Below, one piece after another: positions 1 through 64,000 of a DNA stretch of 64,000 nucleotides; within the stretch, counting starts at the first letter, position 1, and each line of letters opens with the position of its first letter. The position numbers and the translations under genes were made by a program. Source of the stretch: Bryoerythrophyllum caledonicum (lineage: Eukaryota; Streptophyta; Bryopsida; Pottiales; Pottiaceae); NCBI GenBank assembly GCA_963971425.1, contig OZ020520.1:8784553-8848552 (forward strand), written 5' to 3'. The notes beneath the pieces were generated by a model. The model ran no database searches. It was not told the origin of the DNA and saw nothing but the letters and a program-made list of their open reading frames with translations.

Positions 1-240
1 CCCCTTTACTTGCCCCCTTTGCCCGTGCTCAAGCCCCTTTCACACCGGCAAACCACACAATTTTCATGTAACTGAATGATAACCGTGAATGAAAACCTCT
101 CAAAACCATAGAACCAATGTGATCCACATGAAAAGACGCTAAAAGACTTAACAAACAAAGGGTAGGTCGGGTGCAAGTAGAGCCCCATTGTTAATCGCCT
201 CTAACATATTTTTAATGTTAGACTTTGTCTACTCAAACCT

Positions 241-681
241 TCAACATGCTAAACACTCAGGAGAAGACCATTGATCCACTGGTACCTCCAAAAGAGGTGG
301 AGTTAAGCATTCTAAATGCCACCCCGTAGAACATAAGTCACAAATAACCATAGTGGCTGCCTGTTTGGCACTACCACACAATCGACAACGTAATCCAGCA
401 GAGATGTGAGACAGCCCAGGGTGTATTGTTCCATCAATGTGTGGCAAGTGGTAAGGCGCACAATTACGTGTGTGATCCTTCCACTTTTTGCCATCACAAC
501 CCTCCAATACTAACAGCCCTGAGTCTTTCACCTCACAAACTCTCAAGATTATCCTTCCTGCTGTCACATCCAAGGTGGTGGGCGCTGCTTGCTGCAAATA
601 CACATAGTCTCCAGGCCTGAAACGCCGCACCTGCGGTCGATAACCACCTCCCCGTATGGAGCATAGCGCAACGTATCCCAA
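241..681 (-). pseudogene. Integrase C-terminal GPY/F-like module fused to a PHD zinc finger
   Basis: The 146-residue frame begins with a stretch around RRFRPGDYVYLQ, the usual appearance of the SH3-like module that ends a Ty3 integrase. It finishes with a C4HC3 zinc finger: CRLC, then CDLC, a His and Cys in GWHLEC, and a final C-x2-C at the terminus. This is the PHD spacing. PHD fingers commonly bind histone H3 tails, and chromoviruses carry a chromodomain at this same position, so a targeting role is a reasonable inference. The module is in a different frame from the integrase core; a small indel near base 650 separates them. All the zinc ligands are present, so the finger itself looks undamaged. 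Confidence 0.75.
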
Positions 682-1562
682 TGTTGAGCAATGGAGAGGT
701 TCTCCAATGTCATAGGCATCACCCTTTTGAACAATTCTGCACGTTGCTCACACATTTGAGCCCACGTATCTGGATTGTCCATGTTAGCCAACACGGTGTC
801 AGCATCTACTTGAATGGCCTTCGGTAAAACCGAGTGCCTTCCAAATAATAGATAGTAAGGTGAAAAAGACGCCAAGGACGCTTGTTTGCTGAACCGATAG
901 CCCATTGCTATCCACGGTAGCTGCAAATCCCAATACTGGTGATGTCCTTTCTTCAAGCTGTACTTCTGGAGCCCCCTCTTGACGGTTTGCACCATGCGCT
1001 TTGCCAATCCATCTGCTTCGGGGTGATCCCTCGAAGTAGTGCGATGATCAATCATTGCTTGCTCACACAACGTCTTAAACTCACCCAAGAATTCTCTACC
1101 TTGGTCTATGAGTACCTCTGCTGGAGCTCCAAAGCGACTCAGAACACAATCAAGAAATGAATAAGCCGCCCCCTCACTGAATTTATCAAGCAATGCCACT
1201 AACTCTATCCATTTCGAAAAATGCTCGATGATTACCAACACATACATGTTGTGTCGAGGTGTCACTGGCAATGGACCTGCAAAATCCAAGCTCCATCTAT
1301 ATCCTAAGCCCATAATTGGCAAAGACTGTAACTGAGGCATTGGAGCGTTAAAAGACGCTCGTACCCGGTCACACACCATTCACCGGGCCACCAAAGCTTG
1401 CACTTGGGATTGCATTCCAGGCCACCAATAGTGAATTTGAAGTAGACTATAAGTCCTCCGCACTCCAAAGTATCCAAGGTCCTCATGTGTGTCCTTAATC
1501 AGTTTCACTCTTTTTATTGGAGCTGGTACTACCTTTTTAGTACCGTCTGGCCACAATCTCAC
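564..1562 (-). pseudogene. Ty3/gypsy integrase core, inactivated
   Basis: The N-terminal H2C2 zinc-binding part is recognisable around DTHEDLGYFGVRRTY and IHYWWPGM. An in-frame TGA near 1,380 replaces the first Cys expected before MVCDRVRA. The core then shows the first catalytic Asp in WSLDFAGPLPV and the second in VLIDQGREF. The position of the third catalytic acid reads GLAKRMVQT where the family normally has Glu before Arg, so Glu appears to be replaced by Lys. Both the stop and the missing Glu argue that this copy cannot integrate. The downstream frame joins the GPY/F-PHD segment after an indel near 650. Confidence 0.85.
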
Positions 1563-1879
1563 AAGGTGAGTCTTCTCCTACACAAACCTCTTAGCTCGTT
1601 GTAGAACCTTGTCTCTCTCCTTATGAGACCATGAAGCCACTGCTTCTCCATCCTTCAAAAACTGCATCACATTCGTGTCTTCATGGATATCTCTGGCGCC
1701 CTCAGACTCTTCACCTCCATCCTCATCTACTGTGGCCATAACAGCTTCCCCGGTGGTGTCTCCATTCAATGCCAATATTCCCAGAAAACCCGAACAATTC
1801 CAACCTGGCAACGGGTCGGTTTCACCCTCAGTATGCCACCTAGCACCTATATCATCCTCTTGGTTTGGAATTGGATTGC

Positions 1880-2324
1880 GGCTAAGGCCATCAGCATCCA
1901 TATTTACCAAACCTGCCCTATGAACCACCTTGAAGTCATACTCCATCAACATCAAGGCCCACCGTGCTAGTTTTCATGTCAGTTTGTCAGACTTCATCAA
2001 CCATTTCAAAGGCTAATGATCCGTGACTAACAGAAATTCATTACCATAAAGATAATACCAAAAATGAGCAATTGCCCATATTGCAGCCAAACATTCTCTC
2101 TCATACGAGCCATACTGAGCCTCAGCGTTGTTGTTGGACCGGCTGGCATACACAATTACAAATTCCTTACCATCATCATCCATTTGCGTCAATACTGCAC
2201 CAATCTCAAACGAGCTCCAATCTGTGTGTAGCTGGTACGTCCTTCCTGCTATAGGCCTCCGAAGTATTGGTGCTCATGCCAAACAATCTTTTAACTGTTG
2301 AAACGCCGCCTCTTGCTCATCTCC
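1880..2324 (-). pseudogene. Ty3/gypsy RNase H region, with stops
   Basis: Translating the minus strand between RT and integrase gives the typical Ty3 RNase H signature: an Asp in LHTDWSSFEIGAVL, then YASRSNNNAEAQYGSYEREC with the usual conserved Glu, then AIAHFWYYLYG and a final MLMEYDFKVVHRAG with NMDADGLSR. The frame is interrupted by a TAG after the VTDH motif, where the family has Gln, and by a TGA shortly before KLARW. Both are explained by single base changes. It links the RT to the integrase as in a standard pol polyprotein. Confidence 0.75.
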
Positions 2325-3200
2325 TTAGATCCAAGGTTGATCATTCCTTGTCAACATGGTTAATGGCTTGGCAATAGCACTGAAAGTTTTGACAAACTTT
2401 CTATTATAGTTACACAACCCCAGAAATGCTCTCAACCTACTAACATCTCGTGGTCTAGGAATAGACATCACTACTTCCATTTTGCTAGCTACGACACCTA
2501 ATCCACTTGGATAAATCATATGGCCTAAATACTCAATGCGATCAAAGTAGAATTTGCACTTACCTGGGTGCAACTTTAATCCGTGAAACCTCAATCTAGC
2601 AAAAACCTCCATTATATGTAGTCTATGTTGCTTTCGATTCCTGCTAAAGACAATGATGTCATCGATATAGCATCTCACAAAATCCAACCCCGAGAATACT
2701 CTGTCGATAACCCTTTGAAATTCTACTGGAGCATTCTTCAATCCAAACTGTAAAAACTTCCATTGAAACAACCGGTAGTTCCTATCTCTGTCAATGCCCC
2801 AGAACGCCGTTTTCCCCTTGTCTTCCTCTCTCAATCCAATCTGGTGGTATTCAGAGCGTAAATCCAACGTACTAAATACCTTGGCATGGCCAATGGCCTC
2901 AAAGTACTCCTCTGGAGTTGGCATGGCATAAAGGTCTGACTTAGTGAATTTATTAATTCTCCTATAGTCACCACACATCCTTTTCTCAGTCCAATTACCA
3001 TAAATGTCCTTCTTGGATGGCATAACCGTTGCAGATGCATACTCACAATCTGGACGAGCCAACTCCACCAACCCTGCAGCCATCAATTCTTTAGTGCGAG
3101 CACAAATCATCTTTCGCTCCATGTCGCTATACTTGTATGGCCTTCGATAAATTGGTGCTTCATCGGTTAAATTAATACGCACTTCTTGCCCCTTCAACAC
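2325..3200 (-). CDS. Ty3/gypsy reverse transcriptase domain
   Basis: A 291-residue open segment contains the core of a Ty3-type RT. RMCGDYRRIN is the conserved block before the palm, STLDLRSEYHQIGL carries the first catalytic Asp, and YIDDIIVFS (codons at 2,658-2,669) carries the other two. LKNAPVEFQRVID, KCKFYFDRIEYLGH and LRAFLGLCNYNRKF are also family signatures. It copies element RNA into DNA. It is fused on both sides to other pol segments; an in-frame TAG at its 3' end separates it from RNase H, and an upstream stop separates it from the DNMT side. The catalytic residues are all present, so this is the best-preserved pol domain of the element. Confidence 0.9.
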   Translation of the reverse strand: MLKGQEVRINLTDEAPIYRRPYKYSDMERKMICARTKELMAAGLVELARPDCEYASATVMPSKKDIYGNWTEKRMCGDYRRINKFTKSDLYAMPTPEEYFEAIGHAKVFSTLDLRSEYHQIGLREEDKGKTAFWGIDRDRNYRLFQWKFLQFGLKNAPVEFQRVIDRVFSGLDFVRCYIDDIIVFSRNRKQHRLHIMEVFARLRFHGLKLHPGKCKFYFDRIEYLGHMIYPSGLGVVASKMEVVMSIPRPRDVSRLRAFLGLCNYNRKFVKTFSAIAKPLTMLTRNDQPWI

Positions 3201-3785
3201 TCTTAAATCATGTGAACTGAAAGCAAAACAATCTAAATATCATCTTAGGAACTCATGTTCGTCCACCTCCACTACTCCATCCGCCAGGCCTACTCTTGGT
3301 TTCCAAGTGTCCTTAGTCACCACCTCCTTCGATTCCTTTGGAGCAGGGTTTTCCACCCTTGGTTGCTATTGAATCCTCTATGAAGGAGACTCCCCTCCTT
3401 CCTCCTCAATAACGCTCCCAAGTCCTTTCAATTGACCAAGTTTGTCAATTTCTTCCATGTGAAGAGTTGTGTGTTCTTCCACAAAGATCTTCTCCACAAC
3501 CTCCTCCAAATTTAACCTCTGGAGAGCCAATCTGCTCCCTTCACTCTAGTTCTCCCCTCCATAGTGAAGATCTGTTGTTGTAGTGGTCGCAAAAATATTT
3601 GCGGTATCCCATATGTTCCATGGATGAGGTGCAAAGGCCCTCTTGCCCCCAACCACCTTGTTTGTCACCCTGACAGAGGCAAGTGGTTCTCCTGCCGCCC
3701 GCAGCTCATAATAACCCATGTAACTCGACAAAGTGGAAGCTAAACGCTTCTGTTCAGCAACTACTAACGATACAATCCAAATCAG
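3201..3785 (-). other. Linker between DNMT and reverse transcriptase, broken frame
   Basis: This segment continues the polyprotein on the minus strand. Part reads MGYYELRAAGEPLASVRVTN near 3,700, and an acidic stretch around 3,400-3,540 (EEVVEKIF, HMEEIDKLGQLKGLGS) follows, with stops near 3,370. I recognise no domain. Its length of roughly 200 codons resembles the spacers between protease and RT in Ty3 elements. Confidence 0.45.
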
Positions 3786-4790
3786 GCAATTTAAATCCAT
3801 TGCCTGACCAAGTAAAAACTATCTCTGTGATTCTGAAATCCCAGGCACATCGGTGGTGCCAGTGAGAAAGCCCATGGCTCTCTCCTTCTCATCTGCATTT
3901 GGCTCTATCATCTCCAGAGACAATGAATCCCAAACAAATCCAAGTCCATTATCCTTGAAAGCATAAGACCGTGCAAAACTAACCAACGTGGGCAAGGCCC
4001 TACGTGGTTCCTCTTTGAGGTTAACCATAGTTAATGGTGTCTGGTCATTGTGATACACGCGCCGTGGTGTCCTCTGAGGATCTAAAATATCACTTACATA
4101 CACATCTGGGCGTTTAATGCAACCTACCGCGGACTGTAGCAACTCTGTTGGTGCCAGATTTGTCCACCACAAGCGTGGTCGATGTGCTCTTGACCCTACT
4201 TCAGCTGCATCAATTAACACTGGTAAACCCAGAGTCTGATGGATTCTGTGCATACTCTCGAGTGTCCTGGACCTTGAACTGCTCACCACCAGCACGTTCT
4301 TTACAATATAACCAGGCAGTTGCCTCTGAGAAGTTTGAAGCAACCGAAGTACTCGAATCATATCAAAGAACTTGGAAGAACGGGAGTCCTTTAATCCATT
4401 CTGATTGCCTGCCAAAGACATGCCTTGGCAAGACCATCCTGCAATGACAAGGTCCACATAACCCACACGATGAATGTCATCCTCTGATAGCAAGGAAATA
4501 TTGCCCACAAGTGTAGAGAAAGAAGTTTTGATGGCACTAGTGGCTAACAATTCTAGAATTGTTAGCCACTAGCTCGATCTCAGTGTGTGACGTTTGGCCA
4601 CATACCTTGCTGCTTCATCCACATCCACGTAAATGTAGCTCTCAACTTTGATCCCATCTTGTAAAACAGCTGCCAATCCTGTGCCAATTCCTCAAAATAG
4701 CTCCAACAACACGATGCTATTTGTTCGTGCCTTCCAATGGATGGTGGCAATGTCTAATGGAGGCCCTAGGTCTTGGTCAAATCCAGGCTC
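3786..4790 (-). pseudogene. C5 cytosine DNA methyltransferase domain inside the retrotransposon
   Basis: The cytosine-C5 methyltransferase motif series is visible on the minus strand. Motif I, the SAM-binding loop, is LLELF, then a TGA, then GIGTGLAAVL, near 4,690. Motif IV is LVIAGWSCQGMSLAG with the catalytic Cys codon at 4,428-4,430; the usual Pro before it is Ser. GLKDSRSSKFFDMIRVLRLL follows, as in DNMT3/DRM types. Motif VI is YIVKNVLVV, with Lys where Glu is normally required. Motif VIII is GSRAHRPRLWW. The end has ERAMGFLTGTT and GQAMDLN, resembling motifs IX-X. The stop in motif I, a stop at a palindrome near 4,555 and the Glu-to-Lys change make this copy inactive. It lies between protease and RT, a position not used by standard Ty3 elements. 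Confidence 0.8.
4537..4572. repeat. Perfect 36 bp palindrome within the DNMT coding region
   Basis: The sequence CTAGTGGCTAACAATTCT is followed immediately by its exact reverse complement, giving a spacer-free 36 bp palindrome. It lies between motif I and motif IV of the DNMT and introduces an in-frame TAG. It looks like a local inverted duplication of 18 bp. Confidence 0.9.
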
Positions 4791-5192
4791 CTATTGCATC
4801 TGTGGTAGCATAGAGTGTTGCCATGCTTCTTCCACTGCTAACTCCACGGCCTCCCTCAATTGGATGGTGTTACTCCACGCCGCTTCAATCCCAGGTTGAT
4901 AACCTTCTTCCTCTCCACCACTCGTGTTGCCCGTGTAGACACCCACTTTCTTTGAAGTGTGGTCAGCAATAGAAGGATCCTCAAAACCTGCCTGAAACCA
5001 TGAAGGTTTCATATTCATACATCTAGAGAAGGCAAACACGTCAGCAAAGTTACTAGTAAGAACTCGAACAAATCGAGCTGGCAACTGAGCTTTCCACCCA
5101 TCTCCTGCTTGCCATCCTGGTTTGTAGCTTGTTGACTCCTCCCAGAAATCTAAGGTGAATCTCATTGGGTATAGCACCGCCGAATCTACCAA
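4791..5192 (-). pseudogene. N-terminal extension of the retrotransposon DNMT
   Basis: A 133-residue open stretch lies in the same frame as the DNMT motifs and is separated from them by one stop near 4,795. It contains RFTLDFWEESTSYKPGW, then ARFVRVLTSNFADVFAFSRC and MNMKPSWFQAGFEDPS, and an acidic tail. I recognise no named domain. It occupies the space between the protease active site and methyltransferase motif I, so it may be a linker or a targeting domain of the DNMT. A further in-frame stop near 5,195 lies between it and the protease. Confidence 0.5.
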
Positions 5193-5369
5193 GACATCCT
5201 ATGACTTGGCCTCCGTGACTATTGCCTTCACCTTCATAGAACTGGCATCTGCCACATCACTTCGGTTGAGTTGTAACACTAACTCAGCCCTTGTGATCCC
5301 TGTAGCATACTCTGTACCTCCCATGGATGTACTAATGGTCTAAGGACACTTCTCCAAAGTATCCTCAGT

Positions 5370-6157
5370 TAAACCCTATCCTTCAATAGCGAACGCTTTC
5401 AACATTAAATGTTGAGCTCCTGAATCCAGAAGCACAAGTTGAGGTACAAAACCTTCTCCTTAGGCCCAACGAGTTGGAAAATGCCTTGGGAATTATCAAC
5501 CACTACCACACCAGGGATAATGGATGATCTCTCAATCGCAAGTCTGGCGGCCATAGTCTTCACACGCATGGCTGTTGAAAGCAGCCCCTCCACGTAGTCA
5601 CTCTGACTCTCCTCTGCATTGATAATCTCCGTCTTCAACACATTTACACCCGTGGAGTTGTCCAACTCACACATTGAGGCTATAGTCTTCAAAACCTCTA
5701 CCACACTGAAGCCATCTTGTGACAACATCTTAGCAAAAAATAAAGAGGCTTCCCACACGGAAGTTGTTGCCTCCATAAGTGCTCCAGAACCTCCTGTGAG
5801 TCCTCCAGCTCGTGGTGAGACTCGTGTGGGTGTCGCCAGTGGTCGTGATGGACGCATCATGGACGACGTGGACACCATCTCTTCTAACGTGAAGGATTGA
5901 GGCAACCTTGCCTGTCGATTATTCTTTCCATGGTGAGGATCTAGAGTTGAACTAGCTCCATGTGGAACATCCTTGGAAATTGAAGTATGGCTCCGTGTGA
6001 GAGCATAGGCCTCATGTGTCCCATCCCTAATGGCAAGTGCTATGCCACTCAACATGAAGTCTCCAAATTCATCATCCACGAAACTAAAACCGCCCCCAGC
6101 ATGGAAATTGGGACTAACCTGAGGATTGTCACCTATCATAGTAGTATTGGCACTCAT
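5370..6157 (-). pseudogene. Gag-pol junction with retroviral-type aspartic protease, frameshifted
   Basis: The frame 6,157-5,405 encodes 250 residues, largely unrecognised, ending in SQGIFQLVGPKEKVL. From about 5,447 the neighbouring frame continues PQLVLLDSGAQHLMLKAF, which contains the DSGA active-site motif of retroviral-type aspartic proteases. One missing base restores continuity, so I read this as a decay frameshift rather than a programmed one; no slippery heptamer is obvious. The protease would cut the gag-pol polyprotein. Only the first half of a protease is recognisable before a stop near 5,343. Confidence 0.7.
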
Positions 6158-6166
6158 TGCTTCTAT

Positions 6167-7378
6167 TTAGGCCTCCAATTCTCCACATTTGGCTTTCCAG
6201 GTCTTCTTCTCCCCTCCAGTGGTCTTGGACTCCTTCTCCTTGCCTCCTTTAACTCCCTTAGTTCCCGTGGGCTTCAACTCTGGATGAAGCTTCCAGCTGC
6301 TGGCCTCTGTATGCCCCTTGGCACCGCAACCTAAGCAGAAACCTCCAATTTGAGGTGTGGAAGTCTTACCTTCTTTACAATCCTTCCTCTGATGTCCAGG
6401 CTTCCCACATTTGAAGCACAAGGCATTAGAGTTTGCAGTATACGAAGGGATAGCCACCTTGGCCACCTTAATCTTCTCCAGGACCTTCTCTTCATGTTTG
6501 AAAAATCCCATAGTTGCCTTTTCTTCCAGTAAATTTATCTCAATCTGCTCTGAGGTCTCAAAAACAAACCGTAGTGTCGGGGGTACTTCCAATTGCAACG
6601 CCTCATTGCGAACCAAGGATTTCAACTCCTTGTCCAGGATACTATAGCAGTGTTGCACTGCCTCTTGCTCTGTAACTCTGTGAGTAGCTGAGATTAGTCT
6701 CCTTAATCTTGCATGAGCCTCTCTCAGAGACTCATCACTTCCACGTGTAAAGGAACAAAGGGTCTTCATATTATCTGCCCTCTGTCCTTGATAATCTCTG
6801 TGGAGTTGCACAAAGAATCCTACGGTGGGATAGAATGGAGGTGGATGATTTACCAGTCCCTCTGGCTGCACCACATCATCCGTTGTGCTCGTGCCTTCCT
6901 CTATCTTTCCTTTGGACAAGAGTGGCGATGTCACCCTCGGTGCTCCACCAAACACGTCCATGTAGTTCGGTGCGTAGAAGTCTCTCCAGGCCATAATTTG
7001 GGTGAAATAAGCTGCCTCGAACTCTCCGTAGTCCGCTAGTGGAGTTCCCTCCAAACACCGAAACAATGCTCTCCACACCATGTACGGATTAAAGATGGGA
7101 TTACGGGACTTCTGGAGTTTACACCACATGGTAAACTCCCTCTTGAAATCATCGACTTCGATGGTGCCCGTGGCACCCAAAAACCTCCGTATCCCTCGTT
7201 CTCCACCTCCATATGGTGAAGCCATCTCCTCCCAATCAAAGTATGATTGGTAAGGCTTTGTGGGTAAAACTGGGACTTGATCACTCACCTTTGGGGTTTC
7301 AAGAAATTTGTCTTCTTCTACCAGTGGCAAAGAATTGTCTTCTGCCTCTTCTGGTTGACCACAAATTTCTGCCAACAC
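6167..7378 (-). CDS. Gag polyprotein of the Ty3/gypsy element
   Basis: A 403-residue open frame has the organisation of a retrotransposon Gag. A capsid-like helical region contains TVGFFVQLHRDYQGQRADN and LREAHARLRRLISATHRV. A CCHC zinc knuckle follows, CFKCGKPGHQRKDC, near residue 330. A second, degenerate knuckle reads CLGCGAKGHTEASSW, with Ser where the last Cys should be. A lysine-rich tail follows. The protein would form the particle and bind element RNA. It lies directly upstream of the protease segment, as expected, and is open throughout. Confidence 0.85.
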   Translation of the reverse strand: MLAEICGQPEEAEDNSLPLVEEDKFLETPKVSDQVPVLPTKPYQSYFDWEEMASPYGGGERGIRRFLGATGTIEVDDFKREFTMWCKLQKSRNPIFNPYMVWRALFRCLEGTPLADYGEFEAAYFTQIMAWRDFYAPNYMDVFGGAPRVTSPLLSKGKIEEGTSTTDDVVQPEGLVNHPPPFYPTVGFFVQLHRDYQGQRADNMKTLCSFTRGSDESLREAHARLRRLISATHRVTEQEAVQHCYSILDKELKSLVRNEALQLEVPPTLRFVFETSEQIEINLLEEKATMGFFKHEEKVLEKIKVAKVAIPSYTANSNALCFKCGKPGHQRKDCKEGKTSTPQIGGFCLGCGAKGHTEASSWKLHPELKPTGTKGVKGGKEKESKTTGGEKKTWKAKCGELEA

Positions 7379-7464
7379 CTTCTCATTAGCATCTACTGAG
7401 AAAGGGGTGTTTCTACGTGTAAAATCAGGACCTTTCCAATCATCCAGATTGCTACTTCAGTGCT

Positions 7465-7935
7465 CTACTTGAACAATCGCCAGGCCTCACGGGTTCCTCT
7501 CATCTCTGGAGCATAAATCGTAGATGTCACTTTCCAGTCCAACAACTCTAAGGTAAGAATATCCCACACACTAGTGGCACGCTCTTGCCATGTGTTAACC
7601 TCCCACTGCCAAGTAGTGTGGAATAAGAACCTTTCGCTCTCGAACTTGGTGAAAATAAAGGAGAAGGTGGGTAGTTGGATGCCTGAAGAGAAATACTCTA
7701 CCTTTACATCATACTTTGATCCAGAATTTCGCAGAACCATGGCCTTACCTTCAATCACCAAGTCCTCGACTCCAATTTGCCCATGCGCGCGGCACAAGGG
7801 TGATAGAATTTCCTCCTTCACCCGAAGTGAGCGGATCTTCTGCACCCCACCAAGTGAAGTCCAATACTTCACCGATTCTATGCTCAACACTTTCGTGTCT
7901 GGTTTACGCAAGTTCTGGGGCCATGTGAGCCGCAA
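7465..7935 (-). CDS. Unrecognised ORF upstream of gag in the Ty3/gypsy element
   Basis: This 156-residue frame lies just 5' of gag on the same strand. It is rich in aromatic and hydrophobic residues (YWTSLGGVQKIRSLRVKEEI, WQWEVNTWQERATSVWDILT) and has no motif I can name. It may be the N-terminal part of gag split by a stop near 7,440, or a separate small protein. The spacing to gag and the shared orientation favour belonging to the element. Confidence 0.4.
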   Translation of the reverse strand: MRLTWPQNLRKPDTKVLSIESVKYWTSLGGVQKIRSLRVKEEILSPLCRAHGQIGVEDLVIEGKAMVLRNSGSKYDVKVEYFSSGIQLPTFSFIFTKFESERFLFHTTWQWEVNTWQERATSVWDILTLELLDWKVTSTIYAPEMRGTREAWRLFK

Positions 7936-7951
7936 AAACGGCTCACGGTGA

Positions 7952-9132
7952 CGAATGGACCACGCATGGTGTCCATTAGTGTTAACAAAGTAGTAGAAAT
8001 GGGTTATCCCATTGGTTAGTTCATGGTTTTTGATCTAAATGGCTAAATAGCCTTTCCATGCGCTAATTCTTTAATTAGGAGCCACATGGTGGCAACCAAG
8101 AATTTCATAAAGTTAACCGAAAAATAAATGGAAAGGGAAAAAATGAGAAAAGGTAGAAAAAACAAAACAATAGAAAAGAAGTAGAAATAGAAGTGGTGGA
8201 GAAGAATTCACCTCCTACCGAATCATAGACCGCAATTGGTCACGATGAGGAAAGCACGAAAGAAAAAAATTAGGAGAGAAATGATGGTGAGGGGAAGGAA
8301 AGAAGAAGGAGGCTTAGAAGCCCTTAAAAAATAGTTTCAAAGGTCCAAAAGGCTTGGGCAAACCCCTTATCAATCACTAAGTAAAATTAGGAATTATCCC
8401 AAGCAAGGGGAATTTAATCTAGGTAGATTAATTAGATTTAGCATCATTGGAATTAACTTAATAGCTCACTTATTGGAGATCATGCGCACCCCATGTGGCA
8501 TAAAATTAAAGTGGGAGATTTAGATATTCCTTGGTTAGTCGGACACCAACTTTTGTTAATGCAAGGGTGGCACGGAGATAAGTGTTGTCCGAACACGGTT
8601 GTTGCAAGAGCATCCCCTTGAGTGTTTTAGGTGACTAAAACACCCTAAGTGGTGACTCGTGTATCATTCCAGGGATTCAAGTGAAGTTTGCCAGATTGGG
8701 ACAATCCGGTTGTGACTCTTTCCTAAACTTCTTCCTATTCTTCTTATTCAATCGGGCAGGATCCGGTTAGTTCACCTTCCCAGCTAGCCGATCTGCCATT
8801 CCTTACTTTCCCGTTTCCAGTTATAAATCCGGATCCGGTAATATCTCACCACAGGCACACCTGTAGTCAGCTCTAATTTTCCCTCATGGTCTTAGCTGTT
8901 GGAGGACGCGTCCTATTTGGAGAGGAACGGTGTACAAAACTCTCCCTTCGTAGATTAGAGTGGCGAAAGACTCCACTAGCAATCCTAACATCCTCTAAAC
9001 ATGACAAACATACGCACCAGGGTGGTGTCTACCTCCTCACAACTATGGGAATGTTCCCCGGCAGCCGGTCACGTAGAAGGTATTCCGACCCTCTGCTTAC
9101 TACAACGACAGGAATCCCAAAATATCCGGATC
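7952..9132. other. Non-coding junction between Ty3/gypsy element and gag-like unit A
   Basis: No coding frame is supported here. Bases 8,100-8,330 form an A/G-rich tract. From about 8,700 onward the sequence becomes rich in CCGGATCCGG-type words that also mark the flank right of MULE-1 (22,865-25,700), so this end belongs to the unit that MULE-1 interrupted. The LTR of the Ty3 element presumably lies in this interval, but I could not delimit it. Confidence 0.4.
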
Positions 9133-9142
9133 CGAGTGCGAC
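9133..9142. repeat. Left target-site duplication of MULE-1
   Basis: CGAGTGCGAC directly precedes the element and is repeated exactly at 22,855-22,864, immediately after its right end. Ten bases fits the 8-11 bp duplications made by Mutator-like elements. Confidence 0.95.
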
Positions 9143-9193
9143 GGGGAATGCTATTATGTGAGCGTAGAGCGGTGAGCTGTGAGCGGTGAGCAG
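9143..9193 (+). repeat. Left terminal inverted repeat of MULE-1
   Basis: It starts GGGGAATGCTATTATGTGAG and continues with tandem GTGAGC-type heptamers ending in GTGAGCAG. It pairs with 22,804-22,854, whose inverted form starts GAGCGAAGCTATTTTGTGAG. Confidence 0.9.
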
Positions 9194-9339
9194 AGAATTT
9201 TAAGCGACGGCGAGATGAAAGCTCCAGAAATTTAGATTTTAGGGATTTATTACCGTGGGTTATCAGAGGTTGGATGGATTTTTTTAGTAATTAGAGGTTC
9301 TATAACCGTGGGATTTGTTTAAAGTGAGTGGGGCATTTT

Positions 9340-9620
9340 GACAATATATCTGTTGTATTGAAATTTTTCTACATTCTCTTTTCTTTTTCTTTTTCTCTTT
9401 CCATTATTTTCTTATCATTTTCTTTTAAATTTATTCTCTTCTTCTTCTTTTCCATTTTTACTCTTCTTTATTTTCTCCTTTTCTTCTTTTATATTTTATT
9501 TTTCTTTCTTTATTTTTAATAATGTTTTTACCATTTTTTCTTCTAACTTTTCTTGTTTAATATTTTATCTTCATTTCCTTTTTCTTCTCCTTTGTCTATA
9601 TTTTTATTTTATTTTTATTT
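9340..9620 (+). repeat. Pyrimidine-rich low-complexity tract
   Basis: About 280 bases consist almost entirely of T and C in TTTTC and TTCTTC runs. The apparent open frame through it is only a by-product of composition. It lies in the left subterminal part of MULE-1, downstream of the methyltransferase-like gene. Confidence 0.85.
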
Positions 9621-10101
9621 TCAATTATTTAAAAACATGTTTTTTGCAATGAGAAACCTCAAGCTATAATACTGGTTAGTGATAACCAGTACAACCTCCA
9701 TCCATATCATTTCTCTAGATAAGTCACCGTTACCGACTAATACAAAATGACTTTGATAAATACAATCCTTGCTAAACTAGAAATTCAAATTTGAGTGAAA
9801 TATCTTTGCTAATCATATACACACATCTAATTGACTAACTAAAACTAAATTCTCATAAATTCTACCAATTTATTTTCTTCATTATATTTAATACAGTAGA
9901 CACTATTTATGGCTCACAAATAAAACTATGAATAGTAGTAGGCCATATACAAAATAGATAATATATAAAATATAAATATAGAAACACATGAAATGATTGT
10001 TGGCCAAATTGCACATAAAACATATGCATGTCAGACTCACAAGTCAATGACACTGAAAATACAAATACTAGTAAAATCTCCAGAACAAATGAAGACCCTT
10101 C

Positions 10102-13100
10102 CTAACTACTATATCCCTCACTAACATCCCCTTCCGAAGCCTCAACATCCATAAATTGTTCCACACTGGAATGGAAAGCGCGGCGGGGAGAAGGAGCTGG
10201 AGAAGGAGTGTGCGTATATGCAATAGCCATCTCCTCGGCATAGCTTGGAAGCGTGAAAGCCTTTGCAAGGCTCGAACGAAAAGCTCTGCAAAACATACAG
10301 TTAGTGATCGGCTAACAAGTAGAGTATATGGATTACAAATATTTTAGAATGGATAAACAAAAAAAAACTTACGCACAGGCAAATCGATTGCGTTTTGGCT
10401 TCTTTGATGGGCGCTCTTCTAAGAGAGGCTGGCTAGCCTTCCTGACAGCCTTCATGGCAACCGCCGGAGGAAGAGAAGGCTTAGCAACCAAAGGTTGTAG
10501 GATTGTAGTGAAGATATCCAGATCATCTTCAAATGCAACTATGTGCCTACCAGTGGCTTGGCAGGCACGAATAGAGGCACCTACAAGGATTGGAAAACAT
10601 ATAAATAATCATATGATAATGGTTAACAAGAAATCATATTGCAAAAAAAATTAAAGAGTTCATGAAGGGTACCAGTGGAGGCCTTCCAATCCAACACGAT
10701 GTCACCAGGTTTTGTGAAGGACTCAATCAAGACTTGCATGAAAAGGGGATCTTTTTCCCGTGCACCACGCCAGGGCAAACTCCCTCGCATGAGTTGGTTC
10801 TTGACGGTGGTAAGATTGAAAAAAGTGTCAGTCTGCTCAACTTCGAGACCCACATCCGAAAGCTCGCGATTCTCTATGATAGAAAACTGTGATTGAATGG
10901 GTTCATCACGGACAAAGAGCTGGATCCAGAAGCGATGCGACTGCAATAGACCCAATCCATTAAAAATCACAAGTGGTAAACAAAATTCCATAAAAGACAA
11001 TGGAATTGGAAAATATAATGTACCGTGGTAGAGGGGAACTTTGGAGATGCCAAGGCAATATCATTAATTCCCCACCAATCTTTACAAAGGTGGAAGCTAT
11101 ACTGCTCCGCAACTTCTTCAACTTCGGAGCAGAGTGCACGATCATCGCAGTGGAAAAGAAGAATGGCGGCGTCATCATGCAAATATGCATCACCAAACTC
11201 AAAAATGGACTCTACATACCGCTCAGGTCGTGAATTCCATTGTGGAATTGTCGAAGGGGGCATTGAAATACCAGGCACTGGCAGATTCTCTGGAATGTCG
11301 GCGATGATGAGATCCAGACCGGTGTTCTTACAATGTGGAGAAGACACACGACGTGTTCGACCAGAACCAACCTGCATGAAACAAAAAGAAATGAGATGAA
11401 ATGATGAATAATCTGATGAATAGTCTAAATAACCAAAATAGGTAATATATATGAAATAATACTTGGGAAATAAATTGATGAAGCTTCTCCCATAATTGAT
11501 CAGGGCCTACTGGCCTACCAAGAGTCTCCATTACCGCAAAAAGGGACGCATTTTCCAACATCACCTCCAAAGGATGTATCTGTGCAACAGAGGTGGAAGC
11601 AGAGGGCAGCTGGCGGACTTTCCGTTGCCCAAGGAGCTCCTCAGTGGCTTGTGCAACACTTGAAGTGGTAGGGAACTGAGATGACGAGTGTGGTAACATA
11701 CCATGTTGGTCACTTATTGGGGCAGTGATATTGCTAGGTAATACTGAGAATGTAGGAAGACTAGAGGCCGCAGCAGTAGTGGCATCTCCTACGTCCTTCA
11801 CTTGTGCAACCTTGTCTACCGCCTCCTTCTGGGATTTCGTCAAAGATTTCTTCTTTTGAGAAGAACCGTCCCCACGAACATGAATTGGTTGAATGGAATC
11901 TTCCTCAAGAAGGTCGACAACGTCGGTAGCTCCAACAGGAGACACAGAAGCAGCATCAAGGCTATTCCTAATGTGTACCTCATCGTCCGGAGTATAGTTT
12001 GGTGAACAATCAAGGTACCAACACCCAGCTTGGAGGTGGTTGGCTGCGTACCTCTTTTGCTGCACTGGAGTATACATGCAAAGGTCGGAGGAAAGCTTGA
12101 TCCAAGCTTCAATATAGGGTGGGAGAGATTGAGACGGAATGGCATGTTTAGTGATGAGCTCCCGCATCATATATCTGGCAAAAGAGAAATATTTAGAAAG
12201 CTCAAAAAATTCAATGAAGTAAAAGGAGACAATTATAAATATATAAGGTTCATATATTACCGATATAACACCCGTCTCTCTGCCAATTGAGCTCCAGGAT
12301 GATCATCAAATATGGATCCCTTCATAAAAGGAGGGGTAGCATTTGGGTGGAGAAAAATTTGAAACGCTTTGTCCCAAAGCAAAATTCTCCAAGACTCCAC
12401 AAAATCTGAGGGCTTTTTGATGCCTCCAGATGCACTCCAATCAATATTACCCAATTCATCACCAGAAATCTCATTGAACTGCTTGACAACACGGTCTTCG
12501 ATCTGCAATGAAGATATATAATCAAGGAGTGGAATTATATGAAGTTACAGAAGAAGAAGAATATATGCAAGGAAATCACATTACCTGAGCCCAAAATGTG
12601 GCTTTGTTGAGCCAAGTATCAAGGTCTGCCTCCTTAAAATTGGCAGGAAGGAAGCGGTAGGCGGCTCGCCGCATAGGACCTGAATTCCACCACCGAAGCC
12701 ATTTGGCTTTAAATTCTGGCTCCACCACAGATGTTGCAATCTTTTGAAGCTTCTCAATCGTCATCTCCGGCTTGGAATTTGTACTATAGTGCAAATTGAT
12801 CTGTTGCACATAAAAAATATTTATGATATATGAGAATATATAAAATATGAAAAGTCATGAAAGACAATATTTGTAAATGACATGAAAGTCGAAATAGAGA
12901 TGAAATGTTCTAACCTGATTGAAGAAATCCTCCCCATTTCTAGGATTCGCCACAGTCAAGTACTTCAGAAAGTCCCTCTGCTTAATGACTTTAATGGCTT
13001 TTTCTGAAGCAGCCTGCATGACCCCCCACACGGCCTCCGCAGTCCTATCCTTCTCCTGAGTACGATCATTGTACTCACGGACAGCCTCATCAGAAGCACG

Positions 13101-16100
13101 GGATATGTCAGCCTGGGGATATGTTTCTATTATCAGCAACGAAGAATTAATCAAAAATTGAGTGAAATTATCTTGAAATCTCAAATTTGATAAAAGAAAA
13201 CGCACCCGATACAAAAAGGAGATGAAGACATCAACCGTGAGAGGGAACCACGTCGGCCTACTCTTTTTGATTTTCCCACAAGTTTTGTACTCAGTGGGAG
13301 TCAGCATACTACGAAAGTCCTCCAACGAAAGAGCTCCAAAATATCGCATCCGTGTCAATCGAGCAGGGAGACTAGTCTTGACATGATCATTTTGTGTGGA
13401 CCTAATTTGAAAGTGGTTAAAGAAAATAAATGAAATAATGGAATTTGAATAAATAGAAATTTCAAAAACATACCAGTTAACGTCGTTCATTGCATTCAGA
13501 AGAGGTCCAATGCGGCCTCGGGGGTCCAAGACTATGCAGATGACTGAGAAATGCCAGCGAGCCTCCTCAGAGTGATCGTTGTTGATTTTGCGCCACCAAG
13601 CGGAGAATCTGTGATTGCCATCCCAAACATAAAACATCTTACCTCTCAGATGAGCGTATAAAGGTGAAGACTCAAGCTGGGCGTCAAACCGGTCATTTGC
13701 ATCATGCCAATGATAACCCCAAGAAGTCCGATGCTCGTCTCCAACGTCAGTAGTGGTCTCCTTATCGTTGTAGATGGACACATAAAGAGCACGATCTGCA
13801 TCATCATATCCATCACAATCTTCAAAAAGAATCTCCAAGCGTCGGACATCCACCTCTTGAACTGGTCTAACTCGTGGCAAAGGTATGAGCCTGCATAATG
13901 GGATTCGTAACCCTGAATCCAAAGATCGCATGCTATTTAAAACGGAGTGATAGTCTCGCTTCTCCAACTTGCGCCGCAATCGCTCCCCTTCTTTAGCATC
14001 GTGGCAATTTGGTGGACACTTCACCGTTGTGCAGTCGTCAGAGTCGGCAACTGAATCCACCGAATCAGAGACCTGTATTCAAATATTAAAGAATTCACTA
14101 AATCATAGCAACACTAGATAATGCCAAAGCTTTCAAGATAACAAATCAAGGTAACACACATATCATGAAAGTAGAGTGGTCTTAATACATTTAAACATGG
14201 GGCATGAAATAGGATATCCATATCTAAATACTTAAGCTACGGTTAAACAATATGTTTCTCTAAGAAGCATCATAAACTGATCTACAAATACTATCAAGCG
14301 ATTATAAATTGAAGTAAATGCTAATTAGTTCAAGTTGTTGTATTATACTCATGCAAATATATAATTTTAAAAAACTTAGCTGGACAAGTTAAACGCAACA
14401 AAAATACAATTAACCGTGACAAAGTCAATCATGGCATCCGCAATTAATTCAACATGAGAATGACAGTTCATCAAATATAAATTGCCAATCGACTTGAATC
14501 CCAGCTACAAAATCTAAATCAATGAATCATGTTCTAAGTGTACAATTGAAGACGTAAAGACCATGATTCATGAACTTATATGTAATTCCTGTCTAAAATC
14601 TTCAAAGCAAAAGCAATCTTCATGCGGCATCCAAAGACAAATATCACAAAAATTAAAGCACAAACAAGGATATGGACGAAATTCAACTTGATAAATCAAC
14701 TTGATACATATTTCCATGAAGAAATGATAGGTTGCCTGATGAGGCTTCGGCGCCGAAGTCTCACCAGGCAACTCGTGAACTCTTGAGCACAGGATAATTT
14801 CCATTGAAAGTCGAACAAAATTGACATTATTTGAAATCGAACAAAAGCACAAAGAGCAACTCCATGACACAGAACCTTACAACCATATAAACGTAAATAT
14901 AATATGGACACAGTGCACAATTCAGAAAAGAGTATTAAGGCTTACCTCGGTCGCCAAGCAAGGGTTCGGGGCCGAAGGCTCCAGCAGCTCTCCGTCCTTT
15001 GTCATCTTGGCTCCCTCCTGTAACCAACAAGAGAACAATCCCGAAAGGTTAGTTAAAACATTTCGCATCGAGCGCACCAAGCGCATGAACAAGAGAGATA
15101 AATATCCAGAACCGAAATCGATTGAAAGACATACAGTTGTATCAACAGGAGGGTTCGGTGCCGAACTCTCTCCGAGATTGGGCTCCATCGTCAGTCTGTC
15201 AACTTCCTATTAACATCAAAAGTCCCACACAACACTCTCATGATGTGGATTACATAAATTTCCACTGAGTTTCCACTGATTTCGAATCTCTGTTGCATCT
15301 CAGAGTTGAGTCTAGCGATCCGACATCACTCATTTAGATCACTTGCACTTGTTACATGGGTGCTGCCCGAGCTGAGATCAACAATGGATCGCATACTCTG
15401 ACCGAGCTCACAGCAAGTCGATCTGTCTTGAACTCCGTATACTTCAACCACTGGAATCATCTGATGATAGTATCATGCAAGGTACACTGAGTTTTTATGC
15501 AAGGTCCGTTGTTGATTCCGTTCTCTGGCTACGTCTATAATCGATTCGGTTAACATGGTGTTGATAAAGTTTCATGATTCGTCAGAATTTGGATCAAGGC
15601 CACTTCTCACGACGGTGCTTGAGGTGATAATGTCTGTGTGCTTGGACAGAAGTGGTGAACGACATCTCGCATCGCAGCCTGTTGGAACGAGACCATCTCC
15701 AAGGAACTGAATTAGAACTCGGTGTCATTCATTGCTACTATTGTTCCCAAATCAGTGTAGAAACGACGTGCACTAATGCGCTAAGTCCGGGGACAGTTCT
15801 AAGAACCGAGTCTCCAGAACAAGCATATGAGGCGGTCGCAATAATTTGCCTGAACATCCTGGACAGCCTGAATATGCCTAAGCCAACCTGTATTGAATAT
15901 GACTAAATATGCCTGAACCATTTGGACTGCTGATGATCTAAACGCAACATAATCGGGACAGGAGGAGAGAAAGGTTTAGGGAGTCGTACAGAAAATGTCG
16001 GGACGGGAGAAGAGCTAGGTAGTCGGGACAGGATGTGAGGAAGTCGAAACAGTCTAAATAGTATCTAAAAGAGTCCAGTAGGAAGCCTCGTGCACAGGGA

Positions 16101-17676
16101 CTCCAGCTCTTCAGGTTTAGTCGGGCTTGTATGATCTAGGACCTAGGTAGTTGGCTCAAGTAGAACCGCATAGTTCGAGGATGAGGTAGTACTAGGGTTG
16201 AGAGTGAGGTAGTCGAAACCGAGAGAGAGGTTGACGAGACAGTTGGATCGGGAGTCACGAACGTTTGGACTACGTCGGTTGTATCTTCAGGAAAGTTCGA
16301 CTTTGAGTATGCAGCGAGAGCGCTCTAGATATTGAATTCAATCGCGAACCATCGACGTCACAGATTTCAAGCCCTAACTCGAAGCAAGTCCAAACATAGG
16401 TCAGATTTTATACCTCAACGCTCGGAGACGGTACTGCAGCCATTTCCTTGCTCGTGCTTCGCGATACCTGCCACACCCACAGAATGCGTCAGAATTTGCA
16501 CGAATACTTTCAGCAAGAGACCTTCAGTGCATCAACTCTGCGGCATGTGAGTACAAGAGACGAAGAGATCCGGTCAAGAAGCCGTCTTCGAAGAACGGCA
16601 GAGCTGGGCCTGGACAAGCGTTTACTTCCATCGTACTTCCATCGTGCATGAATAATCATCCAACCTCATTCGTTCACACGAAGAATATGAACAGCCTGTC
16701 CAGCCTGTACTTATCAAGAAATCACACTTTGAGTTCAATGACTACTGCCGCAAATATTCTTCTACCCTAGCAGTGGTCAGAACATGATGAATGAGATAGA
16801 TGATTTTTGCCTACGCACTAAATATCGATTTGAAAATAAGTTCTTCAAAGACAAGCCATAATCATGAACAAATACGCTCATGAAATGCAAGTACAAGGAT
16901 TTGGATATCTTTTGTACACCGAATACGACTCTATTTAATACTTTTGAAAACATGGCATTTGGGATCTTCATAGAGTATCTTCATAGATTTTTCTAGGTTC
17001 CTAAAATATACAGACACCTGCTACACTGTGAAACGTCAACCTAAACTTGTGACCCATGGATTTGATGCAGATGAGTATCTATGATCAATACTATTTCAAT
17101 TACGTATTTTGGTAAATGGTGAGGTGAGATTAGGGCCGTCCAATATACGCTAATAATGTATAGTGCAATTACGTCTGACTTGAGTATGAATAGTAAAAGC
17201 TAACCTCTTCTCCCGAAGGCCTTGTTTGTGGAGATGATATACTACCCGATATATTGTTGCGTTGAGCTTCGCTTATTTCCGCAAGTTTTGCCTGACAAAC
17301 CCACGTGAAAGAAGTTCAATAGATAGGCTCAAAGAACTTCGATATCTCAGAGTACACATAAAGCCTAGAAAAACATTTGAGAAGAAATTCAAATATAACT
17401 TCAATTCAACAAAGCTATTACCAATACCTGAGACAATGACTCTCCTTCAGTTTCTTCAATGTTTTCAAGTTCACAATCACTATCACGCTCGGCGGAGTTA
17501 AAGGACAACACCTTTGTGGTTTCGGAAATGTCCAACTGACTACAAAATGCCTTTCGCTTTCCCATCCTAGATCTCTGCAACTCCTTACGACTTGAAAACA
17601 AAAAACCTCGCTTCCTTCGTCTCCTCTTCTTCTCACACGATGGATCAAGAGATTGGTAGCTACACTTGCTAGTCAT
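10102..17676 (-). CDS. ParB-like/N4-N6 DNA methyltransferase-like protein carried by MULE-1 (14 exons, intact)
   Basis: Exons read from splice signals: 17,676-17,428; 17,291-17,205; 15,206-15,135; 15,017-14,946; 14,072-13,474; 13,401-13,206; 13,112-12,915; 12,800-12,585; 12,502-12,261; 12,174-11,463; 11,371-11,024; 10,940-10,673; 10,580-10,373; 10,285-10,102. All introns are GT-AG, and phases agree to give 1,216 codons ending in TAG. Residues about 20-25 are Lys/Arg-rich (KKRRRRKRG, a possible nuclear signal). A ParB-like block follows, with LPRVRPVQEVDVRRL and FYVWDGNHRFSAWW near residue 311. The C-terminus matches beta-class methyltransferases in order: LIIADIPENLPVPG (about 905, DPPY position), then REKDPLFMQVLIESFTKPGD, IVLDWKASTG and ACQATGRHIVAFE (motif I, about 1,081). 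DIPE instead of DPPY makes catalysis doubtful. MULE-2 conserves the same exons. A ParB-methylase fusion is known from phages and bacteria; function here is unknown. Confidence 0.8.
14710..14790 (-). other. Possible extra micro-exon or exon relic of the ParB-methyltransferase gene
   Basis: The minus strand encodes ELPGETSAPKPHQ, resembling the SAPNP motif of the two upstream 72 bp exons (15,206-15,135 and 15,017-14,946). The acceptor side is plausible, but the following donor would be GC rather than GT. It may be a third, decaying copy of the duplicated exon. The gene model above stays in frame without it. Confidence 0.35.
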
Positions 17677-18365
17677 CTGAGATATGCCAGATTTTCCATC
17701 TCACTCAACTTATCGAATTCGACAATTTGTGAAATGAAGATGTTGCTCATGAAAATCAACATAAATCCAATGACAACAGTACACTTCATTTCTGCTATAT
17801 TCAATAGAGTAACTTTTGTCAGAGCTTATCATAGCTCATTAGCTGTCACCCATTGTCATTTATCATTATTTTTAGATTTTTTAACAAATAATTTTATCAA
17901 CCTTTATGACCTTGTAAGACTTCAATCACATGCACTACACCTATTTTGTACATTATGTTTAGATTTTTTGAAGCACGCTTAGCCACCTTTCACGCTTACT
18001 AATAACAGAAGTGTATTTATGTTAATTCCAAAGTTCGACTACTACACCCTGATTTAGAATTATAATACCTCACTCATTTCAATTTCCTACAGGTAATTTA
18101 TCTATTTTGTGGTCAGGTAGATCGGAGAAGCTGTTTATGTCAAGAACGCCATCATTTTGAACATTGTCAGTCTCCGTTATGTGTTCTATCTAGCGCGACG
18201 CATAATACGGATCTAGACTAGCCCAAATTTATGTCATACTCATTATCATGCTGTTCATCCATAATTTGATAGAATATATTTATTGATGAGTTCTCAGTAT
18301 AAATCTAATCAGGTCGCTTGGTTTAACTCTCTCATTTCATACTTGGACTTCTAAAATTCTTCGTC
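17677..18365. promoter_or_regulatory. Divergent intergenic region of MULE-1, probable shared promoter
   Basis: This 0.7 kb gap separates the start codons of the two divergent genes. Parts near 18,150-18,280 can be aligned by eye with 45,160-45,290 of MULE-2, including the shared word CGGATCTAGACT. That suggests conserved promoter or leader sequence. I do not claim specific TATA or factor sites. Confidence 0.45.
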
Positions 18366-21300
18366 ATGTCGTTTGGTGATGTAGGTAGTTTAGGCACAGT
18401 TCTGATTCATGGTGATGGTCAAGAAATCCTGATTATGTTCCGTGTGTCTTTCGATGGTCATTGCTCTGTTACTGCGAGTCGACTTTCTTCTAGATTCCAT
18501 TTATTGGAGGCTTCAGTTTATGTTGATGAAGAAGTACGTGATATAGAGTCCGGAGTTGTTACTCACACCATAGGTCAAGAAGCCGTCACTACTAACGAAG
18601 GGAAATCCTGGCTGCTCAAGTGTGGAACTTTTAAAGTGTACGGCGTTAGAGATAATACGCACAGTTCATCCAGCCAAATGTTGGCATCTCGTGTCTCAAT
18701 TACAAGCAACCAACAGGATAGTGGTCCTCGGTCAATCAAAGTTGAGTCGGGTTCTGAAACAATTCACATTTTGAGTGATGACTCTGATACAGACACCCCT
18801 GTTCTCGTTCATCTAGAGAAACCAGATTCTACTCCATCTCTTGTTAATGTAGATTCTCCAGTACGTGATACCTCTCTTGACAATCGACCCCTTCATGTGA
18901 AACCTCCACATCTACCATCTAGATCCCCTCCAACGTCCATAGTAGTTTGTATAAGGAACCTAGGTGCCAGAAAGGGGTCAAAATCCATATTGTCGAGGGT
19001 TGATTTTTCAAAGGTCCCAATATCTACCGTGGATTGCTTGCCTCCAAGCTTTGATGGGGATTTCATTTTTGTGTTACCTCCAGTTTCAATGTTGTCTTCG
19101 CATTCACAAGCCAAGCTATTACAAGGCATGGACAAACGTCATGATGGTCATGCATGGACTCGTACTGTCACAACCCACATTCAGAATGACATGGGTCTGT
19201 CATTTAGAATGTCATCTTGTCTTGGGCACCTGCAGTGTGTCAATAACCAGTGCGCGTACCTTGATAGAATTCATAGGCCAACTCCCGCGAATGAGACCGA
19301 GTGGGATGGGTCATCGTATTTACGATTTGGAATTGACTCAAATCCTCCCAAGAATTCTACAGTCGTCTGCAAAATATGTCAGACTCCTCCTTCCTGTTTG
19401 AACGTTTGTTCAGCCAAGATATACTATATTTTAAGTCCCCCTCCGATGTCTCGTGCATGTGTCCATATTGGTTGTCACAAGCATCCAGTCAAAAAGGGTG
19501 TAGATAGGGAGTCTGAAGAGCGTCTTACGACCCTACTGAGTGACCAGGTAGAAAGAACACCCACTGCCACGAATTCAGCTATTATTTTAGAGGCCGGCAA
19601 GGACTTTCTAGCGTCTATTCTGCTAAATCTTGAAGGTGCGCTTGAGAAAAGTCTATCATCTGAGGAGTTGTTGCCCGTCCTTGAGACTTGCAAGAACTTG
19701 ACATCTCCAAATCTGCGCAACCAGGTCACATCTTTTCGGTACCTCCGGCGTTATGGAGTCATGGACAGTATTACGAAGCTCAGAGGATCCAGCAAATGGG
19801 CGTACTTGCAAAATAACATGTTCCCTGGACAAGGTTCTGAATCAGATAAGGTATTTGTTTTCAAGATGTCTGAACTTGGCCCAGGTAGTGGTGTTGACCT
19901 TGTTAGACGAATGCAATCTGATGGAGATTTGTGCAAATCATGGATGATGTTTGATCATGTCAAGCGTGTGAAGGGTTGGACCACGATGGCTTGTCATGTG
20001 TACGACTCATCATATTGTCGTGTCATGACCATAGCTGTTTGTGACATGCAATCTGAGGATGTTGAGGCCCAGCTTGTATTTTGGAAGAACTTGAATGTCG
20101 TTGCAGCACGACATGGCATTTTGAAACCTCAGTTTAAAGGATTTATGGCGGACAGTGCCCAAGCTAATTGGAATGCAGTGAGAATCATCTACGGCTCCGG
20201 TGATGCAAAGACCCCAATGGATAATCGTGAACGCACGTGCCTATTTCACTGGACGCAATCTCTGGAGAAGCATACAAAAGCTGACATTCGACCCGACCTA
20301 CAAGAGCAACACCGCTCTCTATGTAAACAGTACAAGAATGTTGCGTCACTGGAAGATGCAGAGAGGAAGTACCTTGCCATCCGGTCATGGTGGTTGTCAT
20401 CAGGCGCTACAACCGAAGAAGGTGTTCTTCGCCTCGACCTTTGGCTCGCATTTTGGCACTTTCGTTACCGCCAATGGGGTGGCTTTCTTGAGCTTGTAAG
20501 TGATGTCTTCTTTTCACGTTTGTTTTTTTTTAACTAACAGTTCGTATCGCTACGGTGGTTTTCTTACTAACGTTATGGTCTGTGAGTCAGGATCTAACAG
20601 AGGAGGAACTTGTGGAAATGCCTTCCTGCAATCTGGCTGAAACGGTGCACAACAAGTGGCTTTAACAATCCGGAAAACGAGGAAATGATCTCTATGTAGC
20701 AACGGTGGATGATTATGTCCGAGCATTTACGCAAGTTCTAGCATACTACCAGTTCTCCAAAGGCGAGCGTGCAGGCACGGGACCTTCTAAGGAAGATCTT
20801 CGTCTTCGACTTGCCCAACGTAATGCGAAAAGCTCCGGCGATCCGAAGAAGTTGCATGCGGCGTTAGAAGAGATGAGAGGCGCTTCGGAATTTTGCACAA
20901 GAGAGCCACACTTGGAAGGCGAAGAGGTTTTCTTCTCTGTAAAGCGGAAGGCAGATTTTCCCATAGGATCAGAGTTTGATTCACATCGTCCTGACAAAAT
21001 TAGCGTCTCTCGACCCTTGAAGAGAACACGCTACGGTGGCCACGCCACGATTGTCGATCTTACTGCAGAAGAGGTGCGTGTCCCTATTGTACAACTAAAT
21101 CCACCTGAAGTGCAGAGTAGTCCACATGAAGAGGCAACAACAACCGTCCCAATTCCATATCATACGAAGGCAGTCCTTGAGACATCTTGTAATGAGAAGG
21201 AATGGCATATAGCGCGGCTTTTGAAGACCTCAGCAAAAGCATGTTTTGCACAACATGCTATCACAAAAAAAAAATGCGTGGCAAAAATAGTTCAGTACAA

Positions 21301-22060
21301 CAAAGCTACTGCTGCTCCTACTTACACAGGCATGATGACGTCATACAAGAAAAACAAGGTAGAACAAATGCAGTTTTTCTTTTGCAATGATGATATTGAG
21401 CGTTGTGTGAAGGGCACTAGGCGCAAGTGGGTTGTTGCTAAACCGCATGTGCCAGAGATTTGGCCCGTAAAGCTTGGTACTAATCTTACACAAGAAGAAG
21501 TGTTTGCTCTCGAACATGCTGGATTTCGCTTGGCTGAACGACCGGCCTTTGCTCCGCATCAGTTGTTCAGTGAATTTAATGGTCTCATCAATTTTGATGA
21601 CTTCCCGGCACCAATTTCCCCGGACGAGTATCCAAAGCGCAGATTTGGGAAGAACATTCGACGCAACTCCAAGGCACCAACAACAAAGCATTCCAACAGC
21701 TACGCATCAGCGCTTTCAATTAATGGTAAAATTCTCAAAGCCACTCTGCTTCCTTCTCCAGCACTAGGTTCAATTGTATCATTTGAGTCTCGTCAAGGAT
21801 CCAAATCATCCCAGTATCTCATCACTGTCAGTCAATTTCCAAGTTGTGATTGTCCTTTCTTTAAGGATATGGCAGCAAAGTCATTAGGTAAGCGTGGTCA
21901 ATGGGTAAATTGCAAACATATGTATTATGTTTTTACCCGGCTTTGTAATCTGCTTCCTGAAGTAGATCAGTTTATCCACGCACCTAGTTTCAGCTACAAC
22001 GAGATCAAACGCGTGTTAGAAAACTTGCTACCACACTGTCACAATGTAAGAACTGTGTGA
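18366..22060 (+). pseudogene. MULE-type transposase with SWIM zinc finger (MULE-1, one premature stop)
   Basis: Two exons, 18,366-20,495 and 20,591-22,060, join with GT-AG borders into 1,200 codons including the final stop. The DDE-type core is seen around MMFDHVKRVKGWTTMACHVY and FMADSAQANWNAVRIIYG, followed by TCLFHWTQSLEKH, the Cys-His pair typical of MULE transposases. Near residues 1,130-1,155 is a SWIM zinc finger, CDCPFF then CKHMYYVF (C-x-C...C-x-H). A TAA at 20,663-20,665 interrupts the second exon where MULE-2 has CAA (Gln), consistent with one C-to-T change. The start matches the equivalent Met in MULE-2, giving first exons of identical length (2,130 bp). The protein would cut and join element ends; this copy is probably inactive or truncated. 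Confidence 0.88.
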
Positions 22061-22584
22061 CAAATAGTTCTACTGTACTTCTCATTCCTTTTATAACAGA
22101 AATGGCGGTGAGACTAAAAGGGCCACCGTGTAATATTGTCGTACATGCGTCTCCCCTACTGTATTATTATTATCACCGATATTCTCTTACAAAGTATCAT
22201 CCTTCTTATTAAAAAAAACCAAAAATGATGTATGACTTAATTTCAAACCTAATTAGATAAAAAATTCTTCTGTATCTACCATTGATTTCATTCTATATGT
22301 TCCCAAATTCTAGTCTGCACTTCTAATACTGTCGAGGTAAGGGAGAATTAGATTGTACTCAAAAAGTTAAGTTCATCATATATGCAATCTTCCCCGCAGT
22401 ATATATTTCTACCTTGTGAGATGGAACAACATGGCCAAACTTCAACTTTATATTGTAACAATTATTTTTTTGATGGTACGATGTTAAAAAAGATAGTCTT
22501 TAAAACATGCATGATTTTAAGTACATTCGGGCGCCATATAATATTTCTTTCATTCCTTGTGTGCGTAACTGATTACAAATATTT

Positions 22585-22680
22585 TCATTTCCACGGTTAT
22601 AGGCTCATATATTCTTCCACAACATGAGGCCAAAGTTTTAACCAATCTTTTTTTTCACGGTTATAGGTTCATTCATTTTC
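22585..22680. repeat. Subterminal CCACGGTTATAGG motifs of MULE-1
   Basis: TTCCACGGTTATAGG occurs near 22,590 and a variant near 22,655. Inverted versions (TATAACCGTGGGA) occur near 9,251 and 9,300 at the other end. MULE-2 has one near 49,629 and a form reading CCTATAGCCGTGGATGA near 35,502. They are candidates for transposase recognition sites. Confidence 0.5.
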
Positions 22681-22803
22681 CAAAATACTGACCAAATTAT
22701 GAACCCAAAAAAGCCAAACTTCTTATTTTTATGTACATCAGCAAATTCTTGAAACAAATATCCATGTATTTTAAGAAAAATCCTGCCAAAAACCTTAATT
22801 TTT

Positions 22804-22854
22804 CTGCTCACCGCTCACCGCTCACGGCTTTCTGCTCACAAAATAGCTTCGCTC
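22804..22854 (-). repeat. Right terminal inverted repeat of MULE-1
   Basis: It begins with CTGCTCACCGCTCACCGCTC and ends AATAGCTTCGCTC, followed by the 10 bp duplication at 22,855-22,864. It is the inverted partner of 9,143-9,193. Confidence 0.9.
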
Positions 22855-23547
22855 CGAGTGCGACCAGTGACGGTTCCTAACCCTTTCGCGGAATCCTGTA
22901 GAGACCTGGATCCCTCACCTTTTCCTCTCCACCCGGCTCAGGCTTCACAAAGGTTACACAACCATTCAAAATGGGGTACGTCCATGACAAGGACCACTTT
23001 AGAGCTCACACAAACCAGGATAGATAGGTGTCAAGATAGAGGGACACAAACTTAATATTTGAAAGTGGGCAGCGCATCTCATACAACCTTAGGAAGTGAA
23101 ATCCATAGTTGGGTGCTTGCAAATCCCCTCTCTAACACTAAGATAACGGGAACCGGGTTCTTGCTGCAGCGGTGGCCTCGCAAGGCGTCCGACCTACACA
23201 CAAAAATCCTAAATTGCCCGGGTCCGCAATCTTTCCTGCTCTCACAATTAGGTCGACTAACAAGACCCTAACAGCCTTGGAACTAACAACTAAATACTCT
23301 CCCATCGGGAGTCAAAACACAAAACCCAAGAACCCATGTTCAAAACGGGCACTGACACTTGTCTACCACCTCCTACCTAAATGCGACTAGATCTGGAAGT
23401 TATGGATCTGATCCACCTTTTCCGGAACAGGTTCCGGATCCGGGTAAAACCCTAATAACTGGGTCACCGTTGTGACCGTTCTAACTCTACCTCTAGATTT
23501 CTAACCCTCCACGGCTAGTTTCTGGGGCACAAAGCAAGAGAGCTATC

Positions 23548-25428
23548 CTACTTCTTGCCTCCTTGGTCTGATTCCTCGTCTTCCTCCAAATCCGAGAGCC
23601 TTACCGTTGATGTCCCGACTTGAGGAGAAACCGGTTCATCCTCTTCGATCTTGTCTTCTGGCTTCTGCACCTCGATCCGCTGGCTTGCAGGGGTCCTCTC
23701 CTCCGCTTCCCGAGTGATGGTCCACGAAGCCGACCGAGTCTGCCGCTTAGGGGTTACCTTCTTAGAAACGGACAGGGTCCGCCGCTTGGAGACTCGCAAA
23801 TCAGGTGTGTTCATCTCCTCCTTACTCGTCTTCCCCTTCCGGACCTTTGTCTTCAGTTGAGATCGCGGTGGGACCACGTCCTTTCGTCCCTTGGGTTCAG
23901 GCCCCGAGGTCCGGAGTCCAGCTTCCGGATCCGAAATCGCTAGCACTATCGGAGGTGCCTCCTTCGGTTCGGGATCCAGAGACACCTTCTCCTTGCCTTT
24001 TCCAACCTCCCGGAAGATCCCTGCGTGGATCTTCCAGCACTCCTCCAGCACCTTCTCCATTTTGGAGTGGTACTCCACTAAGACTCCAACGAGCTTCTTT
24101 GCCACCGGATCGTCAAACTTTCGGGCTTCGTCGAATCCGGCATCGAACAGCCTCGCCTTCAGCAGCACGTCTCCGGGCTGCTGCACAAACTCTGTCACCC
24201 GGGTAAGAGCGAGTGCGGAATCGTTAGCCTTACCCTTTGCTGCAGTCAGTTCTGTTTCCTTCTGGCTCGAGGTCGTCTTCATCTTCCGATTCCGGTTCTC
24301 CACGGAGACGAGTCGAGCTTCCAACTCTTGCACATTCCGAGTTTGCAGGTTCCGCTCCAGGTCTCCACAAAGATCACCAACCCCCACGTCTCCCGCAATC
24401 CGGCACGCCTCAGCTAGGATGACCTCAATTCGCTCGTAAGTCTCCTTCGCTCTTTCGTACCCTTCCGCGATCATGTCGAAAGGATCCTCCTCTTCGGCCT
24501 CCTTGACGACCTTCTTTCGGCGGATGGGAGGTGTCGTGTCGCTCCTTTCCGTCTGCTTCTTCTTCTTCCTCGGGCTGACTGTTGCCGGTGGGTCGTCATC
24601 GTTGTCGTTGTCAGAATCCGCATCCGTATCCGAGTCCGGCGTATGCTCGGATTCCGCATCCGGCTTCGTGTCCTCCCAACTGTGGCTCGCAAACACCTTA
24701 GCCGTCTCGTAGGCGGTCTTCTCGTTATCGCGCAACAATTCTTCATGCTCATACAGGTGGTATAGGAATGGAGAGATTGGGATAGGTCGCACCTTCCCCA
24801 ATCCGGTCAGGAACTTACTTACCAATTCCCGCACGATGGTTCCCCATGCCACCTTCTGCTCACCCGAATAAGCTCCCTAGATTGTGTTGGCGAGGGTCGT
24901 GGTTGTCTTCGATGGCCGATCCGGATACAGGATCGGGAGTAGGAATTCATACACTCTCCTCGCCCTTGGATCCTTGCAATCCGCCACCGTCAAGCCATCC
25001 TTCAAGTCCGCCTTCCGCGCAAACTTCCCATCAACAAATCACTCCCGGCGCGAGGACATACCTTCTCCTCGGGTTGAGAATCCGTAGACCTCGCTCCACA
25101 TCGTTGAAGTCCACTTTTCCGGCTTCCCGCGGATGGTGCCGTCGAATTCGTTGGAGACCCCATCCAGCAGCTCTCGGACCATTGCATCGTCCCTGAAACC
25201 CCACGGCTGCTCCCAGAATCCGAAGCACCCCATTTTCTTCAAGTCCGCATCCAACTCCTTCCGGTCACTCTCGGAATCAGGAACCACCGGAACCACATTC
25301 CGGAGGTTCACGATTGATTCTGCTGGTGCCCTGCTGCTAGTCGCCTTCTTCAACGTCATCTCAGCTATGCTCTCCTGGATACGAGTCCGGACCTTTCCTA
25401 ACGGATCCGCACAGAGGTCCGCACTCAA
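23548..25428 (-). pseudogene. Gag-like coiled-coil protein, copy A (unrecognised retroelement family)
   Basis: A first segment (25,428-25,039, 129 residues) contains ELDADLKKMGCFGFWEQPWG and KWTSTMWSEVYGFSTR. After two in-frame stops the reading continues in 24,852-23,548 (434 residues) with VRELVSKFLTGLGK and ISPFLYHLYEHEEL. An Asp-rich region, basic KKKK and RRKKVVKE clusters, a coiled-coil-like part and a Pro/Lys/Ser-rich tail ending at TAG follow. Copy B at 52,736-54,769 matches it in domain order: KYMGCEGLLEVPWG, FHPEKPKRVVAKW and ALYVVHLYAHHQQL align with the corresponding blocks. I do not recognise the family. Conserved N-terminal globular part, charged tail and multicopy state suggest a Gag-like protein of an LTR or LARD-type element. 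MULE-1 is inserted in its 3' flank. Confidence 0.55.
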
Positions 25429-26100
25429 ACCCTAACTCGCAAAGGCGGTGCTACCGGCTCACCAAAACTCACCCTCACAAGCCTCAACCACGCTCAATAG
25501 CTGACCGGCCGCTAAACAACCCTAGAGATCACTAAGAAAGATGAGAGGAAGAACCCTGGGATTAACTATTTATGCCCAGTCCGGTAATCATTACCCGAAT
25601 CTGCACCCGTGGCCGGTAAGGGCCGTTAAACCCGGGAACGGTTCTAATCGTTTAAATCCAGATTCCGGTTCCCAACTGCCGAGACCGGAATCGGGCTAGA
25701 GATGCCCGGATTTTTCCTTAGTGATATTAGGGGTTTTAGTTTTAGGCTATTGATGCTAACGATAGTTTTGAGTAAAACTATCTATTTACTATGGGGTTGT
25801 CCCAAATTCCAAAAAATCACGGCCTATTTGCCCGTCAATTACGTTAAGACTTAAATTTCCGAAAAACAAGGTTCCGACAAGTGTCATAGGTTAATAGTTG
25901 TTTTAAGAGGGAATTCATTAATGGAAGGTGGAAAAGGAGGCAGGGATTATCCTTGGAAACGCAAGGAGAGCAAGGCTTGGAGAGTTACCCTCTAGAGAGA
26001 TTCATTCGACTAGTGTGCAAGGAATGTTGAGAGAGAAGAGCGGAAGAGAAAGGAGAGGAAGAGAATGAGAGTCGGAAGCCCCGGCTTCTCGAGGAGGTGA
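25429..26100. other. 5' flank of gag-like unit A, non-coding
   Basis: No open frame is supported. The stretch is rich in CCGG words (CCGGTAATC, CCGGAATCGGG), as is the leader of copy B at 52,370-52,440, so it may be the LTR or leader of this family. I could not define LTR borders. Confidence 0.35.
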
Positions 26101-26104
26101 ATTA

Positions 26105-26760
26105 GGTTAGAGCAAAAAGTGAAGAGCAAGAGGGCGAAATCACGAGCTGAGCACACAAACTCAAGAGCAAGACGGCAAGGATCACAAGCTTGAGCACACG
26201 AACGGAAGAGCAAGACGGCGAGGATCACGAGCTGGAGCACACGAACTGAAGAGCAAGAGGGCAAGGATCACGAGCTAGAGCACACGATCAATAGCAAGAT
26301 CACAAGAACACAAAGAGCAAGAAGGCGAGGATCACAAACAGGAGCACACGAACTGAAGAGCAAGAAGGCGAGGATCTCGAGCTAGAGCATTCAAACTGAA
26401 GAGCAAGAGGACAAGGATCCCGAGCTGGAGCACACGAACTAAAGAGCAAGAGGGCGAGGATCATGAGCTGGAGCACACGAACTGAAGAGCAAGACGGCGA
26501 GGATCACGAGCTGGAGCACACGAATTGAAGAGTAAGAGGGCAAGGACCAATAGCTGGAGCACATGAACTAAAGAGCAAGAGGGCGAGGATCCCAAGCTGG
26601 AGCACAGGATCAAGAGCAAGATCACAACAACACGAAGAGCAAGAGGGCGAGGTTCACGAGCTCGAGCACACGATCAAGAGCAAGATCACAAGAACACCAA
26701 GAGCAAGACGGCGAGGATCACAAGCTGGAGCACACGAACTGAAGAGCAAGAGCGGAGGGT
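26105..26760 (+). repeat. Minisatellite of about 43 bp units
   Basis: About fifteen imperfect tandem units carry the theme GAGCACACGAACTGAAGAGC followed by AAGAGGGCGAGGATCACGAG. Some units are shortened to GATCAAGAGCAAGATCACAA. Purine bias is strong on the plus strand. The apparent minus-strand frame at 26,010-26,264 reads through the repeat and is not a gene. Confidence 0.92.
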
Positions 26761-27790
26761 GAACCGATTTGAATCAGGGAGCCTCTTCTCTTCTCTTCCT
26801 CGGACCATTTCAATTCCTTGTGGATGAAGGGAACCCTAATTTTCTGGTTACAAAAAAAAACCATGCGGAAGCGCTGCCAAATTTTCACTAGGATTAGGGT
26901 TTTGTTATAAATTCAACCAAATCGTGGTTTAATCGTCATTAGTAAGTAAACGCAGCTGGAGGCTCATGCATGGTAAGGTTGGAATGGGATTACTTGTGTG
27001 AATGCATGTGAATGTGTGGTGCACGATCTTGAGTAAACCTATATGTTAAGTGTGCACTGCTGGTCGTTGGCTGTGAGTACATGATTGAGTCGAATGGTTA
27101 ATTGAAGGCTGCCATCGTGTTAAGCAAGAAAAACTAACAAGAATACAAAAAACAAACGTGGAAAACGGAGCTACGAGGTGGAACTTACGCTTGTTTAAAG
27201 GTTGCGTTCAGTTGAAGGCTGAATTCAGCCATCACATCATTAATCGTTAACGAACCCTCTTAAGTGACCACACTTGGGGATCACCATGCTTGTATGAATG
27301 GTTAAAGGATGTTGTACAAGGGGTTGTATCCCACATTTAGGGTTTTGTGTTCAAGAGAAGCCACCCCATTAGGAAGCGGTTTATTTTGCTCACAGGCCCC
27401 GTGCGAGATTTGGCTATGGGAGAGAGCTCAAAGTCGCCGTGGCTACCACTTGCTGTGGAGGGGGAGCCTTTCATTTGTAGGCTCTGCAAGCAGGTGATCA
27501 AGTTGTCCAACACCTCCCCATCAATTTCCACTTTAGGCCTACTAGCCTTCTCGGGTTTCTTAGACTTACATGTGCCCTCCATGGTCCATTATTTAAGTCC
27601 CAAATATCCTTGAAATCCTCAAATCATGTTAATAGTGTTCCCGCAAGCTTCCAAGCGTCCACTTTACCCTCCACCAGACGCTATGAGTATGCAATCACTT
27701 CTCAATCTCCTCATATCCAACCATGATCCTCGGGTAATCTCATACGCAAGCCCTCTCTAAACTTCATACAACTATGGCAACCACAAATAC
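26761..27790. other. Non-coding region with one doubtful small ORF
   Basis: The only frame worth noting is on the minus strand at 27,582-27,337 (81 residues, beginning MEGTCKSKKPEKASRPKVEI). It has no recognisable domain or second copy in the window. Otherwise I see no gene, RNA or repeat. Confidence 0.3.
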
Positions 27791-27879
27791 GGTCCCAGTG
27801 TAGGTATCATGCGAACCGAATATCATATGATGTAATAGCAGACTTTTCGTTTACGATTAATAGCTACAAGTGACGAGCT

Positions 27880-29700
27880 ATGGCAGCCAGGTATCAAAAG
27901 CCGAACTGGGTAACGTGCGCGAATCTGGGTATATAGTGTAAACCCGTGTATCTGCAAGCAAGCGGGTGTCACACTTACTACCGGTATCAGTCCCAATCTC
28001 CATTTTCATCCCCACAGCCGGTCATCAACCCGACTACCGGTTATCAACTTGATTGCCGGTTATCAACCCGACTGCGAGTCATCAACCCGACTGCCGGTCA
28101 TCAACCCGACTACTAGTCATCAGTAGAAGAACCGGGTATAAAGTAAGCAACCGGGTATCAGAAAGAAGACCGGGTTTTATCAAGAAGATCGGGCACTACA
28201 AGAAAACCAGCCCAATGTGACTGGATGTGACTAAGCGCATATGACTGCGTAGTCACCTGAGTCATTGGTTTAGTCTAAAATCAGTCCTAAGAGGCTCCAG
28301 TCATGCACTAGTCATATATGTAGTCATATTTTTGAGGACCTGGGTGGGAACGGCTACGGGAACGGGACATATGTTCTCCTGCCCGGTTCCCAGAGTCATG
28401 CTCTGAGTGCTTACTATGTGTAGTCATAATAATGTAGTCATATGGTAAGGGTAATTGGTTTATGTATGACTTATTGTAGTAAGAGAGTTGGTTTGGGTGA
28501 CTATACGCAGTCATGTAGTAAATAACCTGACTAGTAGTAGTCATATAATAATATATAAGAGCATACATTTGAAACATGTAATCACATTTATCCCATATTC
28601 TTTGCGAACAAGTCACATATTCTCTCTTATTTAGAGATGCTTCTTCCTTGTGTACTTTCAAGCAATTTGGGAGAGGGGATGGCAGACATAGAAGGTTTGG
28701 AAGTTGGGGTGCTTGTTGGGTGCTAGTTTGCTACAGTTGAGGCTTACAATACTTGATTCAGCATCTTTCAGGCACATCAATCAGGGTCAACAATCAGGCA
28801 CAGGTACTATATGGAGTTTTTTCCTTTTTTCTTTAATCTTCAAAATTCTCACTACAATTCGTCATAGCATTCAGAAGCTATTTCAATATTCGTGACTATG
28901 GGTAGTCTAATGGAAGTGACTCCAAAGAGTCCTATTCTCCAAACTCAATGTATGACTCAATGCGTGCAAGATCTCATTACTATGCGCAGTGATAAAACCA
29001 ATCATGTATTAACTGATACCTCACTACATTTAGTCATACCATTTGGAAGCTATTTGAGTATTTGTGACTAGGGGTTGCCAAATAGATGTGACTCCAAAGA
29101 GTCACGTTCTCCCAACTCAATGAATGACTCAATTTAGTCACCATCTCACTACTATGCGTAGTGATAAAACCAGTATTATGTTGACTTATACCTCACTAGA
29201 AATAGTCATTCATTCAGTCACTATTTACATATGGATGACTACGTGTAGTCATACATATATGACTATATAGAGTCATATGGACCCAAGTCCCACTGCAGGT
29301 CCCGTTTTGAGGTCCCAAAACACTGTGGAAACAATATTGGGAACAAGAAGTGTCCGATATGACCCCCAGTCAGATTGTCCGAAGCGACTAAGTCAAAATG
29401 ACTAGAAACAGTGCTAGTCACATTTTGGTTTATGCCCAACTGTAGTCATAAAACCTAGTCACATTGGGCTGGTTTTCTTGTAGTGGGGTACGAGCAAGTA
29501 AACCAGGGTATCAGCTCCACAGGCGGGTATCATGCAAATAGAAGGGTTTCAACCTACCGAAGGGTATAAACCTACATAAGGGTATCAACTTGCAGAAGGG
29601 TATCAACCTACAAAAGGGTATCAACCTGCAGGAGGGTGTCAACCAGCAAAAGGGTATCACTTAGCGGGGGGTTATCAATCGAAACTGGACATCAGTGCTA
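27880..29700 (+). repeat. Field of short GGGTATCA-type tandem repeats, split by a CACTA element
   Basis: Units of about 18-22 bp vary around CCGGTCATCAACCCGACTG on the left (27,960-28,190) and AAGGGTATCAACCTGCAG on the right (29,490-29,690). The CACTA element at 28,194-29,485 interrupts the field, so the two halves were presumably contiguous. Confidence 0.8.
28194..29485. mobile_element. Non-autonomous CACTA (En/Spm-type) element
   Basis: The 1,292 bp element starts CACTACAAGAAAACCAGCCC and ends with the inverted form, TTTTCTTGTAGTG. A 3 bp GGG duplication lies on both sides (28,191-28,193 and 29,486-29,488), as expected for CACTA elements. Many copies of TAGTCAT/ATGACTA lie inside in both orientations, like subterminal transposase-binding repeats. 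An internal block around GACTCCAAAGAGTC is repeated at about 28,880-29,040 and 29,050-29,215. No transposase is encoded. Confidence 0.92.
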
Positions 29701-29743
29701 GATCTAGGTTTAAGACTACAACAAAGTATACTGAAGCAGCCGG

Positions 29744-32148
29744 GTGTATTCTAGGAGACTGGGTACTGGTAAGAGCAGGTCATGTGCGAATATTTGCTCG
29801 CACAGACGTCAACGCTCCTCGGCACAAACGTCCCAATTCCCGCGTCTACACACGTCGATCCGTGTCTGTACTCACAGAAACCGCCAACCCCGGCGTTTGC
29901 ACACCTCCCACGTCTGCACCCTACGCTAAACTCCTAAAAATCACCGCCTCTCCTCTCAAACAGACACGAAGTCCTCCCCTGCATTTCTACCTCAACCTCT
30001 CCTCACCTACGCTCTCCATTCCGAAAACCAGAAAAGTCCACTCCTCAAAACGCCTGCTCATAATTTCATCGCCCCGCTCCGACTTCCAATTTTTCCTGGT
30101 TCGCACCGTAAGCTAAGATGCAAAACCCACTTCCGCAGACGCAAATGACAACCTAGAAGAACGGCGGTGCAACCGCAACTCCAATTCCATCAGCTAAGCA
30201 GACAACCTAGCTCTGCAGAAACGCAAATGGCGTGATGCAGAAGCGCTCCTGATCGTGAATGGATTCCTCGTCCTCATCACGTTCCTACAACACACGCATG
30301 CCGTGCTCCCGCACTACGACCCCACATTCAGAACTCACTCACCCGTTCCAAATTCCCTGCATTCCCGCAGAAGCTCGTCACCCAGAGCTCCCCCACAACT
30401 CGAAATGCTTGTGAATTGCTCCCACACGAGGTCTTGGTGCTGGTGAAGGGTCCAATAGTAGCACTGCTATACTTCTCTTCTGTACGACGACGACGCCACC
30501 GCGGACGCGCTCACCAGCACTATGTGGCTCTTGCAACCACCGATCACCACCAGACAGACGCCACACAGACGCCGCGGCTCCAAAAACCGAGGGCGTGCAG
30601 CAATCCCAGGAATGTGAGACAAGAGACCACGACCGTGGGACGCCTTGCTCCGCCTACAAAAGTGGATCTGGCTACTGTGGATGAACTAGCAAAGTCAACG
30701 CGTTTTCATCCATGTTTTTTAGAGCCTCCTCCCACCACAAGTTGTTCTTGATCTTATCTACAAGTTTCATCCATTCTAGCTAAGCATGCTCAAGTTCTTG
30801 CAACAACGGATCAGCACTACAACAATGCTCCAAAAACACCCCAAACACAAGATTTTGAGGTTCTAAGTGTCACTAAACCACTAGGAAACACTCATGTCCA
30901 AGTGGTGATCTTTCTCAAGTAATAAACAAGTAAAAAATACTCATAAACTACACATAGTCAAGCCAATGCCATTCTTAAAGAATGGTCGCATAATAACAAT
31001 GAAGTTAAAGAAGTGCACGCACGCACGCACTCTCTCACTCCATCATGTGGGAGACTCAACTTGAGAAAGATGAGTCTCGTCACACTACACGTGGAGGTCA
31101 TTTGGACTCCAAGTCCCTAATGAGGTGTCAAAAGACACCACCAATGCCCTAAAAGTCAAAAGACTCTAATACTAACTCTAATTAATAACTAGAGCTAGCA
31201 TCTAGGTCTTCCTTGGGCCGTTCAACCTCCTAGTTGGTTTATAACGTGTAAATCAACCTCCACAAATCCTCCAACGCGTCAAACTTGACATGGTGTTGTG
31301 ACGTTGTCCTCAAAATTCAAAGGTAAAATAACAATTTTTTAGCCTTGTAGAGGGTGTCAAAGTTGGCAGTAGTGTCGGACACCATTCCTGGAATTTCCCA
31401 AATGCCAATTTGAATGTCACTCTATTGTAGAGTACACTACCCGACAATAAGTATACGTTCTTTTTCAACTACAACTACTCATATTGGTAGATTTTGAATA
31501 ATTTTTTTGTATTCAACCTTTGGCCTTGAAACTCTTACACACATGTTGTATACATAAAAGTGATCTTGTGCCAAAAATTTCATGGTAAAGTGGCAATTTT
31601 TCAACCCTCAGGAGGGTATCAAAGTTGACAGCAGTGTAGTGTGGAAATGTTCATAAACGTATATTTATTGCCAGGTGTACAGTACAATAAGTTACAACAA
31701 ACCAAAAGAATGGCCTTCAATTGTTTCACAACTCCTTATCGATTAAATGCATGTTGTTGTATCACAAACAAGATAACTCATGTTGTACTACATACAGGAT
31801 AATGGATGCACACTTCAGGTTCAGTTTTTATATTGTTGTAAGACCTGTACAGTACTTTTCAAATCAGATTTTTAATTTGAAAATCATCTCTTCAACTGTA
31901 TATGATTTTAAAAATCCTTATATCTGAAGTATAAGCTTGTTTCTTACTCAAACAAAACTTCCAAAAACACAAAATATTAGACTAGATCTATACTAATATA
32001 TTGTGTTTTTGGAAGTTTTGTTTGAGTACTGTAAGATCTTGGTGACTCACATTTATCCCTTACCTTTGTCACATCAGCTTTAGAGAATATTTCTATAATC
32101 AACCCAATTTCCAAAAATGCCCAAGCACAATTATCTTTTCACAAGATC
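29744..32148. other. Non-coding region with small repeats
   Basis: Bases 29,790-30,770 are GC-richer and contain several short frames with no recognisable product. A CACG/GCAC run lies near 31,014-31,030. Two similar segments of about 50 bp, at about 31,324 and 31,584 (ending in CAAAGTTGGCAGTAGTGT and CAAAGTTGACAGCAGTGT), form an imperfect direct duplication. I see no gene. Confidence 0.4.
31946..32027. repeat. Inverted repeat (fold-back) with 32 bp arms
   Basis: ACTCAAACAAAACTTCCAAA starting at 31,946 is matched by its inverted form ending at 32,027. The loop is about 16 bases. It could be a fold-back MITE end or a relic; no flanking duplication is apparent. Confidence 0.8.
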
Positions 32149-32167
32149 TTTTTTTTTTTTTTTTTTT
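32149..32167 (-). repeat. Poly(A) tail of the LINE (poly-T on the plus strand)
   Basis: Nineteen consecutive T mark the 3' terminus of the minus-strand LINE, preceded on its sense strand by about 640 bases of 3' region without a domain. Confidence 0.85.
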
Positions 32168-32804
32168 GATGCAAGTTAAGAGAACCTTTACTGCAAAGGG
32201 AAGGGGGAGAGCAACTAGAGGCCAAGGCAGACCCCGCCAAGACCGGCAAGATCGATTAAGCACCCGGGCCAACATCAAATGTTAGTCAAGGGTTAGACCT
32301 AGTGTTAATTCTAAGAGAACTAGGGACCAAATTCCATCTTGGTCTCTTGTCGACCCACGAAGCAAGGACATCGTTGCAGCACCAAAGATCCTTGAACCGC
32401 TTAGAGAACTTCGAACTCTTCTCAGGAGCTAGGGAGCTCCTAGACTACGCCATAGACCACGCGACACGTCCGTAGTCAATAAGCCCGAGCCAGACTTTAG
32501 TTCTCAACTTCTGTCTGGTCCACTTGGTGTCATTGAACGTGGTATCGTTCCTTTCACACCAAAGTTGCCACATAATAATCCCTCTCAACAGCAGCCAAAT
32601 CCTGCTAATAGGAATAAATCACTTCGGGATTCGATGCCCAAAGATCCCTTGCATCCACGACGGGAAAAAGGAATGAGACTGCAAGTTGTGGTTAGGCTCG
32701 TCGGGATCCCTCACAGCGGCCTACGAGACCTCGGCGCTATCAGAGCAGACACCCACTTCCTCATGGCGCTCCGAAATGGGGCGGACAGCCTAAACGTTGA
32801 ACTA

Positions 32805-34375
32805 CTACGATAAAGATTTTCGTCTAGGGACCCCCTTCCTGTTACGCCACTCCACGCTGTTCATGTCAACCGACTTGTTGTTTTGCATGTGCATGGTCTG
32901 CTTGATGAGTTGACTTGACGCCATTTGCGCCAGAACAGTGGCCGCCCAGGACCATGTTTCTTGCGCAGAGTCACAATCCCAGAACCTGTGAATAATAGTC
33001 TTTGTAGTCCCACGGTTGCACATTAGGCAATTCATATCAATGGAAGAGTGTGTCTTCCTTCTCCAGACATTGACGGCCACGGCCTTGTGCCAGATGGCTT
33101 AGATGAGCCGCGCCTCCTTTTGTGCCCTTTGAGAATCCCAGGTATTAAGCCACTTAAGTTTATAGGTCGACGGGAGGATGTCTCTCCACTTATTCTCAAG
33201 AACAAGAGGCACAATATGTCTTCTCTGAAGAAGCATACGTCCCATACTCGCGGAGAAGTCCATGAATGGGAACTCTCCGTCCCATTTATACTGCTCGCGA
33301 TCCCACGTAAGCATGTCGCATCTGCCATAGAAGAACAACATGGTGACCTTCCTGGACCCTCTACACACCTTAGCCACCCGGACGCGCCTGATCATGCCGA
33401 AGTGGGACGAGGTCCAATCCTCGGCCAGTAAGCTCTAGTTAGGAGGCCTTGTCGCAGACTTGCACCGTAAACCGTTCCACCCAGGCGATAGCTTGAAGAC
33501 AGTGGGTATTCATCTTCATCGTAAATACTTCCCGACTTTCAGGGATCTCAAGGCGTTGCCACCCAACGTTGGGTTGGAGTCATTCTCCTGCCTGGAGCAC
33601 GAATGATGGCGTCAGTGCAACTTCGGAAACAAAAATCCCGAACCACTCTCCCGGCTTCATGTGTATATTGGCTCCTTGAAGCAGCTGGCTCCACGTGCAC
33701 CAAAGATGATGAACGAGAGCTGACCAGGCACTTCTCTTCATCTGCCAAATCATGAACGGCCTGCATCTCGCCGAAGTTCATGAAATGACTGCCATTCTAG
33801 ATGTCGCGGTATTGACGGACGCCTTGTTTGTGCAGTGCCATCGCCCGGGCCTGAGAAAACCCGGGTCCAATGGTCTGTACAGACAAGCAGAACCAGAGGC
33901 TGCAACACAGGAACTCATCCAACGTAGTTGGCGGAATGTATTTTAAAGAAGGCATGATTGTCTTCCACGTAGTCGTCACTCTGTTCCAGACGATGGAACC
34001 CTTCTTTGCCTCATGTTTCTAAAGCATGAAGTATTCTAAGCTGGTATCCCACCTGCTGTTAGCAAAAGGTTGAGAGGAAGCAAGCCGAAATCTGAGCAGG
34101 ACATGAAGGTTGGAGTTCCCAGGCTCTATGGCCTTCGATACCCATTTCAACATGAGCGCCGTCAATGCATCCACAACGTTGATGAGATTGAGGCCTCCTC
34201 GTGCTTTTGTTTGGCAGCATTGAATCCAACTGACGTAGGTATGCGAGTGCCTCATCGATCCGGAGGCCAGGAAGTTCATGATGAGTCCTTTAACCCTCGT
34301 GATTCCTCTTTTGGTGCCTCCCCAAATTGACAGAAAGAACAGAGGAGCAGACAAGAGGACATTGTTCACAATCAC
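32805..34375 (-). pseudogene. LINE ORF2 C-terminal part with RT-associated zinc-binding domain
   Basis: Segments in several frames continue ORF2 after the RT. One, 34,375-34,019, contains SWIQCCQTKARGGLNLINVV and MLKWVSKAI, typical of the post-RT region of plant LINEs. The last, 33,080-32,805, has CLMCNRGTTKTIIHRFWDC, the C-x2-C...H...C pattern of the zinc-binding domain following RT in such elements. Frameshifts separate the pieces, so the protein is broken. Plus-strand frames across this stretch are antisense shadows. Confidence 0.75.
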
Positions 34376-34408
34376 GCTCTTCCCAGTAGGGTTGAGTTTC
34401 GTAGAACT

Positions 34409-35283
34409 CTAGAAAACTAGTTTTTTGGCAATACGGTCGTAAAAAAAATCGTCTACTGAGCTTGTGGATAATGTCATTCCGAATGGGGAGCCTAGAAGTT
34501 TCCCAACTTTGTCTGCTTCGGCCCAGTTGATTCCAAGTTGATCGGTCCAGAGAGGCCTGACCGAGTTCCTCCATACTTGCCAGTACCCACAAGACTTTGT
34601 CCAATTAATCACCAGACCAGAGGCCGCGCTAAAGTTATTGAGAGTATCAATGAGATTCCTTGCTGAACCTTCACTCCCTAGCAAGGTGAAAGAGGTGTCG
34701 TCAGCGTATTGAGCCATGATCTGTTGCCGACCCTCGCATGGGAGCTTGATGCCCTTTACTCTTCCCAAGTGTGCCTCGGCTTTGTCCATTGTGTTTTGAG
34801 CTTCTGCAATGATAATATAAAGGTATGGCGTGAGTGGGCAGCCTTGCCTTACTCCTCTTTCGATTTTGAAAGTCGAACTAGGTTTGCCGTTCAGCTTGAC
34901 TGCAGATGTAGCGTCTTGGAAGAGGATTTTGATCATTGACACAAATTCGCCTGGAAAGCCAAATGTGCCTAAGACCTTATAAAGGAATTCCCAGTCAACC
35001 ATATTGTACGCTTTGGTGAAGTCCAAGTTCAAGAAGAGTAGCGGTTGGTTCGATTGTTTAGCCCACGCCATGGTTTCGTGCGTGAACAACAAGTTGTCGA
35101 GAATGTAACGTAGTGGAAGAAAGGTTGACTTGTCCGGGCTGATGATTTCCATCAAGATCGGCTAGAGGCGTCTCTGCACTAGCTTCGCATAAATCTTATA
35201 TGACAAATTTAGCAAGGAGATCGTCTTCCAGTTAGTCAAGGATCGCCGCTCCTCACCCTTGTGAAGCAAGGCTAGCATGTCGT
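34409..35283 (-). pseudogene. LINE reverse transcriptase, catalytic part
   Basis: The RT palm is recognisable: FLNLDFTKAYNMVDWEFLYK carries the first catalytic Asp, GVRQGCPLTPYLYIII is the central motif, and AQYADDTSF (YADD codons at 34,697-34,708) carries the remaining Asp pair. SGLVINWTKSC is a further family block. Upstream of the Met at 35,155 the same frame continues to the MULE-2 insertion point with LLHKGEERRSLTNWKTISLL, broken by one TAG near 35,163. The domain primes and copies LINE RNA at a nicked target. The N-terminal half lies 14.5 kb away at 49,842-50,147. Confidence 0.88.
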
Positions 35284-35293
35284 GCGTCATTCC
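35284..35293. repeat. Left target-site duplication of MULE-2
   Basis: GCGTCATTCC precedes the element and recurs exactly at 49,832-49,841. Removing the element plus one copy restores the reading frame of the LINE RT. Confidence 0.95.
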
Positions 35294-35337
35294 GGGGAAT
35301 GCTATTTTGTGAGCAGTGAGCGGTGAGCAGTGAGCAG
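35294..35337 (+). repeat. Left terminal inverted repeat of MULE-2
   Basis: GGGGAATGCTATTTTGTGAG is followed by tandem CAGTGAGCGGTGAGCAGTGA heptamer repeats. It pairs with 49,781-49,831 and matches the left end of MULE-1. Confidence 0.9.
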
Positions 35338-38300
35338 AAATAATGGGGTTTAGAGGAAAAAAAAGTGAGTTTTAAAACAAGTTTGTGTGCTAAAGATATT
35401 TTTTTAGCTCACAAGAGGGTGTATGGCCATGGATCATTTGGTGCTATAATGAGTATGATGGATAAAAATAAAAGGATGTCTTGCTGTAGTTTCATAAAAT
35501 ACCCTATAGCCGTGGATGAAAGGCTTCGCATTCTCATTATTAGAGTAATCCACGATTTGGTGTGTTTGCATGATATATACTAGTGTACTTGAATGTTGAT
35601 TAAAAGAATTGGAATTTTGGATCTAGAGTTTAGGGTTTACGAAATGAAGATTGTATCAATATTTTCCAGTTTTACTTAGTCCTACAAAAACTACGTCTTC
35701 ATAGTTCTCTATGCGTATTTCTAATGAGATTTTCAATAGTTTTATAGTATTGACAAAGTCATGTATTCATTTACTCACTATAAAACAAAATCGTGGATTT
35801 TACATCAAATGTATTTTTTGTATGTATGGTTTAGGGTACGAACAATATAGTGTACGTCGTTCAGTGTATATTTTATAATCCGACCTTGCCTTGAATATGC
35901 TACTAAATTCTGATGCATTACTCAATGAAAAACTAGTTGACTAATCTATCTAACAATTTCGTACGCAGTTCAAAATTGCCATAAGTTTAAAGTTGTGATT
36001 CATGTGGTATATTATTCCGTGTCTAGATAGTTTAGAAGATGGTAGCAAAATAAGAGGCATGTTTCAATTTAAACTTGAATGGGTACAATTAGAATGTTTA
36101 CAAGAAGAGTATTCAGTTTGGGTTGGCTTTAGTTGGAATGGCAAATAAGATCTTACTGAAGGAGAAATTGACAATGAGTACACAAAACAACTACTCCGTG
36201 TCATCTGAACTACCCTCGCTTCCATTACCAACCTCTGCCTCTACCTCCACATAACGGAGTACATCTTTGTGATACCTCTGCCGCTGACGTGTTGGTGGAG
36301 GAGATTTCATAGTTGATTGTATCTCCACGGTTCTCTTTGCCTAGATAGGTAAAGAAAAGGTAGAATCTGGAGATGACAATAGCGGCAAAGCTCTGCAAAG
36401 AAACAGAGCAACAATGAGGTGCAAAGTTTATAATGATAACGTACAACGATTTAGAAAACAACAAATTAAATTTGAACTTGGGTTGAACTTACGTACAAGA
36501 AGGAATACGACTGCTTTTTTGCTTCTTCTGTGCTAGTTCCCCTTGAGTACGTCGCAAGTTCTTTCTCCTCTCCACTACCAATTCCGTAGCTGACTTTGGA
36601 ATTAGCGGTGCGAGCAATGACTGGAAAATCTCTGAGTTTTCTTCGAAGGCCAAGACATGGAGGCCCATTGATTGACACACCCAAATAGTTGGACCTAGGT
36701 AGTACATTGAGAAGAAAAATTAGAAGTGAATAATAAAAAAAAAATAGTTTACGGCATATATAAAGGAATGCTTACCTGTAGAGGCATTCCAATCTAAGAC
36801 AATATCCCACTTTTTGTGAGGGATTCAAGAATGGTCATCATGAGATCAACCGCTTTCTCACGAGCCCCTCGCCATGGTGAGTCGCCGTGCATGAGCTGTG
36901 AAGCAACGTTCACCGGATTGAACAAGATGTCGAGCTCAACAAGTGGAGAGCGAACTGAGAATTTCGAGACCATGGGAGCGTCACGAACAAATAGCTGAAC
37001 ACAGAATCTTGTCCCTTGCAAAAGAAACAATATATATAATTATGGATTATATACACCAAAAAGAAGCTTAAGATTAAAGCTAATAATTATCAAAAAATGG
37101 TTTAGAGTACTTACTGTCGCAGAAGGATCTCGAGGCAAAGCTAAAGGCAACTCGTTCAATGCCCACCAATCGATGAGTAGCTTGTAGTCGTATGTAGAAG
37201 CACATTCATCAATTTCAAGTTGTAGATCTCTATCATTCGGATGAAGCAGAAGCAAAGCAGCGTTGTCATGAAGATAAGTGTCAGCAAACTCAAAAATAGT
37301 ATCAATATAATTATCTGGCCTCGAATTCCATACAGGAATGGCATCAATAGATTGAGAGATCCCAGGTACCGGTAAATTCTCTGGAATGTCAGCTACAATT
37401 AGATCCAATCCAGTGTGTTTGCAACTGTCATTTGAAACTTTCCGCGTTCTACCTGCACCAACCTGCAGACAAAAAATCCAATGGGTGTAAAGAAATGCAG
37501 CTCAGTGTAATGGAGGGAATCCTATAAACAAATAAGGATAACAAATACTAACCTTTGAAATGAATTGATGTAGCTGCTCCCATAGCTGGGGTGGGCCTCC
37601 TGCCTCCGAGAGAGACTGCATGATAGAAAATAGTGATATATTTTTGATAAAACACTCTGATGAGACAAGTGGCAACGGAGCAACGGAAGACTCAGAAAAT
37701 TGAAACTGTCGTTGCTTCCGCTGTTGGACTTCCATCCTTGTAACTTCAACTAGGCTTGAACCAGCAGCTTGAGAAGATGCCACGCCTGGAGGAGAGTTCC
37801 ATGCCAAGACCTCGTTCCTAATCATACCTGTTGAATCAGGCATCAAGGACAGATTTAAGGTGTCTCTCTCAGCAAGGGCGGCTGTAACTGCTACTTGAAT
37901 CTCAGCCTTCTTTGCACCCTCCGCATCTCTGATGAGCTTTTCCTTGTCAGCTTTCGAAAGCCGCTTCTTCTTACCGGAGGTCTCCTCTTGAGCTAACACT
38001 GGTGGGGATGAAGACTGTTCTACAATTTCAAACTCCAGCTCCCCTGGTAGAGATGAAACATGCAGTATTGAAACCTCTGTAAGACCATGAAATAGCTCAT
38101 TCTCCGCATCCGGAACAAAATTGGCGGAGCATTCCAAGTACCATCCACCACCATGTAAAACTTGAGTGGAATACCTCTTCTTCTGAACCTCTGTGAAGAT
38201 GCACAAGTCTGATGAAGGCTGAATCCAAGTTGAAAGAAATGAAGGACATAGTGGTTGCTGAAGCGCGTTCTTTGGTATGAGCTCCCTTACAATGTACTTG

Positions 38301-41269
38301 TAGAAATAAATTTTGAGTAATTAAGCCACTCAAAATCTAAATATATTTGAACTAAAATATAAAAGTATAGAATACAAGAGATAAACCTATATAGAAGCCG
38401 TTTAATGGCGAGGTCAGCTCCGGGCAACTCATCAAACTTTGTATTCTTCTGAAAGGGTGGTTTCAAACCCGGATGCACAATAACCATGAATGCTTTCTCC
38501 CATAATATCATGCGCCATTATTCCACATATTTGGAGGGCTTTTCAATACCAGATGAAGCATCCCAATTCACTGAAATTGTGCCCGTTGCACAAATTTCTT
38601 CAAAATGGGCGATGAATTTGTCCTCCAACTGGTATCATAAATTCCAAAAGTTAAACCCCCAACTTACAGCTCAAGATATAACAGACTTCAAGTGACATGA
38701 AAATGAAGTCAATGTGTACCTGAGCCCAAAATGTTGCACGATTGAGGAAGGAATCAAGAGCGCCATCTTTAAACTGCGTAGCTGGAGCGCGGAAAGCTGA
38801 CCGAACCATTGAAGGAGAGTTCCAGAAATGCAACCACCTGGCTTTGAAAGGAGGCTCCACCGCGACGGTTGCCACCTTTTGTAATTTTTCGATGGCCATT
38901 TCAGTCTTCTTGAAGTGACTGAAATGAAAATTGATCTGCATATAATGATAAATTCAAAATCAAATAACTATAGAATGAAGTAAACGATTGATAGATTTAT
39001 GAAATTATAGAATAGAGGACACACAATAATACATCACACAATAGTATAGAAACTCTACCTCATCAAAGAAGTCCTCGCCGTTCTTGGGATTGGCGACTGC
39101 AAGGTATTTCTGAAAGTCCTTGCTCTTGATTGACTTCACGGTGTTCGCTGCAGCATCGCTCATGACCCTCCATACTCCTTCTGCACTTCTATCCTCCGGC
39201 GTGGTCTTCTTCTCATAATCAGTTCCCGCCTCATCAGATGCGCGAGCAATATCTTGCTGCAATCATAACAAAATTAGTTTGTTTTAGGAAAAAACTAAAA
39301 ATTGGTTTCAATGCCCGTAAATATGAATGTGTATGAAGTGCCATCAATACCCGGTATAAGAACGATATAAAAACATCAACCGTTAACGGAAACCATGCTG
39401 CAAGAGACTACCGCACTTTCAAGCACGTCTTGAATTCCTCCGATGTCAAAAGATCCTTGAAATCTTCCAACCTGAGCCCACCATAATACCGAATGCGCTG
39501 AAGTTTTGCTGGAAGGCTGGTCTTCACAAAATCGTTTTGGGTTGACCTGTAAAATCATATGTATTGAATTAGTTCAATAAAGACGTTAATGTCATAGAAG
39601 ACGTCAAATTATGCATGGCTTAAAGGATAAATGTTAGAGAATTTACCAATTCACGTCGTGCATGCAGTTGAGTAGCATTGATATTCGTCCGGTCGGGTTT
39701 AGTACAATGCATTGAACAGCATAATGCCAATGTGGGTCGTCGCAATGCTGTTCTGAAATAAAATGCCACCACGCGTTGTACCTGTGATTTCCGTCCCACA
39801 CAAAAAACATTTTGCCACTAAATGCAGCAAACTGTGGATTAGACTTCAACATCTCCTCAAACTTCTCATTTGCTGCAATCCAATGTGCATCCCACGTTGA
39901 TATGATGTGAGGGGTAACATCACGTGTCAGCTCGTGGTCATCATAGATGGAAATGTAGAATGCACGATCTCCATCAATATAGCCTCCCTCAAAGCGTTTC
40001 TGCAAAGCACAGACGTCAATTTCTTGAATTGGCTGCACTCGAGGTAGAGCAATCATCCTGCAGAGGGGCACGTGAAAGGGAGCCTTCGTAACGCGCATGC
40101 TCTCTAGGACTATCACAAAATTCGACTTCTGATGAAGTCGTCTAGCTTTTTCGCCCTCAAAAGAACTTATCAATCCATCTGGGCACTTTGAAGACAAATC
40201 CTTAGAGTCCGTCATTGGAACGTTCTACAAAACGAAATCAAAATACTTAGGAGATATCATTTCAATGGGAGAAAATATGCTTGCATGAGATTATAAACGT
40301 GGCGAACCTGAATATCGGGGCCCTCATCTGGATCCTCGCGGTCCGGAGTGAATTCATGTTCCTCCTAGTTCAAGCAAAAACAATAGAAATTAGAGAAATT
40401 GTTCCTTCAAGTTAAAAATCTCTGTTCAAAATTGAACCTTGAACGTGAACAAAAAGCCATTGTTAAAAACACTACATTCTCTACTTGTGACATAGTGGAC
40501 AGAGAAGAGAACCAAAAGTAAGAGTGCAGCATAATAATATAGTACACTATCAACCCGTGTTTATGAGACTTGTATAGATTTGCAAACCCATAACCCAATG
40601 ACGAATCCACAAATAAATTGACTAGTGCAGCAATAAAGCTCCTCGAATTTGAGAAGGGAAAATGTCTTGATTTGTATTGTATTGGCACGCACCCTATAAT
40701 ATTATGTAGCACTTACTTAATAATGTTTTACACCTTCGAACACTATCGGTCTAGAAATTTAGATGGTTTTAGGGTCTACACTTAACACCAGCATGTTCTA
40801 TTATGCCACCTTCCTCATACAAAAGGCATTTTTCATGCATACAGAACAGCTATACAACATTACAATATGAATGAAATGTAAACTTGGCAGTGTCACTATC
40901 CTATGGTCACTTTTAGTGAAGTGCATAATAAATTGGGCTTTTGAAAGAATACCTCATCATTTGGTGCTGAAGGTAATGGAGGTGAACTTTCCACCATTTC
41001 ATCCCGTGTGTTTTTCTACAGCAAGGAAATATAAATGAAGGAAAGCAATTAGAGATTTAGCAAAATGAACATAAAAGTATTTAATTGTCACGTATGAAGT
41101 AACAGAGATTTCCACAAATAACTGCACATGAAAAGGAACTACCTTATGCACACAATAAATGTTGAAATCAGATATTGCTCATTGACACCATGCATGCAAG
41201 TTTTGTGAAGGACGTTCATTAACATCTATCTGCAATATTCCAAAGCGTATGCACATGAACTTGAAAGTT

Positions 41270-42275
41270 TATGAGGTAGGCCTCGCATACGAGGCCTTCA
41301 GGATTACAACACATCTTGTCCAACACTGATACGTTACATGTTCTTCTGACTTAACTCGAGCAAATGCACAAGCTGTTAAAAGCAGCCGAGGGAGGCCTCG
41401 CATACGAGGCCAATAGATTTTACACGAACCCGGTACTACAAGCCAAAAAAGAATGCGAGAACTTAAAGCTCTCAAAAGCTGCCAATGTAAGCCTCGTATA
41501 CGAGGCCTGGAGGTTTTGCTCGAATCCGGTCCTACACTGCCGAGAAACAATCATAATTGGGACTGCGGCAGTAACGAAGATTTTCAGAACAAGGTCCTAC
41601 AAGCTACCGAGGGAGGCCTCGTATACGAGGGCTGCAGGATACGTAACAATTCCGGTCCATCACCGCAGATTTCACGTTCATGATCGGGACTTGCACCCTC
41701 ACGAAGATTTTTAGAACAAGGTCCAACAAGCTACTGAGGGAGGCCTCGTGTACGAGGGCTGCAGCATAGGTAACAAATCCGGTCCTTCACTGTAGCTTTC
41801 ACGTTCATGATCGGAACTTGCGCACTTACGAAGAACATATGCACATCGTCCTTCAAGCTGCCAAGGGAGGCCTCGTATACGAGGCCTCGAGGATACAACA
41901 CGAATCCGGTCCTTAACTGCAGATTTCACGTTCATGATCGAGACTTGCGCACTTACGAAGAACATTTGCACATCGTCCTTCAAGCTGCCAAGGGAGGCCT
42001 CGTATACGAGGCCTCGAGGACATGACACGAATCTGGTCCTTCACTGCAGATTTCACGTTCATGATCGGGACTTGCGCACTTTCGATTCTCGAAGATTTTC
42101 ATAACAAGGTCCTACAAGCTACCGAGGGAGGCCTCGTGTACGAGGGCTCCAGGATGCGTAACAATTCCGGTCCTTCACTACAGCTTTCACGTTCATGATC
42201 GAGACTTGCGCACCTACGAAGAACATTTGCACATCGTCCTTCAAGCTGCCAAGGGAGGCCTCGTATACGAGGCCA
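41270..42275 (+). repeat. Satellite array of about 128 bp units with GAGGCCTCGTATACGAGGCC cores
   Basis: About nine copies of a palindromic core, GGCCTCGTATACGAGGCC or variants, occur near 41,285, 41,400, 41,498, 41,622, 41,750, 41,877, 42,005, 42,135 and 42,265. The later units are spaced about 125-131 bp. Between cores the sequence TTCACGTTCATGATCGGGAC is repeated. An isolated core lies near 42,870. The array is in the large intron (about 41,010-44,171) of the MULE-2 ParB-methyltransferase gene. Short frames through it are repeat artefacts. Confidence 0.92.
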
Positions 42276-42279
42276 CCAT

Positions 42280-44170
42280 AATCCGACACTAATCCGGTCC
42301 TTCACTGCCGAATAGCTGGAACAGGGATAATCATTGAATAAATATCGACAACAGTTCTACAGCGAAGCTAGCAACTCAGTACAATGATTGAGTGCTCACA
42401 CCTGAAATTCAACATAGAGAGGCTACAGTGCTGGGCTCCCTGCAACTATAGTAGCTATGAATTGGCTTAGAGAAAGTACGTGCAGAGCCCCTGATCGGAG
42501 ATTGTAGAGACCTTCAAGATTCCGGTTCAGGTGATCATGACCGCTTGGTTCATGGCATTATTTTTTTATAGTGATGTCTAAAATGCAGTGGAGATTCTCG
42601 AGCTCTAACTTAACAGACACAAAGGAGCTCGCGCGCTACTTTCATTAGTCAAGAATCTCCGCAGTTTGAGATTTAATTCTGCCAGCTTGCTTCAGCTACG
42701 AGATAGGAGCGAGGTAATAATTTGTGAAGCCGAAAGCATTGTCAAGTAGTGCAGTACACAGGCTTGTACTTGTATTTCGTACAATTATCAAGTTATAAAG
42801 TCACTGCTCTCCAAGGTATCAATTTCAAGATGTGTACAGTCCTAGTGACTGCCGAGAGAGGCCTCGCATACGAGGCCTGCAGGTCATACTCCAATCCTGT
42901 CCATAACTGATGCGAAACGATCAAGACCTACACTGCCGAAAGTCGATGAGCACATGTTGTTGATTTCTTGATTTAGTCTTTGTTCATATCTTGTTTACGA
43001 CTGGCATGTTAAAAACTTGACCGGCATGTCCAAAACTAAGTCAAATTTGACCAAAAATTTGACTGGCATGTCCAAAACTGCCACTTTCAAAAAGAGACAT
43101 GAAAATCACATCTTAAAGTGAATTTTGGATTTTCAACCGTAAGATTTTAAAAAAGACATCTTTATAAACATGCCATAAAATTTTGGTTGCAATCCACCGC
43201 ACGGATTGATAGATTTTAGTGTTTGAAGTCAAAACAATGGTTCAAGTTCTTCCCTGCGTTGAGTAGATCAGCAGACTTTGACTTCACTTTGTATCAAATT
43301 TTTGCATTGTACAAGGTCTAAATCCTATACCATTGTCTTAAGCATGATGTTATTTCCCAGCACACCTATTTTTAGAGGTAAAAAAGGGGTGTAGCATATT
43401 CAAAACAAGTGTGCAAGGAGTGGAGGTTCAAAAATTGTCATTTCACGTTTTATTTTTTTGTGAACTACGTATGTATTCAAATGATAATCCAAACGGTCAA
43501 AAAGAAGGTTTTCACCACATATTGTTGTTGGAAAAATAAAAAGTGAAAAATATGAAGATCTCCAGGTTTTATGTAGAAAAGATAAAGTTTTTTTCCCCCG
43601 TTGCCCGACAATGTGTGAAAGTGTTTGACTTGGAATATAATGCCTTTTTACACTAAAGACAAGATTTTTTTTGAAAATTTCCGAAAAAGGAAATATTCTT
43701 TATATGTGTGAAAATCTCAATGTCAATAGAAACTTTTGTCAAAATTTTTGGAGGTGCCCGGTCTCCCCACTTTTGGCTTTAAGTGGTACTAACTTTCAAA
43801 CCACAAATCCAAAAAATAAAATAAAAATATGTCCACGAAGCTCTTATCAGAGGCAATCTAGAATAAAAATTTCAGAGAAAAAGGATTTTTTTTCGAATTT
43901 TAGGAACCTGCCCAAAATCAGAAATCCCCCCAAAGGAGACTCTGGTCCTTTAGGGGTTAATTAAGGCACATGCAAATATTGCGCTATATCATGATGCATC
44001 TAATTTTGAACTTGTGACACAATAACTTGTTGATAATAAGTAAAAATTATCAATGTATTCTTCATTACTTAACTTCATGGGATTGGAGAACCGATATTAG
44101 GGCAATGTTCTATTATAACCGAATGAGAATTGAAACTGATTTTGTATGGGACAAGATTACAAACGCCCAC
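42280..44170. other. Remainder of the large intron of the MULE-2 minus-strand gene
   Basis: Apart from one satellite core near 42,870, I see only AT-rich non-coding DNA. There is a short theme around GACTGGCATGTCCAAAACT near 43,010-43,080. No coding frame is supported; the 97-residue plus-strand frame at 43,671 has no recognisable content. Confidence 0.4.
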
Positions 44171-44665
44171 CTCTCTTCTCGAAGGGGTTGATTGTGGAGA
44201 TGTTGTAGTCCGCGGCATGTTGTTATAGTGTTCTCCAGCAACTTCTGCCTGACAAACCCAAAAAAGTTTATTTAACAAAGTTAAAGAAGTTGGGCTTCAC
44301 AAAGTGTATACTAAGTTTGCATGATATATAATTGATGCAATACCGAGAGCCAACTTTTGCGCACACATGCAATAGGACCTTCATGCAAATCTCAGCGACA
44401 AAGCCCTTACCAACATCGGAGACGACGACTCGCCTTCAGTGTCTTCAATGTTCGGAAGTTCGCAAGCACTACCACGCTCGGTAGAGTTAAATGACAACAC
44501 CTTCGTTGTTTCAGATATGTCTACCTGACCAATACATGCCTTGCGCTTTCCCATCCTAGATCTCTGCAGCTGCTTACGACTCGAAAAGAGAATACCTCTC
44601 CTCCTTCGTTTCTTCTTCCTCTCACTCAATTGAACAAGACAATTGTTGCTACAAATCCTAGACAT

Positions 44666-45372
44666 TTGAGAAATGCCAATTCTCCTAACCTATACGATTT
44701 AACAAAATCGGAATTGATTCATTTGAAGATGATGCTCATTGAAATCAACCAAAATCAAATGTCGACACCACAATTTATTAATTTAATACCCATAGCTACT
44801 ATATTGAATCAAGTACTACTAGACAGTGCTAATCATAGCTACCTATCTGTCATCCGCTGTAATTTACCTAATTTTTGCTACTCATTTACTACTTTACTGA
44901 ATAACATAACTTCAATGATCTGTTCAAACCTATATTAGATCCGCTACAACTACTTTGTACACAATGATTTCAAATTTGGAGCGCAGTATGTCAACCACCT
45001 GTACTTAATTATATCATAAGTGCTTTACTGTATTTACTATTGTTTGCCTTCTCCTCATAGCATTGCACTAAAAATTCATTACTTAGTTTTATTTCAAATT
45101 GGTATTTTCTCCATCCTGCGTTCAGGTACATCCTGGACATAGTTCATGTCCACAACGCCACCATTTTGAAATTTGTCCGTTTCCGTGAACTATTCATTCT
45201 ACATTTCGCTTAAATCGGATCTAGACTTGCCTTCGTTATCAATTAATCGTTATCATACTTTTCATCCAAAATCTGTCAGACTGAAATCCCTGGTTGTTTT
45301 AGAGTATATATCAAAATACATCTCTTAATGTAAATCTCTCATTCCATTGTGTTGCTTCTAAAGTTCTATGTA
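44666..45372. promoter_or_regulatory. Divergent intergenic region of MULE-2
   Basis: The 0.7 kb between the two start codons corresponds in position and partly in sequence to 17,677-18,365 of MULE-1. It is the likely promoter region for both genes. No specific element is claimed. Confidence 0.45.
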
Positions 45373-48300
45373 ATGGCCTCTGTTGATTTAGGTAGTGGAG
45401 GTACCGTTGTGATTCATGGTCAGGGCGAAGAAATCCCAATTACATTCCGTGTAGTATATGATGGTCATTGCTCAGTAACAACGAGTAGACTTTCTTCTAG
45501 GTTTCAGTTGTTAGAGGATTCAGTTTATGTTGATGAAGAAGTATGTGGTCCAGAGTCTGGTGTTGTCACTCACACCATAGGTCAGGATGCCATCAATTCC
45601 GACAAAGGAAAATCCTGGCTACTCAAGCCAGGAACCTTTAGAGTGTATGGTGATAGACGAACTACTGACAGTTTATCCACCCAAATTTTGGGATCTCGTG
45701 TTTCTATAACTAGCAATCAGCAAGCAAGCGTCCCTCGCAAAGTTAAAGTTGAGCCAGGTTGTGAAATTATTCACATTTTGAGTGATGACTCGGTCACGGA
45801 CACCTCAATTCTCGCTGATCAAGAGAAACCAGATAGTACTCCATCTCTGGTACATTTAGATTCACCAGTTTGTCAATCCTCTCATGACAGTCGACCTGTT
45901 CGTGTGAAACCTCCTCTTCCACCCTCAACATCACCTTCGTCATCTATAGTAGACTGTATACGGAAACTAGATGCCAGGAAGGGATCAAAGTCTATATTAT
46001 CCAGGGTTGATTTTTCAGAGGTCTCGATTTCTAGTGTGGATTGCTTGCCTCCAAGCTTTGATGGGGATGTCATTTTTGTTTTGCCTCCAGCTTCACTGTT
46101 GTCTTCGCAGTCACAAGCCAGGTCACTGCAGGGCATGGACAAGCGTCATGATGGTCATGCATGGACTCGTACAGTCACAACCCACATTATGAATGACTAC
46201 GGTCTCTCTTTTAGAATGTCTTCATGCCTAGGTCACTTGAAGTGCATCAATGACCAATGTAACTACCTTGATAGAGTTTGTAGACCTACTCCAACCAATG
46301 AGACAGAGTGGGATGGAGCATCGTACTTAACATTTGTTCCTGATTCCAAACCTCCAAAAGGCTCTACTGTTGTTTGCAAAGTGTGTCAGACTCCTCCTTC
46401 ATGTATAAACGTCTGCTCTGCCAAGATCTACTATGTCTTAAGTCCCCCTCCGATGTCTCGTGCTTGTGTTCATATTGGTATTCACTCACATCCCGTAAAG
46501 ATTGGTGTTGACAGAAAGGCTAAGGAACAATTGACGACCCTCCTCGGCGAGCAAGTTGAGAAAACTCCGTCCGCTACAACATCTGCTATAGTATTGGAGG
46601 CCGGGAAGGAATTTGTTGCTGAATTGTTGCTAAATCCAGAAGGTGCCACTGAATAGAGTCTGTCGAAGGAGGAATTGGTGCATGTTCTTGAGAAGAGCAA
46701 GAACTTAACATCTCCAAATCTGCGAAACAAGGACTCATCCTTCCGCTATCTGAGACGTTACGGAGTCATGGACAGCATAACAAAGCTTAGAGGATCGAGC
46801 AAATGGGCGTATTTGCAAAATAACATGTTTCCAGGACAAGGAGAAGCGTCTGACAAGGTATTTGTTTTTAAAATGTCTGAAGTTGGACCTGGCAGTGGTG
46901 TTGATCTTGTCATGCGGATGCAAACTGGCGGAGATTTACACAATGCTTGGATGATGTTTGACCATGTCAAGCGTGTGAAGGGCTGGACCACAATGGCTTG
47001 TCATGTCTACGATGCTTCCTATTGTCGTGTCATGACAATAGCAGTTTGTGACATGCAATCTGAGGACGTTCAGGCCCAGATTGTATTTTGGAAAAACTTG
47101 AATGCCGTTGCAGGACGACATGGCATTTCCGAGCCCAATTTCCAAGGATTTATGGCGGACAGTGCCCAAGCTAATTGGAATGCGGTGAGGATCATTTACG
47201 GTTCTGGCAATGCAAAGATTCGAATGAACGACCGAGAACGCACATGCTTATTCCACTGGACGCAATCTCTTGAAAAGCACACAAAGGCGGATATTCGACC
47301 CGATCTGCAAGAGCAACATCGTCGTCTATGTAAGCAATACAAGAATGCGAATTCTTTGGAAGACGCGCAGTCTAAATACCTTGCCATCAGATCTTGGTGG
47401 TTATCATCAGGCGCTACAACCGAGAAAGGCCTTGTTCGTCTGGACCTATGGCTTGCTTTTTGGCACTTTCGATACCGCCAATGGGGTGGATTTATGGAGC
47501 TTGTAAGTGTATATTTCTAATCTATGCAAATTTCTATCTTACTTACAGATTAATTTACCTTCTTGCTTATGATTTGATGTCCTATCTTACTTATAATTTG
47601 ATAAGTCATCTATTCTCTAATACTTTGCTACATGTGGCAGAATCTAAGTGAAGAAGAACTTGTGGAAATGCCCTCTTGTAACCTTGCGGAGACAGTGCAC
47701 AACAAATGGCTTCAACAATCGGGAAAGAGGGGAAATGATTTACATGTAGCGACAGTAGACGACTACGTTAGAGCATTCACGCAAGTGCTTGCATACTATC
47801 AGTTCTCCAAAGGCGACAGAGCAGGCACGGGCCCAAGTAGAGACGATCTTCGTCTGCGCCTTGCCCAACGCAATGCCAAGACTACGGGAGATCCAAAGAA
47901 ACCCCATGCGGCCTTAGAGGTAATGCCAGGTGCTTCAGAATTTTGTACAAGAGAGCCTCATTTTGAAGGTGAAGAGGTCTTCATATCCTTGAAACGAAGG
48001 ACAGACATCCCCATTGGATCAGAGTATGACTCTCATCGCCCAGACAAGATCAGCATGTCTCGGCCGGCAAAGAAATCACGTTGCGATGGAGGCAGTTCTG
48101 TTGGTCATATACGTGACTGTGAGTCCGATCCAGTTGCCAAGATTCCCCGAGATGAAGAGACGACAACGGCCACACCAATTCCGCAACATACAAAGGTGGT
48201 CCTTGAGACGTCTTGTAATGAGAAGGAGTGGCACATAGCGCGGCTTCCAAGGACTTCAGCAAAAGCTTGCTTTGCACAACAAGCCATAACAAAGAAAAAA

Positions 48301-49086
48301 TGCGTCGCCAAGATTGTCCAATACAACAAGTCTACAGCAGCCCCGACTTACACGGGAATGATGACCCATTACAAGAAGAACAAGGTGGAGCAGATGCAAT
48401 TTTTCTTTTGCAACGACGATATTGAACGTTGTGTGAAGGGCACAAGGCGCAAGTGGGTTGTGGCTAAACCACATGTGCCCGAGGTTTGGCCCGTCAAGCT
48501 TGGTACCAACCTTACTCAACAAGAAGTCTATGCTCTAGAGCATGCCGGATTTTGATTGGCAGAACGCCCTATACTAGCACCACATGAATTGTTTGGTGAT
48601 TTTACCGGACTTATCAATTTTGAGGAGTACCCTGCACCAATTTCCTCTAACGATTACCCGAAGCGCAGGTTCGGGAAGAACATTCGACGCAACTCCAAGG
48701 CCCCATCTATGAAACACTCCAACAGCTATGCGTCCGCCCTTTCAGTTAACGGTAAAGTTCAAAAGGTCACCATGCTTCCTTCTCCAGGGTTGGGTTCAAT
48801 TATTACATTTGAATCTAGCCAAGGATCCAAGGCATCGTCATATCTAATCAGTATTGGACAATTTCTGAGCTGCGATTGTCCATTTTTCAAAGATATGGAA
48901 ATGAAGTCCCTAGGGAAGCGTGGTCAATGGGTAAATTGCAAACATATGTACTATGTTTTTACTCAACTATGTCATCTTCTTCCTGAGGTAGATCAATTTA
49001 TCCACGCACCGAGTTTTAGCTACAATGAAATCAAGCGTGTGTTGGAAGTTCTTCTACCCAAGTGCCAAACTGTTGTAATGGTTTGA
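45373..49086 (+). pseudogene. MULE-type transposase with SWIM zinc finger (MULE-2, two stops)
   Basis: Exons are 45,373-47,502 and 47,641-49,086, with GT-AG borders at the same position as in MULE-1. The start at MASVDLGSGGTVVIHG is chosen because it aligns with the MULE-1 start; an upstream in-frame Met at 45,349 is the alternative. The core blocks MMFDHVKRVKGWTTMACHVY and FMADSAQANWNAVRIIYG and the SWIM finger (CDCPFF, CKHMYYVF) are present. A TAG at 46,654-46,656 and a TGA at 48,553-48,555, where MULE-1 has CGC (Arg), break it. Over an 82-residue block of the core I count 10 differences from MULE-1, about 88 percent identity. Confidence 0.88.
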
Positions 49087-49780
49087 CATTTGGATATACT
49101 GTATTTGTCATTGCATATTCAATTGAAACACTGGTGTGACTAAAAGGGCCACCAGTAGATATTGCAATACGTACTTCTTCAACAGTTTCATCTTACCATG
49201 GTTACTTCTTCTACACTTTCATCTTACCATTGTATGGAATCCTATAACGGATTATCTAGGATGCTAGGCCTTCTTTGAACACTATAAATTTCTACTATGG
49301 CTCTTTGATTACCATACTTGACTCCAGAAATAGTCCATAAATCTTAATATGAGGCTCACCCTAAACCCTAATAAAATCCTTTGTGAATTATTATTCCTTG
49401 CATTTCAGTACAAAGTGAAAGTAATGAGTATAAAAGTGAAGAAGATAACACTTTGAAACAATTCTTGTGAAAATATCAGGATGCTAAAACTTAGGGATAG
49501 TCTTTACTGATTGAATAAATGCATACTTTGAACATTTTCAATTCAAAACGTGGCTAAAAAATGATTTTCAAATCATCCCAAAATCCTCCTCTCCTTCTGA
49601 ATGTAAAGATGTAGTCCCTAAACAATTCCATTTCCACGGTTATAGGGTAATACATTTTTCACATTAAAAGATAAGACAAGTTTGCAAATAGTTCACTTTT
49701 TATATTTATAGCCATTTAAAAAAAAATCATACCTATATTATCAAGTTCTCAAGAAATTACTACCTATATCTAATATTTAT

Positions 49781-49831
49781 CTGCTCACCGCTCACCGCTC
49801 ACCACTTTCTGCTCACAAAATAGCTTCGCTC
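49781..49831 (-). repeat. Right terminal inverted repeat of MULE-2
   Basis: It starts CTGCTCACCGCTCACCGCTC and ends AATAGCTTCGCTC directly before the duplication at 49,832-49,841. It is nearly identical to the right end of MULE-1. Confidence 0.9.
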
Positions 49832-49841
49832 GCGTCATTCC

Positions 49842-50632
49842 TACCGACAACTTGCCAACTCTTATGTTGGTCTGAATCATCTCTGTGAAGTCAGCTCCGA
49901 CAAGCTCCCAGTATGTGGAATAAAACTCGATCCCCACACCGTCGGGACCAGGTGACTTGCCAGGGCGCATGTCCTCTACAGCTGCTTTTAGTTCTTCATT
50001 TGCAATTGGCGCGCACAAGGATTCCCTCATATTTGCATCAATCTTGATGTTGAGGTAAGCCAGGGTCTTGCGTTCCGCACATTCTGTGCTTGGTGTTGGA
50101 AGACGCACCGAGTAGAGTTGTTGATAAATTGATAATACTCCTGGCAATCTGACTCGAGACCTGAGCTTGAGGACACCAACTGCCCCTCGGTGTTAAACAA
50201 CTCCGTGAACTGCGACGCTGTGGACCTGTTTTTTTGGGAGGCAAAAAATTCCCGAGAACATTTATCTCCCACGTCGATCCACTTGAGTCTGCTCCTTAGC
50301 CTGGCTCCTGCAGCTTTCAAATTCTCAATCTCTTGTACTCAGCTAGAGGCCGAGTCTAACTGGATTTGAGCCAGCAGATCACCTAGATCGAGTTGAAGTT
50401 GCCTATGTGCACCTTCTAGCTCCTTTCTTGTCGTGGCCTCCAGCTGCTGGCCCTCCTGCGCCTTAGTTATGTAGAATCTTTTATAGTAACTCACAGTCCT
50501 CCTGAGTTTCCCGAAGAAGGAGAGGTGTGGATAGCGCTCCCATGTTTGGCGAATGCCATGTTGTACTTCGGGGAAGTTCAAGTACTTGGTGTTCATGACG
50601 TAAGGTGATAGACGTCTCTGTGTAGGTTCCAA
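49842..50632 (-). pseudogene. LINE reverse transcriptase N-terminal part and preceding linker
   Basis: The frame contains MRPGKSPGPDGVGIEFYSTY, the conserved block before the RT palm of LINEs. It runs to the MULE-2 insertion point with GKLSVGMT; the continuation is at 35,283. The linker upstream (50,632-50,150) is rich in charged helical residues (EGQQLEATTRKELEGAHRQL, KWIDVGDKCSREFF) as usual between endonuclease and RT. A stop near 50,340 and a frameshift near 50,110 show decay. Confidence 0.82.
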
Positions 50633-51200
50633 CTACACCTCTCTCCAAACCGGGAGGTGATCCGACAACGATGAGTCACCGAGGATGTGGTAAGTGTTGT
50701 ACGTGGCGGGTGGACAAGCCCCAAGAAACGTGTATGTGCGATTGAGTCTTGCAAGCACACGTCGCTTGTGACGTCTTCTTCCATCCCACGAGAACCTTAT
50801 ACGACTTCCATCAGGAAACTCATCTTCAACTTTGAGAGCATTCTTCAGCTCGTTAAAGAGCTGCTTCTCTTCCACTGACCAATAGGAGTCGCAAAGATTG
50901 GACTTGTCTTCCTTGGTGTCTACAAAGTTCCAGTCTCCGGATAATATCCATCTGTAACGGCGGGGAAGTGTTTGAAGCAGCTCATTCCAAAGTATGCACC
51001 TCTCTGCTGAAACGTGAGGACAGTAGATATTGAGCACGCCTATATCGCCTATGGGAGACCCAAGAGCGTTACCCATTGTGCGCATCCTCCTTGCGAGCTT
51101 CCTTGATTACCAATCAGGTGAGATAACTTAGGAGATATCCACATCCCTATACCGCCGCTCCACGCACCCTCTTTGTTACAAAGAGGGTGCGTACAATAAT
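50633..51200 (-). pseudogene. LINE APE-type endonuclease domain
   Basis: The open part at 51,085-50,633 shows LSGDWNFVD, the Asp-containing block, and ends in SSLSDHLPVWREV, whose Ser-Asp-His is the catalytic signature of AP-like LINE endonucleases. The upstream part near 51,150 (GAWSGGIGMW) belongs to the same domain but is separated by a stop. This domain nicks target DNA to prime reverse transcription. Confidence 0.8.
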
Positions 51201-51223
51201 GGACTTGTCTCCAACTCATTGTT

Positions 51224-51908
51224 CTAGCCTTGATCTCTTAACCATTGTCTGTAGACCGATTCGATGATGGCGGGCGCAGGGGCTCTGCTCTTCTTATTTG
51301 GACCACCTGAGAATTCCTGCGAACCTTGAGCGTCTATCATCTCGAGGTTGAGCTCATCCAACTCTCTCCGTGACTGGTGAGAGTTCTCACCTACTAGCCA
51401 TCTAGTGAGTGGCCTCTCCTCCAAGGCCAGTGGGTATTTTTTACTTGGATTTGGATTTGTCCACCTTTAGAAGCGCAGTCTATGCCGAGTAGTTCCTTGG
51501 ATTTAACACAGGGAGCCCGTTGGTCCTATCTGGCGTTGAGAACCCGGCTATCGTGTACGCGGCTGCTGCTGCGCTGGCTCTACTTGAGGTAATATCCAGC
51601 GCACCTAAGTCCGCCGAGGACCCTGTGTCCTGATCTTCCATACGAGTTGCCTCAAACATGTCTACTATTGGTAAACTCTGGGGCTGGGCCAACAAGACAT
51701 TGATTACGCTTGCTGCCAGCCGAGTTCTCTGATTAGTCTGAGGTTTCCTCGATTTTTTGCGTTTCTCCTTTCCCACGCCCGTGGCATGCATATGTACTTC
51801 CAGACTCCTACGCAGTTCCCTCACTTGGACGCTCTCCCACTTTTTAGAAAATGATGCAGCGCCCTCTTGGTTACGACCCAGTGGTCCAGTTGTTACTGTA
51901 TCGGCCAC
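51224..51908 (-). pseudogene. Possible LINE ORF1 or upstream ORF fragments
   Basis: Two short frames lie 5' of the endonuclease: 51,908-51,480 (142 residues, with a basic KEKRKKSRKPQTNQRTR stretch) and 51,424-51,224 (66 residues). Neither has a domain I can name. The basic stretch and location fit an ORF1 RNA-binding protein, but this is positional inference. Confidence 0.4.
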
Positions 51909-51999
51909 TAGTGCCTGTCTCTGTGGTCCGACTGCAGGAAGTAATGTCGTGTTCTTCAGTGGGGAGGAGGCGGTAGCATTTCCTCGGTAGGCAGGGCGT

Positions 52000-52729
52000 C
52001 GGGACTCTTCGATTCGACTTGTATTGTAGGACCTAGTGTCGGGCCAGCAGGTACGGCGGCCATCCTCTATTCAAGCCTTGGTAGCGGTCGCTCATGTGGA
52101 GCCTGTTTCGAGATGTGCACCGCTGAGTCATGGGTCTCTCCTAAGCCTTGTGGTCTCAGCTGATGCCTTGTTTGGTGTTTTTGTAGCGCACGGCACTTTG
52201 TGGGATTCCGTTCCCACATGGTGCCGGAAGTTAACCTTAATTTCCGGCCAAAACAAAAAAATTAGTTAATTAGTTATGATAGTTTGTGCTAAGATACAGC
52301 CAATAGTCTTGAGGTAGGAATAAAGTCGGATAAACCTGACTGCAAACCCTAATTAAGCCTATAACTCTCCAAAGCGGAGCCGGAGCAGTTACCGTAATTC
52401 CGGGTGAGTTAGTTATCCGGAACTGTCAGCCGGAACTGTCGCCGTCAAGCGTCATCATGATGCCATACTAACAGCCAGACTACTTAAGGCTGGGGTTTGG
52501 TGGGATACTCTTTCTTCTCACTTCGTCTTCCCATGTCTAGGTTTTCTCTCTTTCTTTTGCTCTTGCTTCCTCTCTCATTCTTACGGTTTTCCGAATCGCT
52601 TGCCGTTAGGGTTTGAAACATGGACGCTTAGAACGGACGTGCGTCCGTTAGGGAGGGTTTTTGTGAGGTTGGTGCGTGCAGGGACAACCTCGAGAGACTG
52701 TGAGGTTATAGGAAGTTCTCATAAAATCT
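52000..52729. other. Junction between LINE 5' end and gag-like unit B
   Basis: No supported gene. From about 52,200 the sequence (GGTGCCGGAAGTTAACC, then CCGGAACTGTCAGCCGGAAC) has the CCGG-rich character of the gag-like family leader, so the boundary probably lies near 52,150-52,230. The plus-strand frame 52,036-52,269 is not convincing. Confidence 0.35.
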
Positions 52730-52735
52730 GTGCCG

Positions 52736-54769
52736 ATGGCAAAGAAGAAGAGGACAGATAGAGATGGGCGCGGCCGGAGAGACGAGGAGCCGGCAGTTGC
52801 ACTGCCACCTTCAACTCGCGTTCTCCCGGAGATACCAAAAGACCCGGACGAACTCAGCATGTTGAAGAATAGTCTAAAATATATGGGTTGTGAGGGTTTG
52901 CTCGAGGTTCCGTGGGGCATCTGGGAGGAGATCTATGTCCGGGAACTTGTCGGGATGCCGGACGAGAAGTACAAGGGGTTAATGACAGCCCATCCGGAAG
53001 TCTAGGGAGTCCAAGAGTAGTCTCAAGCCTACGACTTCCGAGCGGGTCGCACCAAGGTGGTGGAACGGCGCGACGAGTTTCTAGTAGAGGAATTCGGAGG
53101 ACCAGCAGACCCGAAGGATGGCTACAACCTCCCAGACCTTTGGCACCTGGATGCCCAACTTGTGCTAGGGTTTTTAAACCCTCTCTTCCATCCGGAAAAG
53201 CCGAAGCGGGTGGTGGCAAAGTGGGCCTGCACTTTCCTCAGAGCACTTCGGGGGAAGATCGTCGTCGACTGGGGAACGTTGATGACCGACCTTATCAACC
53301 AGCTCGTGGCCAATCTTCAGAAGGTGAAGAAATCAGCAACACCTCTGGCCTTGTATGTGGTGCACCTTTATGCTCACCACCAGCAGCTGACCCAGACGGA
53401 AATCCGGCAGTACGATGAAGTCTTATGGAGGGGACAAGTCAGAGGAAGAGGAGTCCAGAAGGAAGGGGATTGTGCCGGAAGCAGCAACCACAGGCACTCC
53501 GGAAGGCCGGAAGGCTCCCAAGAGACCTCGGGGGAAGGAGCCCGAGACGGAGAGTCCGGGCATACGCAGCTCCTCTACATCATCCGGAGAAGACGAGTCC
53601 GGACCTTCAGAAGGGACCAGCCGGAAGAGGAGAAAGGTCAACAAAAACGATTCCAAGGGTCAGCTTAAACTGATGGATGAGCTCACCCGGGATATTGACC
53701 GGAGAGTTGGGCTCTTAAGGAGATCAACTACATCATCACCACCAGCGTAGAGCAAATATTCCGGAGTCTGGACGTCGACCGGCTAGAGGACGCCATCAAC
53801 AGGGTGGAGGAACTCCGGAACCGGGAGACGGATGAGAAGGCGCTGCATACACAAATCTCCACCATGTACAAGGCTAATACGGAGATGGAAAGGAAAATAA
53901 AGCATTACCTTGCCGAAGCAGCCCTGGCCGTGACGGCCCGGAAGATGGCCGAGGCGAAGGCCCTTGCTTCCGCAGCGGCCCTAACGGAGGTCCGGGCGGC
54001 CTTGCAATTCCCGGTCGACGTGATCAACCGGAGCCGGCTCTTCACCGAACTGGTGGAGAAAAAAGACAAGATCACTAGGGCCAATATCATCCGGTTTCTC
54101 CTAGACCAAGCGGAGAAGATGGGTCGGACCTGGGAACAGATGAAGATGTTGGTTGACAACGTCACCACGGAGCCTCCGGAAGACCCAGCAGCACCTGGGC
54201 CGGACTGCACCTCGACATCAACACGGACCGCAGCCCTTCCGGAACCTCCGGCCAAGTCAACACCAGCTCCGGGCACCTCAGTGAATCTGGAGTCTCTCGA
54301 CACTCCGTCACCTCGAACACCAACGGCGGGAATTGTACTTCCTAATCCGAGTACGAGTGAGATCCTGAAGACCCTTCCGGATCTCCTGTCGCCATCAAAC
54401 ATGCGTCTGCCAGATCCTCCGGCAGAAGGCAATCTTCCGGTACTCCCCAAGTCTGTGTCCCAGAGGTTGGCGTCCCGACCGAGGAGTCTGTTTGGAAGTT
54501 ATAGAGACCTGGTCAAGGAGACCAAGTCAGCTTCCGCGATGGAAACGCCAGCACCCCCGGTCCCACAAGGGTCACCAGAACAGCCCCGTCCACCGCCGGA
54601 CGCCAGGACTTCGAGGGCTGCTGTTCCTCCAGCGACCGGACCATCGACCCGGAAGACCGACCTTTCGCCTGCAACGTCGAAGAAGGCAAAGGGCAAGTCG
54701 CGTGTTCCGATGGAGATTTCCCCTTTCCACCGGAGTGGGAGAAATCGGGGCCCAAGTGCTTCGACTTAG
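52736..54769 (+). pseudogene. Gag-like coiled-coil protein, copy B
   Basis: This is the homologue of 23,548-25,428 in the opposite orientation. It starts MAKKKRTDRDGRGRR with a Met at 52,736 and continues through DELSMLKNSLKYMGCEGLL to a stop near 53,004. The frame resumes with DEFLVEEFGGPADPKDGYN, FHPEKPKRVVAKWACTFL and ALYVVHLYAHHQQL. A shift near 53,430 leads to the acidic and basic region, and another near 53,740 to a coiled coil (ELRNRETDEKALHTQIS) followed by a Pro/Thr/Ser-rich tail with TAG at 54,767-54,769. The family is unknown to me. Presence in two places in one window, with similar flanks, suggests a retroelement Gag. Confidence 0.55.
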
Positions 54770-54772
54770 GTA

Positions 54773-55495
54773 GTTAGGTTTTAGATTTCTTTTGCTTATT
54801 TTTCTTAGACTTAGACTCCGGATCAGCAGCGACTAACGATGGGGCCCCAAGTGCACCCGGTTGCTGACGGAGTCGACTGTCCGTTTTGGTAAGATAGAGT
54901 AGGAATTCTGGAGACGGAACTGTTCCGTGATTTGTGGATCTGAGATCTGATCTAGAACTTTTCCGGATTTCTCGGATCTTTTAGATAAGATCTAGCGAAC
55001 TTCCTGTAGATGGCTAGAAGGAAAGCTAAGTTTAGAAGGACTTAGTTAATACTTAGTGGTGAGGTTTTGTCAAAAACCTTTCATCTTGTCTTTCTCACTT
55101 GGTAATATAACACCATATTCGTTATATTGGGAGATTTAGCGACTCCCAAATTAACACATGTAGATCATAAGACCTAAAATGCACATCTAAACTCCACAAT
55201 ATAAAGGGATATGAGTTTCCATTAAATTGGGAGGTAATGTTCACTACAAAAATCCCTAAAAACATGAGTACTACGGATAACATTACAAATCTAACTATAA
55301 TATTGAAAAGAAGAACACATTGGTCGACACTTCTTTCATACCACTTGTGCATTGTGCTCATTGAATATGAATATCTAAATATTCACACACGATCCTATTA
55401 ACCTGGATAACCCCATGCTTCAAGTTATCTAAAAGTGAGCTAAATGACGGACAAATATCCACTTGTAACGAATTAGCTAAACACATTTTGATGAG
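54773..55495. other. 3' flank of gag-like unit B and AT-rich spacer
   Basis: No gene. GGGGCCCCAAGTGCACCCGG near 54,840 is a G/C-rich word in the position of a polypurine tract or LTR start, but without a second copy I cannot say. From 55,100 on the DNA is AT-rich. Confidence 0.3.
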
Positions 55496-55800
55496 CCTTT
55501 TTTAATTTAAAAGAATTTCAGTTTAACTTGTGGAATACACATTGGCTAAAAAAATATGTAACGCGTTTCAAATGATGATGTTCAGAAGTGGAAAAACAAA
55601 TGCACACACCTTAGTTTACTTTGAACTAAAGTGTCCCCATCACTTAGAAGTGTAATGAACTCAAAAAGGCAATTCCACACACTTTAGCTCCACTTGACCT
55701 AAAGTGCGCACCATTACTAAGTGCAGTGAACTAAATAAGAAGATTTGCTCACACTTTAGCTCTACTGGAGCTAAAGTGTGAACCAGCATTTACTATCTAT
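55496..55800 (+). repeat. Left iteron module flanking the DUF7869-type transposase gene
   Basis: Three degenerate palindromic units occur, such as CTTTAGCTCTACTGGAGCTA near 55,756 and CTTTAGCTCCACTTGACCTA near 55,692, separated by ACCATTACTAAGTGCAGTGA-type spacers. The module is repeated in the same orientation at 61,590-61,960. It relates to the perfect palindromes at 59,217-59,665. Confidence 0.75.
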
Positions 55801-56089
55801 CATTCACCATGAAGGCAATTATTGGGATTATTGGTTTCAAGATTAGAAGCAATTGACGACATTGTTATTTAAAAAAGAAAATAAACCATACTGCAAATTA
55901 TCACCGGTACGCAAAAACATTAGAGAATATTTCATAGCAATCATTGGCATCACATATGGTCGTACAGAGTGTAATCAAATACAAATATTATCTATAATCT
56001 TAGCACCAAGAGATCTAACCAAACTACATGAAGTATTAAGCAGCAGAATCCAAAATCTAGGAAAAGGAAAGTCCATTCATCTAAGTCCA

Positions 56090-58921
56090 CTACGACTCGG
56101 ACCTGGCAAGTGCTTCCAAGGAGGCCTTGATAATTGCTATTTGCCCCTTCGGAATTTTTGTAGTTGAATCTTGCACATGACCTCCATCCCTCTTTGAAGA
56201 CCTAGGTTTCCATGCTGTCAAGATTGAATTGGTACTCTCCCACGTTATGGCTATCCCCTTTTCAATTGTCCAGCGAAGGTTGCAATCTGTATCCCAATCT
56301 TTATAGAACTTCATAACATCCCGATCGTGCGATATAGGGCGGAAGAATTGGATACGCACGGTGTTTGGCATATCCGGGTTAGAATTAGGATCTGAAATTG
56401 CTTGAGCAATCCAAAATGGGCGCTCATCCCCATCACAAGGCCGCAATGCAACAAAATAGCCAGCAAAAAAATCACGACCAGCTCTAAAAGAAGGAGGTGG
56501 ACGATCGCGTCTCTGACCAACAAAATGCTCATCTTCACGGTACTCCTCGCGAACCTCACCCTCCGCTGAGAACTCATCTTCAATGGCATGGGCAATTCGC
56601 GTTGTTGGCCAAAAGCCGTCTTCCAATAATATCGACGTATCCATTGGAAGGGCCAGAGCATCTCTAACATCGCGCCAATAGTACGATAGCGGCTCAAAAC
56701 GCGAACGGGCTTCAACAGACTCCCCCGACGATTGCTCCCAGTGATCGATGAATCCTGAAAGTCCCTTCACCACCTCATGGAGATGCCGCATCGTAGAAGG
56801 CTTCAATGCATCAGGTTCTCCGCGAGGCCATAAAGACCTTCCTTTAGAATCCTCCTTCCACAATTTGATGCCACTACCTTCTCCTCCCTTAGGAAGCCAA
56901 TCCTCATCATGACAAAGGATTCTATACTTCATTACCGGAGAACCACTGGAATCCACATAAAACTTGAACTGATGAGCCTTCGTATGACCCTGCAAAGCTT
57001 CATCACCATCCGCAATCATATCCCCAATGAACTTCTTAAAGTCAGGAACCTCTTGAATAAGATGCGGGATTGTGGGAACACTCTCATTTTTCATGAACGA
57101 CCTCATGAGCAAAGGAATGGTTGGAAAACTCTCCTTCCTCAGTGTCATACTCCAACGTCCAAATAATGCATCTATATCATCATGTGTATAACCAACTAGC
57201 ATAAAATTAACATATACCTCGCGGAAAATGCGTTTTGCCACAAGGAGAGACCAAAAACAGAAAACAAATCTATTTTTGTTATCACCAACTGCATTGTCCA
57301 TTTGCACGTTCAATATTGGAGGCAAAGGCCTCCCTAAAACAGGGACATCTGGAATTGGCCCTAATGGATCCAAACACATATCTGCACCTCGTAATACCGC
57401 CGCATACAATGGATGAAAACTAGATTCTGGAAAGAGTTGCCGGGAAGATGACTTTGGAGGCGCCTCCAGGTCACGCAATAGTTTTGCAAACGACCCGACC
57501 GTGTAATTGGCATCATGAGAGTATAAATCAAGGCCGTAATGGGCGTAACGTTGGTCCACATGACCATGGGCAAGCATACCAGTGACTGCAAGAGGCAACT
57601 TCATAAGCCCATCTAAGTGCTTTGTTTTATGTGAAAAAACTGGGGAGGCGGTCTTTGAGTGATCCATCTTATCATGCATGATGGTTAGAACCTCCAGGGG
57701 CGACGACTTTGATCGAAATCGGTTCAGATAGTACAAGTCCCGATGTGCAAAAGCAGAATCGATGTGAACCTGCATCTTCTTTTGCCATAGCAGTGATGCT
57801 TGTGTTCCAGGTTGAGTAAGCTTCTTCTGATCCTGGTATTTGTCACACGTAGAACAACGAGCAAAGTTGTCTCCACCTTTCTTGGCATAGTACTCAGGAA
57901 AGCTCACTCGCCGAATCGTGCTCAAGCTTGAGGTTGAGATTGGCGGCAATCCACAATCAGCGAGATGATCATCAAGAAGCGGTATCTGATCCTTCCACTT
58001 GAAACTTGAAGGTAAGACCTTTGCCACAGCCTTCTCGCCAGATACGAGAACACGAGACTTGTGAGGCATGTGGTCCGCATGTCTATCGAGGATGGCTCCA
58101 AGAGCGGCAGTAGCCACAACCGTATGACCTCTAGGCTTACGCAAACCGGTATTCCCATGGTGTTGAGCCGCATGACCAGCGGTAGCGTCCTTCGCATTCC
58201 GATAGAAAGTACTCGAACTTACACCCATGATTTTCATCCAAGCATGGGCACAAACGTCCACACCCTCTAGAGTCACAACCTTCCTACCCGAAGAGTTTCT
58301 ATGAAACTGTCTATGAACGTCGAGTTTGATATGATTTCTAAACTGCACAATGGTCTCACTGTACAAGCGCGTCCGAAGGGCTTTTATTTTATCTCTAGGG
58401 TAGTGTTGAACACAGTTTTGAGAGCAACAACTATTGCACGCAACTGCGTTAATGGAATGAGGAGTCATGACGAATTCAGCATTCCTGGACGCTGTTGGAC
58501 GAGCATTCCTTGAGGAATTGTCGTATGAACGGGAGCTCCCACCTAGAGGTCTGTTATGCTCAACCAACCAGACATTGTAAACGTCCCTAAGGCAATGATG
58601 GAAGAGACTCACACCGTTTAAGAAGACTTGTTGAATAGGCCAGGACTTAAACGAGTATCTCCATTCATCAGGAGCTTCCTCTTGAATAAAAGTACTGGAC
58701 ACATGTACTACAACATTAGAATCCCCAAGAGGAACAGAGGAACCTAGAATTGCACTAGACCGGACATTCCGAACCAACCCCTCCGCAATGCGAACACCAA
58801 AACCATTGTGAAGCAAAACAGTCATCCCGACCCAGAGACGGCGCAGAATAACATCAAACTCAGGAAGGTCTGGGTTAATGGGAGCGTCAACATGAACATC
58901 GTCGCCCTCCGAAGACGACAT
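56090..58921 (-). CDS. DDE-like transposase of the DUF7869 type, intact
   Basis: The start is set at the Met at 58,921 (MSSSEGDDVHVDAPINP), 943 codons; the same frame is open upstream to 59,158, but TGCAG just before this Met looks like a splice acceptor, so a leader intron is likely. Cys clusters (CNSCCSQNC; CSTC) lie in the first half. The central part has three acidic blocks, LTIMHDKMDHSK, LNVQMDNAVGDNKNRF and LVGYTHDDIDALFGRWS, the arrangement of an RNase H-like DDE/DDD nuclease. This resembles the family labelled DUF7869, as I recall it, which occurs as putative transposases. Near the C-terminus FWIAQAISD and VRIQFFRP suggest a small beta-barrel reader. No stop or shift is present, so this may be the most recently active gene in the window. 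Naming is by recall, not a search. Confidence 0.72.
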   Translation of the reverse strand: MSSSEGDDVHVDAPINPDLPEFDVILRRLWVGMTVLLHNGFGVRIAEGLVRNVRSSAILGSSVPLGDSNVVVHVSSTFIQEEAPDEWRYSFKSWPIQQVFLNGVSLFHHCLRDVYNVWLVEHNRPLGGSSRSYDNSSRNARPTASRNAEFVMTPHSINAVACNSCCSQNCVQHYPRDKIKALRTRLYSETIVQFRNHIKLDVHRQFHRNSSGRKVVTLEGVDVCAHAWMKIMGVSSSTFYRNAKDATAGHAAQHHGNTGLRKPRGHTVVATAALGAILDRHADHMPHKSRVLVSGEKAVAKVLPSSFKWKDQIPLLDDHLADCGLPPISTSSLSTIRRVSFPEYYAKKGGDNFARCSTCDKYQDQKKLTQPGTQASLLWQKKMQVHIDSAFAHRDLYYLNRFRSKSSPLEVLTIMHDKMDHSKTASPVFSHKTKHLDGLMKLPLAVTGMLAHGHVDQRYAHYGLDLYSHDANYTVGSFAKLLRDLEAPPKSSSRQLFPESSFHPLYAAVLRGADMCLDPLGPIPDVPVLGRPLPPILNVQMDNAVGDNKNRFVFCFWSLLVAKRIFREVYVNFMLVGYTHDDIDALFGRWSMTLRKESFPTIPLLMRSFMKNESVPTIPHLIQEVPDFKKFIGDMIADGDEALQGHTKAHQFKFYVDSSGSPVMKYRILCHDEDWLPKGGEGSGIKLWKEDSKGRSLWPRGEPDALKPSTMRHLHEVVKGLSGFIDHWEQSSGESVEARSRFEPLSYYWRDVRDALALPMDTSILLEDGFWPTTRIAHAIEDEFSAEGEVREEYREDEHFVGQRRDRPPPSFRAGRDFFAGYFVALRPCDGDERPFWIAQAISDPNSNPDMPNTVRIQFFRPISHDRDVMKFYKDWDTDCNLRWTIEKGIAITWESTNSILTAWKPRSSKRDGGHVQDSTTKIPKGQIAIIKASLEALARSES

Positions 58922-59216
58922 CCTGCATTCCAATAAGATAAATATTAAATAATCCTGCCAAATCAGAATGGGTGAATACCTTGTAGGAATAGACATCAAT
59001 GAAGAAGCATAGGAAGTAGGAAAGTAAGCTCGCATCGAGGTAAGGTATGGCGCTTGAAAAGAACTTCCAATCGATTGAAGTGACATTGTAATACAGTCAA
59101 ATTTAGCTCGATTCGAGGTAAACACACATAGTATTATATGACAAGAATGCAATTTCATGTGATTAGTTTACATCCAAAAATAAAATAATCTCATCCTTGA
59201 CAATGACATTTTAGCC

Positions 59217-59665
59217 CGGCCCGACCTAAAATGTTGACTATTAGACGGTATGACAATTTATCTCGAGTCGAGGAAAACAAATATAGAAAATAAGGTATGA
59301 CAGTTCAGCTCGACTCGAGCTAAACTGTATTAGCTAATATCTGATGACAGTTTAGCTCGAGTCGAGCTAAAATGTATTACCTAATATCCTATGACAATTT
59401 ATCTCGAGTTTAGGAAAACAAACATAGAAAATAAGGTATGACAGTTTAGCTCGACTCGAGCTAAACTGTATTAGCTAACATCTTATGACCGTTTAGCTCG
59501 AGTCGAGCTAAACTGCATCACCTAATATCTGTTGACAGTTTAGCTCTAGTCGAGCTAAAGTGTAGACAATAATATGTATTGACAGTTTAGCTCGAGTTGA
59601 GCTAAACTGTAGATAGTATACTAGAATGACAGTTTAGCTCGACTCGAGCTAAACTGCCCTTCCGT
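59217..59665 (+). repeat. Array of palindromic TTTAGCTCGA/TCGAGCTAAA iterons
   Basis: About nine units of 50-60 bp contain TTTAGCTCGA and its reverse complement TCGAGCTAAA around one central C or G, usually preceded by TGACAG. Two units are degenerate (ATTTATCTCGAG). The array lies just upstream of the DUF7869-type gene and would be suited to binding a dimeric protein. Related, weaker units occur in both flanking modules. Confidence 0.9.
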
Positions 59666-60282
59666 GATTCTCGGCGTCATTTTCGGGATTCGTTTGGGAA
59701 AACTCTTCAGCCAATGAATCTGTCTCTTAGTATTCTACAATCCAAATCTTTGCGTTAGCCGTGAAGATACTCGTACTGATGCTTCAAAATCATAGTAGCA
59801 ACTGGAACCAGCGCAATAACCCTAAATACTATCACATCCTAATTGCTAGAGTGCACAGAGAATGCAAGAAGTATACATTGTGTACCTTGTGAAGAAGACA
59901 ACCAGTGCGTTGTTGCCTCGCGCAAGCGCCCTACTCAACCGTGCACAACCTATAGATGTTGCCCACCTCAACCTCCGACAGTTGTACTACCTCCAAGCCT
60001 CTCCACAACAACCTTGCACAGCAAACAAAGTGAGAAGGAAAAAATGAAGAAAGTTTTTGAGGATCGGCGAGGTCACTGACGGACACACGACCGTTTCAGA
60101 ATTGGCAGGAGGAAACTTCAGATTTGGCGGGAGGAAACTTTTCCACAGCCCCTGAAAAACTGCAAATTCGAAATCTGAGCGGGAAATTGAATCAACTATT
60201 TCCCGGTTGACTAAAATAAGGAAGAGTACCTACCTCGAATTTACTCGCACATGCGAATAATATACACGGTTTTACTGTAACG
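59666..60282. other. Non-coding region
   Basis: Short frames near 59,843-60,079 overlap each other in different phases and have no recognisable content. A duplicated phrase, GGCAGGAGGAAACTT and GGCGGGAGGAAACTT, occurs near 60,105 and 60,125. Confidence 0.3.
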
Positions 60283-60402
60283 CTAAGGGTTAGGTTTAGG
60301 ATTTAGGGTTTAGGGTTTCTGGTTAGGGTTAGGATTTAGGGTTTCGGGTTTGGAATTTCGGTTTAGGTTTTAGGGTTCAGGGTTTAGGGTCCTTGGTTTA
60401 GG
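60283..60402 (+). repeat. Degenerate interstitial telomere-like (TTTAGGG) repeats
   Basis: About 120 bases are built from TTTAGGG and variants (TTAGGGTT, TTTCGGG, TTCAGGG), for instance GGATTTAGGGTTTAGGGTTT. TTTAGGG is the usual telomere unit of plants and many streptophyte algae. Normal, non-telomeric sequence follows on both sides, so this is interstitial. Confidence 0.88.
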
Positions 60403-61589
60403 TGGAATCTTCTTATGTCATTTCATTTCAATTTAATAATACTTTGAAGGTTCATGATACTGACAATTCAACTAAGGTATAGGGAATTGTAGAGAACATA
60501 TTGAGTTTATTAGAAAGAATTTGTATTACAATCCAAATAGGACTAATCGATGATGTTGAAAGCGAAGACCTTAACAAACGAGTAGCATTTAAAAAAACAA
60601 AAAAACATATTACATGTGCACGTGTATTTTGAACCAAAAAGTATGTATTAAAACATGCTTTGGACATCATTTCTTCGGGGTTCAAAAAATGTGCATAATG
60701 ATACTATATTGTAATCAAATTAGTATGTTCATTCCTTTGCAAGAATACCAAGTGTCCCCATGGTCTGGATTTGGAATTGAAATTGGTTACTATCCATTTA
60801 GAGGTACTCGAAGGCTTGAAATGTGTGCAAACTAATAGTTGGATTAAAATATCTTATTCTTGAGTTCACATTGTATTATCAATTTATCATGAGTTTAGGG
60901 TGTGGCAATCTAAGCATGACATGAAAGATGGAAGAATTCTTGACCATACACAATGTATTTCATGTTTTGACGTGAAATTAAAGACTTTGTCATTTGTAAA
61001 ACATAGAGAGTGGAACAATATTATAAGATTTAAACAAAATACGGAGAGACCTCCTCATGACAAAAAAAGGATAATCAAAATATATTATATAACTAATACA
61101 AAGTGTATCACTTAGTGCATCAGGCATAATATAATGTTCGTAATGTAAGTAATTTTGAATTTATTTATACATGCAAAAAAAGAATAATAAGTTTTTGAGC
61201 ACGTTCCAGTGGTCGCAAATGATATTTTAAATTCTCAAAATTTTGTAGAAGGATGATAAAAGCCATGAGGCATATTTATAAGTATTTTATTTTCTTAGTG
61301 AACGTCTTTAATAAAAATAATGCGAGCCAAGAGAGAAACTTCTTGATTGCCGACACGTCGTGCAACCTAAAAAACCTTTTGCTATGACATAGTATGGAAT
61401 GTGGTATTTTCAATATATAGAAGTAATATTAGAACGAATGATATTGTGGAAAAACAAGTTATTTTTCTATTGAAAAATAAGATTATATCCCAATTCATAC
61501 ATTTTCACACATTGTCACATATTATTGATATAGGGTACCAATAATACTTAGACTTCATATCCATTGAAGACTAGGGGATTGTTAAATTT
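60403..61589. other. AT-rich non-coding region
   Basis: No frame, RNA gene or repeat that I can support. Confidence 0.4.
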
Positions 61590-61960
61590 TGTTCCTTTTT
61601 AATTTTACTATTGGAGATTAAGGTCCACATATTTTGAAAATCCTTTTAAAATTCAAAAGATTAGTATTTCACTTGTGAAATACTTAACCATAAAGAGAAG
61701 TACGGAGTTCAAAATGATTGTTTGAAGAAGTGGAAATACACATTGCACATACATCAGCTCAGTTTTTAGCAAAGGTGTGCACCATCACTACGTGCAATGA
61801 ACTAAAAGGAGTGTGTGCACAGACTTTAGCTCCACTGGTGCTAACGTGTGCCTCATCACTAGGTGCAGTGAACCAAGAAGAAAATATGCACAGTTTAGCT
61901 CTACTATAGCTAAATTTTGCACCATCACTAAATGGAGTGGATTAGAAAGCAAAAATGCAC
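61590..61960 (+). repeat. Right iteron module flanking the DUF7869-type transposase gene
   Basis: This repeats the left module (55,496-55,800) in direct orientation. Shared features are CACTTGTGAAATAC, GAACTAAA, CACCATCACTA-GTGCA-TGAAC and CTTTAGCTCCACTGGTGCTA units. Together the modules bracket about 6.2 kb with the transposase gene in the middle. Confidence 0.72.
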
Positions 61961-62071
61961 TATGTAGCTCCAGTATATAGAAGATGGCTTCTAGTGTAGT
62001 GGACACTAAATAGGAATCCATACAGTAATTGTAAAATTCACAATCAGTGTAGTGACAAAACTATCTAACAC

Positions 62072-62638
62072 TAAATGTCAACTACACCGTTCACTGAATA
62101 TAGTGTAGAGGTATAGGTAATGTGGATGAAAATTGATGTGGACCACATCAATTCTAGTTTTGGATGAAAATTAGGGTAGACCACATCAATTTTGGTTATT
62201 GTATATAATATTAATATGTTATTAGTTTATGTTAATATTATGTTATTATATTATTATTATGTTATTATTATATTATTATATTATTATTTTATTATGTTAT
62301 ATTCTTATGTTAATATTATTTTATGTTATATTATATTATATTATTATGTTATTATTTTATTATGTTATTATATTATTATATTATTATTACATTATATTAT
62401 TATCATGATATTATATTGTAATTTTGGTTTTGAGTACAATTTGGAAAGACTTATCCACAGCAATTCCCGTGTCTTTTATTTTGAAACAAGCCACACTATT
62501 TCTCATGGACATGATTTGATGTGGATGGAAAATTCAAGTGGACCACTTTAATTTGCCATTATTGAAATTACTGTAGGAAATTTCAAATAGTCTAGTCTAC
62601 ACTATATTCAGGGAACGGTGTACTACTCTAAATGTCAA
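62072..62638. mobile_element. MITE of about 550 bp with terminal inverted repeats and a target duplication
   Basis: The inverted ends are TACACCGTTCACTGAATATA at 62,083 onward and its inverted partner at 62,597-62,622 (26 bp, one mismatch). CTAAATGTCAA occurs directly outside both ends (62,071-62,081 and 62,628-62,638), giving an apparent 10-11 bp duplication of the Mutator-like size. An inner pair around GATGTGGACCACATCAATT and AAGTGGACCACTTTAATT adds to the inverted structure. The centre is a TTA/ATT microsatellite. No coding sequence. Confidence 0.82.
62206..62420 (+). repeat. TTA/ATT microsatellite
   Basis: About 210 bases of ATT/TTA repeats with scattered G and C. The apparent 119-residue frame across it is a low-complexity artefact. 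Confidence 0.9.
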
Positions 62639-62639
62639 T

Positions 62640-64000
62640 CCTAGTAAATAGTGGAGGATAAAGTTTTTTACTTGTGGACAGTTACTGTAGGAAACCTTAA
62701 TCATGATTTGATTACATCTTGAGCATTCTAGTAAAGAAGGGTTTAGTGTATGTAGAAAAATGAGAATTTGCAAGAATGAGCTTGGGGATAATTGGACGTA
62801 GGTATGGAGCAAAAGGAAAATATCAAAAATTGGACAAAGTAGAATGTAAAATATGGAGGGAAAATGAAACTACAAGTAGAAGATAAGAACATTCTTCTGG
62901 TAACGAAAATGAGGAAAAAAAGGAATATTGGAAAAGGAAAAAACATAAACATACAATAAATATAGAAATACAAGTAAAATACTCATTAGATATCCATCAC
63001 ATATGCATTCAATGTGAACTACATATTCAGTAAATATTCATTACATACTCATTGAATATTCAAATACACAATGATTTTACATTAGAAATTTATGCACTAT
63101 TCATTAACTCTTCATTAACAGTACATTAAATACCCTTTAAATAATCATTAAATATATGAATATTAATTAAACTATCATAAATTATAGTTTTAAAACTTCA
63201 AACATTCAATAAATAATGTTTAGATTTTCTTTAAATATTCTTTAATTAAAAAATTACAAATATACAAATATACATGAATTATCCTATAAAAAATCATTAC
63301 AAAGTCATTAGTTATTAGCTAATATGATTACACATTATATATTCATTAGAGAATATTAAATGATGAAAAGGAAATAATGCAAGAGATGGGAATGAGAATA
63401 GTTGTGGATAAGATGATAAGAAATTGAGGTTGAAGATGAGACGAAGAATAAATGCCTGGCGACCGGTATGCAGAAGTTTCTGATCTAATACTATTCATTG
63501 AATATTCAAGTTTGTGTGCTAGAGTAGAGTTTTGTTTGAAGGCTATTACGAAATGAACTGCAGTAGGTGAACGAATGAGGGATAATATTCAGGACAATGG
63601 TGGCTAAAAATAGTTCTCAGATTGTTGACATATAGTGTATTAGAAAAAGCGAATCTCCACGGTGGCAAAGGGACCGGGTTGCAAGAATAAACACGGTAAA
63701 GCCCACTCCGCGAGGCGTAGGCTGGTGTCTCGGCACAATGAATTGGCGGCGCCGGTTCTTCTAAACAATAAATTTACGAAAAGTACAGGGGACACCAAAA
63801 CTCCTCGGGAGCATGTGTTCAATCATGTAATGACATGAGGGAATTTAAAAAAATGAATAAAAACCCCCAAAACAATTAGCCTACTATGGCGTTAGTGCTG
63901 GGAGCTGGCGTTCCCTCAGAGTGGCCAATTCAGGGACAGTGCGGGGGGAAAAGGGTAACCCCCCTCCCTTCATCTCAAACTTGGACACCTTCCCGCTGGC
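62640..64000. other. AT-rich terminal region, non-coding
   Basis: Between about 62,980 and 63,350 the theme ATTCATTAAATA/CATTACATA recurs irregularly. From 63,640 to the end the composition is more balanced but no product is recognisable in the short frames. Confidence 0.4.

Follow-up and report, generated by a model that had tools for sequence, protein, structure and literature searches.

A MULE-like transposon lineage of the moss Bryoerythrophyllum caledonicum carries a methyltransferase-like accessory gene with a replaced catalytic motif and candidate palindromic sites

The reading that we favour, if only by a modest degree, is that a gene carried by transposons of Bryoerythrophyllum caledonicum codes for an accessory protein of their MULE-like lineage that binds DNA at specific sequences and that would not methylate DNA but would bind the palindromes of its own family and keep the element expressible. 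The combination of a methyltransferase domain without its catalytic motif and palindromes that are specific to the element family suggests binding of the transposon's own DNA rather than marking.

Results

Two MULE-like elements and their accessory gene

The material is a 64,000-nt window of B. caledonicum contig OZ020520.1 (GCA_963971425.1), positions 8,784,553 to 8,848,552, which holds elements A and B (Table 1). Both are flanked by perfect 10-bp target-site duplications, within the 8-11 bp given for MULEs in the available text of PMC6446971, and the inverted arms of element A (51 nt) are 84% complementary. These ends bear out the proposal in the initial annotation that the accessory gene is carried in such an element. 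We use the term 'MULE-like' because neither the A transposase nor parts of the consensus matched a Pfam MULE or SWIM profile; by eye, its C-terminal CxC...CxH is SWIM-like. The transposase of B shows an identity of 0.79 to that of A, and the aligned parts of the two accessory genes are 48-59% identical; the gene of element B is probably decayed.

Table 1. Features of elements A and B, in positions of the window.
Feature	Position	Strand	Remarks
MULE-like element A, 13.7 kb	9143..22854		inverted terminal repeats ~9150-9200 and ~22797-22847
A, left target-site duplication CGAGTGCGAC	9133..9142
A, right target-site duplication CGAGTGCGAC	22855..22864		same letters as left one
A, transposase	18372..22057	+	two large exons, divergent from accessory gene; from ORFs and relatives
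A, accessory gene	10102..17676	-	14 predicted exons, 1,216 codons
Exon 1	17428-17676	-	basic; KKRRRRKR, which we take to be NLS-like; similar N-terminus in copy B
Exon 2	17205-17291	-
Exon 3	15135-15206	-	small, predicted
Exon 4	14946-15017	-	small, predicted
Exon 5	13474-14072	-	ParB-like region (IPLCRLIPLPRVRP ... DGNHR), motif-level support
Exon 6	13206-13401	-
Exon 7	12915-13112	-
Exon 8	12585-12800	-
Exon 9	12261-12502	-
Exon 10	11463-12174	-
Exon 11	11024-11371	-	methyltransferase-like domain, part 1; motif IV = DIPE; aligned to DPPY region of CcrM and to phage enzymes
Exon 12	10673-10940	-	methyltransferase-like domain, part 2 (WRG.REK, KPGDIVLDWKASTG); PF01555
Exon 13	10373-10580	-	end of methyltransferase-like domain (GRHIVAFE) and basic tail
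Exon 14	10102-10285	-
A, palindrome CTTCGGCGCCGAAG	14745..14758		intron of model
A, palindrome variant CTTCGGCCCCGAAC	14964..14977		inside predicted small exon
A, palindrome variant GTTCGGCACCGAAC	15153..15166		inside predicted small exon
MULE-like element B	35294..49831		10-bp duplications GCGTCATTCC at 35284-35293 and 49832-49841
B, accessory gene	36191..44690 (approximate extent)	-	relative of A gene
B, 10 copies of palindrome CCTCGTATACGAGG (<=1 mismatch)	41281..42875		between N-terminal exons and ParB-like exon of gene B
B, transposase	45364..49083	+	from ORFs

Joining the exons of gene A yields 3,651 nt, that is 1,216 codons and a stop, with GT...AG at all 13 introns, which reproduces the 14 exons in a single open frame described initially, although the N-terminal exons are not independent proof of this count because agreement with it entered their choice. 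These four were taken from a longer automatic prediction, whose other small exons were discarded, after the ten core exons with their 1,056 codons had been settled; the part of the model that carries the least certainty is the pair of small exons at 14946-15206. All of the motifs listed in the initial annotation (DGNHR, DIPE, REK...KPGD, LDWKASTG and GRHIVAFE) are found in the joined product. The core exons were found again in divergent element families, and an N-terminus like that of A precedes copy B.

When seven other copies in the genome are set against the window across 542 codons of the core, they differ at 15/3603, 22/3602 and 58/3603 of the first, second and third codon positions, respectively, and at 54/2961 positions of the modelled introns. 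This coding rate contrast makes the gene model more than a product of chance. In four of the seven copies (L001, L003, L005 and L006) the 542 core codons contain no stop or gap. The other three (L004, L007 and L008) are disrupted in the compared core part, as might be expected of a gene-model artefact or a functionless decayed passenger, but such an explanation is highly improbable in view of the contrast between exon and intron rates, the low dN/dS and the co-inheritance with the transposase. The dN/dS values of the gene, 0.115, 0.154 and 0.138, show that it is under purifying selection.

A divergent transposase adjoins the gene in seven of the nine divergent gene loci fetched, and the gene tree and transposase tree of eight elements have an identical topology (Mantel r 0.95, 0/5000); locus c1_15.3, with a partial gene match, was omitted from this comparison. 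In divergent families alike, the gene is a long-standing and regular companion of the transposase rather than a recent capture. The capture of a bacterial or phage-type gene that was inferred initially is not supported as a recent event in one transposon: the pairing is old and extends across families, and neither the protein collection nor the viral contigs yielded a close relative. No homologs were detected in a large protein collection at E up to 1 with a single-protein query, or with an alignment of four members at a limit of E 0.01 (the 7,991 candidates richest in shared words scored), and of ten stretches of viral contigs that fitted a pattern none was confirmed as a relative. A further locus, c4_26.5, gave no gene match and appears by eye to encode another methyltransferase; it was excluded from the family counts.

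A methyltransferase domain that has lost its catalytic motif

Sequence comparison identifies the C-terminal half of the protein as a beta-class N4/N6 methyltransferase domain, in agreement with the initial annotation. The family profile aligned with CcrM over nearly its full length (E 8.5e-8), and a profile-profile comparison with phage beta-class enzymes gave 98.4% (0/100 shuffles). PF01555 matched the family consensus over profile positions 30-218 of 221 with 36.8 bits, above the curated cut-off of 26.7 bits. The window protein alone scored 22.1-23.8 bits, below the cut-off, and two hand-spliced relatives scored 28.2 and 36.8 bits, one query sequence being approximate; membership of PF01555 is thus assigned through the relatives and the consensus. 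Matches over the cut-off occur at eight genomic places, and at a limit of E 10 the domain is matched by nine of the ten members in the alignment; the remaining one lacks that part.

In active beta-class N4/N6 methyltransferases motif IV is (D/N/S)PP(Y/F/W), with proline at position 2 and an aromatic residue at position 4. This pattern was present in none of the 18 loci with four readable residues, out of 20 examined, and the canonical motif is also absent from all ten aligned members. Both window copies have DIPE at this position, and replacement of the catalytic motif, noted initially as DIPE instead of DPPY, extends to every fully readable locus. The SAM-binding motif I (D.F.G.G-like) mostly retains its leading aspartate and last glycine, while the first glycine is changed to serine or alanine. 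Replacement of the catalytic motif makes it likely, on sequence grounds, that the accessory protein binds DNA without methylating it. The alternative, that the changed motif still permits N4/N6 methyltransferase activity and marking of the transposon, would find some support in the SAM-side residues (VLD, the last glycine of motif I and RH), which are partly retained under purifying selection, and in the 'a9' group, where DQPF keeps the aromatic residue and which might be active. In the transposase-linked families read, however, position 2 is occupied by I, L, F or V and position 4 by E, D or K, and we regard an active enzyme as improbable.

The ParB reading of exon 5 is weak, being based on motif and strand order. 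For the ParB-like half claimed initially, no ParB match was found in Pfam, NCBIfam or PDB sequences. A PHROG ParB-like entry was matched by two of eight members (best E 0.11) and not by the consensus, DUF1015 was matched by one of eight (E 0.063), and the three matches between the family consensus and phage ParB were all at E 6. Profile-profile comparison with ParB gave 2.4% for the full region, with 1/100 shuffles scoring higher, and 14.7% with an insertion taken out, with 0/100 higher. One of the 100 shuffles had a freak score of 135, which was met again in the insertion-removed run. Two structure predictions of the ParB-like exon had a pLDDT of 34 and 38, too poor for fold comparison.

Palindrome clusters in and upstream of the accessory gene

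Several element families contain their own palindrome cluster within or upstream of the accessory gene, and the motifs differ between families. In gene B, ten copies of CCTCGTATACGAGG compare with 0.09 expected, a count reached in 0/100 shuffles; we read this stretch as intron, though the automatic model placed small exons there. Own-family sites number 7, 7, 10, 7, 10, 7, 7, 3 and 10, whereas 101 kb of control DNA holds 0-4 sites for each motif, a comparison that is circular because the motifs were discovered in those elements; conservation of the palindrome arms is circular as well because the sites were picked by their arms. The c12 motif occurs seven times in the relative c9_19 (best flank identity 0.33-0.47; 0/600 arm shuffles) and nine times in a locus fetched later. 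Genome-wide, this motif had 980 sites versus 21 for the reversed pattern that served as control. Among the 50 sites listed of these 980 there are ten clusters; five of them are found 5' of a match to a methyltransferase exon, a placement reached in 0/10000 random placements; the remaining five have no such match nearby in a match list that is incomplete.

Some sites have arisen by tandem duplication, and removal of those with similar flanks leaves 2/7 in B and 3/6 in c15. Element A has three sites, two within predicted exons. The sites common to c6 and c4 have similar flanks (0.66-0.80 in six of seven), and the five matches in c9_24.1 each carry a mismatch, several lying in one tandem array. 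Under looser scan settings, neither A nor c6 had a top palindrome that outdid 20 shuffles, and in c4 and c6 a different palindrome came out on top.

Since the transposase and the gene follow one tree, divergence of the motifs tracks both, and it could be the transposase or a host factor that binds the palindromes, with the methyltransferase-like protein working elsewhere, for example as a transposase partner or cofactor. We judge this rather unlikely. It accords with the agreement of the two trees and with the palindrome clusters found in two of ten control segments, outside the family. Binding sites of a transposase are, however, expected near element ends, and the interval from the 5' end of the transposase to the ParB-like exon, 28-42% of the examined stretch, holds 43 of the 58 own-motif sites; none of the ten sites of B is near the element ends.

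Discussion

Under the favoured reading, DNA binding by a non-methylating protein, the product would be nuclear and probably a dimer, and its ParB-like part and/or remodelled methyltransferase part would bind the palindromes of its own family. The bound protein may then keep the element expressible, through anti-silencing or activation, like VANC in VANDAL elements; alternatively, it may control the two divergent genes of the element. A more specific version, which is possible but which we hold with some doubt, is a methyl-dead ParB/parS-like system that loads at its own palindromes and spreads or recruits activators against silencing, protein and palindrome co-evolving and each family freeing only itself. 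METTL14-type subunits have lost the catalytic motif while retaining the methyltransferase fold as a nucleic-acid-binding platform; they differ from the accessory protein in belonging to the MT-A70 family, acting on RNA and having an active partner. If the proposal is true, transposons employ methyltransferase folds as DNA binders, beyond their use as writers, and transposon anti-silencing becomes directly testable in the lineage of the moss elements. Several natural candidate protein-palindrome pairs within one genome would also give access to the evolution of DNA specificity.

Genes of the ParB-methylase type in algal transposons are already published. The Ectocarpus element Sola1-1_Ec32 has a ParB-like and N4/N6 methyltransferase gene, with similar genes in transposons of green and red algae (PMC12477816). 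Like its moss counterpart, whose two-domain make-up is predicted, the algal accessory gene has two domains and runs against the transposase on the other strand of a large DNA transposon, and the products are 1,104 aa (Sola1-1_Ec32) and 1,216 aa. In contrast, the algal transposase is of a different lineage, DNA modification is suggested there whereas the catalytic motif is lost here, and the available description (PMC12477816) mentions no palindromic sites where the moss elements have palindrome clusters. We found no report of a ParB-methyltransferase in a MULE in the open PubMed Central literature, and the dead motif and the palindromes of such a transposon gene look new.

By analogy, the accessory protein is perhaps an anti-silencer like VANC of the Arabidopsis VANDAL MULEs, which binds a short motif clustered in the elements' own non-coding regions and introns and whose targets diverge along with the protein (PMC5735166). 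An anti-silencer of the VANC type is characterised by lowering DNA methylation as well as by binding within its own element. Both are extra MULE genes with clustered, family-specific motifs in their own element, here as candidate sites. The VANC motif, however, is a 9-mer and no palindrome, and in the available text VANC is not described as related to ParB or as a methyltransferase. In bacteria the transcriptional antisilencer VirB, which is related to ParB and counters H-NS (PMC10770331), offers a precedent, as an analogy, for relief of silencing by such a protein acting at specific DNA sites. Fusions of ParB and N6/N4 methyltransferase are described in phages (PMC12704722), with the two domains in the same order as in the accessory gene, but the ParB parts have no significant sequence link to that of the accessory protein. 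The five phage fusion proteins fetched are 404-530 aa long, and four of them have the canonical DPPY.

Accessory genes of elements A and B

Elements A and B, two related MULE-like transposons with similar inverted ends, share one gene order, with the transposase running rightward and the accessory gene leftward. Ten core exons of gene A, the accessory gene of element A, were reconstructed from open frames and splice sites, while four N-terminal exons were chosen from an automatic prediction whose other exons were dropped. The 14-exon open frame proposed in the initial annotation is reproduced exactly by this model (1,216 codons, 13 GT-AG introns), its four N-terminal exons being those picked from the prediction. 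Against seven other genomic copies, gene A shows changes at 15/3603, 22/3602 and 58/3603 of codon positions 1, 2 and 3, respectively, and at 54/2961 positions of its modelled introns; it is intact in four of the seven (542 codons compared). Small repeated segments encoding SAPNP-like peptides, with element A palindromes inside them, occupy window positions 14731-15206, and one more such segment, resembling a decayed third repeat, falls within a modelled intron. Gene B appears decayed in places, the predicted model omitting parts of conserved exons.

Features of the window, and palindromes of the element families (c2 to c15 and 'a9' are other genomic loci; own-motif counts allow one mismatch, and control counts refer to 101 kb)
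Feature	Position	Strand	Particulars
Gypsy-like pol frames (by eye) and adjoining C5 cytosine methyltransferase	567-4568	minus	methyltransferase: PF00145, 33.1 bits (cut-off 22)
Element A	9143-22854		inverted ends; perfect 10-bp target duplications CGAGTGCGAC
Gene A	10102-17676	minus
ParB-like exon, gene A	13474-14072		IPLCR-LPRVRP and W/C-DGNHR..AW
Element B	35294-49831		inverted ends; perfect 10-bp target duplications GCGTCATTCC
Gene B	36191-44690	minus
1,025-codon frame with DUF7869	56093-59167	minus	140.6 bits
Palindrome array around CTCGANTCGAG	59249-59657
TTTAGGG-like array	60288-60390		may point to the green plant lineage
Palindrome, B	N-terminal exons to ParB-like exon of gene B		CCTCGTATACGAGG; 10, control 1
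Palindrome, c12 and c9_19			TCTCGGNNCCGAGA; 7 and 7, control 0
Palindrome, c2			ATCGGNNCCGAT; 10, control 4
Palindrome, c15			TTCGGATCCGAA; 7, control 1
Palindrome, c4 and c6			TGCCGCNNGCGGCA; 7 and 7, control 0
Palindrome, A			STTCGGCNCCGAAS; 3, control 1; resembles c15 motif
Palindrome, 'a9'			TGTTCTGTNCCGAACA, imperfect; 10, control 0

Methyltransferase-like and ParB-like halves

Domain comparisons used a ten-member family alignment in which member B is shortened. The alignment matched the DpnA structure sequence over the C-terminal motifs (E 6.4e-9) and CcrM over almost the entire domain (E 8.5e-8), the DPPY of CcrM aligning with the family DxPE. The family consensus matched PF01555 with 36.8 bits (30-218 of 221 positions), and profile-profile comparison with aligned phage enzymes gave a probability of 98.4% and a score of 104.9, against at most 20.6 in 100 column shuffles. 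The fold and class of the proposed beta-class methyltransferase domain are therefore well supported. The catalytic motif has been lost: motif IV reads DIPE, DLPE, DIPK, DVPE, DFPD or DLKD, with DQPF confined to the 'a9' group, and the canonical form occurs in none of the 18 loci (20 examined) in which all four residues are readable, in agreement with the earlier reading of DIPE in place of DPPY. The 18 loci include many near copies, so the count stands for seven spellings rather than 18 events. Conservation across the ten members is strong at the first D, PWRG..EK, VLD, the last G of motif I and RH; this half is an altered yet preserved domain. DQPF is found wherever motif IV is readable in the multi-copy group of L009-L016 and a9 (L029), which may hold the least changed methyltransferase.

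The ParB-like half proposed in the initial annotation has support at the level of motif and strand order. The DGNHR motif is invariant across eight aligned members. Sequence searches with this half did not establish ParB identity. When its profile was compared with that of 12 phage ParB-like domains, the DGNHR stretch alone aligned (2.4%); removal of a ~40-residue insertion brought the preceding strand into the alignment, at a probability of 14.7% and a score above all of 100 shuffles. The N-terminal half is likely, if unproven, to be ParB.

Partnership with the transposase and selection

A DNA search of the 437-Mb genome with one exon as query scored at least 40 copies at 97-100% identity. 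A PF01555 search located at least 138 places with E values of 10 or less (150 scored), at least eight of them above the curated cut-off; the weak places need not each be a relative of the accessory gene. When ten divergent loci were taken (20 kb each), nine matched the gene piecewise at 24-56% identity, and seven of these nine carry an element-A-like transposase on the opposite strand. No such transposase was found within the 20-kb stretches of c9_24.1 and 'a9'; upstream of the 'a9' gene lie long frames that are LINE-like by eye. For the eight elements with good coverage of both genes, the accessory-gene tree matches the transposase tree in topology, and the pairwise identities of the two genes are correlated (Mantel r 0.95, 0/5000 permutations). 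The accessory gene evolves faster than its partner, A and B being 0.48 identical in this gene versus 0.79 in the transposase. Selection on the gene is evident from dN/dS for c4 versus c6 (0.115 over 83 codons of the ParB-like part, 0.154 over 231 codons of the methyltransferase part) and for c12 versus c9_19 (0.138, 208 codons, dS 1.35); the A-B comparison is saturated.

Family-specific palindromes

When one mismatch is allowed, CCTCGTATACGAGG occurs ten times in gene B (0.09 expected, 0/100 shuffles), six of these copies being in a 127-bp tandem array. The corresponding region in other families holds different palindromes, each common within its own family and scarce beyond it (at most one mismatch). 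Cross-family sites comprise five one-mismatch sites of the c4/c6 motif in c9_24.1, six sites of the A motif in 'a9', and two each way between c12 and c2. An eighth palindrome, CGGAGATCTCCG, has ten sites in L040, a control segment upstream of c9_24.1. Eight dispersed copies surround frames in which FYIIGGQHTVAA is found, a sequence resembling another kind of ParB-like motif, and a Pfam scan of one such frame gave no match.

Two further scans gave weaker results. With two mismatches allowed, the best 12-bp palindrome exceeded the best of 20 shuffles in eight of ten elements, narrowly in c9_19 and c9_24.1; A and c6 did not exceed the shuffles, and the top palindrome of c4 was another one, within a 67-bp array. 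After removal of sites with alike flanks, 6/10 elements retained at least two unlike sites with exact 6-bp arms, as did 2/10 control segments (beside the DUF7869 frame and upstream of c9_24.1). Comparisons between related loci are less circular than the own-family counts. The c12 motif has seven sites in c9_19, with best flank matches of 0.33-0.47 over 80 bp, a number equalled by none of 600 arm-shuffled palindromes; the seven sites of the c6 motif in c4 have mostly alike flanks. Two loci were fetched later: L070, ~90% identical to c9_19, has nine c12-motif sites (0/~500 shuffles), and a c15 copy, 99.4% identical, added little information. Twelve of 23 TCTCGGNNCCGAGA sites have unlike flanks; among these the two central base pairs vary (0.34 and 0.49 bits), conservation is partial at the two positions immediately 3' of the palindrome (0.78 and 1.0 bits), and 5/28 flank columns exceed 0.6 bits. 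Arm conservation (1.41-1.82 bits) is expected because of how sites were selected. Genome-wide, TCTCGGNNCCGAGA has 980 sites versus 21 for the reversed pattern. The 50 sites listed, all on one contig (C1), form ten clusters, five of which lie 3-7.5 kb 5' of a listed PF01555 place (0/10000 random placements); the other five have no PF01555 place nearby among the matches listed.

Across families, 43 of 58 own-motif sites lie between the transposase start and the ParB-like exon. Most likely, a dimer of the accessory protein would bind the palindromes of its own family; the main alternative is that the transposase or a host factor is the binder. Binding by the accessory protein may serve element expression or anti-silencing, in the manner of VANC, the anti-silencing protein of Arabidopsis VANDAL MULEs (PMC5735166). 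A ParB-related antisilencer is described in bacteria (PMC10770331), and algal transposons with a ParB-methyltransferase accessory gene have already been published (PMC12477816); the open literature searched contained no report of a MULE-borne version, a dead version or matching palindromes.

Other elements

The DUF7869 frame, which a palindrome array around CTCGANTCGAG adjoins, is probably a gene of another DNA transposon. Gypsy-like pol frames, identified by eye, adjoin the C5 cytosine methyltransferase, and DNMT-bearing retrotransposons are described in charophytes (PMC5890265). By eye, a similar arrangement is present at c4_26.5 (L037/L038), the fetched locus lacking a match to the accessory gene.
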